Assembly (NCBI GenBank): GCA_014237145.1
Contig: JAAXOC010000007.1
Location: forward strand, 1-60,045
From: ANME-2 cluster archaeon
GTDB lineage: Archaea; Halobacteriota; Methanosarcinia; Methanosarcinales; Methanocomedenaceae
DNA: 60,045 nt
Reading direction: 5' to 3'
Position numbers and translations under genes: made by a program
In this document: piece by piece, positions 1 through 60,045 of the stretch
Numbering within the stretch: position 1 is the first letter of the stretch
Layout of the letters: each line of letters begins with the position of its first letter
The notes under the pieces: generated by a model
Database searches by the model: none
What the model was told of the DNA's origin: nothing
What the model saw: only the letters and a program-made list of their open reading frames with translations

Positions 1-147
1 CAGAATGATGAAAACTTAGGAGCTTATTATACTAGGAAAATCGAGAATGGGAAACACCACAAATCAGCATTGAATGCTTTAGCAGCTAAGCTATTGAGAA
101 TTGTATATTGGGTGTTGAAGAACGATAAGGAATATAAAGTTCAATAA
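1..147 (+). CDS. IS110-family transposase, C-terminal end (partial)
   Basis: The window opens inside an ORF whose last 48 residues are readable before a TAA stop. The tail has a Lys/Ala/Leu-rich helix (HHKSALNALAAKLLRIVYWV, about residues 19-38), which matches the C-terminal end of IS110/IS1111-type transposases, DEDD recombinases that move circular intermediates. Only this end is present, so neither the catalytic residues nor intactness can be judged. Family call is by recognition of the C-terminal pattern. The strongly folding DNA just downstream fits this family. Confidence 0.65.
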   Translation, partial: QNDENLGAYYTRKIENGKHHKSALNALAAKLLRIVYWVLKNDKEYKVQ

Positions 148-249
148 GTCAGGGAAATAATAACGGGAGTGAACCAAACAAATTCTGTCTTAGCGATAGC
201 TGTCGATTTTTATTAAATGTTTATTTCGGTGTATCCGTGTCGGTCGCAG

Positions 250-360
250 CCCTGCCTATTAGTGACGTTAAGAAATCAGCCGCCATAATGCTGTCGAGCG
301 AAGCGAACCCCGAAGGGGCGACAGCTTTATGAGAGGTTGATTTTAGTCACGTTGGCAGGG
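250..360 (+). ncRNA. long imperfect hairpin downstream of the IS110 transposase; candidate guide (bridge/seek) RNA
   Basis: Six helices pair in nested order: 250-256 with 354-360 (7 bp), 262-266 with 346-350 (5 bp), 274-278 with 338-342 (5 bp), 284-288 with 327-331 (5 bp), 290-296 with 319-325 (7 bp) and 308-311 with 315-318 (4 bp, GAA loop). They are separated by unpaired internal loops. Imperfect direct repeats of about 35 bp (222-257 and 392-426, both ending GGCCCTGCCT or CAGCCCTGCCT) flank it. IS110-family elements encode a structured guide RNA in a non-coding end, downstream of the gene in the IS1111 branch. The pairing is seen; the RNA identity is inference. It could also be a terminator or terminal inverted structure. 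Confidence 0.35.
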
Positions 361-590
361 GGTGACATGGAATCCAGAACAACAACATGTATATTTCGGG
401 CATCTGGGGAGGGAGCGGCCCTGCCTCGCAAATCGACCGAAAGGTATAATAGTACGTTAATCTGCGTCTTGAAAATTACTGAAAAATATAACTGTATCAG
501 ACCATATATCTTACGCTATTGTATGGTTGACGTGACACTAGTACACAAAGAAACCCAAAGATTTAATATCTAGTGTATAATAAAGTAACT

Positions 591-602
591 TACTATATAG
601 TA
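591..602 (+). promoter_or_regulatory. TATA box within a 12-bp palindrome before the ATPase at 618
   Basis: TACTATATAGTA is a perfect palindrome containing a TATA-like core, about 20-25 bp before the ATG at 618. That spacing would place transcription start at or just before the start codon. A repressor bound here would block TBP. Seen: the sequence and spacing. Inferred: promoter function. Confidence 0.45.
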
Positions 603-617
603 CACGAGAGATTAGAT

Positions 618-1994
618 ATGTTTGTGAACAGGAACAAGGAACTTGCAATTCTTAACAACACACTTCTAAGCGACAGGGCCGAACTTTTCGTACTCTACGG
701 CAGGCGCAGGGTCGGGAAGACTGAACTTCTAAAGCAGATACTCACTGCTAACAAAAAAGCTGTGTATTTTCTTGGCAGGTCTGAATCTCCAAAAGATATG
801 GTACTGCGGCTATCAAATATTGTTGCTAAAAAGTTTAATGATGAGCGGCTTGCGAAATTTCCGTTCAGGGACCTTGATGAAGCATTCCATTATTTTGCAG
901 GGAAAAAAGGTCTGGTTATAATTTTAGATGAGTTCCCGTACATGGTGTCGTCATACCCTGCCCTGCCATCTATAATGCAGGATTACTGGGATAATCGGCT
1001 GAAGAATACTGACATAAAGATATTCATCTGTGGCTCATCCATAGGAATGATGGAGAAGCATTTCTTCAACTATTCTTCTCCTCTTTATGGAAGGAGGACA
1101 AAACAGTTCAAACTCCAGCCTTTGCGTTTTCCAGCACTAAAAGACTTCTTTCCATCCGCCGGTCTTGAAGAACTACTTGCAATATATGCAGTGTTCGGAG
1201 GGACACCAGCGTACATGTTAGAATATGAGAATGACATCTTCGAAACTATCAGGACCAGAATATTAAGAAAAGAAGAATTCCTGCACAAGGATGCAGAATT
1301 CATCCTGAGAGAAGAACTAAGGGAACCAAGGTATTATTTCTCGATCATACGCTCCATAGCATTCGGGAACACCACCACAGGGAGAATAATGAATGATACA
1401 GGCATTACAAAGGATGTAGTAGCCAAATATCTCTCAACACTCCAGGACCTTGATATCATTGAGCGCCATGTTCCTGTTACAGAGAATATCAAATCCCGTA
1501 AAGGCATTTACAGAATAAAAGACAATTATTTCAGGTTCTATTTCAGGTTCATTTTTCCATACATGGAATATATCGAAATGGGTGAAGAGGATTTTGTACT
1601 CAGGGAAATCAAAACTAATTTCCAGAGATACTCGGGTCTGGTATTTGAGTACGTCGTGACCGATCTCATTAAAGAGAACAGGAATCTCATCCCAATGCAG
1701 TTCACCAGGATTGGAAGCTGGTGGAGCGCGGGAGAGGAAATTGATATAGTGGCAATTAACGAAAATACCGGGGAGATCCTGTTTGGAGAAGTTAAATATA
1801 CGAACAAAAAAGTTGGAGTAAAGACTTTGAATGCTCTTCGGGAAAAAGCGAAAAATGTTAAGTGGGGAATCGAGAACAGGATTGAACACTATCTGGTTAT
1901 CAGCAGGAGTGGATTTGAAAAGGATATCATGGACAGGGATATCACGCTTATAGATCTGAAAGCGCTGGAAAGAATTACAAAAATCCGTAATTAG
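618..1994 (+). CDS. archaeal P-loop ATPase with C-terminal nuclease-like DUF234 domain
   Basis: 458 aa from the ATG at 618, chosen because a TATA box lies about 25 bp upstream and the homologous start in the gene at 2308-3726 aligns; an in-frame ATG at 573 would precede the promoter. Walker A is GRRRVGKT (residues 28-35); Walker B is IILDEF near residue 102; a GSSIGMM sensor-like motif follows. A winged-helix region leads to a C-terminal DUF234 domain with EIDIVAI...GEVK, the acidic/Lys pattern of restriction-endonuclease-like folds. Members of this family are common, often multicopy, in archaea. Their role is unproven; toxin-like, defence or mobile roles have been suggested. Well separated from neighbours, so probably monocistronic. 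Confidence 0.8.
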   Translation: MFVNRNKELAILNNTLLSDRAELFVLYGRRRVGKTELLKQILTANKKAVYFLGRSESPKDMVLRLSNIVAKKFNDERLAKFPFRDLDEAFHYFAGKKGLVIILDEFPYMVSSYPALPSIMQDYWDNRLKNTDIKIFICGSSIGMMEKHFFNYSSPLYGRRTKQFKLQPLRFPALKDFFPSAGLEELLAIYAVFGGTPAYMLEYENDIFETIRTRILRKEEFLHKDAEFILREELREPRYYFSIIRSIAFGNTTTGRIMNDTGITKDVVAKYLSTLQDLDIIERHVPVTENIKSRKGIYRIKDNYFRFYFRFIFPYMEYIEMGEEDFVLREIKTNFQRYSGLVFEYVVTDLIKENRNLIPMQFTRIGSWWSAGEEIDIVAINENTGEILFGEVKYTNKKVGVKTLNALREKAKNVKWGIENRIEHYLVISRSGFEKDIMDRDITLIDLKALERITKIRN

Positions 1995-2064
1995 AAATTG
2001 GATTGGAATTAGAATTAACTTCTACCTTTCATCTCCCCTCTCAAACTTAGAAACTCCCACATCC

Positions 2065-2251
2065 ATAACTGGAAAATGATACAGTGTCGGTTCAATCACC
2101 TCTAATATACCCAAGACTTGTCTTTCCTTCCTCTATGGACCGTGATTCAAGTATGAACCTTGCATCAAGATGTTGAAGCGCATGACATACTTTTTTCCAG
2201 TCAACAGTCCCCTGTCCGGCAGGCAGATGCTCGTCTTTTGTACCATGGTTA
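2065..2251 (-). pseudogene. displaced 3' end of the sugar-phosphate isomerase gene
   Basis: This stretch closely matches 4221-4434, the last roughly 150 coding bases of the isomerase at 4276-5061 plus its 3' flank. Differences are scattered substitutions and a short indel in the flank. Similarity stops at about 2251, just past the TACCATGGTTA segment. No start or active-site core is present. It lies on the far side of the second ATPase gene, so the ATPase is bracketed by two copies of this 3' end. Confidence 0.85.
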
Positions 2252-2307
2252 CTCTGCACACTCAGCGTTTTTCAAAGCACTTGCGCTCTGTTCAAAAGTC
2301 TGTATCC

Positions 2308-3726
2308 TCAAATATTTTCAAAATCTCCCAGATCAAACAACAAAAACCCCTCTTGCTCTGCAAACTTCTCTGCCCTGCGCGTAAAACCAGCTTTCGATAT
2401 CACTGCAAAATATTCTGTTCTTTCCCCGGTATACCAGTTAACGAATCCGGATTTCTTTTGCAGATCCTCTAAAACACCAGCATCCGTCTTTTTGTTCTCC
2501 CATTTGCACTCACAAAACAGGATATCCTTTGTATTTTCATTTAAAGCAACAATATCGATTTCATAGGTATTCTTCCCTCTCTCACCCCTGAACCTGTCCC
2601 ACTGCCTTCCGATCTTCCCAAAAACAAAAGGGAGTTTATTTGATCTGTTCAGTTCTATCAAAAACTGCTGTGCTATATCTTCAAACGATCTACCTGTAAA
2701 TGTGTTCAATTCCGCAGTTATCTTTTCCATCACACGCGAAGTGTTTCCTATCTCAAGCTCGGAATAGTTCGGGTATATGTACCTGAACCAGAATCTAAAG
2801 AAATTGTCTTTTATCAGGTAGATACTTTTTTTGCTTTTTTCCTGTTCTGTAACCGGGATCTCTTTTTTCAGGAGATCCATATCGTTTATCAGGACATTAA
2901 GATAATAGTCGATCGAAGTCGTTTTTAAGCCGGAGCTAGCAGCAATTTCAGACGATCTCGATACACCCTTTGAGATGTATTTTAAGATGTTGAAGTAGCT
3001 ATAACTGTCTGATATCTCAGTTTTTATCAGGATCTCGGGCTCGTTGTAGAGAATGCCTGTTCTGGACAGCATACGTTGTATGTTTGCCATGACGTCCCTG
3101 CTCTCAACGTCTTCGAGGTATTTCGGAGTGCCGCCGTATATCGCATATATCTCAACAAGCCTGTTCGTGGGAAACGAAGGAAACCACTCTTTTAATGCAA
3201 AAAAGTTAAACGGCTGGAAATAAAGCTGCCCGGTCCTTCTCCCGTACAGGGGGGATGCATGATCGAATATCTTGTGCATCATGCCTATTGATGAGCCTGA
3301 AACTATCAGAAACATTTTTGAATCTTTTGCATATCGGTCTATGAATTCCTGCAACAATGAATAAATGCCCTTGTTGATATTAAAAAACCTCTGGAATTCA
3401 TCAAATATCACTATCATCTGCCTGTTCTGAGAGTGCACGAAGAGCTTTTCGAATATTTCGTTCCATGATGGTGTCCCGATGAAGCTCAGTTCGAAGCTCT
3501 CATGTAATTTTCTTGAAAGCTCAAGCCGGGTATCCATATCGTTAAGCTCAGGCACAAGGAAGTAACTGTAGTTTGACCTGTTTGTTATGAATTCCTGAAT
3601 AAGCCTTGTTTTCCCAAGCCGCCGCCTCCCGATAACTGAAATGAACCTAAAGTCCTGTTTATTGTACTCCTCTTCAAGATACTTCAGTTCATCTTTTCTG
3701 TTAATGAATTCAGATTTTATTGTCAT
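2308..3726 (-). CDS. archaeal P-loop ATPase with C-terminal nuclease-like DUF234 domain (second copy)
   Basis: 472 aa, homologous over its whole length to the ATPase at 618-1994 but on the opposite strand. Walker A is GRRRLGKT; Walker B is VIFDEF; GSSIGMM is conserved; the C-terminus has YEIDIVAL...ECKW, again nuclease-like. The start at 3726 (MTIKSE) is preferred over an in-frame GTG at 3744, because a TTTAAAT TATA box at about 3750-3758 puts transcription start almost on this ATG. A 20-bp palindrome lies between TATA and start. The gene sits between the intact isomerase and the displaced isomerase tail, suggesting insertion. Confidence 0.8.
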   Translation of the reverse strand: MTIKSEFINRKDELKYLEEEYNKQDFRFISVIGRRRLGKTRLIQEFITNRSNYSYFLVPELNDMDTRLELSRKLHESFELSFIGTPSWNEIFEKLFVHSQNRQMIVIFDEFQRFFNINKGIYSLLQEFIDRYAKDSKMFLIVSGSSIGMMHKIFDHASPLYGRRTGQLYFQPFNFFALKEWFPSFPTNRLVEIYAIYGGTPKYLEDVESRDVMANIQRMLSRTGILYNEPEILIKTEISDSYSYFNILKYISKGVSRSSEIAASSGLKTTSIDYYLNVLINDMDLLKKEIPVTEQEKSKKSIYLIKDNFFRFWFRYIYPNYSELEIGNTSRVMEKITAELNTFTGRSFEDIAQQFLIELNRSNKLPFVFGKIGRQWDRFRGERGKNTYEIDIVALNENTKDILFCECKWENKKTDAGVLEDLQKKSGFVNWYTGERTEYFAVISKAGFTRRAEKFAEQEGFLLFDLGDFENI

Positions 3727-3730
3727 AACA

Positions 3731-3750
3731 ATTATTGTGTACACAATAAT
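3731..3750. promoter_or_regulatory. 20-bp perfect palindrome at the ATPase promoter
   Basis: ATTATTGTGTACACAATAAT equals its own reverse complement over 20 bp. It lies between the putative TATA box (about 3750-3758, minus strand) and the ATG at 3726, covering the expected transcription start. This is where a dimeric repressor would block initiation. The palindrome is seen; its role as an operator is inferred. Confidence 0.55.
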
Positions 3751-3871
3751 ATTTAAAGAATTCTCAATTGGATGAAGCGGGTGGTCTGATTTTTTAAAAC
3801 TCCCTTATGGCAGATAGGTCTTAGTCCTGCCGCCATCGCCACTTTTGCTCTCCCAATGCGAGCGAGAAGCA

Positions 3872-4178
3872 GCGCGCCCAACCCAGCCAAATACTGTGAC
3901 AGACTGATGTGAAGCTGGAGGTATGGGATACCAGGCTGCAACGGAAGTGAAGGTTATAAGCGCCGAAATACTGATGATCTTGGAAGATTGGGAATCGAAT
4001 CAGTTCATAGTACCGTCGAAGCAGGGTAATGCCTGTGGAAGGAAGTGACTGACAGTTGAACGTTGGGACCGGGATACATCCTCCGTACTCAGATGCGGGT
4101 AAAGGATAGTAACAAAACTGTACTTGGATATCTTCCACACATGCGCGAATCGTGTACAGTAAATCAGTTCAGAAAATG
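3872..4178 (+). other. group II intron-like RNA remnant without reverse transcriptase
   Basis: This segment resembles the RNA domains that precede the reverse-transcriptase ORF in bacterial and methanogen group II introns. Features are a GCGCGCCC-type 5' stretch, a GTGAAGGTTATAAGCGCC segment, a TCATAGTACC...GTAATGCC...GGAAGGAAGTGACTGA block, and a short ORF-like start at 4141. No reverse transcriptase and no domain V/VI or 3' end are visible before similarity to the isomerase flank begins at about 4221. If correct it is a dead 5' fragment. The assignment rests on recalled motif pattern and has not been folded. Confidence 0.4.
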
Positions 4179-4275
4179 AACATCAAATCAGCGTCGATCC
4201 TTGTAAATCGTGTCTGGAAAATAACTGGAAAATGATATAGTGTAGTTTCAATTGCCTATAATTTCACCCGTAATT

Positions 4276-5061
4276 TCAATTGCCTGTAATATACCTGAGA
4301 CTTGTCTTTCCTTCCTCTATGGACCGTGATTCAAGTATGAACCTTAGATCAAGATCTTGAAGTGCATGGCATACTTTTTCCCAGTCAACAGTCCCCTGTC
4401 CTGCAGGCAGATGCTCGTCTTTTGTACCATGGTTATCATGCAGGTGCACATGTACAACCTTGTCAAGACATTTATCAAGGAATTCATCTACCCTTCCATT
4501 GGTATTGGCATGCCCCACATCAAAGGTCAGCCCCAGGTTATCACGGTCAACCGACTCGATCATACCCAGCATTTCCTCTGCCTGCCTGCCAAAGATAAAA
4601 TCCATATTGACCATATTCTCCACACCAATGGTCACATCATATCCGGCTGCAAAATCACATAACCTCTGCAGACCCTCTATATTGCGGTCCCATGCAAGGT
4701 CAGGCATCTGCATACCCAAAGGTGAAAGATGTCCCGGATGTACAACTGCCAGGCGTGAAAAAGGTGCAGACAACCCGATTATTTCCGTCATCTGTTGAAT
4801 GGTTTCGTCCCATATGTTCTCATTCAGGCTTGCAAGGTTAAGGTCTGAGAAAGGAAGGTGGATCGTAAGTGTAAGGTCGGTCGTCTCAATAACGTTTGAT
4901 ATTTTTTCCAGGTTATCACCAAGAAGGGTCTGGTTCCCTTCGCAGACGATTTCCCACCCTGAAAAACCCATATCTTCAAGTTCAAAAGCATAATCAAACG
5001 GGTCATCTACAACTGACCTACAGGAAAAACCAATCTTACCTGGCGCAATTCCGGGATTCAT
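4276..5061 (-). CDS. sugar phosphate isomerase/epimerase, TIM-barrel (AP endonuclease 2 superfamily)
   Basis: 261 aa. The xylose-isomerase-like barrel is recognised by metal-ligand segments in order: HLPFSDL, VVHPGH, GVENM, TFDVGHAN, HVHLHDN and a late ILESR. These supply the usual Glu/Asp/His ligands for divalent metal. Archaeal members often lack an assigned substrate, so isomerase, epimerase or hydrolase remain possible. Its ATG lies 1 bp after the pyrH stop, so it is the distal gene of a pyrH operon. A second copy of its 3' end lies at 2065-2251. Confidence 0.8.
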   Translation of the reverse strand: MNPGIAPGKIGFSCRSVVDDPFDYAFELEDMGFSGWEIVCEGNQTLLGDNLEKISNVIETTDLTLTIHLPFSDLNLASLNENIWDETIQQMTEIIGLSAPFSRLAVVHPGHLSPLGMQMPDLAWDRNIEGLQRLCDFAAGYDVTIGVENMVNMDFIFGRQAEEMLGMIESVDRDNLGLTFDVGHANTNGRVDEFLDKCLDKVVHVHLHDNHGTKDEHLPAGQGTVDWEKVCHALQDLDLRFILESRSIEEGKTSLRYITGN

Positions 5062-5062
5062 G

Positions 5063-5749
5063 TTACCTGCCCGGGCTCACGGAAATAAGTGTTCCGTTAT
5101 GGCGCCCGGCAGCAGCTTCATTGATGTTCCCAGGCTCCCTGCCATCGATAACAAAGGTCTTGATCCCGCACCGCTGGATGATCTTGGCTGCCAACGGGTC
5201 CAGGGGCGAGTTAGAACCTGCGCTCATGTCAGTCTTCATTACAATATCAACCAGCTGGGAAGGCGTCATTGAGGATATCTTTTCTGCTTTGCTGTCAAGG
5301 TTGGGATCAACAGTATATACCCCGTCCACTGAAGTGGCATTGATGAGCATGTCAGCCCCCACATATTCAGCCAGCACAGCCGATACCGCATCAGTTGTCT
5401 GTCCTGGTATCAGGCCTCCCATCACTACAACCCTGCCGGTAAGTGCCGCATTCCTGGCGTCCTGATAGCTGGTGAGAGGGACAGTATAGGCACTGTTTCC
5501 TAAGGCAACAATGAGGAGTTTTGCATTAATGCGGGTCATGTCGATACCGATAATGTCGCATTCCACTTCATTTGCACCCAGATCCCTGGCAGCAGTTATG
5601 TAATCCCTGGCAATCCTGCCCCCACCGACGACAATGTACGTGGTATGTTCCTCTGCAAGTGCTTGTATACTGCTGGCATATTTCCTGATCCTTTCAGGGT
5701 CCAGATTGCTTGTAAGCACAGACCCGCCAATTGAAACCACTAATATCAT
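5063..5749 (-). CDS. pyrH: uridylate (UMP) kinase, archaeal type
   Basis: 228 aa, the usual size for the short archaeal UMP kinase of the amino-acid-kinase superfamily, converting UMP to UDP with ATP. Visible landmarks are the N-terminal VSIGGSVL phosphate loop, VVGGGRIARDYI, GIDMTRINA, the conserved MGGLIPGQTTDAV and the NATSVDGVYTVDP nucleotide segment. It is followed within 1 bp by the TIM-barrel gene, so the two are probably co-transcribed. About 55 bp separate it from nadK upstream. Confidence 0.93.
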   Translation of the reverse strand: MILVVSIGGSVLTSNLDPERIRKYASSIQALAEEHTTYIVVGGGRIARDYITAARDLGANEVECDIIGIDMTRINAKLLIVALGNSAYTVPLTSYQDARNAALTGRVVVMGGLIPGQTTDAVSAVLAEYVGADMLINATSVDGVYTVDPNLDSKAEKISSMTPSQLVDIVMKTDMSAGSNSPLDPLAAKIIQRCGIKTFVIDGREPGNINEAAAGRHNGTLISVSPGR

Positions 5750-5804
5750 TGCTATTACCTGCCCCTTCTTACGTTATCTCAGGACTTAAATCCAAATGTT
5801 TTAT

Positions 5805-6629
5805 TCAATGTAATTTGCTTTTTACTTTATCGTAGAAACCGTCGGTATTTATACGTACGAACCGGGCCGGTGTAGCTGCCTTTTTAATCCGGATGATGTC
5901 ACTGGAAGAAATTACCTGCGAGAACTGCCCGTCCACCACCACTTCTGCTTCTTTGTCAGGCAGCAACAGTTCCACCTTAATAGTACTCTGGCCGGGTACG
6001 GCCCACGGCCTGGAAGAGAGCTTGAATGGTGCCAGGGGTACAACTACTATGGTATCTACCTTTGGATCAACAATGGGGCCACCTGCGCTCATGGCATAAG
6101 CAGTGGAACCGGTTGGTGTGGCTATGATCAAACCGTCAGCCCTCAGTTCCTCAAGTTCATGTTCATCAACCCAGACCCTGTAAGCAAGCATCTTGGCAGG
6201 GTGGGCCGTGATGATAACCACTTCGTTAGTAGCTGGTGGAAGTTTCATGTCATTGATCCATATATCCATCCGGAACCTCTCATCCACTTCAAATCCAAAA
6301 AGTACTGAATCTATGGTCTGGAGTGCATCATCGGCTTCCACATCCACAAGAAAACCCAGGGTTCCTAAGTTTATTGAAATAACAGGTAGGGGGTCATCCA
6401 TGTGCTGGACTGTTCTTAGCACTGTGCCGTCCCCGCCGATGGTTATCACCATCTGCACACCAAGCTGGCGCATCCGGGCCACCGGGAAGCCTTCAATGCC
6501 CAGCTCACTGGCAGTACCCGGGTCAACATAGATGTCCAGTTTTTCTTTGAAATGTTCAATAATATCCCTTGCTATTTCTACAGCACCAGGCTTATCGCAG
6601 CGTGAGACCACTCCTACTTTTGTTATCAT
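5805..6629 (-). CDS. nadK: NAD kinase (ATP/polyphosphate-NAD kinase)
   Basis: 274 aa. The family hallmark GGDGT is at about residues 65-69 (VITIGGDGTVLRT), followed by NLGTLGFLVDV and later GLIIATPTGSTAYAMSAGGPIVDP, which forms the NAD site. It phosphorylates NAD to NADP. No fused phosphatase domain is visible, in contrast to some archaeal forms. Start ATG at 6629 follows a GGGGAAAT stretch. Probably the first gene of the nadK-pyrH-isomerase transcript. Confidence 0.93.
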   Translation of the reverse strand: MITKVGVVSRCDKPGAVEIARDIIEHFKEKLDIYVDPGTASELGIEGFPVARMRQLGVQMVITIGGDGTVLRTVQHMDDPLPVISINLGTLGFLVDVEADDALQTIDSVLFGFEVDERFRMDIWINDMKLPPATNEVVIITAHPAKMLAYRVWVDEHELEELRADGLIIATPTGSTAYAMSAGGPIVDPKVDTIVVVPLAPFKLSSRPWAVPGQSTIKVELLLPDKEAEVVVDGQFSQVISSSDIIRIKKAATPARFVRINTDGFYDKVKSKLH

Positions 6630-6775
6630 TTATTTCCCCTTTAAACACTTCCGGTTTGAGATAATAAAAGTAGTATAATCTGTTACAGTATTATAACCCT
6701 ATTGTTGTGAGTGCAAGAAATTGCTTCGTGGCGTTAGCAGTTACTTGAACCTGAATTTCGACCTATTTAGTAACT

Positions 6776-6910
6776 ATGTCATTTGAAAGAACAATTGTGA
6801 ATGGTGGGAATAAATATCGACGCCTTGTAGAATCAAGATGGGAGAATGAAAAAAATACGATCTGGAATACACGTAATTGTATCCAATTCGAGTATCCACT
6901 TCAAATCTAA
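6776..6910 (+). pseudogene. transposase N-terminal remnant
   Basis: A 44-codon reading frame contains KYRRLVESRWENEK, which resembles the beginning of IS1634/IS4-type transposases (a Y-x-LVE-x-W-EN-GK motif normally followed by VRQK). After that motif the frame diverges and stops. It overlaps the left arm of an inverted repeat (6891-6906 with 7013-7028). Probably a decayed insertion sequence. The similarity is short, so confidence is modest. Confidence 0.4.
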
Positions 6911-7028
6911 GGGTAAATTGGAAAAATGCAATCATACCAAATTGTCGATTACAACATCAGTAGCGATCATTGTCCAGTGATGTGTGTCGTCACTCTTTAC
7001 TATTACCAACAAATTTGAAGTGGATACT
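6891..7028. repeat. 16-bp perfect inverted repeat, 106 bp apart
   Basis: AGTATCCACTTCAAAT at 6891-6906 is the exact reverse complement of 7013-7028. The arms frame an AT-rich stretch without an obvious gene, in the 409-bp gap between nadK and the CDP-alcohol phosphotransferase. This could be the end of a mobile-element remnant or a large terminator-like hairpin. The rest of the gap (6630-6775) shows no gene. Confidence 0.6.
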
Positions 7029-7038
7029 AATTCGATAA

Positions 7039-7656
7039 TTATTCTTGCTCCATCTCACTCCAGATGCGTAAAAACCGCTGCAGTGCCGTAAAGTGGGACG
7101 TGATTGCAATCACCACTATAACCCAGCCCAGCATTTGCATAGAATATATCTCAAAAGGGTAAACAACATTTGCGGCAGTGACCATAATTATAAGTGCCAA
7201 TCGGTCTGCCCGTCCCATGATGCCGCCGTAGTCCCGGCCTACTCCTACGGCCTGGGCCTGGGTGCCCATGTAGCTGGTTATCAGCACTCCTGTGATGGCG
7301 GCTGCTCCTATCATCCAGTGGGCATATCCGGCAAAGAATATTCCGCAGATGATTAAGGTATCAGCATACCTGTCAATGACATGGTCCAGCAGGTCGCCTC
7401 TGTCTGACTGGATGTTCTTCTGCCGCGCCATCACACCGTCCACGGCGTCTGTGAATGAATTCAGTATAACAAAGACCAGGGCTGCGGCAAGGTATAACCG
7501 GTTGTCTAAGGAATAATAGTAAGATACACCTGACATCAGTGCAAATATGAGCGAGAGCATAGAGACATTGTTTGGGGTCAGTCCCATGCGGGAAAGGGCT
7601 GAGGCTGAAGGTTCCAGGATAAAGCTAATATACGGCCTGTAGGTGTTGAGGGTCAT
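7039..7656 (-). CDS. CDP-alcohol phosphatidyltransferase family membrane enzyme
   Basis: 205 aa with several hydrophobic segments. The catalytic motif D-x2-DG-x2-AR-x8-G-x3-D-x3-D is complete, reading from DAVDGVMAR to DLLDHVID at about residues 70-92. Archaeal members of this size make archaetidylinositol phosphate or related polar lipid headgroups; the head group cannot be chosen from sequence alone. Its ATG overlaps the stop of the upstream kinase gene (ATGA), so translation is probably coupled. Acts in the cytoplasmic membrane. Confidence 0.88.
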   Translation of the reverse strand: MTLNTYRPYISFILEPSASALSRMGLTPNNVSMLSLIFALMSGVSYYYSLDNRLYLAAALVFVILNSFTDAVDGVMARQKNIQSDRGDLLDHVIDRYADTLIICGIFFAGYAHWMIGAAAITGVLITSYMGTQAQAVGVGRDYGGIMGRADRLALIIMVTAANVVYPFEIYSMQMLGWVIVVIAITSHFTALQRFLRIWSEMEQE

Positions 7657-8201
7657 CAGAACACCTCCTCGCTCCAGTCGAACCGGCCGGGCAGATATCT
7701 TTCCACCTGCTCAAAGTTAGCTGCCGACAAGTGCTCAATTATCGAATCCACCAGGATGGCAGCGTCTTCGGGTGAGGATGTGGTGGTCTCTACTTCATAG
7801 ACCATGTCGTGCTTAAGGGTGGTTTCAACCAGTATCACATCCAGTGCTTCAGCTTCCATATTTTCCCTGACCTTTTCCTTGAAATATGCCCTTTCCTCAA
7901 GCCTGTGGGCCAGTACGCCGGGTCTGGTCCGCAACACAATGACCGCATCGCTCCCTTCCAGGTAGTGGGATAAGTGTCCTTCAATGATTATTGTTACGGT
8001 CTCATCTTTTACCAGTTCATCCAGGCGTCCCTGGAGTGCTTCTATATCTGCCACCAGGGAACCGCGCATTTCATCCCTTCCGGTATGCAGTCCTTCATCA
8101 GTTATCATCCGGTTAATATCTATGATCCTGTACTTCTTACCCAAGATGTGGCATATGGTGGTCTTACCAGTGCCGGGAGTACCAGTCAATGCAATTATCA
8201 T
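7656..8201 (-). CDS. AK6/Fap7-like adenylate kinase family P-loop protein
   Basis: 181 aa. The N-terminus MIIALTGTPGTGKTT contains the Walker A loop, followed by IDINRM and a lid-like LEERAYFKEKVREN. This is the pattern of the archaeal/eukaryotic AK6 (Fap7) group, which has adenylate kinase/ATPase activity and acts in small ribosomal subunit maturation in eukaryotes; that role here is inferred. The stop overlaps the next start by ATGA. Upstream, its first 29 bases have been tandemly copied seven times (8202-8404). The authentic start is the last ATG of that chain, because only it opens the full-length frame. Confidence 0.85.
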   Translation of the reverse strand: MIIALTGTPGTGKTTICHILGKKYRIIDINRMITDEGLHTGRDEMRGSLVADIEALQGRLDELVKDETVTIIIEGHLSHYLEGSDAVIVLRTRPGVLAHRLEERAYFKEKVRENMEAEALDVILVETTLKHDMVYEVETTTSSPEDAAILVDSIIEHLSAANFEQVERYLPGRFDWSEEVF

Positions 8202-8404
8202 AATGAAGTGCCTGTCAATGTAATTATCATAATGGAGTGCATGTCAATGCAATTATCATAATGGAGTGCCTGTCAATGCAATTATCATAATGGAGTACCA
8301 GTCAATGCGATTATCATAATGGAGTGCATGTCAATGCAATTATCATAATGGAGTGCATGTCAATGCAATTATCATAATGGAGTGCATGTCAATGCAATTA
8401 TCAT
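8202..8404 (-). repeat. seven 29-bp tandem repeats, each a ten-codon ORF overlapping the next by ATGA
   Basis: Starts on the minus strand are at 8404, 8375, 8346, 8317, 8288, 8259 and 8230, then the real kinase start at 8201: exact 29-bp spacing. Each unit reads ATG + 9 codons + TGA (33 nt) and overlaps the next start by 4 nt. Peptides are MIIALTCTPL (four copies), MIIALTGTPL (two) and MIITLTGTSL (one), variants of the kinase N-terminus. The hisC stop (8401-8403) overlaps the first ATG in the same way, so hisC, seven mini-ORFs and the kinase form an unbroken stop/start chain. Repeat and frames are directly visible; continued coupling is inferred. Confidence 0.95.
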
Positions 8405-9498
8405 AATTGCACTATACGGGTAAGTGCGTCCACAAGCCTGATATTCTGGGTAGGGGTGCCTACAGTTATCCTTATAAGGCTCTCCCCCGCATCCCTGAAT
8501 GATGTGCAGTCACGTAAGATGATGCCCCGTTCCAACAACGCCTCCGTGATATCTTTGCTCTTCTTTGGAGATACATCGATCATAATGAAGTTCGCTTCAG
8601 AAGGAAATACCCTGCAATGACCAGATAATCCATCATTTAAAAACTGCCTGCCTGTTAGCACATTCTCGATAGTCCTTTTCCTGTGATCAGTGTCCTGTAG
8701 GGCTGCCAGTCCTGCTGCTACAGATATCCTGCTTATGGCAAATGGGGTGGTCACCTTCATATATTCCCTGGTTATCCACTGCGGTACCACGGCGTAACCA
8801 ACCCTGAGACCTGCAAGTCCCATAGCCTTGGACATGGTACGGCCCACTATGAGATTATCATATTCAGTCACCAGGCCAGTAAGGCTCCTGTCTGCGAACT
8901 CCACATAGGCCTCGTCAAGGAACACCAGCGCCCGGGTGGATTCTACGATATTCCTTACATCGGCTTCTGGTACAGTGTTGCCTGATGGGTTATTGGGTGA
9001 GACAAGGTAGATAAAACGTGTGGAATCGCTGAGTGCTAAAATCACTGAGTCAGTATCCACGCTGTAATCGGGCAGCCGCTTCACATAGACCGGCACCCCG
9101 CCTGCTGACCTGACAGCGATCTCGAAGTATGAGAACGTGGGGGTGGGGATAATGACATCTGTACCGGGCTGCACGAAGAGTCGCACCAGTGTATCAACAA
9201 CACCATCCATACCTGCACCTAGAACCACATTATCTTCCGGATAACCCACGTAGTCTGCAAGGGCACACCTGAGTTCGGCAGCGTCTACCGAAGGGTACAC
9301 GCTTATAGTATCAGCCATGTTACGCACAGCTTCGACTGCCATGGGTGAGGGACCCAGCGGGTTCTCATTCGAGCCCAGTTTGATGATATTACCAGGTTCA
9401 ATACCGTAGCCGACCGCTATCTCCTCTGTGGATCTGCCTGGGACGTATTCCTTTATTCCCTTGATGGAGTCCTTTATGAATTCCTTGGCATGCGTCAT
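8401..9498 (-). CDS. hisC: histidinol-phosphate aminotransferase
   Basis: 365 aa, class I/II PLP aminotransferase of normal HisC length. Landmarks are KLGSNENPLGPSP at about residues 40-52, the VSPNNPSGN segment, FLDEAYVEF (PLP-ring Asp) and the Schiff-base Lys in RTMSKAMGLAGLRVGY. It makes histidinol phosphate from imidazole acetol phosphate with glutamate. ATG overlaps the argD stop by 4 nt; its own TGA overlaps the first mini-ORF ATG of the 29-bp repeat. Related aminotransferase roles cannot be fully excluded. Confidence 0.88.
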   Translation of the reverse strand: MTHAKEFIKDSIKGIKEYVPGRSTEEIAVGYGIEPGNIIKLGSNENPLGPSPMAVEAVRNMADTISVYPSVDAAELRCALADYVGYPEDNVVLGAGMDGVVDTLVRLFVQPGTDVIIPTPTFSYFEIAVRSAGGVPVYVKRLPDYSVDTDSVILALSDSTRFIYLVSPNNPSGNTVPEADVRNIVESTRALVFLDEAYVEFADRSLTGLVTEYDNLIVGRTMSKAMGLAGLRVGYAVVPQWITREYMKVTTPFAISRISVAAGLAALQDTDHRKRTIENVLTGRQFLNDGLSGHCRVFPSEANFIMIDVSPKKSKDITEALLERGIILRDCTSFRDAGESLIRITVGTPTQNIRLVDALTRIVQL

Positions 9499-10670
9499 TC
9501 TGCCCTCTCAATTCCCTGCGCCACAACATCTATCACTTTATCTATCTGCTCCTGTGTTATCACCAGGGGCGGCACGAATCTGAGCACAGAGTCGGATGTA
9601 CAGTTAAGCAGCACACCGTTCTCCCTTGTATAGTCAACAACAGGCCCGCATTTGACTGCCAGTTCCACACCTACCATCAATCCCTTTCCCCTGATCTCCC
9701 TGACAGCTTCCAGTTCAAGCTTTTCAAGCTTATCTACCAGGTAGCATCCCATCCGGGCCGACCTGTCTACCAGATCCTCATCTTCTATTACTGTAAGTGA
9801 TGCAAGAGCAGCCACACATAACAGTGGTCCGCCGCCAAAGGTGGCTGCATGGTCACCTTTTTGCATCAAGGAAGCGGTCTCCTCCTTTGCAAGCAGTGCA
9901 CCCATGGGCAATCCACCTGCCATTGCCTTGGCTGTTGTCATGATATCGGGCACTACACCTGAGTGTTCACGTGCGAACCACTTCCCGGTTCTGCCCATGC
10001 CGGTCTGTACCTCGTCAAATATGAGCAGTGCACCGACATCTTCGCAGATATCCCTTGCCGCTTGCAGGTAACCATCGTCGGGAACGCGGATACCTCCTTC
10101 ACCCTGTATTGGTTCCAGTATCAGGGCGGCCGTGTCGTTGTTCACGGCACCTTTCAGTGCCTCCACATCGTTGTATGGTACAAACTCTACCTTCTGGATG
10201 AGAGGCTGGAACGGCTCCCTGTACTGCGGTTTGTGGGTCACGCTCAACGCACCCATGGTCCTGCCGTGGAAACTGTGTTCTGCCGCCACAAAATCGGTTC
10301 GTCCGGTTGCCCTGCGGGCAAGTTTTAACGCACCTTCTACAGCTTCTGTTCCTGAATTGCAGAAAAACACTCGGTCCATGCCTGTCCTGGGTACAAGCCG
10401 GGCTGCCAGTTCGGCTTGCTGGCGGGTATAATATAAGTTCGAGACATGAATTAGTTCTGACACTTGCCTGCTAACTGCTTCCACTACGGCCGGATGACAG
10501 TGGCCGATATTGTTGACCGCGATCCCTGCAACACAATCTATATATTCCTTACCCTGACTATCCCGGACCAATGCACCCTGTCCACTGGTAATAGCTATGG
10601 GTTGGCGGGTATAGTTCTGGAAGACATACTTTGAATCCTTTTCAAGGATATCCTGATATAAGTTTTTCAT
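9495..10670 (-). CDS. argD: acetylornithine aminotransferase
   Basis: 391 aa, class III PLP aminotransferase. Seen are YIDCVAGIAVNNIGHCHPAVVEA near the start, NSGTEAVEGALKLAR, HSFHGRTMGALSVT, the LIFDEVQTGMGRTG segment and the PLP Lys in TTAKAMAGGLPMGA. The length and these motifs are typical of ArgD, which makes N-acetylornithine in arginine synthesis; succinyldiaminopimelate activity is possible, as in other ArgD proteins. First gene of the argD-hisC-kinase-phosphotransferase run. A TATA-like ACTTATATCAC lies shortly before its ATG. Confidence 0.88.
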   Translation of the reverse strand: MKNLYQDILEKDSKYVFQNYTRQPIAITSGQGALVRDSQGKEYIDCVAGIAVNNIGHCHPAVVEAVSRQVSELIHVSNLYYTRQQAELAARLVPRTGMDRVFFCNSGTEAVEGALKLARRATGRTDFVAAEHSFHGRTMGALSVTHKPQYREPFQPLIQKVEFVPYNDVEALKGAVNNDTAALILEPIQGEGGIRVPDDGYLQAARDICEDVGALLIFDEVQTGMGRTGKWFAREHSGVVPDIMTTAKAMAGGLPMGALLAKEETASLMQKGDHAATFGGGPLLCVAALASLTVIEDEDLVDRSARMGCYLVDKLEKLELEAVREIRGKGLMVGVELAVKCGPVVDYTRENGVLLNCTSDSVLRFVPPLVITQEQIDKVIDVVAQGIERAE

Positions 10671-10750
10671 AGGCTATTCGTATCAGTGATATAAGTTTTA
10701 CGTGATAAAATCTTTGATGGGACCCGGTTGGGAAAATAGCCGACAGGATG

Positions 10751-11116
10751 TTAAACCAGATTTTCCACCATTTTGGCAGCTTTTTTTAACTCAGTTAAAA
10801 TAAGACCCAGGCCCCCTTCTTTGTTAGCCATTACTACAATCAGGGCATTGGGACCGGCAGAATAGGTGATCAGGCTGTTCTCATCGGTTTCCACAATAAT
10901 GGAATTAAGCGCTTCATTGCTGAGTCTCTTTGTAGTGGACTCAGCAGACATATGGAGTGTAGCTGCCAGGGCTGCAAAGGCTTCACAGTCCGAATCCTGG
11001 GTGGCCCTGGATACCATTAACAGTCCGTGACGGGAGATGATGGCAGATAGCTTGATATCACCCAATGATTCCAACTTGATTAAAATTTCTTCAAGCTTTT
11101 CCTTTAATGTTGCCAT
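10751..11116 (-). CDS. roadblock/LC7 domain protein
   Basis: 121 aa from the ATG at 11116 (MATLKEKL), preferred because it directly follows the upstream gene's stop at 11118; an in-frame start at 11143 would overlap that gene. The single domain shows the roadblock pattern: an amphipathic N-terminal helix, SAIISRHGLLMVSR, then AALAATLHMSAESTTKRL and a C-terminal LKKAAKMVENLV helix. Archaeal roadblock proteins usually partner small GTPases or serve as scaffolds; no GTPase is adjacent. Pairs with the membrane protein upstream. Confidence 0.8.
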   Translation of the reverse strand: MATLKEKLEEILIKLESLGDIKLSAIISRHGLLMVSRATQDSDCEAFAALAATLHMSAESTTKRLSNEALNSIIVETDENSLITYSAGPNALIVVMANKEGGLGLILTELKKAAKMVENLV

Positions 11117-11117
11117 A

Positions 11118-11465
11118 TTACATCCCACGTCTCCCAACTGCACTTATGGCTGTGTTCAATATGAAAATAAAATATATTACAGTAATCTGGAATACAGTGA
11201 GAGATATTTTCATAATAAGGATCATATCATCTCCTGGTGTGGGATTGATAAAATATTCAATTACTGCTGCAATAAAGAAAAATATCGAGCCGACAAACAT
11301 CATATTAAAAGCTTTAATAATCTGGTCATATTCAAGGAACAACCTGGACCGGATAACATCAGGATCTATTTTTTTCATAGTGGAAGCTATCAAGAAAAAG
11401 ATTACCACGATCATCAGCCTGGCAATGAAATCAATTGAATCGAAAATAAAAAAGATATTATCCAT
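11118..11465 (-). CDS. small integral membrane protein of unknown function
   Basis: 115 aa. Three hydrophobic segments are visible at about residues 14-28 (IARLMIVVIFFLIAS), 55-70 (MFVGSIFFFIAAVIEY) and 84-106. There is no signal peptide, cysteine motif or catalytic motif. I do not recognise the family. It ends 1 bp before the roadblock gene, so the two are almost certainly co-transcribed and may act together at the membrane. Confidence 0.65.
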   Translation of the reverse strand: MDNIFFIFDSIDFIARLMIVVIFFLIASTMKKIDPDVIRSRLFLEYDQIIKAFNMMFVGSIFFFIAAVIEYFINPTPGDDMILIMKISLTVFQITVIYFIFILNTAISAVGRRGM

Positions 11466-11583
11466 TCATTTTTCCCCTTATCTGAACCGACACTCTTGTT
11501 CAATATTGCTCTTTATCTATCGTTCAATGCTATATATTTTACTTTATTCTACACAGGGGAATTACTTGGTAAATTATGATTTT

Positions 11584-12843
11584 TTACACAAACATGCCTT
11601 CTGAAACTGTACTTGAGCTATTTTTATTGAGCAAGACCTTTGATATGGCACTTTCCATATCTTCAACCTCAACTTGTTCCTTCTCTTTTCGAATGGCAAA
11701 CATCCCTGCCTCTGTGGCAATGGCCTTTAATTCAGAGCCGTTGGCCCCATCAGCGATCTTAGCCAGGTAATTAAAGTCAATGGTCTTCGAAAGCGTCATA
11801 TTCCGCGTATGTATACCAAGGATCTTTGCTCTGGCTTCCTGGTCTGGCATAGAGACTTCTATGAACCGATCAAACCTTCCCGGACGCAAGAGTGCCTGGT
11901 CAAGGATATCCAGCCTGTTTGTGGCTGCCAGCAGCCTTACCTCGCCCCTGGGATTAAAACCATCCATCTCGGACAATAACTGTATCAAGGTACGCTGTAC
12001 CTCCCTGTCACCGGCTGTGGCGCCATCATATCGTTTGGCCCCGATAGAATCCAGTTCGTCAATGAAAATGATGCTTGGTGCCTTATCCTGGGCAAGTTTG
12101 AACAATTCCCTTACCATGCGCGCACCTTCTCCTATGTATTTCTGGACCAGTTCAGAACCAACGATACGCAGGAAAGTGGTACTTGTATGATTTGCCACTG
12201 CCTTTGCAAGCATGGTCTTCCCGGTCCCGGGAGGGCCGTAAAGCAATACACCATTGGGTGGGTCTATCCCTATCTTTGTAAATGCTTCGGGTTTGGTAAG
12301 GGGCAGTTCTACAGCTTCCCTTAGTTCCCTGATCTGGTCATTAAGTCCTCCGATTTGTGTGTAATCCACATCTGGCGTTTCTATGACCTCTACACCTTTG
12401 AGAAGGGCACTTAAAGATGAAGGAAGCACTCCCACTACTGCCAGTGTTTGCTGGTTCAGGGCCACCTGGGCCCCTTGTTCCAGGTCAGACCCTTTTATAA
12501 ATTTTGACAAGCCAACCACAAACTGGGGTCCGGTGCTGCTCCTTACTATTAGTTTGCCGTTTTCAAGAACTTCAACAATAGTGCCCACAATAAGAGGTGA
12601 GGTTTTCAAGCGTTCCAGTTCACTGGTAAGTGACCTTAAATCCCGTTCAAATTTTATTTTTTGGGACTCAGCATAACGTTTCTCTGATTCGATCTTATGA
12701 TTTTGCTCCCTCAGGACATGATTTCTTTCTTCCAGCTGGTGCATTCTATCAATAAGGTATCGTGAAAAATCATCGTTTCTTAGTTCTGGCGGAATGTCGA
12801 CAGATAATCCTTTTACACTGTCGTCTTCAATGATTCCTGTCAT
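11584..12843 (-). CDS. pan: proteasome-activating nucleotidase (PAN)
   Basis: 419 aa from the ATG at 12843, chosen because GGAG (complement at 12851-12854) precedes it and the TATA box at 12878-12884 lies too close to the in-frame ATG at 12873. Order: N-terminal coiled coil ([14 protein letters not shown]), OB domain, AAA+ module with [38 protein letters not shown]. It unfolds substrates for the 20S proteasome as a hexamer. The C-terminus ends M-F-V, not the usual hydrophobic-Tyr-X tail that opens the proteasome gate; Phe may substitute. Divergent from the MBF1 gene. Confidence 0.92.
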
Positions 12844-12876
12844 ATTTAATCTCCGAACAATATTTAAGTCCATACG

Positions 12877-12886
12877 ATATATAGCC
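12877..12886. promoter_or_regulatory. shared TATA element between divergent PAN and MBF1 genes
   Basis: The only strong TATA-like sequence in the 63-bp gap is CGATATATAG. On the plus strand it lies about 25 bp before the MBF1 ATG at 12907, which would give a leaderless mRNA. On the minus strand it lies about 37 bp before the PAN ATG at 12843, which has its own GGAG site. One near-symmetric TATA may therefore serve both genes. Function is inferred from spacing. Confidence 0.5.
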
Positions 12887-12906
12887 TTTTCGAAGGTTGA
12901 ATTATA

Positions 12907-13392
12907 ATGCAGTGTGAAATATGCGGCGTAGAGATTATTGGATCTGCAAGGAAAGTAGTTGTTGAAGGAACAGAACTTTATGTTTGTGGCAGTTGTTCCC
13001 AGTATGGTAAGACATCCCAGGGTTGGACCCCAGTTCCAAGAAAGGTTGCACCCGTTGCAACTACACCCAAACCCGTTATAAGAAAAACCAAACGCCGAAC
13101 CTTTGATGATATGGATGATGAGATCGTATCAGATTATAGCAAGATCATCCGTGAGGCCAGGGAAACAAAGGGATGGACACTGGAGGAACTCGGCCTGAAT
13201 ATCAAGGAAAAAGCAGCCCTGATACGCAAGATCGAGCGTTCTGAGATCAAACCTGAAGATAATTTGCGAAAGAAACTTGAACGCAGCCTGGAGATCAAAC
13301 TCACTGAACGGGTCAGTCATGACACCATGGAGCATGGAACCGGGTTCCAGGGCACAACACTTGGAGATATTGTCAAAATTAAACGAAAGTAA
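12907..13392 (+). CDS. MBF1-like transcription factor (zinc ribbon plus HTH)
   Basis: 161 aa. An N-terminal zinc ribbon (CEICG at residues 3-7, CGSC near 30-33) is followed by a charged linker and a Cro/C1-type helix-turn-helix ([30 protein letters not shown]). This is the archaeal multiprotein bridging factor 1 layout. Archaeal MBF1 binds ribosomes or basal transcription factors; the exact job is unsettled. Divergently placed from the PAN gene across 63 bp. ATG at 12907 sits about 25 bp after the TATA element. Confidence 0.9.
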
Positions 13393-13450
13393 AAGGATAT
13401 AACTCAACCTTTTCTAATTATTATTGATGCATTTGCTATTTCAGGATTTA

Positions 13451-13819
13451 TTAAAAATCCTGGTATTCCTCATCGCTTCCGGCACCCAATTCCATTTCAG
13501 GCATTTCGTCAATGTCCTTGGCAAGTAATGAGAATACATCATGCCTTGGGCTTACTATTATAATATGGGCTGGGGGATGGATCTTTTTTAATCTTCCAAT
13601 GGCTGAACTTGCATGGTCTCCCAGGGGAACTACTGCAGCTGAATTGCAGTTTTTCCTTAGGTTGGTGTGCATTACATCCTCCAATACTTTATCTGCCTCT
13701 TCAGGGTCCAGTTTTTTCGGGCTATCATCAAAGGATAAATGACCGTACCTGACCAGGTCCCTGAGTGCTACATTTACCTTTATGTTGCTCTCAGCCCTTA
13801 TTACTGCAAACGATTTCAT
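13451..13819 (-). CDS. DUF356-like conserved methanogen protein
   Basis: 122 aa from the ATG at 13819. The complementary strand has GGGGAGTG 6 nt upstream of that ATG, so it is preferred over an in-frame GTG at 13828. The protein starts MKSFAVIRAESN and contains DLVRYGHLSF and AHIIIVSPRHDVF; its C-terminus is acidic. This resembles the small DUF356 family of methanogens, with no known biochemistry. Convergent with the MBF1 gene, 58 bp apart. Confidence 0.6.
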   Translation of the reverse strand: MKSFAVIRAESNIKVNVALRDLVRYGHLSFDDSPKKLDPEEADKVLEDVMHTNLRKNCNSAAVVPLGDHASSAIGRLKKIHPPAHIIIVSPRHDVFSLLAKDIDEMPEMELGAGSDEEYQDF

Positions 13820-13982
13820 TTTTAACACTCCCCTATAAATGATTACATTTATTGCTATATATATTTTTCAGAACAATGCGAATATATATCATAACATATT
13901 TTGTATCAAATACTTAAGTTCTTTGCTTCGTTTTGTTCACGATGTATTGACACCTTCCAATGGTAACTACTGAATTGGCACT

Positions 13983-14588
13983 CTATTCCGTAAAATGATT
14001 AGGCAGTTCATCCTTTTCCAATATGATGTCACCGGTTTTCAGACCTTTTGCTTCTTCCGGTATCATGACCTCACTTATGGCCTTATCAGATATTATTGCA
14101 CTATTACCCAGTGGGTCCTCGATAATAATAGTAATACCAAGCTCACCCAGCCTCACCTGCCGTAATGACTCAAGTATCTCGTGTGCCCTTTCTATACTCC
14201 CTGGCGGCTCATCTTCCCATCTTGTAACCATACCCACGACATCCTCAATGCGGCACAGCACACCTTCAATATTTGATACATAGGATTCACTTGCAGGTCC
14301 GGGTTCGATATTAATTCCAAGTTCAGGGATCCTGATAGTCCCGGAAATAGAGCGTATCACCCTTATATCCAGATCCTCGGCCGATTCCACTTCCAGGGTA
14401 AACCTCATGGGCTCGCGCTGGGTTAAGATCATTGTATCAGCATACTTGAACCCACAGTCACATTGGGAGCATGTATGCATAACATCGCCAAAAAACGGGA
14501 TATTATCCGGCTGCCAGGTAATTATAATGGAGTTTTGGCACAGCGGACAGTTGGTTTTAGTAATAAAAGGTTCGGGATCCTTATTCAC
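13983..14588 (-). CDS. ZPR1-type zinc finger protein
   Basis: 201 aa from a GTG start that shares one base with the sepF stop (TAGTG). An N-terminal four-cysteine zinc finger (CPLC...CSQCDC) is followed by a single ZPR1 domain with TLEVESAEDLDIRVIRS and GTIRIPELGINIEPG. Eukaryotic ZPR1 has two such modules; archaeal forms have one, as here. In eukaryotes ZPR1 is an eEF1A chaperone; a similar translation-factor role here is an inference. Confidence 0.88.
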   Translation of the reverse strand: MNKDPEPFITKTNCPLCQNSIIITWQPDNIPFFGDVMHTCSQCDCGFKYADTMILTQREPMRFTLEVESAEDLDIRVIRSISGTIRIPELGINIEPGPASESYVSNIEGVLCRIEDVVGMVTRWEDEPPGSIERAHEILESLRQVRLGELGITIIIEDPLGNSAIISDKAISEVMIPEEAKGLKTGDIILEKDELPNHFTE

Positions 14589-14962
14589 TATTTGCCACCG
14601 AAAATCTTTGAACGGTCGATCCTGACACCCATAGGGGCAACGATCACCTGCTCTTCACCCACACCGGCAATATCGCCGTGGACATCTTCCACTACTTGTT
14701 TAAGTTCCTTGATAGCACGGTCGAGATTGAATTTGTCCCTTTTTAACAAAGAAATATCAACTAAAAGCAAATTGCCATCATATACTTCCTTCTTGAGGTC
14801 AGGTAATTCATTCAAATTATTAAGTTCTGCAATGCGGATATACATCTCTGCCGGTTCGTTCTCAATTACCTCTTCATAATCACTGAGATCAAGGTCCACA
14901 TATTCGTCAACATTGGATTTGGACTTCGCTGCGCCCTTAAATAGTTCTTTGAGTGCTGCCAT
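14588..14962 (-). CDS. sepF: SepF, FtsZ membrane anchor
   Basis: 124 aa. The N-terminal amphipathic helix (AALKELFKGAAKS) would bind the membrane; an acidic linker follows; the C-terminal DUF552 domain reads NLLLVDISLLKRDKFNLDRAIKELKQVVEDVHGDIAGVGEEQVIVAP. This is the archaeal SepF layout, which links FtsZ to the membrane at mid-cell. It is the first gene of a pair with the ZPR1 gene, with 1-nt stop/start overlap. Confidence 0.92.
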   Translation of the reverse strand: MAALKELFKGAAKSKSNVDEYVDLDLSDYEEVIENEPAEMYIRIAELNNLNELPDLKKEVYDGNLLLVDISLLKRDKFNLDRAIKELKQVVEDVHGDIAGVGEEQVIVAPMGVRIDRSKIFGGK

Positions 14963-15074
14963 TAATATTCACCCTTATAATAATCTAAACAGGATAACCT
15001 AACTGACTTATACGATTGCCATTACATATATGTTTTTGTTTTCCTGCAACTGAAAGCATCATATTGAACCCCTG

Positions 15075-15566
15075 TTACAGTTCGATATTCCATATCCTGT
15101 CACCCACATAATGTATTGTCTTGATAACCTTTCCACTATCTCCGATCATTTGTTCACCGGATACCAGCGCCCTGCCAATGGCCAGGGGTTTGCCATGCGT
15201 CTGCTCTACAATTATGACTAGATCCCCTTCATCAATACCAGAATCGGCAGAGACAATACCCGGGCGCATGATATCCGCTCCTTTGGCAATAAATGAAACG
15301 GCACCTGCATCTACTATTACCAGCCTTTTTTGAGGTTGGAGTTCCAATGCGCCCTGGACAGTAAAGAATGGCTTACCATCTGTAATGAAAAAGAGCGGTT
15401 TTCCATCCACAAGTATCAGTTTTTGATCCTCTGCCTGGGCTAACTCTATGCGCTTATTTCCAATAACAGTGTCGGCATCCTCTAGAATATTCCTGATCGT
15501 ATTGATCATTTCTTTTTGCTGGCTTTTCCGGAGTTGATGCCTGGGTTTTGTTTTCACGTATCGCAT
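15075..15566 (-). CDS. PUA-domain RNA-binding protein
   Basis: 163 aa. The N-terminus is basic (MRYVKTKPRHQLRKSQQKE); the C-terminal half is a PUA domain with KRLVIVDAGAVSFIAKGADIMRPGIV and EGDLVIIVE...PLAIGRAL. The layout matches the archaeal relatives of eukaryotic MCT-1, found in translation and tRNA/rRNA metabolism. A catalytic domain is absent, so it is probably a binding protein. Upstream lies a 13-bp tandem repeat. Confidence 0.8.
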   Translation of the reverse strand: MRYVKTKPRHQLRKSQQKEMINTIRNILEDADTVIGNKRIELAQAEDQKLILVDGKPLFFITDGKPFFTVQGALELQPQKRLVIVDAGAVSFIAKGADIMRPGIVSADSGIDEGDLVIIVEQTHGKPLAIGRALVSGEQMIGDSGKVIKTIHYVGDRIWNIEL

Positions 15567-15595
15567 TCCTAATTATTCGATAGAGGATTTGATAA

Positions 15596-15673
15596 AAATC
15601 CTCGATATAAATCTTCGATATAAATCCTCGATAGAAGTCTTCGACAGAAGTCTTCGACAGAAGTCTTCGATAA
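15596..15673. repeat. six tandem copies of a 13-bp unit
   Basis: Units begin at 15596, 15609, 15622, 15635, 15648 and 15661. The consensus is AARTCYTCGAYAK, for example AAGTCTTCGACAG twice in a row. The array lies upstream of the PUA gene start (15566) and before the LSm promoter. The first units carry AT and the last CAG, so the array has diverged in order. A partial unit precedes it at about 15583-15595. Slippage-prone or protein-binding; function unknown. Confidence 0.9.
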
Positions 15674-16100
<427 letters not shown>

Positions 16101-16227
16101 ATCGGTGTGATCTCCACAATATATATTTACTCTGGACACATAGGGAATTGCCCTTAAGCTGTAATTATTATACAGTAATTATCATACAGTCATAATCAAA
16201 AATTATAATAATAAAAGGTAGAATAAT

Positions 16228-16407
16228 ATGTCAAAAGGTACTCCATCAATGGGAAAGAGGCAGAAGCGCCTCCATATCAAGTGCAGGCGTTGCGGCAGAG
16301 TTTCATTGAATATTCATAAGAAGGTTTGTGTTGCATGCGGATTCAAAAAAACAACTCGTATGAGAAGTTATAAATGGCAGAGGAAATCAGGATTAAATGG
16401 CGACTGA
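16228..16407 (+). CDS. rpl37e: large-subunit ribosomal protein L37e
   Basis: 59 aa. It starts [20 protein letters not shown] and carries the zinc finger CRRCG...CVACGF, with a very basic tail ([12 protein letters not shown]). Size and motif are diagnostic for eL37. It lies 127 bp after LSm and 53 bp before purF, so it is part of the same conserved cluster. AAAAGGTAG at 16213-16221 may act as its ribosome-binding site. Confidence 0.95.
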
Positions 16408-16460
16408 ACTTTCCATTGTCTAATTACATTATTAACAATCAAATTATCAGGTGAACCTTA

Positions 16461-17867
16461 TTGCGTGAATCCTGTGGAATTGTCGGTCTCGCATTAAATG
16501 ATAGGGAATCGGATAACGCTGCATTACCGATTTATTATGCATTATATGCCCTGCAGCATAGGGGCCAGGAATCCACAGGTATTACTGTTCATGATGGTAA
16601 AAGTGCCGGGACCCTCAAAGGTATGGGGCTTGTGCCTGATGTTTTTAAGAAGTATAACCTTGGCGACCTGAAAGGTTTTGTGGGCATCGGGCATGTAAGG
16701 TATTCTACAACCGGTGATTCCACTATAGAAAACAGCCAGCCCCTGATAGTGAATTTCATGGACCGGACCATTGCCATAGCCCATAATGGTAACCTGGTCA
16801 ATAGTGCGGACCTTGTAGCAGAGTTCGAGGCTAAAGGCCAGGTATTCCTCACTTCATCGGATACCGAAGTTATAGCCCGCCTGCTGGTCAAGGAACTTCT
16901 TAGAACTGATATTCTGGGTGCAGTCGAGGAAGTCATGAAAAGACTGGTGGGTTCATACAGCCTTACCATCCTTGTGGATGATACGTTAGTGGTCGTAAGG
17001 GACCCCCTTGGTTTCAAACCATTATGCTTGGGTGAGTTGGACGGGGGATATGTGGTCACATCTGAAAGTGCTGCTATTGATACCATTGGCGGTAAGCTTA
17101 TTCGTGATGTACGGCCCGGAGAGGTCCTGATATTCAAGGACGGCAGATATTCCAGCCACCATTTGTTCAAGACAAAGAACACTGCCCATTGTGTGTTCGA
17201 ATACATCTATTTTGCCCGCGCTGATTCTATTATTGACGGGCAGCTTGTCTACCAGACCAGGATACGCATTGGTGAGAGGCTGCTGGATGAACATGCCATT
17301 GATGCCGATATTATTTCACCGGTCCCGGATAGCGGTATAACTTTCGCCATCGGGTACAGTAAGAAATCGGGTATTGATTATATAGAAGGCCTGATGAAGA
17401 ACAGGTATATTGGCAGGACCTTTATCATGCCGGACCAGAAAATGCGGGAGACTGCGGTCAGGCTGAAGCTCAATACCATCAGGCAGAATCTTGAAGGTAA
17501 GAAGGTTATATTGATGGATGACAGCATTGTCAGGGGTACAACTTCCCGGCGTATTGTGGATATGGTGCGCAAGGCAGGTGCTGAGGAGGTGCATACACGT
17601 ATAGGCAGCCCGCCTATTGTGTCGCCCTGTTATCTCGGTATCGATATGGCAACCAGGGAAGAACTGGTAGCAGCCCATAAGACCGTGGCAGGTGTGGAAG
17701 CGGTCATCAATGCTGACAGCCTGGGATATGTGAGCGTGGAAGGACTGGTGGAAGCTGTCGGAATACCCGCGGATGACCTGTGTCTTGGCTGCCTGACAGG
17801 CGTGTATCCGGTGGAGATACCGGGTGAGGAATGCAAGAGGCGCCAGTTGACCCTCAACCAATTCTAA
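16461..17867 (+). CDS. purF: amidophosphoribosyltransferase (glutamine PRPP amidotransferase)
   Basis: 468 aa from a TTG start at 16461; AGGTGA at 16449-16454 supports it. The first residues, MRESCGIVG, mean the propeptide is four residues and Cys5 becomes the N-terminal nucleophile of the Ntn glutaminase. The PRPP loop is DDSIVRGTT. Cysteines in HCVFEY, CYLGID and CLGCLTG match the positions that bind a 4Fe-4S cluster in the Bacillus-type enzyme. It catalyses the first step of purine synthesis. purL and purB lie elsewhere in the window. Confidence 0.95.
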   Translation: MRESCGIVGLALNDRESDNAALPIYYALYALQHRGQESTGITVHDGKSAGTLKGMGLVPDVFKKYNLGDLKGFVGIGHVRYSTTGDSTIENSQPLIVNFMDRTIAIAHNGNLVNSADLVAEFEAKGQVFLTSSDTEVIARLLVKELLRTDILGAVEEVMKRLVGSYSLTILVDDTLVVVRDPLGFKPLCLGELDGGYVVTSESAAIDTIGGKLIRDVRPGEVLIFKDGRYSSHHLFKTKNTAHCVFEYIYFARADSIIDGQLVYQTRIRIGERLLDEHAIDADIISPVPDSGITFAIGYSKKSGIDYIEGLMKNRYIGRTFIMPDQKMRETAVRLKLNTIRQNLEGKKVILMDDSIVRGTTSRRIVDMVRKAGAEEVHTRIGSPPIVSPCYLGIDMATREELVAAHKTVAGVEAVINADSLGYVSVEGLVEAVGIPADDLCLGCLTGVYPVEIPGEECKRRQLTLNQF

Positions 17868-17879
17868 GGACGATATTTT

Positions 17880-18674
17880 TCAGGCCTTTGCCTTTTGGAA
17901 CATGTAACCACCCAGACCGATAGTGGCAGCAGCAAATAGGAATAAAACTGCAATGCATATGTGTATTGGAATCTCGGTCTCGCCCATCAGGGTATATCGC
18001 AGCGCCATGATACCGTATGTAAGCGGGTCAAGATAGACCAGCGTTTTCAGCCATGAAGGCAGGTCACCTATCCTGAAAAATGCACCGCTTAGCAGTAGTA
18101 CAGGCATGGTGATGAAAGTCATTATCATCTGGAACCCTTCATGGCTCTCGGTCTGTGAGGCCAGGGCAATGCCCAGCCCTATAAAACCAAGGCCTATGAG
18201 AAGCATCACACCCACACTGGCAGCCATCCCAAGATAGGACTGGAATTCTACCCCGATGACAAATGCTATCAGCATGATCAATGTGCCCTGTATCATAGCT
18301 GTGGTCACACCTCCCAGTGCCTTTCCCAGTGCCACAAAGAACCTGGGCACCGGGGCAATGAGTATTTCCTTTAAGAATCCGAATTCCCGATCCCAGATGA
18401 TGCTGACACCTCCTACAAGGGATGAGAACAGGATGGTCATACCGATGATACCGGGGGCTAAAAAACCGATATTAGTCTGTCCGCCGCTGCGCATCTCAAA
18501 TGATGAATTGAATGCTGTACCCAGGATTACCAGAAAGAACAGGGGTGTGGCCAGGGAACCAATGATCCTGCTCTTTGACCTCTTGAACCTGAGCATTTCA
18601 CGGAGCCACATGGTATATACTGTGTTCAGTGCAATGACGATATTTTCAGAAAAAGCTGACGCATGGTCTGCCAT
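17880..18674 (-). CDS. ABC-2 type exporter permease
   Basis: 264 aa with about six membrane segments. The cytoplasmic loop IIWDREFGFLKEILIAPVPR is the typical ABC-2 coupling region (E-loop), and the DPLTYGI segment near the C-terminus is also characteristic. It follows its ATPase gene with 1 bp between them, forming a two-gene exporter of the daunorubicin/polyketide or NodIJ type. Substrate unknown. It is convergent with purF, 12 bp apart. Confidence 0.88.
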   Translation of the reverse strand: MADHASAFSENIVIALNTVYTMWLREMLRFKRSKSRIIGSLATPLFFLVILGTAFNSSFEMRSGGQTNIGFLAPGIIGMTILFSSLVGGVSIIWDREFGFLKEILIAPVPRFFVALGKALGGVTTAMIQGTLIMLIAFVIGVEFQSYLGMAASVGVMLLIGLGFIGLGIALASQTESHEGFQMIMTFITMPVLLLSGAFFRIGDLPSWLKTLVYLDPLTYGIMALRYTLMGETEIPIHICIAVLFLFAAATIGLGGYMFQKAKA

Positions 18675-18675
18675 A

Positions 18676-19677
18676 TCAGCGCCTCCTTGCCTGGAGATTA
18701 TAGGTTATCCTGTCAACACTGCTGGTCTCTTCTTCCCTGATGGCCCTGCCTGTGTAGGATAGGAATACATCGTCAAGTGTGGGGCGGTGCAGGTCTACGG
18801 ACAGGATATTGATACCAGCATCGGATGCGATCTTTAGGACATGAGGTATCCGCCCCGCCCCGTCCTTGATAGTAATAAATATGCTGCTGTCCTTTTGCTG
18901 GACACTTCCGGCAGAACCGTTCTTGTTGTATAGGTCGAGTAGTCTTGAAGCAAGTTCCCCGGTTTCCACGGTAAGTATGATCACATCCCCACCCAGTGCA
19001 TTCTTCAGGTTCTCTGGCGTGTCCAGGGCTTTTACCTGACCAAAGTCGATTATGGCTATGCGGTTGCACAGGTGGTCAGCCTCTTCCATATAGTGTGTTG
19101 TCAGCATGATGGTGACGTTTTTTTCCTTATTCAGTTGCCGTATGTAGTCCCATATATGGTTGCGGGTCTGGGGGTCAAGTCCGAGGGTGGGTTCATCAAG
19201 GAACAGTACTTTTGGGTGGTGCATGAGTCCCCTGGCAATTTCCAGGCGTCTCATCATCCCGCCACTATATGTTTTGACGATCACATCGGCTTTATCATTG
19301 AGTTCGACCAGTTTCAGTACGTCTGCGATCCTTTCTTTTCGCAATTGTTTTGGCAGGCCGTACAGCCGCCCGTGAAGGTCCAGGTTTTCCTTGCCTGTGA
19401 GCCTGTCGTCAAGGGTGGTACCCTGGAACACCATGCCAATATTTTTCCTGACCTCTGAGGGGTGTTTGGTGATGTCGGCTCCCCATACTTGTGCACTGCC
19501 GTTACTTGGTGTTATCATGGTGGAGAGCATGTTGATGAGTGTGGTCTTGCCTGCACCGTTTGGCCCTAAAAGGCCGAATAGTTCTCCATTGTTTACCTGG
19601 ATATTGATGTTGTCTACTGCCACTATGTCATCAAATCTGCGGGTCAGGTTGAATGTCTCAATGGCGGGTGTGTTCAT
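18676..19677 (-). CDS. ABC exporter ATP-binding protein (DrrA-like)
   Basis: 333 aa. Walker A is GPNGAGKTT at about residues 39-47, the signature is YSGGMMRRLEIARGL, Walker B is VLFLDEPTLGLDP, with an H-loop in TTHYMEEAD. A C-terminal DrrA-type extension of about 100 residues includes HRPTLDDVFLSYTGR. It energises the permease encoded 1 bp downstream. Together they form one exporter; the cargo cannot be told. Confidence 0.9.
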   Translation of the reverse strand: MNTPAIETFNLTRRFDDIVAVDNINIQVNNGELFGLLGPNGAGKTTLINMLSTMITPSNGSAQVWGADITKHPSEVRKNIGMVFQGTTLDDRLTGKENLDLHGRLYGLPKQLRKERIADVLKLVELNDKADVIVKTYSGGMMRRLEIARGLMHHPKVLFLDEPTLGLDPQTRNHIWDYIRQLNKEKNVTIMLTTHYMEEADHLCNRIAIIDFGQVKALDTPENLKNALGGDVIILTVETGELASRLLDLYNKNGSAGSVQQKDSSIFITIKDGAGRIPHVLKIASDAGINILSVDLHRPTLDDVFLSYTGRAIREEETSSVDRITYNLQARRR

Positions 19678-19912
19678 GGGTGGTACATTCTTTTGTTAGT
19701 ATTTAATGTTGAAGATATTGAGATGTAGGTGTTATCCGGATGTGTGGGTAAATATTGATGTGGCTGTCTGGATAGGTGTGTGGTTGTGTTTGGGGTGCAG
19801 TGGGATTGGTCTTGAGTGTTGGGGGGTGTTTTTCATGTGCAGGAGGGGGTGAAACCGCTATATGCAGGTGCGATATATTGTATTGAAAATATCGTGACTG
19901 CTACAAATTACC
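19678..19912. other. intergenic region with G+T-rich strand
   Basis: No gene is seen. From about 19720 to 19860 the plus strand is strikingly rich in G and T (for example GTGTTGGGGGGTGTTTTTC), so the strand that would be transcribed into the ABC operon is C/A-rich. Runs of G could form a quadruplex. The ABC promoter must lie at its left side. Confidence 0.5.
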
Positions 19913-20052
19913 TTATTCACCATTTATCGTTTCAACTATTTCCCTAAAACTTTCAAGTCCGGCTTCCACATTTTCAATTATCTCATTTGCCAGAATATCC
20001 GGGTCCGGCAAGTTATCCAGATCAGCCATACTTTCATCTTTTACCCAGAAAA
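19913..20052 (-). pseudogene. hsdM: type I methyltransferase HsdM, C-terminal remnant
   Basis: The minus strand reads FWVKDESMADLDNLPDPD then ILANEIIENVEAGLESFREIVE to a stop. This is the classical extreme C-terminus of HsdM. The catalytic region and the rest of the gene are absent. It lies about 2.5 kb beyond the intact hsdR gene on the same strand, so it is the leftover of a type I restriction-modification operon disrupted by toxin-antitoxin genes. Confidence 0.75.
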
Positions 20053-20127
20053 CGCACATGAAATTCTTCGAATGACATGCTCAAAATTAAAATTAACAAA
20101 TCTGCGTTCATCTGCGTTTATCTGCGG

Positions 20128-20216
20128 TTCCCCAAATTCTCGATCCATTGCATCCATCAACCTCATCCACACCCATCCTCCCGGCAGTTCATTCAGCGCA
20201 CCCTATTCAGTTCCTT
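20128..20216 (-). pseudogene. possible HsdS N-terminal remnant
   Basis: The minus strand has an open stretch reading NELPGGWVWMRL, which resembles the recurrent E-L-P-x-GW-x-W-x-x-L motif at the start of HsdS target-recognition domains. It is followed by a dispersed ATCTGCG-type repeat. No longer HsdS sequence follows. The match is short. Confidence 0.3.
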
Positions 20217-20242
20217 TAAATCCTTTTTGTTGCTCTATCATT

Positions 20243-20641
20243 TCATTTCATTTCAGCGCTATAAGGATTCAAGAACTTCAGCCCATCAACTTTGCCAAAA
20301 TCCTTCTCATTTCTTGAAACAAGTACAGCATCATGCATTATGGATGTTGCAGAAATAAGGGCATCCCCCAATTTCAATTTATACATCTTCCTTATCCGTA
20401 TGGTTTCTTCTGCTACCGGATCATCAACATTAAGAGTGACAAAATTCAATAAAAACTGTTTGATCTCCGTTTCTTCATTCTCAGAAATGTCTGGAAAAGC
20501 TAATACTTCGATTTTATTGATCAAAGAAATGCAAAGCTCTTTATCCATTATATTCTTGAAAAAAGATGAGGCTACTTCCTCCCCCTGCAAGAAATATATC
20601 AAAATATTCGTATCAATTAGATATCTGTCTGTCCCATTCAT
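20243..20641 (-). CDS. PIN-domain toxin (VapC-like)
   Basis: 132 aa from the ATG at 20641 (MNGTDRYLIDTNILIYFLQ); an in-frame upstream start at 20659 exists. PIN acidic residues appear in LIDTNIL, then E in NKIEVL, then LKLGDALISATSI and VSRNEKDF. PIN toxins are metal-dependent RNases that cut tRNA or mRNA. It overlaps the antitoxin gene by about 29 bp, the usual arrangement. Lies inside the disrupted type I locus. Confidence 0.82.
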   Translation of the reverse strand: MNGTDRYLIDTNILIYFLQGEEVASSFFKNIMDKELCISLINKIEVLAFPDISENEETEIKQFLLNFVTLNVDDPVAEETIRIRKMYKLKLGDALISATSIMHDAVLVSRNEKDFGKVDGLKFLNPYSAEMK

Positions 20642-20834
20642 TTCTAATATCCCTTTCAAATTTCAGAGCATCCCTCTTATTTTTTAAAACACCACTGTAT
20701 CTACGAATATCCTGTTTATGGAGTTTTAGACTATCTTCTTCTATGGACTTTGCTATCCAGCCAATGAGTTCTGTTTTTTCTTTTAAAGATAACGGAAAGA
20801 TTTCATTAAATATTTCCTTGACATTTGTACTCAT
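20613..20834 (-). CDS. antitoxin partner of the PIN toxin
   Basis: 73 aa. The N-terminal part (VKEIFNEIFPLSLKEKTELIGWIAKSIEED) resembles the addiction-module component family, with a hydrophobic helix followed by a charged tail that would thread into the toxin. No clear DNA-binding motif. It precedes and overlaps the toxin gene. The role is assigned from position and general resemblance. Confidence 0.65.
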   Translation of the reverse strand: MSTNVKEIFNEIFPLSLKEKTELIGWIAKSIEEDSLKLHKQDIRRYSGVLKNKRDALKFERDIRNEWDRQISN

Positions 20835-21167
20835 CCTATCACCTAGTTTATAATATGATTCTGTAATTTATAAGCTTTTTATTCCCAACCTGTCCATACT
20901 CGCCTTCCAGGGAGTTATAGACGCACACCCGTGGTCATTCTGCCAGCGCCTCCTGCGTCTTTCTACTTAATATTAAACGCATATGAACGCAGATAAACAC
21001 AGATGCTCCGGATGGATTGCGATTGAACACGGATTGTGCGGATGACACGGATGCGCACGGATTTGTGAAAATCCGTCCAATCCGTGTTCTATGTTGCTGA
21101 TATGGCACTTTTCCAGTCTCATTCATGCTAACGTGGTCTATGGAATATGAAATTTCCATTTTGCCGT
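20835..21167. repeat. dispersed-repeat spacer between two toxin-antitoxin pairs
   Basis: Non-coding. It carries an ATGAACGCAGATAAACACAGATG segment (20982-21004) and an imperfect inverted pair AACACGGATT (about 21026) with AATCCGTGTT (about 21080), part of families that recur elsewhere in the window (20101, 37630, 57732). No gene is seen. Confidence 0.6.
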
Positions 21168-21533
21168 TCATGCCTGTTCCATTTCCTTATCCATCTGATC
21201 CAGGATTTTCTGTATGTCCAGCCTGAGCGAAGGCAATCTCAATTCAATTGTTTCCCATACCACATCATACCTGATTCCAAAGTATTTATGAATCAGCTTA
21301 TCACGCATTCCGGCAATTATTTTCCAGGGGATATCAGGATTTTTCTTCCTTATGCCAGGGGGAATTTTCTTGACAGCCTCCCCGATAACTAAAAAATTCC
21401 TTATGACTGCATCGCCTGTTTTATCATCCGTTCTGAATTTTTCAAAATCCAAACCCTCTGTGTATTTTTCTATCTTCCCGATTGCTTCAAGAATATCATC
21501 AAGGTAAAGCCTGATATCTCTATCCTTTTTCAT
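21168..21533 (-). CDS. HepT-like RNase toxin (DUF86), first pair
   Basis: 121 aa, all-helical HEPN fold. The active-site motif R-x4-H-x-Y is seen in RDKLIHKY. Such proteins cut RNA and are held in check by MNT nucleotidyltransferases that AMPylate the tyrosine of this motif. Its start overlaps the stop of the MNT gene by 4 nt. A second related pair lies directly upstream. Confidence 0.88.
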   Translation of the reverse strand: MKKDRDIRLYLDDILEAIGKIEKYTEGLDFEKFRTDDKTGDAVIRNFLVIGEAVKKIPPGIRKKNPDIPWKIIAGMRDKLIHKYFGIRYDVVWETIELRLPSLRLDIQKILDQMDKEMEQA

Positions 21534-21841
21534 ACTGGTATAGCCTCATTCAATATTCTATCTTTTATGCGTGGCTTCAGTGTATCTTTCATCACAAGAT
21601 CAACTTTAACGCCAAGTATTTCACCCATATAATTCTCAAGTTCTATATACTTGAATAAATCAATAGTTTCAGTGAACTCAACTAAAATATCTAAATCGCT
21701 TCTCATTTTCTGTTCGCCCCGAACATAAGAACCAAAGATTTCCAGATTTTTAACATTGTATTTATCTCTAAGGATTGCCATACTATCTTTGAGTTTCTTC
21801 ATTATACTTTCAACTTCGTTCACATTAGTTTTCTGTATCAT
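21530..21841 (-). CDS. MNT-type nucleotidyltransferase antitoxin, first pair
   Basis: 103 aa. The minimal nucleotidyltransferase motif GSYVRGEQKMRSDLD (GS-x10-D-x-D) is present, followed by ILVEF. It would AMPylate the partner HepT. The ATG at 21841 is used; an in-frame ATG at 21802 is possible. It overlaps its HepT partner by 4 nt. Confidence 0.85.
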   Translation of the reverse strand: MIQKTNVNEVESIMKKLKDSMAILRDKYNVKNLEIFGSYVRGEQKMRSDLDILVEFTETIDLFKYIELENYMGEILGVKVDLVMKDTLKPRIKDRILNEAIPV

Positions 21842-21917
21842 AATGCCAGCTCCCCCTGCGTTATTCGTGTTCTATTTTGTTTTTGGGCGTTTTGCATGAT
21901 TTCCATAAACAAGAAGG

Positions 21918-22271
21918 TCATTCACTTTGCCCCATATCTTCAAAAACTTTTGAAACCGGAATTTCCAATTGAGGCACATCGTCCTTTGCAGTTTTCCATA
22001 GAATTTCCAGATCAACCCCGAAATATTCATGAATAAGCTTGTCCCTCATACCTGCCATCTGTTTCCATGGGACATCCGGATATTTCTTTCTTATTTGTTC
22101 TGGAACATTTTTGGCAGCTTCCCCGATTATTTCGATGGCTCGAACCACACTATAAATAGTCTTTTTATCTTTTATGAAATCCTCGAACTCCATTCCATCA
22201 ATGAAATTTTCGACATCATTTATAGAATCAAGTATGTCTTGAACAAAATCTCCATAATCCCGTTTCTTCAT
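21918..22271 (-). CDS. HepT-like RNase toxin (DUF86), second pair
   Basis: 117 aa, homologous to the protein at 21168-21533 and with the same R-x4-H-x-Y motif (RDKLIHEY). It overlaps its MNT partner by 4 nt. The two pairs are diverged, so the duplication is not recent or they were acquired separately. Confidence 0.88.
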   Translation of the reverse strand: MKKRDYGDFVQDILDSINDVENFIDGMEFEDFIKDKKTIYSVVRAIEIIGEAAKNVPEQIRKKYPDVPWKQMAGMRDKLIHEYFGVDLEILWKTAKDDVPQLEIPVSKVFEDMGQSE

Positions 22272-22564
22272 ACGTTAATTACCTCTTCAAGGATATACTT
22301 GCCAATTCTTGGTTTTAAAGCCTTCCTGGATACAAGATCAACTTTAACCCCAGTATTTTTCCCAAGGAATTCTTCAAGTTCCATAAATTTGAAAAGACCT
22401 ACAGGTTCCTGGAATTCCACAAGAATATCCAGATCACTCCCCTCCTTTTGTTCTCCTCTGACGTATGAGCCAAAAACTCCGAGCGTTTTGACTTTATATT
22501 TCTCTTCAAGAACAGGCTTATTTTCCCGAAGCTTCCTGATAATCTGGTCAATTTTCTTTTTCAT
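22268..22564 (-). CDS. MNT-type nucleotidyltransferase antitoxin, second pair
   Basis: 98 aa. GSYVRGEQKEGSDLD motif followed by ILVEF. Its start overlaps the hsdR stop by 4 nt (ATGA) and its stop overlaps the HepT start, so hsdR, MNT and HepT form one tightly coupled unit. This places the toxin-antitoxin pair under restriction-gene expression. Confidence 0.87.
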   Translation of the reverse strand: MKKKIDQIIRKLRENKPVLEEKYKVKTLGVFGSYVRGEQKEGSDLDILVEFQEPVGLFKFMELEEFLGKNTGVKVDLVSRKALKPRIGKYILEEVINV

Positions 22565-25332
22565 ACTGCCAGCGCCTCATTCATTTCACTAATCACAGTA
22601 TTCATTTCACTCCCGAAGAGCTGGAACATCATGCCGCGTCCTCCGTGTGCGTCAAATGGTGTGTAGTCAAGATCTTCCACTTCAATATGAAAACTTGTTG
22701 CAATATGTTCCTTCATCATTCTCAGCCAGTTCATCTGCTCATCATTAAACTTTAATACTCCGGCTTGTTTTTCAAATACCCATTTTTGGAAATTTCGGTC
22801 CACTGTTTTATCGTAGGCTGTCAGTTTATCATCAATACCTGTTACCCTACGGATAAGAGAAACAAGTGCTACCAGCTCACTCTTCGGGCTTTTCCCGTTC
22901 ACCTTTTCAAGTTGCTCGTATGCCTGCCATACGTACAGCGGTGCAAGCAAGGGTTTATCCATTTTCAATTTTTCAAGAATATCTTTAACCATACTGGAAG
23001 TCAACTCCCTGAGCCTATATGGCTGATTATAAAAAATGCTAATCGCCATTATCTCATCCTTATGCTCTTCCATATACTCAAAAAAATCATTTACAATTTC
23101 TCTGGCTTTATCTGCAGCATCTTCTCCCCACTGCGCTTTTGTGACTTCATCAATATTCACAGTATCAATGATCTGTTCATGAACCCTTCGGACATTTTCA
23201 ATGTATCCATTAAGTTCTCCGCTAAAAGTTGAAGTCGCCGTTTTGCTTAAGTTTTCCTTTGCCATCTCGTAAGCCTGGGTTTTTGTAATCTCAGGATTTT
23301 CCCGCTTCAGCTCCTCAGCTTCATCTTCGATCTTATCCGGATTATAAGCATTCAACAGGTCTTTTACAGTTTGATTAATAGTCTTGCCGTTTGCCTTTTC
23401 TTTAAACGTTTCCTTTTCCGCATCAGTAAGTTGTTTTTCCAGTCTGGTAAGGCGGCTTGCAAGTGAAGTGAACAGGTCTTCATCCCTGGCCCCCATAGTT
23501 ACAGCGGCAAGTAGATCCTTCATTGGAATGGCGCGTTTCCGCTCCAGAGGGCGGCTGTCGGTTTTTATTGATTTTGTAACCCCTACAGCATCCACAACAA
23601 CAAAATGTGTTTTTGCTGAAAACGCCGAGGGAGTGACCTTTTTCAAATCATCATAACCTAATATGCGAGTACCTCGCCCTTTCATCTGCTCAAAGTAGTT
23701 TTTGCTTTTCACATCACGCATAAAAAGCAGACATTCAAGGGGTTTAACATCAGTACCCACCGAGATCATAGCCACGGTAACGGCAATTCTCGGATTATAA
23801 GCATTTCTGAATTGTGTAAGTATAGATTTCGGGTCTTCTTCGGTTTTATAAGTGATTTTCTTACAAAACTCATTACCCTCATTAAATTCTTCTCTGACTA
23901 TCTGGATAATATCATCAGCATGGCTGTCGGTTTTTGCAAAAATTAGAGTCTTTGGGACTTCTTTTCTACCCGGAAATATCTCAGGCAATTTGTTTTTAAA
24001 AGCCCGGATGATATTTCTAATCTGGCTGGGATTCACAATATCTTTATCCAGATCCTTTTTGGAGTAAGATACATCTTCATCCAGTTGTTCCCACCGTTTC
24101 CTTCTGCTTAGCCTTTCGCGTTTATCCACATACTCATTGGCTTTTATAGTTGCCCCATATTGTGAAATTTCAGTCTCAATTATGTAAACATCATATCCAA
24201 CATTCACACCGTCTACCACAGCTTCCTCGTGAGAATATTCACTAACAACATTCTCATTGAAAAAACCGAATGTCCTTTTATCAGGCGTGGCTGTTAATCC
24301 AATCAGAAAAGCATCAAAATATTCAAGCACCTGTTTCCACAGATCATAGATTGAAGGGTGACACTCATCTATTACAATAAAATCGAAGAATTCTATCGGT
24401 ATACTTGCATCATAAATAACCGGCATCGATTCTTTCGGATCCCATTTACTCTCATTCGGATTTGATTCCTCTGCCTCTTCATCCAATTCTTCGCCTTTTA
24501 AAATAGAATAAAGCCTCTGAATAGTACTGATGCACACATGGCTGTCTGGTGAAATATAGTTTGAGTGCAACCGCTGAACATTATATAGTTCAGTAAATTT
24601 GTGGTTATCGTCAGATGGCTGATATGCCATAAATTCCTGTTCTGCCTGTTCTCCGAGGTTTTTGGTATCAACCAAAAATAATATCCATTTTGCATCAGCA
24701 AACTTTAGTAAACGGTAGATAGATGTAATTGCTGTGTAGGTTTTACCGGAACCTGTGGCCATCTGTATCAAAGATCGCGGCTTGTTTTCCTTGAAGGATA
24801 TTTCAAGATTCTTGATTGCATTTATCTGGCAGTTTCTTAAAACGGATTCCGGAAGTTCGGGAATATCCAACACTCTTGCCCTTAATGAAGTACCCTCCTT
24901 CAGCCATTCTTTGAAAGTTTCAGGTCTATGAAAAGTAAATACAGTCCTTGAACACGGTTTTGGATCTCTGTAATCAGTAAATCGGGTTATAGTTCCTGTA
25001 CTTTCATAAACAAACGGAAGCGGGTCATTGTCAAGGTATTTAAGCTTACTTTTTGCATAAAAATCCGATTGGGGTTCATGAGAAATAAGTTTGTGTCCCT
25101 CTTCTTCTTTTTTTGCCTCTATTATTCCAACAGGTCTTCTTTCAACAAATAATACATAATCAGTAGGCCCAACATCGGTTTGATATTCACGGATGGCTAT
25201 ACCGATACTTTCATTCCAATCAATTTTATCTTTATCCTGAACTGCCCACCCAGCGGCATTGAGCTGTTTATCAATATTGTCTCTTGCCTCCTGTTCAGGA
25301 AATTGATTTATAGATCCATCCATATTATTCAT
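22561..25332 (-). CDS. hsdR: type I restriction endonuclease, HsdR subunit
   Basis: 923 aa. N-terminal PD-(D/E)xK nuclease region (DYVLFVERRPVGIIEAKKE), SF2 helicase Walker A (MATGSGKTY), a DECH box (VIDECHPS), then LIGLTATPDKRT and MISVGTDVKPL...MKGRGTRI. An EcoEI-type C-terminal region follows. It translocates DNA and cuts with HsdM and HsdS, which are only remnants here. A TATA-like ATTTAAGT about 25 bp before the ATG suggests a leaderless mRNA. With no visible intact methylase or specificity gene, activity depends on genes elsewhere. Confidence 0.9.
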   Translation of the reverse strand: MNNMDGSINQFPEQEARDNIDKQLNAAGWAVQDKDKIDWNESIGIAIREYQTDVGPTDYVLFVERRPVGIIEAKKEEEGHKLISHEPQSDFYAKSKLKYLDNDPLPFVYESTGTITRFTDYRDPKPCSRTVFTFHRPETFKEWLKEGTSLRARVLDIPELPESVLRNCQINAIKNLEISFKENKPRSLIQMATGSGKTYTAITSIYRLLKFADAKWILFLVDTKNLGEQAEQEFMAYQPSDDNHKFTELYNVQRLHSNYISPDSHVCISTIQRLYSILKGEELDEEAEESNPNESKWDPKESMPVIYDASIPIEFFDFIVIDECHPSIYDLWKQVLEYFDAFLIGLTATPDKRTFGFFNENVVSEYSHEEAVVDGVNVGYDVYIIETEISQYGATIKANEYVDKRERLSRRKRWEQLDEDVSYSKKDLDKDIVNPSQIRNIIRAFKNKLPEIFPGRKEVPKTLIFAKTDSHADDIIQIVREEFNEGNEFCKKITYKTEEDPKSILTQFRNAYNPRIAVTVAMISVGTDVKPLECLLFMRDVKSKNYFEQMKGRGTRILGYDDLKKVTPSAFSAKTHFVVVDAVGVTKSIKTDSRPLERKRAIPMKDLLAAVTMGARDEDLFTSLASRLTRLEKQLTDAEKETFKEKANGKTINQTVKDLLNAYNPDKIEDEAEELKRENPEITKTQAYEMAKENLSKTATSTFSGELNGYIENVRRVHEQIIDTVNIDEVTKAQWGEDAADKAREIVNDFFEYMEEHKDEIMAISIFYNQPYRLRELTSSMVKDILEKLKMDKPLLAPLYVWQAYEQLEKVNGKSPKSELVALVSLIRRVTGIDDKLTAYDKTVDRNFQKWVFEKQAGVLKFNDEQMNWLRMMKEHIATSFHIEVEDLDYTPFDAHGGRGMMFQLFGSEMNTVISEMNEALAV

Positions 25333-25498
25333 TTACTTATTTATCTCAATTATTTAAGTACGTTTTCAATTTATTCATATTTTTAGAAATCTCCTTGGCA
25401 TGTCGCATGACTTCAGTTTAGGCAAACCTGAGTAAGTAAGTCTTTCCTGAAAAGAGTGATGTCGCCTTGAGGCAGATGGGGCAAAGTATGGAAGGATA
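25333..25498. promoter_or_regulatory. hsdR promoter and flank
   Basis: The minus-strand TATA-like element is at about 25353-25362. The segment at about 25406-25457 (ACTTCAG...TGAGTAAGTAAGTC) has an imperfect direct counterpart at 25697-25752, flanking the small ORF at 25499. Confidence 0.4.
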
Positions 25499-25681
25499 TT
25501 GAGAAAATATACAGCCAAAAACGAAAAGGATCTTGTAAAACAGATAGAGAACGATCCAAAAATAGATGAAGAGTGGGAAGAGCCTGTTAAGGGTCATGTA
25601 GTTAAAATAAAGCATGAGGAAGAATGTGTAAATCTGGCAGATGTAAGAATAACTAAAAAATCAGAGGCAACCGTCGCATAA
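25499..25681 (+). CDS. small hypothetical ORF, possibly a remnant
   Basis: 60 aa from a TTG start with GGAAGGA just upstream. The protein is rich in Lys and Glu (KNEKDLVKQIENDPK; EEWEEPVKGHVVKIK) and has no hydrophobic segment. I do not recognise it. The reading frame continues open upstream for about ten codons, so it could be the end of a lost gene. Direct repeats on both sides suggest a small inserted segment. Confidence 0.35.
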   Translation: MRKYTAKNEKDLVKQIENDPKIDEEWEEPVKGHVVKIKHEEECVNLADVRITKKSEATVA

Positions 25682-25762
25682 CTGTTCTTTCTTGCACTAC
25701 TTCAGTTGATTATTTTTATTCATTTCGTGAGTAAGTCCTTTCCAAAAAGAATAATCCCCACC

Positions 25763-26920
25763 CTAGATCTTATCCTTCACTCCATCAACAACCTTCTCGA
25801 ACAGCCCCTTCTCATTCTCCTTTGCAGGCTTCTCCCCACTAAGCCTGGCAAACTCCCGCAAAACCTCCTTCTGCTTCAGGGATAACTTTTTAGGCACTTT
25901 CACATTCATCCTCACATGCAGGTCCCCCTGCCCGTGCCCGTGAATATAAGGCATACCCTTACCCCTCACCCTGAAAGTAGCCCAAGTCTGTGTCCCGGCA
26001 GGAACCTTTAACTTCACTTTCCCATCCACAGTAGACACTATAATCTCATCACCCAAAGAAGCCTGGGTAAAACTGATATCATTCTCCACCAGTATATCGT
26101 TCCCTACACGCTTAAAAGTCTTATGCGGCTTCACGAAAATATCAACGAAAAGGTCACCAGGCGGCCCGCCCGCAGTTCCATGCTCACCTTCACCAGCCAC
26201 CCTCATCCTAGAATTACTTTCAATACCGGCAGGCACTTTAATCTTGATCTTCCGCTTCTTTTGTATCCTGCCGCTGCCATGACATTTAGTACATGGAACA
26301 TCGACCACCTTACCCCTGCCCCTGCATGTTGGACAGGTACTTGTGGTCATGAACTGCCCGAAAGGCGTATTCTGTGCACGGGTGGTCTGGCCGCTACCCC
26401 TGCATGTAACGCAGGTCTTGGGTTCAGTGCCCGGTTTTGCACCGCTCCCCTTGCACACGGTACAGTTCTCTGTCCTGGGTATACTTATCTTCTGCTCCAG
26501 TCCGTGGTACGCATCCTCAAAGGATATGGTCATACTATATCTAAGGTCAGACCCCCTCTGGGGACCGCCGCGTCTGCGACCCCTACCGCCAAAAATAATA
26601 TCAAATATACTATCCCCGGGACCACCGCCACCGGAACCCCCAAACATATCTTCGAAGTTCGCACCCCTGAAGATATCCTCCTGGCTCCAGCGCCCATCAA
26701 CTCCGGCATGCCCGAACTGGTCGTACTTAGTACGTTTCTCCTGGTCGCTAAGCACTGCATAGGCTTCGCTGATCTCCTTGAACGTCTCTTCAGCACCAGC
26801 CTCTTTATTGCGGTCAGGATGGTACTCTAATGCCAGTTTCCGGTAGGCTTTTTTCAGTTCATCTTCTTTGACGTCTTTATTAACGCCCAGAATCTCATAG
26901 TAATCGCGCTTATCAGCCAT
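25763..26920 (-). CDS. dnaJ: chaperone DnaJ (Hsp40)
   Basis: 385 aa with full type-I layout: J domain (HPD at about residues 33-35), Gly/Phe-rich linker, four CxxCxGxG zinc repeats ([32 protein letters not shown]) and C-terminal substrate domains. It stimulates DnaK ATPase and delivers substrates. Last gene of grpE-dnaK-dnaJ, 41 bp after dnaK. Confidence 0.97.
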
Positions 26921-26961
26921 TATTCAGTGTAATTTATAAAAAAAAAGGTTAAGGAAAAGAA

Positions 26962-28821
26962 TCAGTTATCCTTTTCCTCGTCCACGACTTCATATTCGGC
27001 ATCCACTACATTTTCGTCAGCAGCTTCATCGGTCCCGGCTTCGGCACCCGCTTCACCAGCCGCCTGCTGTTCCTGGGCAGACTGTTCATATATCATGGTG
27101 CTAACGGCCTGCATCTCCTTGGTCAGATCATCAATGGCAGACTGTATCTGGTCCTTATCATCCGTACCAATAGCTTCCCTGGTCTTCTCCACCTTCTCGG
27201 TAATGGTCTTGCGTTGTTCCTCAGTGACCTTATCACCGAGATCGGACAGGGCTTTTTCCGTAGTATATACCAGTGTATCGGCCTGGTTCTTAAGCTCAAT
27301 AAGTTCCTTTGCTTTTCTGTCAGCCTCTTCATACTGTTCGGCATCGTTGACCTTTGACTTGATCTCGTCATCCGAAAGCTTATGCGGTGCCGTGATTGTG
27401 ATCTTCTGCTCCTTATTGGTACCAAGGTCCTTGGCTGTTACATGAATGATGCCGTTGGCATCGATATCAAAAGTCACTTCGATCTGGGGAATACCCCTGG
27501 GTGCCGGTGGAATACCAACCAGCGTGAACTGTCCCAGTGTGATATTGTCATGGGCCATGGCACGCTCGCCCTGGAGCACATGGATGTCTACAGACGGCTG
27601 GTTGTCCGCAGCTGTGCTAAATATCTGGCTCTTCTTAGTTGGAATTGTAGTATTGCGCTCAATGAGCTTTGTGGACACACTTCCCAGGGTCTCAATACCA
27701 AGGGACAGAGGTGTAACATCCAGCAGTAGCACATCCTTGACCTCACCTTCCAGCACACCGGCCTGGATAGCAGCACCCATTGCCACGCATTCCATCGGGT
27801 CCACGCCCCGCTCTGCTTCCTTACCGACAATATCACTTACAAACTTTTGTACCACAGGCATCCTTGTAGGCCCGCCTACCAAAATAATAGTAGTAATATC
27901 AGATGTGCTTATTCCCCCATCCTTAATTGCCTCTTCCATGGGCTGGCGGGTCTTTACAATAACTGGCATGACCAGTTCTTCCAGTTTGGATCTGGTAAGT
28001 GTCATCTCCAGATGTTTTGGGCCTGCCTGGTTGGCAGTAATAAAGGGCAGGTTGATCGATGTCTGCATTGTAGTTGAAAGCTCGATCTTTGCCTTTTCCG
28101 CAGCTTCCCGCAGACGCTGGTTTGCTGTTTTGTCAGACCTGAGATCGATTCCCTCTTTGTTCATGAAATCTTCGGCAATATATTCGATCAGCAAATTGTC
28201 CATATCAGTACCACCAAGCTGTGTATCTCCCGATGTGGATTTGACTTCGAAGACACCGTCACCAACTTCCATGAGACTAACATCCAGTGTACCGCCACCA
28301 AAATCATATACCAGTATCTTCTGGTCGGATTTTTTATCCAGACCATATGCCAGTGATGCGGCGGTGGGCTCGTTAATTATCCGTACCACTTCAAGACCTG
28401 CGATCTCTCCCGCATCCTTAGTCGCCTGCCTCTGGTTATCGTTAAAATATGCAGGGACAGTAATGACAGCTTTTTCTACCGTATCACCCAGGAAAGCTTC
28501 AGCATCCTGTTTTATTTTCTGCAGGATAAAAGCCGATATATCCTGTGGAGAAAACTCCTTATCCTTGATCTTAACCTTTTCTACGGTTCCCATCTTTCGC
28601 TTGATAGCCATTACAGTACCTTCGGGATTGGTAACGGCCTGTCTTCGTGCCGGTTCACCTACCAGTCTTTGCCCATCCTCGGTAAAAGCCACAACAGACG
28701 GGAATGCCTTTCCACCCACACTTGCTCCCTCGGCACTGGGAATTATTGTCGGCCTGCCTCCGATAAGTGCAGCAGCCGCAGAATTGCTTGTTCCCAGGTC
28801 AATTCCAATTATCTTTGCCAT
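26962..28821 (-). CDS. dnaK: chaperone DnaK (Hsp70)
   Basis: 619 aa. It starts [15 protein letters not shown]; other Hsp70 signatures are [13 protein letters not shown] and [13 protein letters not shown]. The acidic tail EEKDN lacks the eukaryotic EEVD end. Archaea that have DnaK acquired it from bacteria; its presence next to a thermosome is typical of Methanosarcinales and related mesophiles. Flanked by grpE and dnaJ. Confidence 0.97.
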
Positions 28822-28862
28822 TCAATTCACCTCATCTTACAATAATAATTCACAAACTTGTA

Positions 28863-29444
28863 TTATTCGCTATTCTCTTTGTTATTTTCATTTACCGATA
28901 CCCTTACCCTGGAATACCGTATCACTCTATCCTTTATCGTGTATCCCTGCTGGAACTCCTCGATCACTGTATTGTAAGGGTACTCATCAGTTGGGGTCAT
29001 CATCATTGCTTCATGGTAATGGGGGTCGAACTTTTTACCCACAGCTTCTATGTGTGTAAGACCCCTGGATCCAAGAATATCCTTTAACTGGGTGCTGACC
29101 ATCTCCATTCCTTTAACAATGGAGTCAATGTCATCAGATCCTTTTGCACTTGCCACACCCCGTTCAAGGTTCTCCATTATGTCAATTAACTCTGATACCA
29201 GTTCTGCGCTGGCATATTCAATAAGTTCTGCTTTTTCCCTGTCCACTCTCTTTTTGTAATTATCGAACTCTGCCTGAAGCCGCTGCAAATGGTCCAGGTA
29301 CTCTGACGCTAATCTGCCAGATTCCTCCAGTGCACTAACAGGTTCTTCCACTGTTATTTCTTCAGTCTCGACCATTTGCTCTTCAGAATCTTCAAGAGTG
29401 TCATTCGATGATAGGTCTACCTCGACGTCCTTATTCTTCCCCAT
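28863..29444 (-). CDS. grpE: nucleotide exchange factor GrpE
   Basis: 193 aa. An acidic N-terminal region and long coiled coil ([19 protein letters not shown]) precede the C-terminal beta domain with [10 protein letters not shown] and [25 protein letters not shown]. It releases ADP from DnaK. Placed 41 bp before dnaK and 54 bp after the thermosome gene. Confidence 0.95.
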
Positions 29445-29498
29445 ATCAAACCTCTATGTAATACAGTGTTGATCCTTCCGTACTATTGCCCGTTGTAT

Positions 29499-31151
29499 CT
29501 AATAATCATCTCCGATATCAGGAGCTTCAATACCATCATAGCTATCCATTCTATGTTCGGGTTTTACATCCATCAGGCCAGTATATTTGGATGCGAACAC
29601 ATCATCCACCCTCAGTATCATTGCAACAGCATCGGTCGCTGATTTTATTGACTGGATCTTGACCTTTAACGGCTCGATCACACTGGTATCTTTCATATCC
29701 ATGACTTCACCGGTCAGCACGTTCAGACCCACAGTATTATTACCATTCTTATGTTCAGCCCTTAATTTTACCAGGATATCTACAGGGTCAAGGCCGGAAT
29801 TCTCTGCAAGGCTCCTTGGCAGACCTTCCATTGCATCGGCAAATGCAACTACAGCCAGCTGCTCACGTCCGCCTAATGAGGAAGCATATTCCTTAAGCTG
29901 CAGTGCAACCTCTATTTCAGGTGCACCGCCACCGAACATGATCTTGTCTTCGTTTAAGACCACCTTTACTACATTCAGTGCATCATCCAGTGCCCTGTCA
30001 ACCTCATCTGTGATAAAATCAGCACCACTATGGACTAGTATAGTCACAGCTTTGGGATTATCGCATCCCTCGAAATAGATCATCTTGTAATTGCCAATTC
30101 CCCTCTCTTCGACCAGTTCGGCATTACCCAGGTCTTCAGGGGATACGTCCATGGCATTGGACCGGATCGAAGCACTGGTGGCACGAACGATCTTTTTCAG
30201 GTCGTCCTCCTTGACCCGCCTGATGGCAAGGATGTTATTCTTGGCAAGGTAATGCAGGGATATATCGTCAATCCCTTTCTCAGTGACCACTACATTGGCC
30301 CCGCTGGCTATCAGGCTGTCCACCTGTTCTTTTACAGTCTGGTATTCGTCACTGTATGCTTCGTCCAGTTCGTCAGGGGTTGATATCTTGATCTTGGCAT
30401 TCATAGTAGTTTTCTGTACCTCTACACCCACATCCAGAATCGCAATTTTTGCATTTTTTATACTTTTTGGCATATTCTTGTGGGCCCGGGCCTTATCGAT
30501 CACCATACCCTTGAGAAGATGTGTATCTTTTATGGAACCTCCTCTCTGGTGGATGATCTGGATATTGTGCTGGATATCTATCTCTTTGTTATCTGCAATG
30601 GACTGGATAGCATTTATCGTCAGATCTGCCAGGTCGTCCAGTGCCATCTCGCTGCCCTTGCCTGAAAGTGCAGTGAGTGCAACCTTTCTGATTGTTTCTG
30701 TATCTTCAGCTGTAATCTCGACCGAATTGGATTCCAGGATTTCCTGTGCCTTTTCAGCTGCAAGCCTGAAGCCCTTGATGATAACTGTTGGATGAACATC
30801 AAGTTCGATCAGTTTTTCAGCCTGACCCAGCAGTTCTCCTGCAAGGACCACGGCACTGGTAGTACCATCTCCCACTTCTTTTTCCTGGGTCTTTGATATC
30901 TCGACCATCATCATGGCTGCAGGGTGCTGGATATCAATATCCTGCAGGATAGCTGCGCCATCGTTGGTAACTGTAATGTCACCCACAGCATTGACCAGCA
31001 TCTTATCCATGCCTTTGGGTCCCAATGTGGTTTTCACAGCATTTGCAATTGTTCTTGCTGCCATGATATTCGCTGACTGTGCATCCCGGCCTGTCGTCCT
31101 GCTTTTTTCCGGGTCAATAATTATTATAGGCTGTCCGCCTAATCCTGCCAT
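29499..31151 (-). CDS. thermosome subunit (group II chaperonin)
   Basis: 550 aa. Group II chaperonin motifs: [37 protein letters not shown] and [11 protein letters not shown]. The C-terminus ends [10 protein letters not shown] and lacks the GGM repeats of group I chaperonins. It forms the eight-membered double ring that folds proteins. GGAGG lies before the ATG. The short palindrome CACTTGTAAGTG at 31207-31218 lies in its upstream region. Confidence 0.96.
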
Positions 31152-31453
31152 TGATCTTTTTCCTCCGGTAATTATGATCCCTGTAATATTAATAATATAA
31201 TTAGAGCACTTGTAAGTGTTTGTACTTCTATATAATAATTATGGCTTCAACCAGTATCTCCAATTATAGGTAGTTTCTAATGAAAACAATTGCCTTAACC
31301 CTTTTAGCAACTCAAATCAGTCAAATCTACACTCCACGTGAAAGAAGAGTAAGTCATACGTCAGTGGGCTATTTAAGAAGTATTATTCCCAGGGATAGAT
31401 ACATATACTTTAACACACAATCAAATTAATATTAGATTGTGGAGGTTTGAGTT
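31152..31453. promoter_or_regulatory. divergent promoter region, thermosome and GerW genes
   Basis: On the minus strand are AT-rich TATA candidates (around 31190-31200 and 31232-31245) and the 12-bp near-palindrome at 31207-31218, possible heat-shock control. On the plus strand, ATACTTTAACACACAA (about 31410-31425) and GGAGGT at 31441-31446 serve the GerW-like gene. No ORF is seen. Confidence 0.45.
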
Positions 31454-31837
31454 TTGATAGTGGACGATTTATTAAAGACCATTACAGAAGAGATTGCCGA
31501 CATGGTTTCCACCAAGACCGTGATTGGAGAACATATTATCGTGGAAGGTAAGACCATCATACCAGTTACCAAGGTCAGCTTTGGTTTTGGCAGCGGTGGA
31601 GGTGAAGGCAAAAAGAAAGCAGGCGAGGAAGGTACCGGCGGTGGCGGGGGTGGTGGTGCTTCTATTCAACCCGTGGCTTTCCTTGTGGTGACGGCAGAAG
31701 ATATCCAGGTATTTAGCATAAAAGGAAAAGGTGTTTTGGCCCAGCTTACCGAGATAATGCCTGAAATGATGGAAAAATACAAATCGATGATGGAAGAGAA
31801 AAATAAGGCGAAAACTGGTGAAACCGAGACCAACTGA
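31454..31837 (+). CDS. GerW/YtfJ-family protein
   Basis: 127 aa from a TTG start with GGAGGT 7 bp upstream. It has an N-terminal helical part, TVIGEHIIVEGKTIIPVTKVSFGFGSG, then a Gly-rich stretch and GGASIQPVAFLVV. This is the YtfJ/GerW family, named from Bacillus spores but widespread in archaea with unknown function. The gene for its usual partner, a DUF2953 protein, follows 17 bp downstream. Confidence 0.85.
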   Translation: MIVDDLLKTITEEIADMVSTKTVIGEHIIVEGKTIIPVTKVSFGFGSGGGEGKKKAGEEGTGGGGGGGASIQPVAFLVVTAEDIQVFSIKGKGVLAQLTEIMPEMMEKYKSMMEEKNKAKTGETETN

Positions 31838-31854
31838 AACCAATCATAATTGAA

Positions 31855-32448
31855 ATGATTTGGCTCCTGATGGGAATAGTAATAGTAATGATCATAGTCG
31901 TGTTGCTGTTCCCTGTTACTATCCGTGCCCGATCTTCCGGGTCAGAAGGAATAATAGGCGGTAGTATTAGCATAAGCTGGTTGATACTTGCTATTCAATA
32001 TGAATTAAAGGATAAACAAACAGATATACTCATCCTGGGCCGCACGTTGATCCATCAGCAGTATAAAGAAAAAACACCAGAAACCAAGGACATAAAAAAA
32101 TCCGTCAAATCCCGATCCATTCCGCCAGTAAAGAATTTCACCCCCCTGATAGGACCGTTAATGCGGCTTATCAGGGATTTGCGATCCATTTTCAAATTCA
32201 GGCACTTTGAACTGGATACTGTCTACGGCCTGGAAGATCCCGCCTATACAGGCATGTTGACAGGATATATGCACGCCCTGCCTGGTCAGTACAATATTTC
32301 CTTTACACCCGATTTCACACAGCCTGTGCTGGACTGGGACCTGGACCTTGCCACGGCTTTTACTCCAATTATGGTCGTACCGCCAATAACAAGGTTTGCT
32401 ACCAACCCCCTGGTACTGCGGTCAGGGTGGAGGATTGTCCGTAGTTGA
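31855..32448 (+). CDS. DUF2953 membrane-anchored protein
   Basis: 197 aa. One N-terminal membrane segment (LLMGIVIVMIIVVLLFPV) is followed by a soluble domain with the DUF2953-like ELDTVYGLEDPAYTGMLTGY motif. DUF2953 and GerW genes are commonly adjacent in bacteria and archaea, as seen here, suggesting a membrane complex. Activity unknown. Convergent with the ubiquitin-like gene; its end abuts 32449. Confidence 0.78.
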   Translation: MIWLLMGIVIVMIIVVLLFPVTIRARSSGSEGIIGGSISISWLILAIQYELKDKQTDILILGRTLIHQQYKEKTPETKDIKKSVKSRSIPPVKNFTPLIGPLMRLIRDLRSIFKFRHFELDTVYGLEDPAYTGMLTGYMHALPGQYNISFTPDFTQPVLDWDLDLATAFTPIMVVPPITRFATNPLVLRSGWRIVRS

Positions 32449-32655
32449 TCATCCTCCTGAAACGATCTTCAGGATATCAATTCGACCGGAATCCACAATA
32501 TCATCTATAGGTACCGGCCCGCCGTCGACCATCAACACAACAGTCTCAGGATTAATCCCCAGTTCGGCAAGGATATCACTATAGACACTTCCTTCTTCTA
32601 CTTCAATTGTTTTTTCAAGGACGCCACCGGCAAGTATTTTTATCCTCACCTGCAA
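32449..32655 (-). CDS. ubiquitin-like small modifier / sulfur-carrier protein (MoaD/ThiS fold)
   Basis: 68 aa ending SGG, so the C-terminal diglycine needed for adenylation and thiocarboxylate or isopeptide formation is exposed. The sequence (IKILAGGVLEKTIEVEEGSVYSDILAELGI) fits the beta-grasp fold. It starts at TTG (32655) with GAGGAG upstream, inside the end of the preceding gene. It could serve as SAMP-type protein tag, in tRNA thiolation, or in cofactor sulfur transfer; no E1-like gene is present in the window. Confidence 0.8.
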   Translation of the reverse strand: MQVRIKILAGGVLEKTIEVEEGSVYSDILAELGINPETVVLMVDGGPVPIDDIVDSGRIDILKIVSGG

Positions 32656-32661
32656 CAGGAA

Positions 32662-32802
32662 CTACTCCTCGTCGGGTAATTTTGCGATTTCCCCTTCTGA
32701 CCCTGTCAAAGACTCAAGATTGTTCTTAATCAATTTTTTTTCAAGAATCTGCTGTTTTTTTTCACCTTTACGTTCCAAGTCTCTTTTTTTAAATTTAGAC
32801 AT
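32662..32802 (-). CDS. 46-aa basic/acidic small protein, unknown
   Basis: A short ORF: Lys/Arg/Glu-rich N-terminal half (MSKFKKRDLERKGEKKQQ) and acidic end (LPDEE). GAGGTGA lies 5 bp before its ATG, and it ends 6 bp before the ubiquitin-like gene's start, so translation of the two is probably linked. No known domain. The strong ribosome-binding site and operon position support it being real. Confidence 0.6.
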   Translation of the reverse strand: MSKFKKRDLERKGEKKQQILEKKLIKNNLESLTGSEGEIAKLPDEE

Positions 32803-32845
32803 ACAGGTCACCTCATGTACCCATTTAGTTCAATATTTAATAACC

Positions 32846-33850
32846 TTACTGTATGGCATCATCCCTTATCTCATCGAACACCAGGTCAGACCAGTCCCGT
32901 TCACCGAGCACAATCTCAAACTCCACTGGCGTAAGCACAGGCGCATTAAACCGTCCCCCTTCATCTATGGCAATGCGCGGACATGCCGTATTTACAAAAG
33001 CATCCACTTTGAACTGCAATAAAGCATCAAGAGTGATATTGTCAAGTGAAATAATGATATGTTCCTTATTATGTTTTTTAGCAAGTCCAGCTAGCCGCCG
33101 TGCCAGTCCCATTCTCTCCTGCCCTATCTTAGTGGATACGATTATGCAAAAAGAAGTGGCATCAAGACACCTGGCGATCACCCCGCCCCTTTGCCTCAAT
33201 ATCCTTTCAGGGTCCACCCATTCAACAGTGTTCAACATGGGGTCTGCCGCCAGTACTTTTCGCCTTGTTGCCACAGCCACACCCAATGGATGGAACTTCC
33301 CGCTTCCGACATAAAGGTAGCTGTCGCATTTGACCTCAGCAGCCGAAAAGTTACACCCCAGCAACTGTCCCGGATATTTGATCCGTGAATCACCAGTACC
33401 TACCACACACGACATACCACTTGACCCCAGGATATTTATGGCCTTGTCAAGTTGATGGACATGCTGGACTGTGGTCACAAGACCCACTGTGCCTGCATCC
33501 AGTTCAACGGCTGCCATTTCAACGACAGGCCCGATATCCACCCGGGCAGGTGTTTCCATGAAGATTACATTATCCAGCCCATCAACAAGTTCACAATGCC
33601 CGAAATGGAACATGATATCCACAGAACCTTTGAGTACCATATCGATATCACAAGCCCCGAAACATGGGTTGCCGGATACAATCATAAAAGCCCCGGTCTT
33701 ATCTTCCAGTTCCCTTGCTATGGAAAATGCCTGCCTCTTAAAGCCTTCCGGGAATTGGAGACCCACAGTCCTTGCTTCTGATCGATTGATAATGTCAACT
33801 ACCCTGTCCAGGTCAAAGTCAAAGATATCAAGAAAAGATGAATTGTTCAT
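32846..33850 (-). CDS. dph2: diphthamide biosynthesis enzyme Dph2
   Basis: 334 aa. Three conserved cysteine segments are visible: GNPCFGACDID, MSCVVG and NTACPRIAIDEG. These carry the 4Fe-4S cluster of the noncanonical radical-SAM enzyme that adds the aminocarboxypropyl group to His of EF-2. Archaeal Dph2 is a homodimer. Close to hpt (16 bp), on the same strand. Its start ATG is at 33850. Confidence 0.93.
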   Translation of the reverse strand: MNNSSFLDIFDFDLDRVVDIINRSEARTVGLQFPEGFKRQAFSIARELEDKTGAFMIVSGNPCFGACDIDMVLKGSVDIMFHFGHCELVDGLDNVIFMETPARVDIGPVVEMAAVELDAGTVGLVTTVQHVHQLDKAINILGSSGMSCVVGTGDSRIKYPGQLLGCNFSAAEVKCDSYLYVGSGKFHPLGVAVATRRKVLAADPMLNTVEWVDPERILRQRGGVIARCLDATSFCIIVSTKIGQERMGLARRLAGLAKKHNKEHIIISLDNITLDALLQFKVDAFVNTACPRIAIDEGGRFNAPVLTPVEFEIVLGERDWSDLVFDEIRDDAIQ

Positions 33851-33866
33851 GGCTGCGATAAATATA

Positions 33867-34421
33867 TTATCCTAATATCTCCACGCCCTTCGGACCAACA
33901 TCGACCCTTACCAGGGTCTTCACAGGCAAACCCGCCTCTCTGAGCCGCTTTGCGCCATCTCCCCGCTCGATAACTACGACGGTATCCACAATAATTCCTC
34001 CCGCGATCCCCACGGCCTGCCAGACGGCTTCCAGCGTCCCGCCTGTGCTGACCACATCATCGATTATGATCAAACGCTCACCTGCGGATATCCCGTTCAG
34101 GTACAGTTCGCCTTTCGAATAGCCAGTAGCCTGGTGTATCTTTACCTCATTTGGAAGCTCATACGGACGTTTCCGGACTATGGACATGGGTTTCCCTGTC
34201 CTGAGGGCCAGGGCTGTTCCGATATGTATGCCCATAGCCTCGATGGTAAGTATTTTATCAAAGCCTGGTTCGGCAACAGCCATTATTCTGTCAGTCACTT
34301 CATTTAGCAGGGCAGGTTCCAGATACGGAACTCCGTCAGTAATGGGATGTATAAAATAATTATACTCGCCGCGGTTCACAATAGGAGCGGCTTTCAGGGA
34401 TTTTTCCAGTAGGTCTGGCAT
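33867..34421 (-). CDS. hpt: hypoxanthine/guanine phosphoribosyltransferase
   Basis: 184 aa, archaeal type. The PRPP motif is LIIIDDVVSTGGTLEA; the N-terminal NYFIHPITDGVPYLEP and the EAMGIHIGTALALRTGKP segments match the archaeal Hpt group. It salvages hypoxanthine and/or guanine to nucleotides. Specificity cannot be settled by reading. First gene of an hpt-dph2 pair. Confidence 0.92.
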   Translation of the reverse strand: MPDLLEKSLKAAPIVNRGEYNYFIHPITDGVPYLEPALLNEVTDRIMAVAEPGFDKILTIEAMGIHIGTALALRTGKPMSIVRKRPYELPNEVKIHQATGYSKGELYLNGISAGERLIIIDDVVSTGGTLEAVWQAVGIAGGIIVDTVVVIERGDGAKRLREAGLPVKTLVRVDVGPKGVEILG

Positions 34422-34481
34422 GTTTAATGGATATTACTGTATCCCACTTGTAACTATCGCTTATTCACTGAAAGACAGGAC

Positions 34482-34609
34482 AGGTGCAACAAGTACAATA
34501 TTTAAATGTGGACTAGCTAATGGTAATATCACAATATTACAGGTCATTACTGTTCAAAATGTAATCCGCATTTGAGATTATTACTTTATCTTTGTTTTCT
34601 ATTTCATCT
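34482..34609 (-). pseudogene. displaced 3' end of a PIN-domain gene
   Basis: 128 bp closely matching 39345-39472, the last 23 or so codons of the PIN gene at 39401-39910 plus about 55 bp of its 3' flank. It encodes a frame ending ISNADYILNSNDL then stop. Similarity ends inside the gene, so this is a 5'-truncated copy. It sits just upstream of hpt. Confidence 0.85.
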
Positions 34610-35230
34610 TCCTCAAATTAAAATTAAACCACTATCATCAAACCGTATCAATTTTTAAGTCTGTTCTACATCGCTTTAATTCCAGTCAATTTTTAAGTAT
34701 CGGCTCTCCCCGAAAAGTGAGAGTAATTGTATGATCTGTGTCATATGTATGATAAAACACAATCTATAAAAATCTTCAAATAAAAAATCTATTGGATATT
34801 GAAAATTTTATATGTGTTTCTTTTTCGATGGAAAACGATAGGATTAGCGATTACAATAAGTTATTTACAGAAAGAGAAAGCAAGATTCAGGTGAGAAACT
34901 GACGAAGATGGGGTGTAGGGCATTTTCCTTTTTTTAGAGGGTATGTTTGAAGATGTTTCAAGCAACAAATATCATAAATTGCATGATTGTAATACTAATT
35001 CCTAAATTATATGCTGGTCATCAGAAATCGTACATAGACAAAAGATATTATTTGTTACTAAACCATTATGCTTCGAAAGAGTTAAGTAATGTATTTAGTC
35101 TTTTTATATTGTGGTGAATTAAGGATTTTGTCATTTTGGAGAAATTTGACAACATTTGAAAAAATAGTGTATTAATCACATCTTGTCGATGGGTTGTCAA
35201 TTTACTGAATCCTATTTGGCTGTGATAATC
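34610..35230. other. AT-rich intergenic region
   Basis: No gene, tRNA or clear repeat is seen in this roughly 620-bp stretch. It must hold the promoter of the nicotianamine-synthase-like gene. Low G+C compared with neighbours suggests it belongs to the acquired region. Confidence 0.5.
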
Positions 35231-36136
35231 ATGAGTTCAATACAGATATACAAACCAACTACTTCTGTTTACGGTACAGACATATATGGAAAGCACATTT
35301 CAGATGTGAGCTATTATAGTACAGGGGATTACACAGAAAAAATAATTGAAGAGGTCTTTGAGATATATTCATCGATCAAGGATCTCAAGGATGAAGAGAT
35401 ACTTCAGGATCCTTCAAATCATCTTATACCTATTTTTCAAAGACTGGATCATTTGATAGCACTAAATGTATATGATAAATCTGGAGAAGCTATCTTCTTT
35501 GATTATGTATTTAATTTAGCATTTGATGCTATTACCAGATTCAGAAGCTTATATACTGCAAAATTGGAAATTGAACATGCACATTCCATACTGGAAAGCA
35601 GAGATCCCTGGGAAATGCTTACAAATTTCACTTATATCTCCAATTATCTCAAATTGTCCCTAACTGAATTTCAGGGAGCCAGGCTCAAACCTGGTGACAG
35701 TGTTGTATTTCTCGGGAGTGGACCGCTACCTTTAACTCTTATAGTTCTCTGCCATTGGTATGGACTTAAAGGAATCGGAATTGAACAGGACCCTGATAGA
35801 GCAGAACTCTCAAGAAAAGTGCTGGAAAAACTTGGGCTTTCTGATCAGATTGAAATAATTAACGGTGATCAATTAACATTGCCTTTGAAAACCAGGTCCG
35901 AGCTAATCATGATAGCTGCTCAAGCTGAACCTAAAAAAGAGATATTTAATCATCTGGCAAAGGTGCTCCCTGTAGGGACCAAATTATCCTACCGCATCTA
36001 TGAAAAGGGATTAAGAAGGTTGTTAGACACATTTTATTTATTTGAATTACCTGAACAGTTTGAAGAATATCTTCGGGTCCAGCCAGAACCACCTGTCAAT
36101 AATACTGTTGTGTTTGTAACAAAAGATGTTTGTTAA
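35231..36136 (+). CDS. nicotianamine synthase-like protein, copy 1
   Basis: 301 aa from the ATG at 35231; an in-frame ATG at 35183 adds 16 residues. A helical N-terminal half is followed by a Rossmann SAM domain with VVFLGSGPLPLTLI and GIGIEQDPDRAELSRKVLEKLG. This matches the archaeal NAS family, which condenses aminocarboxypropyl groups from SAM into a metal-chelating (thermo)nicotianamine. Its second half is nearly identical in DNA to the copy at 36684-37511, while the first half is diverged. A CfbA remnant sits between the two. Confidence 0.82.
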   Translation: MSSIQIYKPTTSVYGTDIYGKHISDVSYYSTGDYTEKIIEEVFEIYSSIKDLKDEEILQDPSNHLIPIFQRLDHLIALNVYDKSGEAIFFDYVFNLAFDAITRFRSLYTAKLEIEHAHSILESRDPWEMLTNFTYISNYLKLSLTEFQGARLKPGDSVVFLGSGPLPLTLIVLCHWYGLKGIGIEQDPDRAELSRKVLEKLGLSDQIEIINGDQLTLPLKTRSELIMIAAQAEPKKEIFNHLAKVLPVGTKLSYRIYEKGLRRLLDTFYLFELPEQFEEYLRVQPEPPVNNTVVFVTKDVC

Positions 36137-36214
36137 TTTTCTGTGAACCTGATCATATGGCTAATCCCACCATGTTAGAGGTGAGATTACCTTTTATCCT
36201 CTTTTTGTTTCTTT

Positions 36215-36425
36215 TTATTCCAGGGCTTCAATAGCCCTCCTGTATGCAAGGTCTGCTATCACGGGATCGGAGGCCAGTGGTTCGGCATAGATCAAGGTCA
36301 CGTCGTTGCCATCAACTTTAACGTTCCTCTTGCGTTCTTCCCGGCTTATACCCAGAATCTTGGGGATATCTTCAGTAGTATGTACACCGTGAGTCAGGAA
36401 TAAAGGTACGTGGAAAGGCTCAATA
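36215..36425 (-). pseudogene. cfbA: CfbA (sirohydrochlorin nickel/cobalt chelatase), C-terminal half
   Basis: The minus strand encodes about 70 residues to a stop, including VPLFLTHGVHTTEDIPKILG and AEPLASDPVIADLAYRRA. This is the C-terminal half of the small chelatase CfbA/CbiX-S with the second metal-binding His region. The first half is absent: upstream of 36425 the frame is AT-rich and no start is seen. Full CfbA is about 130 residues. CfbA puts nickel into sirohydrochlorin for coenzyme F430. Confidence 0.8.
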
Positions 36426-36683
36426 CATCGTGAACAATTTTATTTGTCATAAATTTCATCAATTAAATATGAATTAATTCTACTATTTTAGTTATTTGTA
36501 GTAATACCAGTTATGATTGATTTATCATAAAGTTATCAATAATAACGCAGTATTAGCAGATAATTAGATAGTAGTTGGCCTAATTGGATAGTTATTTTAT
36601 TTCAAATTACAAGTGAACTCACAAAGGCTTTACAGGATAATAACAACTTATAAAAAGTATAATTATATACTACATATTAGGTT
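36426..36683. promoter_or_regulatory. AT-rich promoter region of NAS copy 2
   Basis: Very AT-rich. A TATA-like TTATAAAAAGTATAAT lies at about 36649-36664, 20-35 bp before the GTG start at 36684, fitting a leaderless mRNA. No gene is seen. Confidence 0.5.
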
Positions 36684-37511
36684 GTGAGTAATATTACTGA
36701 ACAGTCAATAAAGATTATAATTGCAGAACTATTAAATATAAATTCAACTACAAAAGATCTTAAGGATCAAGATATCCTTCACAGTACTTCGAATCATCTT
36801 GGAACCTATTTTCACAGATTGGATTATCTGGCTGCAATGGATATTGATGATAAATTGGCAGAAGAAACAATCTGTAATCCTGAATATAATTCAGTACTTG
36901 AAGCTATTGTCAGGTTCAGGAATCTATATAGTTTGAGACTTGAAATTGAAAATGCAAAAGCCATACTGGCCAGTGAAGATCCATGGGAAGTTCTGAAGAA
37001 TTTTACTCATTTCCCCAATTATCTTCAACTCGCCCAGACCGAATATCATGGATCTGAACTTAAACCAGGCGATACTGTTATTTTTCTTGGGAGCGGACCG
37101 CTACCTTTAACACTTATAGCTCTTTGCCATTGGCATGGACTTAAAGGAATCGGGATTGAACGGGACCCTGATAGAGCAGAACTGTCAAGAAAGGTGCTGG
37201 AAAAACTTGGTCTTTCTGATCAGATTGAAATAATTAACGGTGATCAATTAACATTGCCTTTGAAAACCAGGTCCGAGCTAATCATGATAGCTGCTCAAGC
37301 TGAACCTAAAAAAGAGATATTTAATCATCTGGCAAAAGTGCTCCCTGTAGGGACCAAACTATCCTACCGCATCTATGAAAAAGGATTAAGAAGATTGTTA
37401 GATACATTTTCTGTTTTTGAATTACCGGAACAGTTTGAAGAATATCTTCGGGTCCGGCCTGAACCGCCTGTTAATAATACTGTTGTATTTGTAACAAAAA
37501 AGGTTTGTTAA
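36684..37511 (+). CDS. nicotianamine synthase-like protein, copy 2
   Basis: 275 aa from a GTG start at 36684. It has the same family features as copy 1 (VIFLGSGPLPLTLIALCHW; GIGIERDPDRAELSRK). Residues from GSGPLPLT to the end are almost the same in both proteins, with long runs of identical DNA, but N-terminal halves share only part of their residues. Copy 2 lacks the N-terminal extension of copy 1. Gene conversion of the 3' half is the simplest explanation. Confidence 0.82.
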   Translation: MSNITEQSIKIIIAELLNINSTTKDLKDQDILHSTSNHLGTYFHRLDYLAAMDIDDKLAEETICNPEYNSVLEAIVRFRNLYSLRLEIENAKAILASEDPWEVLKNFTHFPNYLQLAQTEYHGSELKPGDTVIFLGSGPLPLTLIALCHWHGLKGIGIERDPDRAELSRKVLEKLGLSDQIEIINGDQLTLPLKTRSELIMIAAQAEPKKEIFNHLAKVLPVGTKLSYRIYEKGLRRLLDTFSVFELPEQFEEYLRVRPEPPVNNTVVFVTKKVC

Positions 37512-37839
37512 TTTCCTATACATAAGAATACTTCATTTGTCATCTGTTAAGGAGTTTGACATAGTCGGCATGTATTATTTTCCAAAAGACCAATGATTTC
37601 AAACGATTCTCCAATTTAATTTAAATCGAACACGTATGACACGGATTTATCTATTATCCGTGCAATCCGTGTTCCATTACAATATTACTCTTAACCGATG
37701 ACACATGGAGAATACTTGTTCTGGATGAGTTCACTGGAAATCTTGAACCCAACGTGATAGATATGAAGAATGGGCACAGAGGCTACCTCACTGAAATAAA
37801 AGCTATTTTCCGGGGAATTCCTGAATTCACTAATGCTTA
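37512..37839. repeat. non-coding stretch with a dispersed repeat
   Basis: Contains an inverted repeat (37628-37675: AACACG...CCGTGTT) of the AATCCGTGTT family also seen near 21030-21090. An open stretch around 37700-37795 reads LDEFTGNLEPN...GHRGYLTEIKA, probably a decayed gene I cannot name. The 37815-37839 portion (GGAATTCCTGAATTCACTAA) is repeated at 40340, next to another PEBP copy. Confidence 0.5.
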
Positions 37840-38396
37840 TCAGCGCCCGTATTTCCCAATCATCTCTCCCTGTGTCAGGATGTGCCCTGACATGGCAGCC
37901 TCAAGCTGGGATTTGGTGGCGCCGCTCTTCAGGTCGAGTGTGATATCCAGGGCATATGCCTTGAAGAAATATTTGTGTGTCTTGCCAGGCGGCGTCCAGG
38001 GTCCGTCATAGCCGATCCTGCTAAAGTCGTTCTTGCCCTGCAGGCTGTCGTCGTCCAGGGTCTTTTTCTTGGGCACCGCACCGGGCAGTCCTGTGATGTT
38101 GGCAGGTATGTTGTAGATCACCCAGTGGGCCCAGGTTTTACCGGGTGCGTCGGGGTCGTCCACGACAACGGCGATGGAGTGCCTGCGGGGACGGTGTTCC
38201 AAGACAGGTCGGGTGATACATCATTCCCGTCACATGTGTATTCGGACGACAGCATACCCACGTTCTCAAATACGTCCGAAGAAATCGATATTGCATCCAT
38301 ATTTGTATCCTCCTCTATCAGGGTCTCTTCATCAGGCTCACTGGCAATACATCCTGAAATAAGTACCAATAGCACAAGAATCAAAAAGATCCGCAT
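37840..38396 (-). pseudogene. PEBP/YbhB-like lipoprotein, frameshifted copy 1
   Basis: The start at 38396 gives a lipoprotein signal (LILVLLVLISGC) and CDGNDVSPDLSWNTVPAGT, then the frame breaks at about 38180. Compared with the intact copy at 44962-45519, four bases are missing between the GCGATGGA and GTGCCTGCGG segments. After the break another frame continues with VVVDDPDAPGKTWAHWVIYNIP and ends MIGKYGR. Unless the sequence is in error, the gene is inactive. Confidence 0.85.
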
Positions 38397-38431
38397 GATG
38401 AAATCCTCCTTTACCAGAGTTTACTTTTCAA

Positions 38432-38515
38432 GTATTAATGCTTTTTTCCCCTCAACCGCTCAAACACGCCTTCCACCTGCGCAACCGCAGTCTCGATATC
38501 CCCCTCGGCATTCTA
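38432..38515 (-). pseudogene. purB 3'-end remnant, short
   Basis: About 80 bp beginning TCAAGTATTAATGC resemble 45552-45630, the end of the purB tail copy, with the same spacing to the PEBP gene. So a PEBP-purB junction was copied here too. Similarity ends about 38515. Confidence 0.65.
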
Positions 38516-38671
38516 TAAGTCGTACCCGCCAGAGCATGACAATAGATCAACCCTTACCGCCTTGATTAGCTTTTGCACTAAAAGGAAACCATTTCAATTC
38601 ATGTCCGGAAAAATAAAAAAAGCACTTAATCCAAAGAAAATCAGATAAACAATCGTATTCTATTAAATTAC

Positions 38672-38971
38672 ATGACATACGGTGTGGTTTCCTTGCGAAT
38701 TGCACCGGGCATGCTCAAAGAGATTAACAGACTGGCACACGAGGAGCATGTGAAATGCTCTACCTTTCTGCGTGAATTGCTGGACAAAGGTTTGAAAGAA
38801 ACAAAGATCGAACATGCGGCCGAACAGTACAAGCAAAGTAAAATCTCAATTGGTAGAATGGTTGAGATAACCCGCCTATCGCGGCATGAGCTTTTTAAAG
38901 AGTTGAAAGAACGCGGGATCAGCGTGCATTATTCAAAAAACAGACTGCTAAGAGAGATCAGTGATCTATGA
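38672..38971 (+). CDS. antitoxin, UPF0175/ribbon-helix-helix-like
   Basis: 99 aa. The N-terminus (VSLRIAPGMLKEINRLAHEEHVKCSTFLRELLDKGL) reads as a ribbon-helix-helix; the C-terminal half (YKQSKISIGRMVEITRLSRHELFKELKERGISVHY) is the UPF0175-type motif. It overlaps the PIN gene by 4 nt, as in antitoxin/toxin pairs. Confidence 0.78.
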   Translation: MTYGVVSLRIAPGMLKEINRLAHEEHVKCSTFLRELLDKGLKETKIEHAAEQYKQSKISIGRMVEITRLSRHELFKELKERGISVHYSKNRLLREISDL

Positions 38972-39153
38972 CAGTAGCTGACACCGGTATTCTGATCTGG
39001 CTTGCCCGGTACAATAAACTCAAGTTACTAAAAGACCTGTACGGAAAAATAGATATTTCAGCCAAAGTGTTCGAAGAAGCTGTAACGGCAGGAAAATTAA
39101 ATGGATACCCTGATGCAGAAATATTTTCTAAATGTATAAAATTATGCGCTTAA
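38968..39153 (+). pseudogene. truncated PIN-domain toxin
   Basis: Only 61 aa: MTVADTGILIWLARYNKL carries the first PIN Asp, and FEEAV a later Glu, but the remaining acidic residues and the last half of the domain are missing. A TAA ends it. Full PIN toxins of this type are about 130-170 aa (see 39401-39910). Its antitoxin upstream is intact, so it may be a solitary antitoxin. Confidence 0.65.
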
Positions 39154-39400
39154 AAGTTCGGGAACTTTAGCTTTATCAGACTCCGCCCACCAGTACCATC
39201 CACTGCCGGGTCCAGAACTCTCCCTATACTAATCCCACCGCTTCAGGCACCATAATATCACCGTTCCCGAGCACAAGCTTGATAACCACAAACCAGGGTG
39301 GGATGTGGGTATGGTCGGTGATTGCAGTGCCAGTGGGTGTAGATAGGTGCAACAAGTAGTATATTTAAATGTGGACTAAGCTAATGGTAAAAGCACAATA
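39154..39400. other. gap with an undetermined coding remnant
   Basis: On the minus strand 39220-39345 reads TPTGTAITDHTHIPPWFVVI then KLVLGNGDIMVPEAVGLV to a stop, an uninterrupted frame with coding flavour but no start and no recognised family. Followed by a second frame fragment. Right end (39345-39400) is the part duplicated at 34482. No complete gene. Confidence 0.4.
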
Positions 39401-39910
39401 TTACAGGTCATTACTGTTCAAAATGTAATCCGCATTTGAGATTATTACTTTATCTTTGTCTTCTATTTCATCAATCAATGCTTCCACTTCTTTGGATGTG
39501 AGGATGTCAGTTACTATCAAAGACTTAAGAAGCATGCTCAGATCAATGAATTTAATATCATAATGGTCACAAACTTTCTTGGCAGCCGTATCATTTGTAA
39601 CCAAAACGCTGTCCCGGTGTTTGCAAATGGATATGCATTCCAATTCACCAGGTCCCAACTTTCGCCGTTCATCACGCAGTTTTTCTAAAAAACCTAGTTC
39701 TTCTTGTCTAAGTAGTGTGACTTCGAATATCCGGGAGTCTGTTATATGATCAACGAACTCATATCCACAATCCTTTGCTTTGAAAAGTTCATTATTGACA
39801 GAGGTTGGAATTGAGAAGTCTGCACCAGGGAATAACTTTTCCAAAAGGTCAAGCCGTTTTATCTTGCCAAATGTGCTGAGAACATCAGTATCAAAGACTA
39901 ACGATGTCAT
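39401..39910 (-). CDS. PIN-domain protein (VapC-like toxin)
   Basis: 169 aa. LVFDTDVLSTFGKI has the first PIN Asp, KLGPGELECISICKHRDSVLVTNDTAAKKVC holds the later acidic residues. Probably an RNase. Its start overlaps the antitoxin gene by 4 nt. A copy of its 3' end is at 34482-34609. Confidence 0.82.
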   Translation of the reverse strand: MTSLVFDTDVLSTFGKIKRLDLLEKLFPGADFSIPTSVNNELFKAKDCGYEFVDHITDSRIFEVTLLRQEELGFLEKLRDERRKLGPGELECISICKHRDSVLVTNDTAAKKVCDHYDIKFIDLSMLLKSLIVTDILTSKEVEALIDEIEDKDKVIISNADYILNSNDL

Positions 39911-40242
39911 TTTCTCAACTTATTAATCAGTTCAACGCCTTCGTCAAGCTCTTTTTTACTTCTTGAACCCACCTCTCTGCGAATGCCCCTACTTACAAGA
40001 ATATCTTTAAATTCTATGGTTGATACACCTACCATTTCAGCAGCTTTACCCATGGATATTTCACCTTCTTTGTAAAGTTCTATCACTGCTGAGGTTTTCA
40101 GTTCAGGTCTGACATTTAGTAAAGTCCTGAATGCGTCTTTTATTGCTTCATTGAGATTTGCATAATGTCCATCCCTGACCAATGCCTTCATTTCCATTTC
40201 AATTGTTGCAGGCAATGCAATCATTTCTGGCATTTTTATCAC
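39907..40242 (-). CDS. antitoxin, UPF0175-like
   Basis: 111 aa. LYKEGEISMGKAAEMVGVSTIEFKDILVSRGI is the UPF0175 motif, a winged HTH-like stretch; the N-terminal part is charged. It overlaps its PIN partner by 4 nt. An internal ATG at residue 4 is an alternative start. Arranged tail-to-tail with the pair at 38672-39153. Confidence 0.8.
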   Translation of the reverse strand: MIKMPEMIALPATIEMEMKALVRDGHYANLNEAIKDAFRTLLNVRPELKTSAVIELYKEGEISMGKAAEMVGVSTIEFKDILVSRGIRREVGSRSKKELDEGVELINKLRK

Positions 40243-40365
40243 TGTTCCATATTTGGTTTTCTGTATTATATATCATTGCATGTATGGGTTTTAGCATTGT
40301 AATTACAATGCATGGGTGAAATAACAGTTCGTTTTACTGGGAATTCCTGAATTCACTAATGCTTA

Positions 40366-40907
40366 TCAGCGCCCGTATTTCCCTATCATCTCTCCCTGTG
40401 CCAGGATGTGCCCTGACATGGCAGCCTCGAGCTGGGATTTGGTAGCCCCGCTCTTTAAGCTGATGTAGTATCCAGGGCATATACCTTGAAGAAATACCTG
40501 TGTGCCTTGCCCGGTGGCGGGCAGGGTCCGTTATAGCCGATCCTGCCAAAGTCATTATTACCTTGCAGGCTGCCGTCGTCCAGGGTCTTGTTCTTAGGTA
40601 CCGCAGCGGGCAGTCCAGTGCTGTCGGGAGGTATGTTGTAGATCACCCAGTGGACCCAGGTTTTGCCGGGGGCGTCGGGGTCGTCCACTATCAGGGCGAT
40701 GGACTGTGTGCCTGCGGGTACGGCCTCCCATGTGAGTGCAGGGGAGCGGTCCTCCCCATCACAGGTGTATTCGACTGGCAGGCTGGTGTCGGCTTTAAAG
40801 GCATCTGAAGATATTGAGATTTGCTCCATTATGGTCTCCTCTTCTGTTTGGTTGGATATACATCCTGAAAATAATACCAGTAGAGCGATAATCAAGAAGA
40901 CCCTCAA
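40366..40907 (-). pseudogene. PEBP/YbhB-like lipoprotein, frameshifted copy 2
   Basis: Start at 40907: signal and lipobox LLVLFSGC, then CDGEDRSPALTWEAVPAGT and DDPDAPGKTWVHWVIYNIP. The frame is lost at about 40463, where one G is missing from the AAGCTGAGTGTAG segment of the intact gene; the last 30 residues continue in another frame to IGKYGR. The ORF still gives 150 aa, so partial function is possible. The break differs from that of copy 1, so the two decayed independently. Confidence 0.8.
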
Positions 40908-40959
40908 CAGACAACTCCTCCAAGTAAGTATTATGGGCTCCTTCTACCGGTTCTATACC

Positions 40960-41721
40960 TCATGCCACATATTCCATAAATCCTTTCGATGTGTACGAAA
41001 CAGGTTTCCCATCTATGCATCCATTGACATCATATGTGCCGGTCAGTTCCCATATTACCAGATATTTGTCAACTCCGACCTGTACTGGAATCGGTGTGAC
41101 ATCTTCGGTCATAAAGCGAATACTCATGCTGTTTTCACCATCATTGGCATTGAGGACCGTACACATTGGAAACGAATTGTTCCGGAGTTCAGGTATTTGA
41201 GGCAGTTTTGCTATTCTGGAGTGCTGGATCTGTATCCCCTTATCCTCAAATCTCGCAATTATCTTTTTATTCTTCCATATATTCAGGACAGCCCCCCTTG
41301 ATTTGGTATGCTCATTGTCGGTAACATTCCCAAAGCAAAATGCATATTTACCCACATCATTTCCATCCAAGTGGTTCTTGCTCTCGGTCGCCTGTCCCCA
41401 GTCCCATCCGATATCGTCCTGCCACAGCCAGTAACCCCAGTTGTGATCGTGGTAACCTTTTGTGTTTTTCAGTGTATATGTCTTTTCAAGTGCCGTTCCT
41501 TTCCTGGTGGTAAGTGTACCTGTTACTTTCATCATTGGTGACGCAACCAGCCAGTTGATCACCCTGTCCGGTCCATAGGGCGGTTCATAGGATGTATTAA
41601 AAAGCGGGGCTGGCTCAGTAAATGGTTTAAACATGGCATCGAAAACCGTCTGGCTATCAGCAGATTCGACATGTATACTAAACCGTATATGTTTTTTGTA
41701 ACTTTCTGCCACAGAGAACAC
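40960..41721 (-). pseudogene. lipocalin-like AttH/CrtC-family protein, N-terminally truncated
   Basis: 253 aa. GYHDHNWGYWLWQDDIGWDWGQ is the AttH/hydroxyneurosporene-synthase-like motif. The usual first domain strands are incomplete, and the first residues (MFSVAE) are encoded by a dispersed CTCTGTGGC-type repeat, so the true start has been lost or replaced. The remaining frame is intact for over 750 bp, so truncation is recent or the shortened protein is used. Confidence 0.55.
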
Positions 41722-41844
41722 CGAGATGCTTTTTTGCCCCTAAACTCCTCTCTCTGTGCCCTCTGTGCCCTCTGTGGCAGTCATACAAAGTTCCAAATTA
41801 TACTTGCGGAGAAGTATAAATTAAATATATCTAACTTTAATATT
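41722..41844. repeat. dispersed CACAGAG/CTCTGTG repeat
   Basis: CCACAGAG near 41706 and CTCTGTGCCCTCTGTGCCCTCTGTGG at 41752-41778 form an imperfect inverted repeat. Similar CGCAGAG/CTCTGCG sequence recurs at 44803-44864. Probably non-coding. A poly-AT promoter-like tail leads to the beta-helix gene end. Confidence 0.6.
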
Positions 41845-44148
41845 TTATGTTTCTAAAATATCATCAGATGTCACCATTATCCAGTATCCTTTACCAGGTT
41901 TAAAAATGGTCAAGTCGTTTCCAAAAGGCACAGATGGATCATACTTTTTCCACTGATCTGTAGTGTTGCTGGCATTATATGCCCAAACGATACTGTAATT
42001 GCCACTGATTGAAGATAGAGCCTCAACTACTGGCTGACTATCAAGAGAATTGTAGCCGATAAGGTTCCAGCTGATCTTTAAATCAATATCAGTTGACTCT
42101 GGTATAGTACCACTTATGGGCAATATGTCATCAGATGTCATCATTATCCAGTATCCTTTACCAGGTTCCATATTTATCAGGTCGTTTCCAAAGGGTACAC
42201 CCGGATCGTACTTCTTCCAGTGGTCAGAAGTGTCGCTTGCGTTATATTCCCAGATTATGCTGTAATTGCCATTGATTGGAGACAGCAATGAAGTTATTCT
42301 AGTGTCTTCTGGCATCAAGGGTAGAGAAATCAGGTTCCAGCCAGTGTATAGATTAAGAGTTGTACCTGATGCTGGTAGTGTTGTTGCTGTATAGTTTGCC
42401 ATTTCGTCATAGACGGTATTGCCTGCTGCATCACTTGCTGAGATATTCACAGTGTGGGTTCCGTTAATAGCTATTATAGTTCCCATCCATATGTCATCTC
42501 CATCATTGTCACTTAGAGGCAGATCGTCAGCTGTTACAGCTGTTACTTCGACATTATCCGTAGCATTTACGGTAACTAAAATATCATCACCGATATTCGG
42601 ATCAGTCGTATTCAGTATAACAGAATTGATCACTGGATATGTGATGTCAGGGTCAGGGTCAATTCCATTCCACGGTTCCATTAGTGGATATTGATCCTGG
42701 GCACCAGCTGTGCCGCTGATGTTATATGGTGTATCACCAATACCATCGTTGTCTACATCTTCTCCATTATAATCCTCCCAGTAATTACCGCCTGAAGGAT
42801 AACCATCATCCCATGAATTGGATTCACCATTATCATAAGCATTGTATTTATGATTATTTTTGAAATTGTTATGATAAATTAAGTTATTTAAAGAAGAATC
42901 AAGACGAATTCCATAACCATTTGTCGAAATATTGTTATTCACAAGTATTGATTTTTTAGCCCTGATTAGATAAATTCCATCATCAGCACTGTTTGTAACA
43001 CTATTATTTTCTATTGTCACCATACCACCTGTACCGGCTATCTTACAATAGATTCCATCGCTGGAAATGCCAACATTATTATCTATCTTGTTATTCTTTA
43101 AAGTGGCACTCTTTTCTTCAGCAAGACTGATTAAAACTCCAGAGCCAGTATTGTCAGTAATGATATTGTCTTCCACTACAGCATTACCAGTAGCGGCACC
43201 TCCACCATAGATAATCCCGCCGCCATTTCCATCTATTGTACTGTTTCGAATTGTGAAGGCTTTTCCAGATTTGAAGTAAATACCTGATCTGGTATTATCT
43301 GTGATTGTAACATTCTCAACATTCAAATCTGAAGAATCTGCATAAAGCCCATAGCTACCTGAACTCCCAACACTGGAATCAGCAACAATAGACTCTGTTC
43401 TTCCACCGCGCAGATAAATGCCATACCGCCCGCTGCTTGTGACAGGATTATTTTCTATTGTCATTAGTCCGCCTGAATGTGCTATATAAACAGAAATCCC
43501 GTCACTGTAGCTGCCAGCATTATTATTGATCTTGTTATTCGCTACAGTGGCACTTTTTCTTTCAGCAAGACTGATTGAAACTCCGGAGCCAATATTGTTA
43601 GTAATGATATTGTCTTCTACTACAGCATCACCAGTAGCACTTCCACCATAGATAATCCCGCCGCCGTTTCCATCTATTGTACTGTTTCGAATTGTGAAGG
43701 CTTTTCCGGAATAGAAGTAAATACCTGATTTGGTATTGTCTATGATTGTGACATTCCCAACATTCAAATCTGAATAAATTGCATAAAGTCCACTGCCACT
43801 GGCATTTGTGATTGTAAATCCATTAACAATCACATCCGATGAACTTAATTTAATACAATTACCGCTTCTGTTACCATCGATTATTACATTAGCTTCATCT
43901 TGTCCTAATAATGTTAAAGATTTGGAGATTATTATATTCTCATGGTATCTTCCATTGTACACATAAATAGTATCTCCCGAAGAAGCAGCATCTACAGCAG
44001 CCTGTATAGTATTATAATCTGCAGGACCGTCATCATCTACTGTTATTACAGCCTCGTTGACTGGAAATATTGTTGCACTCGCACTTCCCGCAAGTAAAAA
44101 AATGCAAATAAATGCAATTGATAGCAGTATTGTATTTCTTTTATTCAT
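41845..44148 (-). CDS. secreted right-handed beta-helix protein (NosD/CASH type) with repeated C-terminal modules
   Basis: 767 aa. A signal peptide (LLSIAFICIFLLAGSASA) precedes TVDDDGPADYNTIQAAVDAASSGD, the start of a parallel beta-helix with Asn-rich rungs at about residues 60-430. An Ig-like segment (TVNATDNVEVTAVTADD) follows, then two copies of a GWNLISLP...YNASDTSDHWKKYDPGVPFGND...GKGYW module. It is most likely exported and cell-surface located. Two internal blocks (DNA about 43100-43340 and 43540-43770) are nearly identical. No sortase or membrane anchor is obvious. Confidence 0.82.
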   Translation of the reverse strand: MNKRNTILLSIAFICIFLLAGSASATIFPVNEAVITVDDDGPADYNTIQAAVDAASSGDTIYVYNGRYHENIIISKSLTLLGQDEANVIIDGNRSGNCIKLSSSDVIVNGFTITNASGSGLYAIYSDLNVGNVTIIDNTKSGIYFYSGKAFTIRNSTIDGNGGGIIYGGSATGDAVVEDNIITNNIGSGVSISLAERKSATVANNKINNNAGSYSDGISVYIAHSGGLMTIENNPVTSSGRYGIYLRGGRTESIVADSSVGSSGSYGLYADSSDLNVENVTITDNTRSGIYFKSGKAFTIRNSTIDGNGGGIIYGGGAATGNAVVEDNIITDNTGSGVLISLAEEKSATLKNNKIDNNVGISSDGIYCKIAGTGGMVTIENNSVTNSADDGIYLIRAKKSILVNNNISTNGYGIRLDSSLNNLIYHNNFKNNHKYNAYDNGESNSWDDGYPSGGNYWEDYNGEDVDNDGIGDTPYNISGTAGAQDQYPLMEPWNGIDPDPDITYPVINSVILNTTDPNIGDDILVTVNATDNVEVTAVTADDLPLSDNDGDDIWMGTIIAINGTHTVNISASDAAGNTVYDEMANYTATTLPASGTTLNLYTGWNLISLPLMPEDTRITSLLSPINGNYSIIWEYNASDTSDHWKKYDPGVPFGNDLINMEPGKGYWIMMTSDDILPISGTIPESTDIDLKISWNLIGYNSLDSQPVVEALSSISGNYSIVWAYNASNTTDQWKKYDPSVPFGNDLTIFKPGKGYWIMVTSDDILET

Positions 44149-44175
44149 ATTTTAGTATCCTCCTTAATCTGTAAA

Positions 44176-44397
44176 TTAATCTATAAACTGTGGTTTTTCG
44201 AGTGGTATTGAAACAGGGTCAACAGATGTATTGTCAGTATCATTAGATCCTGTAAACTGGGCGGTATCGTTACTGCTTTTATTCACAAAGTTTTCATCAG
44301 TTTTTTCCTGAATGGGGGATTTCGTAATTCAAGCTGATGTGGCAAGCACAAGAATGGCTAATATAAGAAGGGCAAGCCCGATTCTCAAATATTTCAT
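44176..44397 (-). pseudogene. small lipoprotein-like ORF interrupted by TGA at the lipobox position
   Basis: Start 44397: MKYLRIGLALLILAILVLATSA, then TGA at 44329-44331 (codon 23), after which the frame continues for 50 codons (ITKSPIQEKTDENFVNKSS...). A hydrophobic signal followed by Ser-Ala and a stop exactly where a lipoprotein Cys (TGC/TGT) would be expected suggests a Cys-to-stop mutation, or sequencing error. The polar Asn/Ser/Thr-rich remainder suits an exported linker protein. Confidence 0.5.
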
Positions 44398-44961
44398 ATA
44401 TAACTCCAATCTCCCGATTTTTTCGCATCCACTTTATAGTCATTCACTCACAGCGCTGCCGCGCCAGTCGTTCCCGTACAAATACCAGTCAGCAGCGTCG
44501 ATATCCAGTTGTGAATTATGCTATTCCCGATACTTCTCACATTCTTTGCAAGAATATACTTTACACTACAACTCCTCTTTTTTTTCCATCTCACATCCCA
44601 CAATGGAATTCGAATTATGAAATTGCGTAAATCCTGTTCTGAATATTTGATAAATCATAAAAACTCAAGGCACATTAATCTTTTGATTTTACCATAATAT
44701 ATTTATAAAATTATATCAACAATTTTATATGAACATGGTAAAAGACCAACAATGCCCGAAGAACACAGAGACTTTTTATTACTTACTGGGACGATTCAGA
44801 AAACCGCAGAGAGCGCGGAGGCACGCAGAGAAAAATAACAACACTCTGCGTCCTCTGCGGTGTATCTTTTTTGCCGCGATTCATTTATCTAGAATAAATT
44901 AAAAGTCTCAGAACACAATCGTAAAAGAATGACCCCCGGTTCGCGGCAGCTACATACTCAA
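44398..44961. repeat. non-coding stretch with dispersed inverted repeat
   Basis: No gene seen. 44803-44864 carries CCGCAGAGAGCGCGGAGGCACGCAGAG and the complementary CTCTGCGTCCTCTGCGG, an inverted repeat about 60 bp across, related to the CACAGAG repeat at 41706-41780. Confidence 0.6.
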
Positions 44962-45519
44962 TCAGCGTTCGTATTTTCCTATCATCTCTCCCTGTGCCAG
45001 GATGTGCCCCGACATCGTGGCCTCAAGCTGGGATTTGGTAGCGCCGCTCTTTAAGCTGAGTGTAGTATCCAGGGCATACACTTTGAAGAAATACCTGTGT
45101 ACCGTGCCCGGCGGCGGGCAGGGTCCGTTATAGCCGATCTTGCCAAAGTCGTTATTACCTTGCAGGCTGCCGTCGTCCAGGGTCTTGTTCTTTGGTACAC
45201 CCAGGGGCAGTCCAGTGCTGTTGGCAGGAATGTTATAGATCACCAAGTGGACCCAGGTTTTGCCGGGGGCGTTCGGGTCGTCCACTATCATGGCGATGGA
45301 CTGTGTGCCTGCGGGGACGGTGTCCCAGGACAGGTCGGGTGATACATCACTGCCATCACATGTGTATTCGGACGACAACATACCCCCGTTCTCAAATACG
45401 TCTGACGAAATCGATATTACATCCATATTTATCTCCTCCCCCACAGTCAATTCAACTGGCTCACTGGCTATGCATCCTGAAATAAGTACCAGCAGCACAA
45501 GAATAAAAAATATCCTCAC
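44962..45519 (-). CDS. PEBP/YbhB-like lipoprotein, intact copy
   Basis: 185 aa. Lipoprotein signal LVLLVLISGC (Cys near 17). The PEBP core has CDGSDVSPDLSWDTVPAGTQS, DDPNAPGKTWVHLVIYNIP and GYNGPCPPPGTVHRYFFKVYALD, including the ligand-site Asp-Pro and His residues. PEBP-fold proteins bind phosphate-containing ligands; the cargo here is unknown. It follows a purB 3'-end copy. Two frameshifted paralogues lie at 37840 and 40366. Confidence 0.88.
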   Translation of the reverse strand: MRIFFILVLLVLISGCIASEPVELTVGEEINMDVISISSDVFENGGMLSSEYTCDGSDVSPDLSWDTVPAGTQSIAMIVDDPNAPGKTWVHLVIYNIPANSTGLPLGVPKNKTLDDGSLQGNNDFGKIGYNGPCPPPGTVHRYFFKVYALDTTLSLKSGATKSQLEATMSGHILAQGEMIGKYER

Positions 45520-45557
45520 GATGAAATCCTCCCTTACCAGACTTTCCTTTTCAAGTA

Positions 45558-46052
45558 TTAATGCTTACCCTTCAACCGCTCCACCACAGCCTCAACCTGC
45601 TCCACAGCAGTCCCGATATACCCCTCCGGGTCCATAACACCCTCAATCTCCTCAGCACTGATAAACTCAGTCACCTCAGGCTGCGACATCAGTACCTCCT
45701 TCATATGCCTGCCCGACTCGCGGGCCTCCATGGTACTGGTCCTCACAATCTCATGTGCCTCCTGCCTGCCCAGAATCCGCTTAGCCAGCTCGATCATCAC
45801 AGCCTCAACCATGTTCAGCCCTCCCATAAGTTCCAGATTGCGACTGATATTCTCATGATAGAAACGCAGGTTTGCAATAATATCCTCAGCCAGTTTCAGG
45901 ATATGGTCTGTCAGTACGCAGGTCTCGGGAAAGATCACACGCTCACTTGAACTGTTGGTCAGGTCCCGCTCATCCCACAGCGTATTGTTCAGCAGTTCAG
46001 GCTCAACCATTGCCCTGACTATCCGGGCCAGACCGCATACCTGCTCACTCTG
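45558..46052 (-). pseudogene. displaced 3' half of purB
   Basis: About 495 bp with roughly 90% identity by eye to the end of purB at 47613-48110 and the same frame, from GLARIVRAMVEPELLNNTL to EAVVERLKG, ending at a stop. Similarity stops sharply at about 46052, where sequence of the ATPase region begins. The first two thirds of the enzyme are missing. The longest ORF, from an internal start at 46010, is 150 aa. Confidence 0.88.
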
Positions 46053-46055
46053 AAA

Positions 46056-47387
46056 TCAATATAACACACTTAGCATCCAGAACCAGATTGGGCGCACATG
46101 AATACGTATCCCGTCCTGTATAATATCATCATATTCACTATCGGTCAGTATCAAACTATCTTCAAGTCCATATTGTTGAGCTGCATCTGACAGAGCATTG
46201 ATCTCTCTTTTTTGAGTTTTAGGATCTGCAAGTGATTCTGTGACCTGTATGGCGTTGGTTATGTCCAATCCTTCTTTTATTAAAAAATCACATTCAACTC
46301 CAGTTCTGGAATTTTTGTGGTAATAGATATCGCTGTTCCTTCTTTTAAGTTCAATAAACACGGTATTTTCAAGGAGACGACCATAATTCCTGGAAAATCT
46401 GAATCCTGCTGAACACGCAAGTCCAGTATCTAAACAGTATGTTTTTGACTTGGTTTTGATCTGTTCTTTATAAGAGTATGAATACTGTCTTAAATAGAAG
46501 AAAAGATACGCCTGTTCAAGGTCAAAGAGGTATTCCTGTATAGTATTAACAGAAGAATTGAATGTCTTTGCCAAGTTGTTTATGGAATATGTCTTTGCAG
46601 TGTTTGTTGCCAGAAATATTGCCATTTCTTTTACCAATCTGGCATTCCTTATGTTAAAACGCACAACTATATCCTTAAATATTATATTTTCAATATATTC
46701 ATTCAGCCTGCCATATGGCTTTGTTTCATCAAGGAACTCCGGTATTGAACCAAAATCTACATACATATTGAACAACTGTTTTATCTCATTTTTCTGAGAT
46801 TCAAGAGTGAAATATGAACTTGCGTTTATTTTCACATTATGATAGTGGAGATATTCTCCAAATGAAAAAGGATATACAGTCAATGTTGAGGTCCTGCCTG
46901 TCACTAGTGTCCCAAGCTCCTTTGACAATAGTTTTGAATTTGAACCGGTTATGATGAATTTTATTTTTACTTTTGCATCCCTGTCATATTCTGTTCGCAA
47001 GAAATGTTCAAAACCCCCTATATTCTGTATTTCGTCTATGAAAAAGTAGATATTCTTTTTTGGATTTATATTCTCTTTATACGTTTCAAGTACTGCACTT
47101 AAAAGTTCAAGTGAATGGTGGGGATACAGCCTGTAATCCTCAAGATTCAGGTATAATACCTGTTCTCTGCCGATCCCTTTCTCTATCATCTTACTGATTG
47201 TCTGTTTTAATAATACTGTTTTTCCGGTCCTTCTTGGACCTGTTATAATGGTTATTGATTTTGAATAGAGCAAATCTTTCATCCTGACCATGTAATGCTC
47301 TCGTTCGATATACTCTTCATTAGTAAAATCTTTGAACCAGTAATTCTGGTCTCTCAGGATTTCAAATATCAGGCTCTTTTTAAGCAT
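46056..47387 (-). CDS. P-loop ATPase with DUF4143-type C-terminus
   Basis: 443 aa from the ATG at 47387, chosen because a TTTAAATAAT TATA box (about 47408-47417) lies 25 bp upstream; an in-frame GTG at 47396 exists. Walker A is GPRRTGKT, Walker B is YFFIDEIQ, ITGSNSKLLS is the sensor, and VTGRTSTLTVYPFSFGEYL the family's signature stretch. A winged helix leads to GVECDFLI...AIQVTESL, nuclease-like. Sits between intact purB and the displaced purB tail, as the ATPase at 2308 sits between isomerase copies. Three operator-like sites lie upstream. Confidence 0.82.
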   Translation of the reverse strand: MLKKSLIFEILRDQNYWFKDFTNEEYIEREHYMVRMKDLLYSKSITIITGPRRTGKTVLLKQTISKMIEKGIGREQVLYLNLEDYRLYPHHSLELLSAVLETYKENINPKKNIYFFIDEIQNIGGFEHFLRTEYDRDAKVKIKFIITGSNSKLLSKELGTLVTGRTSTLTVYPFSFGEYLHYHNVKINASSYFTLESQKNEIKQLFNMYVDFGSIPEFLDETKPYGRLNEYIENIIFKDIVVRFNIRNARLVKEMAIFLATNTAKTYSINNLAKTFNSSVNTIQEYLFDLEQAYLFFYLRQYSYSYKEQIKTKSKTYCLDTGLACSAGFRFSRNYGRLLENTVFIELKRRNSDIYYHKNSRTGVECDFLIKEGLDITNAIQVTESLADPKTQKREINALSDAAQQYGLEDSLILTDSEYDDIIQDGIRIHVRPIWFWMLSVLY

Positions 47388-47420
47388 CAATATCACATAG
47401 CAACAAAATTATTTAAACTT

Positions 47421-47502
47421 TATCACTATACTGATATATTTAATTTTGATTTGCATCACCATAGTGATACAAAATATGATAAATCATATCAACATAGTGA
47501 TA
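47421..47502. promoter_or_regulatory. three 16-bp operator-like palindromes at exact 33-bp spacing
   Basis: Sites begin at 47421 (TATCACTATACTGATA), 47454 (CATCACCATAGTGATA) and 47487 (TATCAACATAGTGATA). Each is a near-palindrome around TATCACTATNGTGATA, and centres are 33 bp apart, three turns of B-DNA, so all face the same side. The nearest lies just upstream of the ATPase TATA box. Sequence between sites is not conserved, so this is not a simple tandem repeat. The operator role is inferred. Confidence 0.65.
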
Positions 47503-47612
47503 TGATTTGAAAAACCTTTATGTGCAATAAATAGATATTCATCTGCAGTTAGTTTTCTATTAATTGTTATGCAGCAGACTATACTTCATCACTCGCTGTT
47601 TCATATTAATGC

Positions 47613-48944
47613 CTACCCCCTCAACCGAACCACCACAGCCTCAACCTGTTCCACCGCAGTCCCGATATACCCCTCCGGGTCCATAACGCCCTCAATCTCT
47701 CCAGCACTAATAAACTCAGTCACCTCAGGCCGTGACATCAGTACCTCCTTCATGTGCCTGCCAGACTCGCGGGCCTCCATTGCACTGGTCCTCACAATCT
47801 CATGCGCCTCCTGCCTGCCCACACCCCGCTTTGCCAGCTCGATCATCACAGCCTCACCCATATTCAGCCCACCCATTAGCTCCAGGTTGCGCTTGATATT
47901 CTCAGGGAAGAACCTTAGATTTGCAATAATACCCTCAGCCAGTTTCAGGATATGGTCTGTCAGTACGCAGGTCTCGGGAAAGATCACACGCTCGCAGGAA
48001 CTGTTGGTCAGGTCCCGCTCATCCCACAGCGTATTGTTCAGCAGTTCAGGCTCCACCATAGCCCTGACAATTCTGGCCAGACCGCATACTTGCTCGCTCT
48101 TAATAGGATTGCGCTTGTGAGGCATGGTGGACGAACCCACCTGCTTCTTGCCAAAACTCTCCTCTATTTCTGCGATCTCGCTGCGCTGCAGAGAGCGGAA
48201 TTCCACGCATATCTTATCCAGGGTAGTGACCGTGTTTGCCATCCACATCACAAACTCAGCATGCCTGTCCCGCTGTATGATCTGGGTGGACACCTCCACA
48301 CTGCCCAGGCCCAGGTATTCCATAGTACGCCGCTGTACCTCAATACCGTCCGCTCCGAAGGCAGCCTGGGTACCTACAGCACCCGTCATCTGTCCCACTG
48401 CGGCCCTGGGCTCAAGTTCGTCCAGCCTTGTGAGGTGCCTGTCCATTTCGCTGGCCCAGACTGCGAAGCGCAGACCGTAGGTGGTAGGCACTCCTATCTG
48501 CCCGTGTGTCCTGCCGACACAGACCGTGGTTTTGTGCTTATCTGCCATTTCAACAAGAGCATCCCTGACAGCTATGGTCTTGCTGCGCAGCAGGGCTATA
48601 CTTTCCTTTATCTGCAAGGCAAGCTGGGTATCAAGCATATCATTGGAAGTGGCACCGAAATGAACCCATTTACCTGCTGTCCCACACTGCTCTGACATTG
48701 CCATGACCACAGCCATCATATCGTGGTGTATCTCGTCCTCTATCTCATTGACCCGTTCAAGTTTCACACAATCCACTGCTGCTGCAATGGTATCGGCCGC
48801 ATCCCCTGGTATCATGCCCACATCAGCTTCAGCCCTGGCCAGGGCTGCCTCTACCTGGAGTAATTTTATAAGTTTAGATTCCTCACTCCATACCTGCTTC
48901 ATTTCAGCAGTACCGTAACGAAATTCAATTGGATGTATTGCCAT
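47613..48944 (-). CDS. purB: adenylosuccinate lyase
   Basis: 443 aa. Fumarase/aspartase-superfamily signature SSTMPHKRNPIKSE lies at about residues 270-283, with the TSNDMLDT and GRTHGQIGVPTTYG segments holding active-site residues. It acts twice in purine synthesis (SAICAR and adenylosuccinate cleavage). Full length. Its 3' end has diverged from the displaced copies at 45558-46052 and 38432-38515, which may be the original ends. Confidence 0.95.
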   Translation of the reverse strand: MAIHPIEFRYGTAEMKQVWSEESKLIKLLQVEAALARAEADVGMIPGDAADTIAAAVDCVKLERVNEIEDEIHHDMMAVVMAMSEQCGTAGKWVHFGATSNDMLDTQLALQIKESIALLRSKTIAVRDALVEMADKHKTTVCVGRTHGQIGVPTTYGLRFAVWASEMDRHLTRLDELEPRAAVGQMTGAVGTQAAFGADGIEVQRRTMEYLGLGSVEVSTQIIQRDRHAEFVMWMANTVTTLDKICVEFRSLQRSEIAEIEESFGKKQVGSSTMPHKRNPIKSEQVCGLARIVRAMVEPELLNNTLWDERDLTNSSCERVIFPETCVLTDHILKLAEGIIANLRFFPENIKRNLELMGGLNMGEAVMIELAKRGVGRQEAHEIVRTSAMEARESGRHMKEVLMSRPEVTEFISAGEIEGVMDPEGYIGTAVEQVEAVVVRLRG

Positions 48945-49130
48945 TTTTCCTTCACCTGCAACCGGATAACGTGGTTAATTAACATAAATGCTGTCCATTA
49001 ACAAAAAAATCACAGGAATAGCCGATGATTTATATGATTAGGTTTATAAAGTACTACTGCCAAATTTGAAATAAATTTTATCATAAATATCTACAATTTC
49101 AAGTCTGAAAAAAAATATTGACGTGAAATC

Positions 49131-50174
49131 ATGAGGAAAATAAAATTATCTTTCATTTTCATCACAATCATGCTGTGCTTTGTTTCTTCAGCCACAGCCG
49201 ATGATTTACCCAGTGTGACCGCCCTGTTCCAGTTGACCAATAGTTCGATGGAGGAATATGACCCTTCCTGGTCCCCTGATGATTCGGAGCTCGTCTATAC
49301 TGTGGACGGGCGCTATGGCTATGAATTGTGGATTATGGATCTGGACGGTTCCAATCAGGTTATGCATCTCCAAAGTACTGATTGGCTGGGCCAGTCCGAC
49401 TGGGGAGAAAAAGGAATACTATATACCTCCCAGTATTCCTTCAAGCGCGACCGCCACCATGACATTTGGATCGCCGAAGGTGAAGGTGTCATACCCAGGC
49501 AATTAAGCATCAACAAAACCGACCAGCAGAACCCTTCCTGGAACCATAACAATACGAAGATACTTTTCCAGGGCAGGGTCAACTATGATCATGAGATCTG
49601 GACCATGGAGCCTGATACTTCAAACATCACCAGGTTGACCTTTTACCAGGCAATAGTCGAGAAACCAACATGGAGTCCTGATAGTTCCAGGATTGTTTAT
49701 TCATTCAATGGCGATCTCTGGGTAATGAACGCTGACGGCTCTAATAATATCCAGCTTACCAATGACAGTTATGAACAACTCGACCCGGCATGGAGTCCCT
49801 GCGGAAAATGGATCGCCTATTCCTCTAATGAGAACGGCGATTTTGACATACGTATTATCAGGCCGGACGGTAATAATAATACGACCCTGATCCAGGAATC
49901 CAGGGACCAGACCCAGCCTGACTGGAGCCATGACGGTACAAAGCTGGCATACACCACGTACCAGGACCTGAACTTGGATGTATGGGCTGCAGCCATATAT
50001 ATAGATCCTGAAAACTACACACCACCCACGCCCACACCATTAAAGACCCAGATCGTGATAGATGAGGAGGCAGAAAGCAACATTTCCAGATTGGTGATCC
50101 TGGGAGGCGCAATTGTAATCCTGGTCATAATAGTATTTATAAGCAAGATAATTAAGGGAATGAGAAAAAAGTAG
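49131..50174 (+). CDS. secreted, membrane-anchored TolB-like beta-propeller protein
   Basis: 347 aa. An N-terminal signal peptide (LSFIFITIMLCFVSSATA) precedes repeated propeller blades marked PSWSPDDSELVY, PTWSPDSSRIVYS, PAWSPCGKWIAYSS and PDWSHDGTKLAY. A Pro/Thr linker leads to one C-terminal membrane segment (LVILGGAIVILVIIVFI) and a basic end. This suggests an exported protein held at the outer membrane face. Ligand unknown. Divergent from purB. Confidence 0.8.
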   Translation: MRKIKLSFIFITIMLCFVSSATADDLPSVTALFQLTNSSMEEYDPSWSPDDSELVYTVDGRYGYELWIMDLDGSNQVMHLQSTDWLGQSDWGEKGILYTSQYSFKRDRHHDIWIAEGEGVIPRQLSINKTDQQNPSWNHNNTKILFQGRVNYDHEIWTMEPDTSNITRLTFYQAIVEKPTWSPDSSRIVYSFNGDLWVMNADGSNNIQLTNDSYEQLDPAWSPCGKWIAYSSNENGDFDIRIIRPDGNNNTTLIQESRDQTQPDWSHDGTKLAYTTYQDLNLDVWAAAIYIDPENYTPPTPTPLKTQIVIDEEAESNISRLVILGGAIVILVIIVFISKIIKGMRKK

Positions 50175-50182
50175 ATAAAGGA

Positions 50183-50242
50183 ATTAATTAATATTAATTA
50201 ATATTAATTAATTTTAATTAATTTTAATTAATTTTAATTAAT
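50183..50242. repeat. TTAATTAAT simple repeat between convergent genes
   Basis: A run of ATTAATTAAT and TAATTAATTTT units fills most of the gap between the propeller gene and the end of purL. AT content is almost 100%. T-tracts on both strands could stop transcription of both genes. Confidence 0.7.
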
Positions 50243-52382
50243 CCATCATAAGCCGGGAGAGACTGCTCCTGGCATCTTCGATTTCATCATTTGACAAGTT
50301 CAGGTTACTATTGCGGGTTATAATTGACAGACTATTCCCGCTTGTCTTTCCAAGTACTGTACAATCAATACCTGACATCATATCCAGCACTTTATCAGGT
50401 TCACTGGTGGTGATGACCATCCTGCCGTATGACTCCGAGAACAGGGCATCATCGTCCCTTGCACATATACCTGTAATATCAATTTCTGCGCCTATCTGTT
50501 CAACCATCTCGCACAGCGTAACTGCCAGCCCGCCGTTTGATATGTCATGAGCAGATGTTATAAGACCTGCTTCCACGGCACGTATCAGTGTATCGATGAC
50601 AGTATCAATATTCTCAGGCAATCCGGGCGTAACGCCATTGTTGTCCAGCCCAAGCATGGAATAATACTCACTTGCCCCAAGCTCGTCCTTTGTATCACCC
50701 ACAAGTATCACGGTCTCATCCGGTTGCCGGAAGGTACCTGCAGGAATGGTCCCCAGGTCCCTGACCCACCCGACCATGCCAATGCTTGGTGTGGGTGCAA
50801 TGGCACTCCCAAACTCGTCACTCTCATTGTAGAAAGATACATTTCCACCTACCACAGGCGTCTTCAATTTCCTTGCAGCATCGCCCAGTCCCAATGATGC
50901 CTGCTTGAACTGGTAAAATATCTCAGAGCGCTCAGGGTTCCCGAAGTTCAGGCAGTCCACCAGTGCTATGGGTCTGGCTCCCACAGCAGCAAGGTTCATG
51001 GCATTCTCTATAACTGTACCAGCCCCGCCGTTGTAGGGGTCAGCCTCAACATGGGCAGGATTGCAGCCGCAGGACAGGGCAAGTCCCTGGGTATCATCAA
51101 TGATCCGCAGTACACCTGCGTCCATACCCGGCCTGATCAAGGTGCGCAACTGCACTTCATGGTCATACTGCCTGTATACCCACTCCTTGGAAGCGATATT
51201 GGGTCTGGCGAGCAGTTTTAAGATGATGTCCTTTATATCTTCAGACACGGGCGGTTTTTCAGCATTCCTCTCAACAGCAGGCGGTATAAAGTCCATCTCG
51301 GACGTGGGTGCGCCGCCGCACAGGAACAGTATTGGCATATCTGCTACTATTTCGCCCTTATACTTAACCACATACTGGGTTTCCTGTGTGAGTTCACCTA
51401 TCAGGTTGGCCTTGAGGTCGTATTTGTCTGCTATTGCCAGCACCTTATCTACATTACCGGGCTCTACTTCCAGTACCATGCGCTCCTGGGATTCTGATAT
51501 CATTATCTCAAAAGGTGTCAGGGTCTCATCTCTCAGGTGAACATTATCAGCAATAATATGAGCGCCCAGTTCGCCATTGGCTGCCATCTCGCTGCTGGCT
51601 CCTACCAGACCTGCGGCTCCAAGGTCACGACATGCCAGTACCAATCCCATATCAATGGCTTCAAGAGTGGCTTCCATGACAAGTTTCTCTGCGAACGGGT
51701 CGCCTATCTGGACACTGTGCCGTTCCTCTGATTCCGATTCCTCGCTTAAGTCCCTTGATGCAAAGGACGCACCGCCCATCCCGTCCCTGCCAGTGGACGA
51801 ACCCATTAGCACCAGCTTGTTGCCAGCCTTCTGGGCAGTGGCAGTAACGATCTTATCCTCGCGGGCCAGGCCTACACATACCACATTCACCAGAGGGTTA
51901 CCGCTAAAACTTTCATGGAAATATGCCTCTCCCCGCACCACAGGTACGCCAATACAGTTCCCGTACCCTGCAATGCCCATTATCACATGCTCGAAAAGAT
52001 ACCTGTTCTTTTCATTGTCGAGCGGCCCGAAATACAAGGGGTCCATCAGGGCTATGGGCCGTGCACCCATGGAAATGATATCCCGCACGATCCCACCCAC
52101 ACCTGTGGCTGCACCATTATAGGGGTCAACATATGATGGGTGGTTATGGCTCTCCATCCCAATGGCCATTACCCAGCCGTCCTCAAGGCGGACAATAGCG
52201 GCATCGTCCCCTGGACCGATGATGACCCGCTCACCTGTAGTGGTAAAGGTTTTCAATATAGCTGAGCTGGAACGATACGAGCAGTGTTCGCTCCACAGGT
52301 TCAAAAAACAGCCCTGTTCAACTTCGGTGGGCTCCCTGCCCAGTCGCTCGGCAATCTTCTTATAATCATCCTCAGGTAACAT
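50238..52382 (-). CDS. purL: phosphoribosylformylglycinamidine synthase, small PurL
   Basis: 714 aa, the small form without fused glutaminase, so it needs PurQ and PurS from elsewhere. Seen: [12 protein letters not shown] near the N-terminus, [35 protein letters not shown], then a second AIR-synthase-like half with [32 protein letters not shown] and THDISNGG-like [11 protein letters not shown]. It makes FGAM in purine synthesis. With purF and purB, three purine genes in one window, but not in one operon. Confidence 0.95.
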
Positions 52383-52422
52383 TTTAGGTCTCTCTTGTTC
52401 GTGTAAAATTATTGTTCAATTG

Positions 52423-52983
52423 TTATTTCTTATGCACAAGTCTCATAACATCGTGCTGGGTAACCACACCCACTACCTTGCCCATATCCATCACAAGCAC
52501 AGCCGGGCTCTGTTCAAGCAGGTGTGAGATGATACTTACAACTGTATCCTTTGAGACAGTGGAAAATGAACTGCCCATAATATCACTGACCTGCATATTG
52601 GATAGTTTATCAGTATCGCTTTCGGTCATGTAATGAACAACCGTATCAGAAGAGATGCTGCCCACCGGTACACCGTTCTCTATAACAGGCACCTGGGAGA
52701 AACCTTCACTCTCCATGATATCAACAGCTTCTTCCACAGACGAACCTGGATTGGTATGTATCACAGGAGAATGCATAATATCCCCTGCCAGTATCCTCTT
52801 TTTTTCAGTGATATCAAAAGCATCGAATATCTTGGTCAATGTAGAAAGCCTTGGATCCACATCACCTGCTTCGATCCTGGCTATCAGGGGCTGGCTCACA
52901 CCTGCAAGTTTGGCAAGTTCGTTCTGGGTCAGGTTGAGACCGACCCTGCGCTTTTTTATATCTCCAGGCGTAGGTAGGAACAT
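52423..52983 (-). CDS. HTH transcriptional regulator with two CBS domains
   Basis: 186 aa from 52983; an ATG two codons earlier is possible. An N-terminal Cro/C1 HTH (IKKRRVGLNLTQNELAKLAGVSQPLIARIEAGDVDP) is followed by a CBS pair (MHSPVIHTNPGSSVEEAVDIMES; MGSSFSTVSKDTVVSIISHLLEQ) that usually senses adenosine nucleotides or SAM. Placed next to purL, so purine control is an attractive guess. An inverted repeat lies upstream. Confidence 0.88.
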   Translation of the reverse strand: MFLPTPGDIKKRRVGLNLTQNELAKLAGVSQPLIARIEAGDVDPRLSTLTKIFDAFDITEKKRILAGDIMHSPVIHTNPGSSVEEAVDIMESEGFSQVPVIENGVPVGSISSDTVVHYMTESDTDKLSNMQVSDIMGSSFSTVSKDTVVSIISHLLEQSPAVLVMDMGKVVGVVTQHDVMRLVHKK

Positions 52984-53031
52984 GGTCATACACTTCTTTG
53001 AAAAGGATAAACAAAATATATAACTCAGGGT

Positions 53032-53057
53032 AATATCAATTTATCGATATTGATATT
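53032..53057. promoter_or_regulatory. AATATCAAT/ATTGATATT inverted repeat
   Basis: 9-bp perfect arms (53032-53040 and 53049-53057) around an 8-bp centre TTATCGAT. It lies about 50-75 bp upstream of the HTH-CBS gene. It may be an autoregulatory site; the protein's Cro-type HTH would bind such a site as a dimer. Inferred. Confidence 0.4.
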
Positions 53058-53091
53058 CCTGTATCGTACAGTATGAATCAGGTATTCACAG

Positions 53092-53334
53092 TTAAGACTT
53101 TTCCATCCGGATAATTTCGTACATTCCCCCCCCATATAAAATAATACTCTTCTCAAATCCGATCATGATCATTTCAATGCTATTATTCTCGGATTCCAGT
53201 TCCACTATCCTTTCATGTGTCCTGTTGGTCATGTTCATCTCAACTGATCTGTCATCAGACTTTAATCCCTGGTCGTAGGCTTCTTCAAAAGCTTCTCTTG
53301 AAAAACCCACAATATTTTCCATATAATTGAACAT
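53092..53334 (-). CDS. small conserved-looking hypothetical protein
   Basis: 80 aa. It contains MNMTNRTHERIVELESENNSIEMIMIGFEK then YGGGMYEIIRMEKS. No family recognised. It starts 15 bp after the P-loop gene's end on the same strand, so it is probably its operon partner. An internal ATG at residue 5 may be the real start. Confidence 0.55.
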   Translation of the reverse strand: MFNYMENIVGFSREAFEEAYDQGLKSDDRSVEMNMTNRTHERIVELESENNSIEMIMIGFEKSIILYGGGMYEIIRMEKS

Positions 53335-53349
53335 TGTACCGCTATACCA

Positions 53350-54516
53350 CTATTCGTTCAAACCCTGGGCAGCCTTAAATTCCTGGTAGGCCTCAAACAT
53401 TATCCGGTCGAGTTCCTCTATCCTCTTTGGTTCTGACGATTCTATATTACCGTCAGTATCCACTACAGTAACGATAATTCCAAACCGATCAGCAGCTGCT
53501 TTATCAGCAACGGACACTAATCCGGTATCATCCTCTTCGGAAATGTAATCAAGGTTCATGTTTGCGAGTTGCTTGAATCCCACCTCAAGTTGCAATTCTG
53601 GTGTGAAGGAGTGTATGACTTCCACCTTTCCTTCCAGGTTGCTCTTATAGGTCTGGTACATATGCCGGCTCTGCCTGTACCCTACATATATTTCCAGCAG
53701 TGTTACACCGATCATGGAATTCTCATGTTTTCCCACAACAAGATCGCTGATGATCTTTTGCTCGCCGTCATCAGTATGCATGACCAGAAAACCGGACTCC
53801 TTTCCCTCCTCATTGGAGATCTCAACTACCTTAAGCAGGCACTGGCCAATGGTCATATCCCGGGTAGGTAATATCCGGTCAAAATCCTTCACAGTCCTTG
53901 AGAACTGGCTATCATCGTAGTTTCCTACCCCCTCCCGGTTCAATATATCCAGGACCTTAGCACCCTGGATACCCAACAGATTGGACTTTATGCCATACTG
54001 TTTTTCCTTTTTCAGTAGTTCTTCCAGCCTGTCTTTGGCATCCATATGGCGCTGAAGCCTGCGCCTCACCAGTATATCTTCATCAGCAATGATCTCGATC
54101 TGCTTTGGTTTAACCCCTATTTGGTCTGCCAACTTTGATATCTCATTGAATAAGTGCTCTTCACCTAGTTCCATTACATCAAAGACATCTTCAATGATGT
54201 AATTGAGCTTATCCAGCATTTTCACATCCACATATATGGGATCATCCCCATCAAAGATCGGAAGCTTGCGCCGTTCTACAATCTCCTGTTCCATTTTATC
54301 TGTTATATCCTTCCGGATAATTATTACTGGCTGGGCAGAACGTGCCCGTCCCTCATAGATGGCACCAACATTCTCATCTGCCATTCCGACACTGAGAGTG
54401 GTCTTGCCGCCACCCTGCGGACCGGTAAGGTACAATATAGGATTATCTGCCAGTTCCTTTCTAAGTATCTCGGTCAATTCATCTTTTGTGTGTTTTGATG
54501 TGTCAAGCACGTTCAA
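53350..54516 (-). CDS. P-loop NTPase of unknown family
   Basis: 388 aa. The N-terminal LYLTGPQGGGKTTLS is a clear Walker A (residues about 28-42). No obvious Walker B aspartate pair can be placed with confidence. A long charged helical part follows (RRRLQRHMDAKDRLEELLKKEK), then a beta-rich region with GFLVMHTDDGEQKIISDLVVG. I do not recognise the family. Appears to be a housekeeping archaeal gene by composition and placement. It precedes the 80-aa protein. Confidence 0.65.
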   Translation of the reverse strand: MNVLDTSKHTKDELTEILRKELADNPILYLTGPQGGGKTTLSVGMADENVGAIYEGRARSAQPVIIIRKDITDKMEQEIVERRKLPIFDGDDPIYVDVKMLDKLNYIIEDVFDVMELGEEHLFNEISKLADQIGVKPKQIEIIADEDILVRRRLQRHMDAKDRLEELLKKEKQYGIKSNLLGIQGAKVLDILNREGVGNYDDSQFSRTVKDFDRILPTRDMTIGQCLLKVVEISNEEGKESGFLVMHTDDGEQKIISDLVVGKHENSMIGVTLLEIYVGYRQSRHMYQTYKSNLEGKVEVIHSFTPELQLEVGFKQLANMNLDYISEEDDTGLVSVADKAAADRFGIIVTVVDTDGNIESSEPKRIEELDRIMFEAYQEFKAAQGLNE

Positions 54517-54617
54517 TGGAATTACCCCTTGGGATTTTATGGTCTGGTAGCTTGTAGAGCTTTCCTGTAATTAAGAATAACGGTCTTCATTTAACAATAA
54601 ATTCGCGAAAAATACTT

Positions 54618-56957
54618 TCACAAAACACCCTTGAAATAATGCCCTGAAGTAGATTCACTGCCACAGTGGCCATTGGTCCTGTTATCAATAGCCTTCCTGT
54701 AAAGTCCTGTCAACTTTCCAGTAGTTTTCCGGTCATACATTTTAGCCTCAATTCTCAGGCAGCTGACACCTGCTTGAATCAGTTCAGGAATGTGGTCGAG
54801 CATACACAGTTCCCTTGAGTTAATAATATAAGTACGTCCATCCCCATCGGTTCTCACCTGAAAAGTAAAACCTTTTACATCTTCCAGCAGGGCATCATGA
54901 ATTTTATCATCAGGGAACAGCTCTCCCAAAAGATCATGTTCAGATACCATTGTAGGGATAAAACCGTGAACGATACATTCCACCATACCATGGGGAGCTA
55001 TCTGTTTTATTTCATCCAGTGTAAGCTCAGGCGAAAGAGTTACCCTCTGGCATTGCTCCAGATAATGAGCCATTGCAAGCCTGTTAAAAACATTAAGCGG
55101 ATAGTCAATGACAAGTGACTTTTTACCAGAGTCAAGAAGATTATGCAGGACACCCGTGTTTGCTATAAGAAATCCAGTGTGGTCAGGGAAGTAGTCAAAT
55201 CCTTTTAATTTTTTAGCTATTCTCGGTGTACCGAGATAGACTTCCACCCCTTTTTCCTTACCATACTCAATGGCAAACCGGTAATCTTCTGTTGTGAGCA
55301 AATGCCCTGTGAAATTTTCTTCACCGAAATAAACCACATCCGCACCGCTGTCAACTGCTGCCTGAAAAGTTTCCAGGGAGCAAGTATTTACGGACAGGAG
55401 GGTGGGGAGGGATTTATTTTGTATCTTCTGGCCATCGAAAATAATCCCGGGTTTGCTGCATGTTCGTTTCCAGTTCTTTGTACGTTCTTTTTCAAGCCTT
55501 TTAACGGCTGTCCTGCGAAGAGTATTTAGCTGGGAAATTGGGATAAAAATATCTGCTTCCAGATTGACCTTGATGTTTTCGGGCTCAAAAATGGTATTGC
55601 CAAGTTTCTTCAACTGCCGGATTATAGAATCTTCTGATATCCGGCCTCCCTTTGCACGCTGTGGAACATCTCCGGTTTGCATGACCTCGTTCTCGCCGTC
55701 TGTAATACAAAGTGCTGCCGGTTCCCCATGTTTTGCTGTAAATGACATCTTGATGGGAATTCTTTTCATGACATCTTTAATCCCAAGAGATTCCATAAGC
55801 CTGAAATCATACGTCTTTAAAACGGTCTCATTTCTGTAAACGGTCTTTTCCATGGGTATTTTAACTGTTGCACAGGCAGGGGTGCTTTCCACACCCTGGT
55901 TATTGATGTACATACTTCGTACCGTAGTTCCTGTTCCCCGCCCCTGGGTGCCGATTCCATCGCCTATCCTTAATGGATGCTCGATCTGTATGTAGGCAAA
56001 TTTCCTTTCCCAGTCGTATTTGACAACCTGCCCGAGATACGTTCCCTGGTTATGCGGCTGCTGCCTGCTCATTAAATTGCTGCCGGGATTTCCAAAAAAA
56101 TACCCTTGTGTAAACCCGCGGTTAAAAAGCTGGCGCAGTGTGTGCTGTTCATTATAGGATACATGGAAATCGCCTGGGTTTTCAAGATATCTCTCTATAA
56201 GATTCCTGTAAATTCGTACCACACCTGCCACATATTCAGGGTGCTTCAATCTGCCTTCTATTTTGAAGGAATCAATACCTGATTCTATCAGGTGTCCGAT
56301 GTGTTCGCTTATGTTGAGGTCCTTTGGACTCAGGAGGTGGCCCTTTGCTCCATCAATTATATATTTCCTGCGGCAGGGCTGGGTACAGTAGCCGCGGTTT
56401 CCGCTTTTATCTCCGATCATGCTGCTGAAAAGACACTGGCCAGAGTATGAAAAGCACAGCGCACCGTGGATAAAGACTTCTATCTCGGTGTTGGTTTGGG
56501 ATTTTATTCTCCTGATCTCATCAAGGGAAAGCTCTCTTGCGAGCACTATGCGTTTTACTCCCATTTTCTCAAGGGATTGTACACCTTCTATATTGTGGAT
56601 GGTCATCTGTGTACTGGCATGGACCGGAAGCTGGGGGAGCTGGTCTTTTAATAATCGCAGGATACCGATATCCTGTACAAGGACTGCATCTGCTCCTGCA
56701 TTGCAGAGGAATTGCAGGTATTCGGAGGCTTTTTCGAGCTCTTGATCCTTGATGAGGGTGTTGACTGTTACGTATGCTTTAACTTTGTTAATGTGGGCGT
56801 AATCAATAGCCCATTCAAGTTCATCATGGGTGAGGGCGGCATCATGCCTTGCACTTAAAGTTGGTCCGCCGAAATATACGGCGTCTGCTCCGTTTTGAAT
56901 TGCTGTGATAAGGGCTTCTTTGCTTCCGGCTGGTGCTAATAGTTCGGGTTTGTGCAT
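54618..56957 (-). CDS. U32-family peptidase-like protein, large form
   Basis: 779 aa. The U32 signature EVFIHGALCFSYSGQCLFSS is at about residue 150-170, followed by CTQPCRRKY. A C-terminal second module (TLLSVNTCSLETFQAAVDSGADVVYFGEENF) repeats the barrel opening, and a DUF3656-like part lies between. Bacterial relatives RlhA and TrhP hydroxylate rRNA/tRNA rather than cleave protein, so an RNA-modifying role is possible. Function here is inferred from the family only. Confidence 0.85.
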   Translation of the reverse strand: MHKPELLAPAGSKEALITAIQNGADAVYFGGPTLSARHDAALTHDELEWAIDYAHINKVKAYVTVNTLIKDQELEKASEYLQFLCNAGADAVLVQDIGILRLLKDQLPQLPVHASTQMTIHNIEGVQSLEKMGVKRIVLARELSLDEIRRIKSQTNTEIEVFIHGALCFSYSGQCLFSSMIGDKSGNRGYCTQPCRRKYIIDGAKGHLLSPKDLNISEHIGHLIESGIDSFKIEGRLKHPEYVAGVVRIYRNLIERYLENPGDFHVSYNEQHTLRQLFNRGFTQGYFFGNPGSNLMSRQQPHNQGTYLGQVVKYDWERKFAYIQIEHPLRIGDGIGTQGRGTGTTVRSMYINNQGVESTPACATVKIPMEKTVYRNETVLKTYDFRLMESLGIKDVMKRIPIKMSFTAKHGEPAALCITDGENEVMQTGDVPQRAKGGRISEDSIIRQLKKLGNTIFEPENIKVNLEADIFIPISQLNTLRRTAVKRLEKERTKNWKRTCSKPGIIFDGQKIQNKSLPTLLSVNTCSLETFQAAVDSGADVVYFGEENFTGHLLTTEDYRFAIEYGKEKGVEVYLGTPRIAKKLKGFDYFPDHTGFLIANTGVLHNLLDSGKKSLVIDYPLNVFNRLAMAHYLEQCQRVTLSPELTLDEIKQIAPHGMVECIVHGFIPTMVSEHDLLGELFPDDKIHDALLEDVKGFTFQVRTDGDGRTYIINSRELCMLDHIPELIQAGVSCLRIEAKMYDRKTTGKLTGLYRKAIDNRTNGHCGSESTSGHYFKGVL

Positions 56958-57295
56958 TAGGGTGTTATAGTAATGTGGGGCGTTAAATAGGTAATGGGGA
57001 TTGTGTTGAGCGAATGAATGACCCCGAACTTTGATATCGGTTAAGTCCAGGTCATTAAAATAGATGTTCAGAAATAAGCTTCAAGATTAATTATATTTTT
57101 TATTTTCAATTAGAGGTGTAATCCGATTAATTTCGTTCTGCTATCCAAGAGGTTATATCATTATCCGATAATCTGTGATTGTTGAATATGTTATCATTGT
57201 TAGTGCAAGCAGTAATATTGGTACTCATTGCAAATGATTGAATGTAATTTTAAGGGTGATCATTATTTCTTAAATAATTTTAATTAGGGGGAGAT
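56958..57295. promoter_or_regulatory. intergenic region, divergent promoters
   Basis: AT-rich, no gene seen. Promoters for the U32 gene and the DUF1828-like gene must be here. A GGGGGAG site at 57288-57294 precedes the ATG at 57296. Confidence 0.45.
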
Positions 57296-57679
57296 ATGGA
57301 TCTTAAATCACTTGAAAAGGAATTAAGGAAAAAGGTTTGTAACGAAATTGAATTATTCCCTAAAGGTAAAGATAGGTTCGTAATTTCAGCTCCATTTACA
57401 TTTGAAGATGGGGATTTCCTGAATGTGGTCCTTAAAAAGAATGGGGCTGGGTGGTATTTCACTGATGAGGGGCACACTTTCATGCATCTATCTTATGATG
57501 ATCTAGACTTTGAGAGAGGCAAAAGGAAAGAAATCATTAATTCGGTCCTTAAGGCACACTATCTTGAAAACGATAGTGGAGAATTGAAATGTACTGTTGA
57601 AGATAATTATTTTGGAGATGCATTTTATACTTTTATCCAGGGACTTATCAAGGTAACAGATATTGTAGCTAAAATTTGA
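57296..57679 (+). CDS. DUF1828-like protein, short
   Basis: 127 aa with a strong ribosome-binding site. NGAGWYFTDEGHTFMHLSYDDLD resembles the core of DUF1828 proteins, which are often phage- or mobile-element-linked and usually carry a second (DUF1829) domain; this one stops before it. It may be truncated or a natural short form. Confidence 0.6.
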   Translation: MDLKSLEKELRKKVCNEIELFPKGKDRFVISAPFTFEDGDFLNVVLKKNGAGWYFTDEGHTFMHLSYDDLDFERGKRKEIINSVLKAHYLENDSGELKCTVEDNYFGDAFYTFIQGLIKVTDIVAKI

Positions 57680-58027
57680 TTACATTTAAATTTCTACTGT
57701 ATAATCACAATTAAAATCCATAATGTCCGGTATCTGTGTTCATCTGTGTTTATCTGTGGTTATCTGTGGTTAATAATGAAATTGAAATAATCCCAGCCTG
57801 CTTCCTTTCTGCACTCACCCGAGTGACAATTCCTAGTGTTGCTGCCTGCCACCTGACTTGATGTACTGGAAGTAAGGCGCGGGTGGGGCTGCTGAAGGTG
57901 ATGTTTCGGCAGGACGCTTGCTGGAATATGTAAAACGCTGGAGAAGGGAGTTTATCAACGGCTCACAGATGTTGCCACAACACTTATTACTTATAAAAAT
58001 GTGATGAGTTTAACAAGGAGGATTTCC
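57680..58027. repeat. non-coding stretch with ATCTGTG repeat
   Basis: 57732-57770 holds ATCTGTGTTCATCTGTG and TTATCTGTGGTTATCTGTGG, the same family as 20101-20127. The rest (57795-57990) is more GC-rich and shows no intact gene. AAGGAGG at 58015-58021 is the ribosome-binding site of the next ORF. Confidence 0.6.
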
Positions 58028-58333
58028 TTGTTCAAACAAAAAATTGAAGATAAAAAGTTTGCGAAACTTGTAGAAGCACTGAAAGAAATTCATAAAACAA
58101 CAGATATTAAGATGATCCCTGTTTTTGATAACTGGTTAAAAAACAAGCCAGATGATCCATCACCAAGCGATCTTGACGATCTTGAAGCTTGTATTAATCC
58201 CACAGATAAAGCACTGAAGGGAAATGATACTTATAAAGTCGCACGTTGCTTAGCGTGGTATATCGTAACAAAGTATTTAAAAATCAAAGAATTTGAAAAT
58301 ATTAAATTGACAGTAACTTTTGATGAATCGTAG
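58028..58333 (+). CDS. hypothetical protein
   Basis: 101 aa. AAGGAGG ends 6 bp before the TTG at 58028, which is therefore a better start than the in-frame GTG/ATG at 58001/58004. Lys-rich, helical (FKQKIEDKKFAKLVEALKEI); AWYIVTKYLKIKEF near the end. No family recognised. Lies in a repeat-rich, mobile-element edge. Confidence 0.5.
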   Translation: MFKQKIEDKKFAKLVEALKEIHKTTDIKMIPVFDNWLKNKPDDPSPSDLDDLEACINPTDKALKGNDTYKVARCLAWYIVTKYLKIKEFENIKLTVTFDES

Positions 58334-58398
58334 CATTGTTTACAAAGCTTTGACCTTTTTGATTCCACTTACTAAAAACCGGACATATTCATCCCCCT

Positions 58399-58965
58399 CT
58401 ACTCCAACACCTTTGCAGTCCACATATCAGCCCAGTGCAACAGCAACAGCAGCGTTTCTTCCCTGTGCGACACAGACCTCCCCTCAGGTACATACATCCC
58501 ATCATGGTATGCTATAGCCTGGGCTTCTTCATCACTGAGCGGCACATACCTTGACACCAGATACAAACTCCTCAATGCCTGACCCATTGAGACGAGTTCC
58601 GTGTTGATGAAATATTTCCCCGTGGCTGTTCCATTCTTTACCTCAGGGACATAATACGGTTTGCCCGGCATACCGACTTTACCCACATCGTGGAACAGCC
58701 CAACAATGATGCATGATTCGTCACTGATATGAGGGGCCAGAGTATCTTTTATGCGAAGTAGTGTTTCTGCCACCCCTACGCTGTGCTGTAACAGACCGCC
58801 TTCTATGTTCAGGTGATATTTTGTACTGGCCGGACTGGTCAGCCAGGTGGTTTCGGTGTGGAGCATGTCCACAAACTCCTGTACTGCGTGTTTTCTTTCT
58901 GTTACTTTGCCGAGCAGTGATTCATAACGCTGCTGTACGGATGTGGGGTTATTTTCTTGAGACAT
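58399..58965 (-). CDS. HD-domain phosphohydrolase
   Basis: 188 aa. The HD motif is in order: HLNIEGGLLQHSVGV (first His), GLFHDVGKVG (His-Asp) and a later IAYHDG, with a final D in HWADMWT. These bind two metals in phosphohydrolases acting on nucleotides or cyclic nucleotides. Substrate not determinable. Convergent with the hypothetical ORF at 58028. Confidence 0.8.
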   Translation of the reverse strand: MSQENNPTSVQQRYESLLGKVTERKHAVQEFVDMLHTETTWLTSPASTKYHLNIEGGLLQHSVGVAETLLRIKDTLAPHISDESCIIVGLFHDVGKVGMPGKPYYVPEVKNGTATGKYFINTELVSMGQALRSLYLVSRYVPLSDEEAQAIAYHDGMYVPEGRSVSHREETLLLLLHWADMWTAKVLE

Positions 58966-59205
58966 ATAAAGATTGTTTAGATTTTATACAGGATATAGAT
59001 TTTGAAGACAATTCTCTGCTTAATGAATAAATAACACTAATCATCAAACAGCAATTCCCGTTAAGATTGTAAACGCATGCAGCTAAAGGGTTACCTAGGA
59101 TTACGAATTTATACTTTCGTAGACATTGTATGTAATATTGAGTGATAAAGCTAATAATTTAAAGTAATTATTAGCAATCTTCAAATTATATGGATGGAAT
59201 TATGT

Positions 59206-60045
59206 ATGCGTGAAAAAATAAAACTTAGAAAAAATCTGAACGCTGATGCATTATTCAGCCTTGTTCGTTCAGATTTTGAGAAAATAAAAGACCATCGGTC
59301 AAATAACACCAAAATATCGCTATCCGATGCACTTATGTCGGGTTTTGCTATGTTTTCGCTCAAAGATCCTTCTTTGCTAGCTTTTGAAGCGAAACTATCT
59401 GAAGATACGAACTTAAAGCATATCTACAAGATAAATAACGTACCTTGCGACACTCAGATGCGCACAATCTTAGATGAGGTTGACCCAGCTGATATAGAGC
59501 CTTCATTCAACAATATTTTCCGCGAGCTCCAACGTGGGAAAGTTTTGGAACCACTGATCTTTATGAACAGTTGCTATTTGATTTCTATCGATGGTACAGG
59601 TTATTTTTCTTCGAATAAGATTCATTGCGACTCTTGTTGTACAAAAACAAACTCAAGAACAGGGGAAATCACCTATCAGCATCAAATGTTAGGTGCAGCA
59701 ATCGTTCACCCTGATATCAAGGAAGTAATACCGTTAGCACCAGAGCCGATTATCAAACAGGATGGAGAATCGAAAAATGATAGCGAACGCAATGCAAGCA
59801 AACGTTTTTTGAAGAAATTAAGGAAAACGCATCCGCATTTGCACCTTATTGTAACAGAGGACGGATTAAGCTCAAATGCCCCGCATATTCATGAATTAAA
59901 AAAACATCAAATGCACTATATTTTAGGAGCAAAAAAAGGCGATCATGCTTTTTTGTTCGATTATGTCGATTCTGCTGCTAAAGACGGTTTAACGACAGAA
60001 TTTCAATATGAAGATGATGATGTTGTCAATAAGTTCCGTTTTATC
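59206..60045 (+). CDS. DDE transposase, partial (cut by window end)
   Basis: 280 codons open to the window end, starting MREKIKLRKNLNADALFSLV. SIDGTGYFSS carries the first catalytic Asp; the HQMLGAAIVHP and LIVTEDGLSS segments follow, the latter probably with the second acid residue. This is a large transposase with DDE fold, of an IS4/ISNCY-like type; the exact family is not certain. The gene's 3' end lies outside the window, so intactness is unknown. Confidence 0.75.
   Translation, partial: MREKIKLRKNLNADALFSLVRSDFEKIKDHRSNNTKISLSDALMSGFAMFSLKDPSLLAFEAKLSEDTNLKHIYKINNVPCDTQMRTILDEVDPADIEPSFNNIFRELQRGKVLEPLIFMNSCYLISIDGTGYFSSNKIHCDSCCTKTNSRTGEITYQHQMLGAAIVHPDIKEVIPLAPEPIIKQDGESKNDSERNASKRFLKKLRKTHPHLHLIVTEDGLSSNAPHIHELKKHQMHYILGAKKGDHAFLFDYVDSAAKDGLTTEFQYEDDDVVNKFRFI

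Follow-up and report, generated by a model that had tools for sequence, protein, structure and literature searches.

The 3′ end of an isomerase-like gene occurs twice in the archaeal DNA analysed here, once in the intact gene and once, truncated and displaced, behind a functionally unrelated ATPase gene. This arrangement is real and old, and it exemplifies an acquisition scar that is found repeatedly. We give a probability of about 0.58 to the reading that the segment was left by an additive recombination, in which the cargo arrived linked to the 3′ end of a relative's copy of the host gene. The stretch analysed (the window) is a complete contig of 60,045 bp (G000:C7) from a genome of 2.97 Mb in 118 contigs (G000). 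Its relatives are Methanosarcinales/ANME-2 metagenome genomes; the comparison genomes include the congeners G002, G003, G004 and G005, and G010, which belongs to another genus.

The host gene, the one whose 3′ end is duplicated, is intact on the minus strand (4276–5061) and encodes a xylose isomerase-like TIM barrel protein of 261 aa (Pfam AP_endonuc_2, PF01261, E 2.4e-42). Along the minus strand, it is followed by its 3′ flank, a group II intron fragment in antisense, a DUF234 ATPase gene and a second isomerase 3′ end. The first repeat copy, comprising the 3′ end and 3′ flank of the intact gene, spans 4221–4442 and the displaced copy with its flank 2065–2258, both on the minus strand. The sequence-only reading had placed isomerase 3′ ends with flank on both sides of the ATPase, which alignment confirms: 2091–2251 matches 4275–4435 at 92.5% identity over 161 bp (E 1e-63) and 2065–2096 matches 4221–4252 at 91% over 32 bp (E 1e-5), while an ungapped comparison of 2091–2258 with 4275–4442 gives 91%. 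Only 160 bp of the repeat are gene tail, the remainder being 3′ flank. The copies have diverged by 8–10%, here as at purB (see below), and hence neither copy is recent. The isomerase 3′ flank also includes a 65-nt intergenic repeat (4179–4243), present about 20 or more times in the genome, which may serve as recombination homology.

The insert between the copies (2259–4220) contains the ATPase gene and the intron remnant only. The ATPase (2308–3744, minus strand) is an AAA+ protein with the ATPase_2 P-loop domain (PF01637, E 1e-25) and the C-terminal DUF234 (PF03008, E 2e-30) that define the DUF234 archaeal ATPases, an additional weak Mrr_cat match, a Walker A motif (GRRRLGKT) and a PD-(D/E)XK-like EID...CECK motif. 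On its 3′ side, comparison with the G002 locus L039 places the junction with the displaced tail at a 17-nt filler (2252–2268, minus strand). A second DUF234 ATPase gene, identified by ORF and Pfam (573–1994, plus strand), adjoins the displaced tail convergently; G003 has this gene elsewhere, with flank up to window-equivalent 2088. Excision of the roughly 2.1-kb segment between the isomerase repeats is possible, and no excised allele was found among the assembled genomes.

The plus-strand RNA at about 3896–4125, antisense to the ATPase gene, had been called intron-like, a description that stands in reduced form. The window copy has no Rfam match of its own, even at E values up to 10, and a relaxed-threshold search of window positions 1–6000 returned chance matches only. 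Its homologues in G000 and other genomes match group-II-D1D4-6 (RF02005) with 74–105 bits, and several carry a reverse-transcriptase ORF behind them, which identifies the window copy as a remnant of a group II intron, corresponding to part of D1–D4. It has an internal deletion of about 235 nt and no reverse transcriptase, so that a fragment alone occupies 3896–4125, not a full intron with ribozyme domains I–VI. The sequence separating ATPase and isomerase is thus homologous to group II introns of the RF02005 type, but only as a truncated piece. The purB case lacks it, and the congener has lost most of it, with window-equivalents 3866–4037 (172 bp, intron side) missing although the rest of the arrangement is retained. 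These absences led us to reject intron-driven insertion as a general cause, and with it the earlier suggestion that the process is tied to the intron. Elsewhere in the window, a DUF3800-X RNA (RF02984) was detected on the plus strand at 25430–25501 with 38.5 bits (gathering threshold 38.2).

Comparison with relatives shows that the isomerase arrangement is older than the G000 genome. G002 has the same order of isomerase, ATPase (96% identical) and displaced tail, and the ATPase–tail edge is common to both genomes. The displaced tail of G002 is longer, at about 410 bp (−264 to +143 relative to the stop), and the homology between its copies reaches window-equivalents 4543 and 4133; about 108 bp still present in G002 are missing from the G000 tail, where a short filler stands instead. 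G010 carries the ATPase gene twice, with 95% identity to that of G000 and 99.8% between the two copies. An 89-bp piece of isomerase sequence, 142 bp away from one of them, matches G000 better (89%) than it does the isomerase gene of G010 itself (79%). The isomerase of a distant relative (L120) is followed by a DNA methylase gene, between copies of the 3′ flank.

A second case in the window involves purB (47613–48944, minus strand; PF00206 and PF10397) and had been put forward as having the same architecture, which is indeed the case. An AAA_14/DUF4143 ATPase gene (46056–47396, minus strand; Pfam) is followed, 2 bp from its stop, by a displaced purB 3′ end (45549–46054, minus strand) that extends from −490 to +14 relative to the purB stop and leads into a PEBP gene; the repeat (45549–46054 versus 47599–48103) is 90% identical over 507 bp. 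PEBP-family genes occur three times in the window (37839–38506, 40365–40906 and 44961–45626), and purB tail pieces upstream of two of them (38426–38506 and 45549–45626) represent further displaced purB ends. A 69-nt remnant of a seryl-tRNA synthetase (SerRS) tail lies beside an ABC transporter gene (19783–19851), and in the equivalent place in G003 a HicAB pair stands between two SerRS tails (L212, 1525–1646 and 2490–2628), away from the SerRS gene. A candidate clean empty site for this cassette (G003 C114 versus window 19851/19857) was rejected; G000 looks like a deletion product there.

The two cases had been taken to reflect a process rather than chance, with an enrichment of gene-end copies around such ATPases as the expected signature. 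Profile searches returned about 48 DUF4143/DUF234 matches in G000, and a DUF4143 search found one such gene altogether in three genomes of other families that consist of 1–2 contigs each (G019, G027 and G031). For the G000 survey, about 433 kb surrounding ATPases was compared with 790 kb from elsewhere in the genome as control, a tail-only copy being defined as an ORF tail with a same-strand copy nearby where the head and middle have none. Of the 38 testable ATPases, 11 lie between direct flank-to-flank repeats and 27 do not; among the other ORFs, the proportion so bracketed is 23 of 212 (p=0.008). Tail-only copies were found for 14 of the 289 ORFs near ATPases and for 6 of the 533 control ORFs (p=0.0016), i.e., they are about four-fold commoner around ATPases, and head-only copies numbered 4 and 6, respectively. 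Hence a process, not chance, is borne out, and the enrichment around ATPases is moderate, because the counts of both sets contain a small number of paralogue pairs and wrongly called ORFs and because the ORFs of one region are not independent.

The tie to DUF234/DUF4143 ATPases that the sequence-only reading proposed did not hold. Host genes, some of them named by eye from sequence, include purB, thiD/thiN, Elp3, a NifB-like gene, seryl-tRNA synthetase, TfuA, a CobB-like gene and an ABC transporter ATPase gene. The cargo between tail copies comprises Pfam-confirmed Fic, UPF0150/HicB, DUF433 with DUF5615, DUF2283, PemK/MazF, PIN and UPF0175 genes, HicA with a Pfam match below the cut-off, and a lipoprotein gene. 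Because toxin-antitoxin, Fic, DNA methylase and lipoprotein cargo is bracketed likewise, the process is genome-wide and without ATPase specificity; the presence of toxin-antitoxin and other cargo in control regions also weakens the case for an ATPase-specific element. Cargo turns over among congeners: behind the CobB-like gene, G000 has the lipoprotein gene, G002 a MazF pair with a larger displaced tail (−1000 to +7, with a gap), and G004 no displaced tail.

Across loci, duplications measure about 50–1000 bp. Homology between host gene and displaced copy mostly ends between −13 and +38 of the stop, and left edges are spread between about −50 and −490, as would be expected of recombination within the gene because coding homology ends where the donor cargo begins. 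Some left edges recur, at −278/−280 for Elp3 (G000, G002 and G004), −258 for ThiD (two G000 contigs and G004) and −143/−144 for SerRS (G002 and G003). For Elp3 (copies B and C) and ThiD, homology continues past the left edge; sequence common beyond the edge implies that an ancestral junction was copied and recombined, and therefore that junctions travel. Arrays of the form gene, first cargo, tail, second cargo, tail occur at L146, L172 and L080. At L080 (G000 C100, 43500–59000), Fic, HicB, two ATPases and repeated Elp3 tails stand behind Elp3. The hicB and hicA genes are adjacent in G004 (L197) and separated by about 3.8 kb of array in G000. An IS200-type Y1 transposase gene lies directly behind the ThiD tail at thiD in G002 (L204) and behind an ectopic ThiD tail in G004 (L207, contig C337, 3314–4008); such a transposase is a possible route by which gene tails are moved.

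The origin of the duplicated ends is best seen at TfuA. The full gene of G005 matches that of G000 at 94–100% between −1900 and about −380, and at 66–79% from there on. The full gene of G004 falls to 61–81% in the last 300 nt, and the displaced copy of G004 is mostly 91–95% identical, with 86% in the last 60 nt and 81% at its very start. The comparison of tail with head divergence gives p=4e-9 and 2e-8. By these identities, the cargo in G004 and G005 is clearly joined to a foreign 3′ end, and the displaced copy in G004 is recognisable as the native end, TfuA being the one gene at which both are seen. In G005, the cargo consists of an OpuC-like transporter, a proline dehydrogenase-like gene and an ATPase. 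Across the TfuA loci (L107 and L190–L192), the last ~100 codons vary strongly among congeners and the remainder is nearly identical, the appearance of a replaceable C-terminus.

Weaker signals of this kind come from the window. Between the full isomerase genes of G000 and G002, divergence is 4.1% upstream and 11.3% within the duplicated part (p=0.0014), and for purB it is 4.5% in the head and 8.6% in the tail (p=0.004); the purB excess is not significant against G003 (p=0.14). These values are suggestive of incoming 3′ ends that differed from the resident ones. Gene ends may evolve faster in any case, and gene conversion between the copies could also produce the isomerase and purB signals. In the full CobB, ABC, ThiD, Elp3 and SerRS genes, the tail is no more diverged from congeners than the head. 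Almost wherever the comparison could be made, displaced copies resemble the full copy of their own genome slightly more than those of other species, which also fits duplication within the lineage; gene conversion or lineage-internal duplication thus also act, or mimic the pattern. The full ABC gene at L159 is cut at −10 and its displaced copy retains the end found in relatives, a structure that also suits duplication of the target.

According to the additive-recombination reading, the incoming DNA would have carried the 3′ end of a relative's isomerase gene, with the intron remnant, and the DUF234 ATPase gene directly behind it. This piece would have recombined with the resident gene through the common gene sequence, and its far end would have been attached by an illegitimate join within that gene or its flank. 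An equally possible course is that the piece was first circularised and then integrated by a single crossover. Either way, the full-length gene would now have the incoming 3′ end, the cargo would come next, and the resident tail would lie downstream of it, reduced to a truncated duplicate; the final structures of one-sided recombination and circle integration are identical, and the two are inseparable here. We infer that the isomerase and purB cases arose by a route like that at TfuA, and the cargo would then be retained through addiction or defence functions. A broader and rather doubtful extension is that gene 3′ ends are general docking sites for toxin-antitoxin, ATPase and restriction-modification modules, which would pass from species to species attached to host-gene tails, settle by homology behind the corresponding gene and build stacked, tail-shuffled arrays. 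If true, housekeeping genes would carry an integrase-free cassette system, possibly helped by the ATPase-nuclease proteins.

Among other explanations, a long target-site duplication is an unlikely one that still accounts for much of the structure. A staggered break or distant nicks in the gene 3′ end would be filled in as cargo is captured, predicting an insert between direct repeats of 100–500 bp that are identical at first and diverge later. The structure fits, L146 is readable as nested duplications (−124 to +259, then −106 to +5) and L159 as a duplication of −277 to −10, and at most loci the full and displaced copies have not diverged beyond congener divergence. The literature on rice and other eukaryotes also discusses break repair that yields insertions with tandem duplications. 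Against this explanation stand the foreign tails with a displaced native tail at TfuA, tail copies as long as about 1 kb (CobB in G002), right edges clustered at stop codons and multi-gene inserts such as that behind TfuA in G005.

It is improbable that serial tandem duplication of a gene end and its downstream cargo, followed by partial deletion, built the segment with no need for foreign DNA. The short tails do resemble deletion remnants (the isomerase and CobB copies of G000 are shorter than those of G002), and purB tail with PEBP occurs more than once in the window. However, successive array units carry unrelated cargo (L146 and L080), the cargo behind one gene differs between congeners, and the ATPase is 95% identical in another genus.

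Integrases at tRNA genes act on elements that carry a restoring copy of the gene tail, and a dedicated element could similarly mobilise itself to gene 3′ ends, by the ATPase-nuclease or another enzyme, with a restoring tail. The abundance of DUF4143/DUF234 matches in G000, the four-fold enrichment, the intact Walker A and EID...ExK-like motifs and the near-identical ATPase in another genus point in this direction. Such an element is nevertheless decidedly improbable, in view of the many tail-bracketed inserts without an ATPase, the majority of tested ATPases without such repeats, and the failure to find a common terminal sequence or a fixed target. Finally, misjoining of contigs at repeats in a metagenome bin is scarcely credible: all genomes with the pattern appear to be metagenome assemblies and contigs often end at tails (G004 C270 and G005 C18), but arrangement and ATPase edge are identical in two separate assemblies (G000 and G002), and tail copies diverged by 8–10% must be distinct loci.

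A displaced native tail behind cargo is a readable scar of the gain of toxin-antitoxin or defence-like genes in uncultured archaea, without recognisable mobile elements. Because the scar reveals the anchoring host gene, often with both alleles, gene gain in ANME-type archaea becomes countable with no data beyond assemblies. The presence of truncated housekeeping-gene copies in such genomes, which can mislead gene counts and break assemblies, is accounted for as well.

Several known systems resemble parts of this pattern. Integron cassette arrays likewise hold serial cargo, many toxin-antitoxin pairs among it, separated by repeats; unlike theirs, the archaeal repeat is the end of the upstream host gene and is locus-specific, and neither an integrase nor an attC-like site was found in the isomerase insert. 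An integrase-mediated island would differ from the 2259–4220 insert, which encodes no integrase or recombinase and is bracketed by a repeat of 160–400 bp, not a short att core. A transposon with target-site duplication does not agree with the variable duplication length, and the window contains no inverted-repeat pair of at least 60 bp. In hotspots flanked by core genes, accessory genes are likewise replaced in the absence of mobile elements, through homologous recombination within the flanking core genes (PMC5635113); there, a double crossover leaves no duplicated gene end, whereas the archaeal case leaves a displaced tail on one side.

Homology-facilitated illegitimate recombination (HFIR) was described in Acinetobacter, Streptococcus and Pseudomonas stutzeri and in E. 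coli conjugation, and single-crossover integration of recircularised linear DNA is also documented in bacteria (PMC3240628). As in HFIR, a homologous anchor on one side and a non-homologous join on the other would add foreign DNA beside a resident gene, and the displaced tails do end in non-homologous junctions at arbitrary gene positions (isomerase, purB and others), the original junctions being old and rearranged. The difference is that HFIR is known from laboratory transformation or conjugation in bacteria, while here it would be read from scars that recur at the housekeeping genes of an archaeon.

The closest parallel described is the displacement of type VI secretion system (T6SS) effector 3′ ends in Vibrio cholerae, which proceeds sequentially and leaves arrays of orphan immunity genes, and for which an HFIR-like mechanism was proposed (PMC5361080); that paper also cites C-terminal displacement in Rhs proteins (Jackson 2009). 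The literature matches listed for DUF234/DUF4143, mostly on type VI secretion, contain no discussion of these ATPases, and no description of 3′-end displacement at archaeal housekeeping genes was found in the literature searched, which included few subscription journals. In the T6SS and Rhs systems, as here, a new 3′ end is inserted with a downstream gene, the old 3′ end is displaced and remnant arrays accumulate. In T6SS, however, the displaced 3′ end is the polymorphic toxin itself, whereas in the archaeal case it is an ordinary coding end, the host gene remains intact and the cargo is functionally unrelated. Hence, with T6SS and Rhs displacement as known relatives, what appears to be new is the setting, namely archaeal housekeeping genes with unrelated cargo.

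Follow-up and report, generated by a model that had tools for sequence, protein, structure and literature searches.

We have studied a pair of adjacent nicotianamine-synthase (NAS)-like genes, a and b, in a window of 60,045 nucleotides from an ANME-2 cluster archaeon. The 3′ part of gene b has very probably been altered by a one-way gene conversion, from an A-type gene like its neighbor a. The two genes would be anciently diverged NAS paralogues lying side by side, A-type (a) and B-type (b), and homologous recombination would have overwritten roughly the last 320 nt of b with A-type sequence, the flanks being kept. The product would be a hybrid, in which a B-type helical domain carrying the catalytic Glu and Tyr is joined to the later part of a Rossmann domain, including Gln205, derived from A.

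The gene pair and its setting

The window is the whole of contig C7 of a genome (G000) of 2.97 Mb in 118 contigs, and the gene pair is read from one metagenome-derived assembly of its species. We take the genus of the source genome to be ANME-2b; the group labels ANME-2a, 2b and 2c are likewise our assumption, backed by record titles and the name 'Candidatus Methanogasteraceae'. As an earlier note on this DNA had proposed for positions 35231-37511, two NAS-like genes are present, both on the forward strand. Gene a (35231-36136; 301 aa, ATG start) is A-type and gives 118.4 bits with the PF03059 profile; gene b (36684-37511; 275 aa, GTG start) gives 116 bits, the cut-off being 27.1 bits.

The best characterized relative is MtNAS, the thermonicotianamine synthase of Methanothermobacter (3fpe, 3fpj, 3o31), which gene a matches with E = 1.7e-35 (3fpe). 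The predicted structure of b (mean pLDDT 84.7) superimposes on MtNAS 3fpj with Z = 25.4 and an rmsd of 2.6 over 261 aligned residues, and has the same helical N-terminal domain and Rossmann C-terminal domain. The fold is therefore common to nearly the whole protein and the Glu and Tyr are conserved; the identity, however, is about 31%, and here there are two adjacent paralogues. The next family in the structural comparison is CntL, the staphylopine aminobutanoyl transferase (NF033601, 7c9m), which belongs to the same fold family (Z = 16.8). Nevertheless a and b score just 35.5 and 36.7 bits against the NF033601 equivalog profile (cut-off 350), and no opine-dehydrogenase partner of the CntL type was found among the ORFs scanned beside the pair.

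Upstream of the pair, on the opposite strand, are genes of the diphthamide synthesis family (PF01866) and a phosphoribosyltransferase gene (PF00156). By alignment, a and b each have their own conserved upstream region, that of b (36440-36683, forward strand) being conserved in four species. A scan of 30000-42000 against Rfam at the gathering threshold gave no match, whether to a riboswitch or to any other known RNA. At 37840-38396 and 40455-40907 the reverse strand carries a phosphatidylethanolamine-binding-protein-like gene in several copies or fragments, adjoining UPF0175 genes, and such copies are present in the sister locus L020 too.

Five other genomes of the genus were compared. Both genes are found in G001, G002 and G005, in tandem in the latter two and on two separate contigs in G001. 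G004 has a single B-type gene, and neither a nor b was found in G003, which is 80% complete. The source genome contains a third NAS gene, c, on contig C13; no third NAS match was found in the sister genomes compared.

Conversion of the 3′ part of gene b

The earlier note had regarded even divergence along the full length as fatal to gene conversion. Alignment of a with b is clearly uneven. In the N part, before the GSGPLPLT motif, 124 of 387 nt differ (.320, or 32%), in keeping with the strongly diverged 5′ halves that had been noticed; in b the corresponding B-type region encoding the helical domain is 36684-37088. Segment M, comprising GSGPLPLT and the next 26 codons (37089-37190; 34 codons), has 8 differences in 102 nt (.078). 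The divergence is lowest in segment T (37191-37394; 68 codons), with 6 differences in 204 nt (.029, or 2.9%), and rises again in segment E, the last 38 codons (37395-37508), with 12 in 114 nt (.105). The matching part of a, of the donor type, is 35816-36133 on the same strand, at an alignment offset of 1375 nt. The two genes had been described as almost identical from GSGPLPLT to the stop. The jump in identity is real, but amounts to 93.8% overall (26 differences in 420 nt), with 97% attained only in 37191-37394 and a patchy match thereafter.

The sister species behave differently in segment T. The divergence between a and b in segments N, M, T and E is.320,.118,.279 and.193 in G002 and.323,.127,.279 and.211 in G005; in G001 it is.318,.157 and.255 for N, M and T. 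The contrast between N and T is highly significant in the source genome (Fisher test, p = 2e-19), and the same test is non-significant in all the sisters (G002 p = 0.35, G005 p = 0.30, G001 p = 0.13). Since the sister pairs are diverged by 25-28% in T, the homogenization belongs to the source lineage and is not a matter of constraint. Within this segment b differs from a by.029 and from its orthologue in G002 by.260, and is thus nearer to its twin than to its orthologue.

The switch can be located using 181 diagnostic sites that are fixed differently between a and b of G002 and G005. Gene a is A-type nearly throughout. Gene b is B-type at every such site in 36684-37088 and remains so until about 37162-37196; it is A-type from 37196, with A- and B-type markers interleaved in segment E near the stop. 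The breakpoint is bounded by 37124 and 37196 and most likely falls after 37162, so that the change particular to the source genome begins 25-36 codons beyond GSGPLPLT. Among 258 polymorphic sites, the longest run shared by a and b comprises 46 (permutation p = 1e-4), compared with runs of 3 and 2 in the pairs of G002 and G005.

A full alignment and a NAS family tree had been suggested, and trees of the separate parts of b conflict. They were calculated from 45 proteins, comprising three from the source genome and 42 chosen from 131 NAS matches, with distant paralogues, fragments and bacterial sequences omitted. In the N-part tree b falls inside the B clade beside its G002 orthologue (100/88), and placing it with A is rejected by the AU test (p = 8e-5). 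In the 3′-part tree b is inside the A clade of the genus (100/99), and placing it with B is rejected (p = 0.014). After the stop codon about 20 nt (37512-37531, forward strand) resemble the DNA after b in G002 and G005, and not that following a. The marker sites, the conflicting trees and the retention by b of its own downstream DNA point to b as the recipient and an A-type gene as the donor, without exchange of the flanks. The process is non-reciprocal, a remaining A-type. Together with the permutation test, these results bear out the gene conversion that had been proposed.

An older layer, the donor and alternative explanations

The step at GSGPLPLT itself has a different history. It exists, as had been observed, but is common to three sister species and is older than the change in the source lineage. 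Over segment M the distance between A and B genes within the genus is 0.118, whereas the remaining cross-group pairs, with b excluded, lie between 0.19 and 0.32 (23 sequences in 8 groups); these more distant pairs include A-A and B-B comparisons between genera. A DNA tree of M, based on just 102 columns and leaving out 3 of the 45 sequences (two of L041, and L049), groups the A genes of the genus with its B genes (93/88). AU tests, for which the groups were picked after the distances were known, reject the monophyly of B (p = 0.0075) and the grouping of the B genes of the genus with those of ANME-2c (p = 0.029). We read the similarity in M as the trace of an older conversion in the ancestor of the genus, before the species split, by which the first SAM-binding motif would have been homogenized. 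Such an event would explain the step seen at GSGPLPLT in the earlier note.

A single conversion extending from GSGPLPLT to the stop is ruled out, M being alike in all four species that have both genes. It had been suggested that conversion was limited to the SAM-binding and catalytic half, and this view requires revision at several points. Homogenization of the first SAM motif, GSGPLPLT with some 25 codons after it, came earlier and was genus-wide; the recent breakpoint lies inside the Rossmann domain; and the presumed catalytic residues of b, E87 and Y113, are in the N-terminal half that was not converted.

The A and B NAS genes of ANME-2c are arranged tail to tail (L023-L025, L032, L041). 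The distance between them falls to 0.09 at codon columns 297-321, suggesting a third, independent conversion, but this is unsupported by AU tests (p = 0.12-0.19) and is therefore not claimed here. The tree of columns 293-325 omitted two sequences of L041, L049 and b.

Which A-type gene was the donor? In segment T a and b encode the identical protein, with dS =.141. This is of the same order as dS for gene a between species (.067-.092), so that the conversion is not very recent. Substitutions unique to b number 9 in the 325 nt from position 37184 onward, compared with 1 in the preceding 482 nt (p = 0.0017; G004 b is included in both counts), and no sites are common to a and b of the source genome alone. 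Moreover, an AU test of the 3′ part rejects a and b as sisters (p = 0.034), although the patchy end contributes to this. Taken together, these observations indicate that the donor may not have been gene a of the same genome. In addition, b and its G002 orthologue are unusually similar in the 5′ part, differing by 0.7-4% per 150 nt over 36551-37150; neighboring genes differ by about 4-11%. Two histories would fit: donation by an A gene from a related lineage, or an older tract in a gene b whose 5′ part was renewed with sequence from a G002-like lineage.

The same data bear on an alternative in which the neighboring gene played no part, the A-type tract having come from the A gene of an unsampled lineage of the genus through interspecies recombination at the wrong locus. 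The excess of unique substitutions in the tract and its end, the rejection of a and b as sisters, and the closeness of the 5′ part to G002 as a hint of exchange between lineages would all fit. Yet a and b share the same protein in the clean tract, the numbers are small, and an older local conversion could equally account for the patchy end and the unique changes. We consider this origin unlikely, though it deserves to be taken seriously. A switch between paralogues or strains in the assembly of the metagenome seems very improbable. The pair does lie on one contig of a 118-contig assembly with 1.92% contamination, and the near relatives are all MAGs. But the tract is no copy of a, from which it differs at 18 positions in T and E; near the stop, A- and B-type markers succeed one another on a scale of tens of bases; and b has its own DNA downstream. 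A single assembly switch gives none of these features. Stronger purifying selection or convergence acting on the 3′ half without recombination might be imagined because the SAM site is located in the C-terminal domain. However, dS falls as well, from.86 to.14, and the three sisters are diverged in the same half (T.25-.28, dS.86-.97); synonymous sites and the sister comparison rule out this explanation, to which we attach virtually no weight.

Accepting conversion of the 3′ part of b, was it favored by selection? Two specificities for the starter substrate, residing in the N-terminal half, might be needed on one optimized SAM half. Both layers of conversion are indeed within the 3′ half, ANME-2c provides a weaker third signal at codon columns 297-321, and in the mtrA genes only the shared domain was homogenized (PMC4632066). 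The ANME-2c signal is non-significant, however, and b may have become dispensable because the genome encodes a further NAS, of B-type, at another locus. Furthermore the N-terminal halves, at 68% identity, are too dissimilar to recombine easily, so that a neutral account suffices. On balance we doubt that the conversion was selected.

Partial gene conversion is already known in methanogens, and the NAS pair adds one more case in methanogen-type archaea. In the mtrA-1/mtrA-2 pair, adjacent paralogues have similarly been homogenized over one part of the protein only; PMC4632066 describes conversion recurring across lineages, with 92-99.7% identity in the domain. The NAS pair differs in showing two tracts, a partial one specific to its lineage and an older one, and in that the breakpoint falls within a domain. 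For other methanogenesis genes, too, concerted evolution is on record (PMC6053082).

The hybrid protein and its nickel neighborhood

The b protein has 33 amino acid differences from both sister b proteins, at 30 of which it matches a. Residues E81 and Y107 of MtNAS are thought to be catalytic, according to PMC10248798, and they correspond to E113 and Y139 of a (alignment to 3fpe) and to E87 and Y113 of b. The latter two are invariant in 24 sequences, and precede the tract, in the B-type 5′ part.

Within the tract, codon 205 of b (37296-37298, forward strand) specifies Gln (AAQAEPK), whereas the B genes of the sisters have Ala (AAAAEPK); MtNAS has Leu here (AALAEPK). In the 45-sequence alignment this position is Gln in ANME A-type proteins (Leu in L029) and Ala in ANME B-type proteins (Gly in G004), with the exception of b. 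Gln also occurs in relatives from Methanosarcina, and is hence not unique to A. On the alignment, then, the tract imports A205Q, the residue that separates the two ANME types. We take this position to adjoin the 206-VGMD-209 motif of AtNAS1. That motif is near the reaction chamber and is required, as stated in PMC10248798.

In segment T, a and b differ at six codons, in every case synonymously, where 23% of the possible changes would be synonymous (P = 1.4e-4). The hybrid thus appears to have been conserved, under purifying selection, since the conversion, and on that basis is probably a working aminobutanoyl transferase. The earlier idea that the pair yields two chelators or two modes of regulation found no direct support.

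Between a and b, on the reverse strand at 36215-36439, is a stub of cfbA comprising the C-terminal codons of a sirohydrochlorin nickelochelatase, the 5′ half being deleted. It matches PF01903 with 35.9 bits, covering positions 57-104 of the 106 in the profile within an open frame of 74 codons. Intact cfbA-like genes are found in three sister species (at about L020:8982-9392 and L019:1155-1562, and in L030). In G002 and G005 the gene lies between a and b on the opposite strand, and in G001 it directly precedes b at the end of a contig. That of L020 scores 152.5 bits against NF033198 (F430_CfbA; cut-off 120). It is an extra copy, another gene of the CbiX family being present elsewhere in these genomes, whereas the source contig retains the stub and no complete gene. 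In the ANME-1 locus L027 the order is NAS A, a CbiX-family gene, NAS B.

The a/b pair, its cfbA broken, has no adjacent ECF transporter. Gene c (L115:2973-13318, contig C13), by contrast, is beside two consecutive operons of ECF-type Ni/Co transporters, encoding DUF4198-like and NikL-like proteins, CbiM, CbiQ and CbiO. CbiM or CbiQ occurs in 24 of 79 NAS loci from named genomes. CbiM lies within 3 kb of a NAS gene in 7 of 10 genomes, each with 1-4 CbiM matches, the three lacking this arrangement being G002, G005 and G061. DUF4198 and NikL-like proteins belong, we presume, to NikKLMQO nickel systems. The NikL match is 54.7 bits, below the cut-off of 100, and NCBIfam labels the S component as a cobalt transporter, so that the operons may be read as serving either nickel or cobalt. 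NAS genes had been called rare in archaea; in this order 49 of the 149 genomes searched have a match.

Other arrangements of NAS genes were seen. In Desulfobacterota and Methanosarcina a NAS gene comes right after a very distant NAS paralogue (L053, L054, L060, L061, L062, L067, L071 and others). In 11 desulfobacterial loci there is an alanine-racemase/D-serine-dehydratase-like gene near NAS, recalling the CntK-CntL pair. ANME-1 locus L040 has an ORF of 537 aa (6307-7917) with a NAS match in its C-terminal part only (343-511), directly before another NAS gene.

From these gene neighborhoods it is possible, if slightly on the doubtful side, that the product of both enzymes is a nicotianamine- or thermonicotianamine-like chelator for the supply of nickel to F430 and other nickel enzymes, cobalt being an alternative. 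More speculative, and rather unlikely as a whole, is the broader proposal that ANME produce a nickel metallophore using two kinds of NAS (A with Gln, B with Ala) tied to CfbA and Ni/Co ECF uptake, and that the hybrid b changes the product of the B enzyme. In the open-access literature we found no papers on NAS with nickel transport in archaea and, judging by title and abstract, no relevant ones on nicotianamine in ANME or on archaeal nickelophores.

ANME need much nickel for the F430 of MCR, and little is known of its acquisition. The recurrent placement of NAS genes beside CfbA or Ni/Co ECF transporters ties a nicotianamine-like chelator to nickel supply in a way that is direct and can be tested. 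Alongside the orthologues of b that stayed unconverted in three sister species, the hybrid constitutes a ready natural domain swap for finding which half of the enzyme sets the product.
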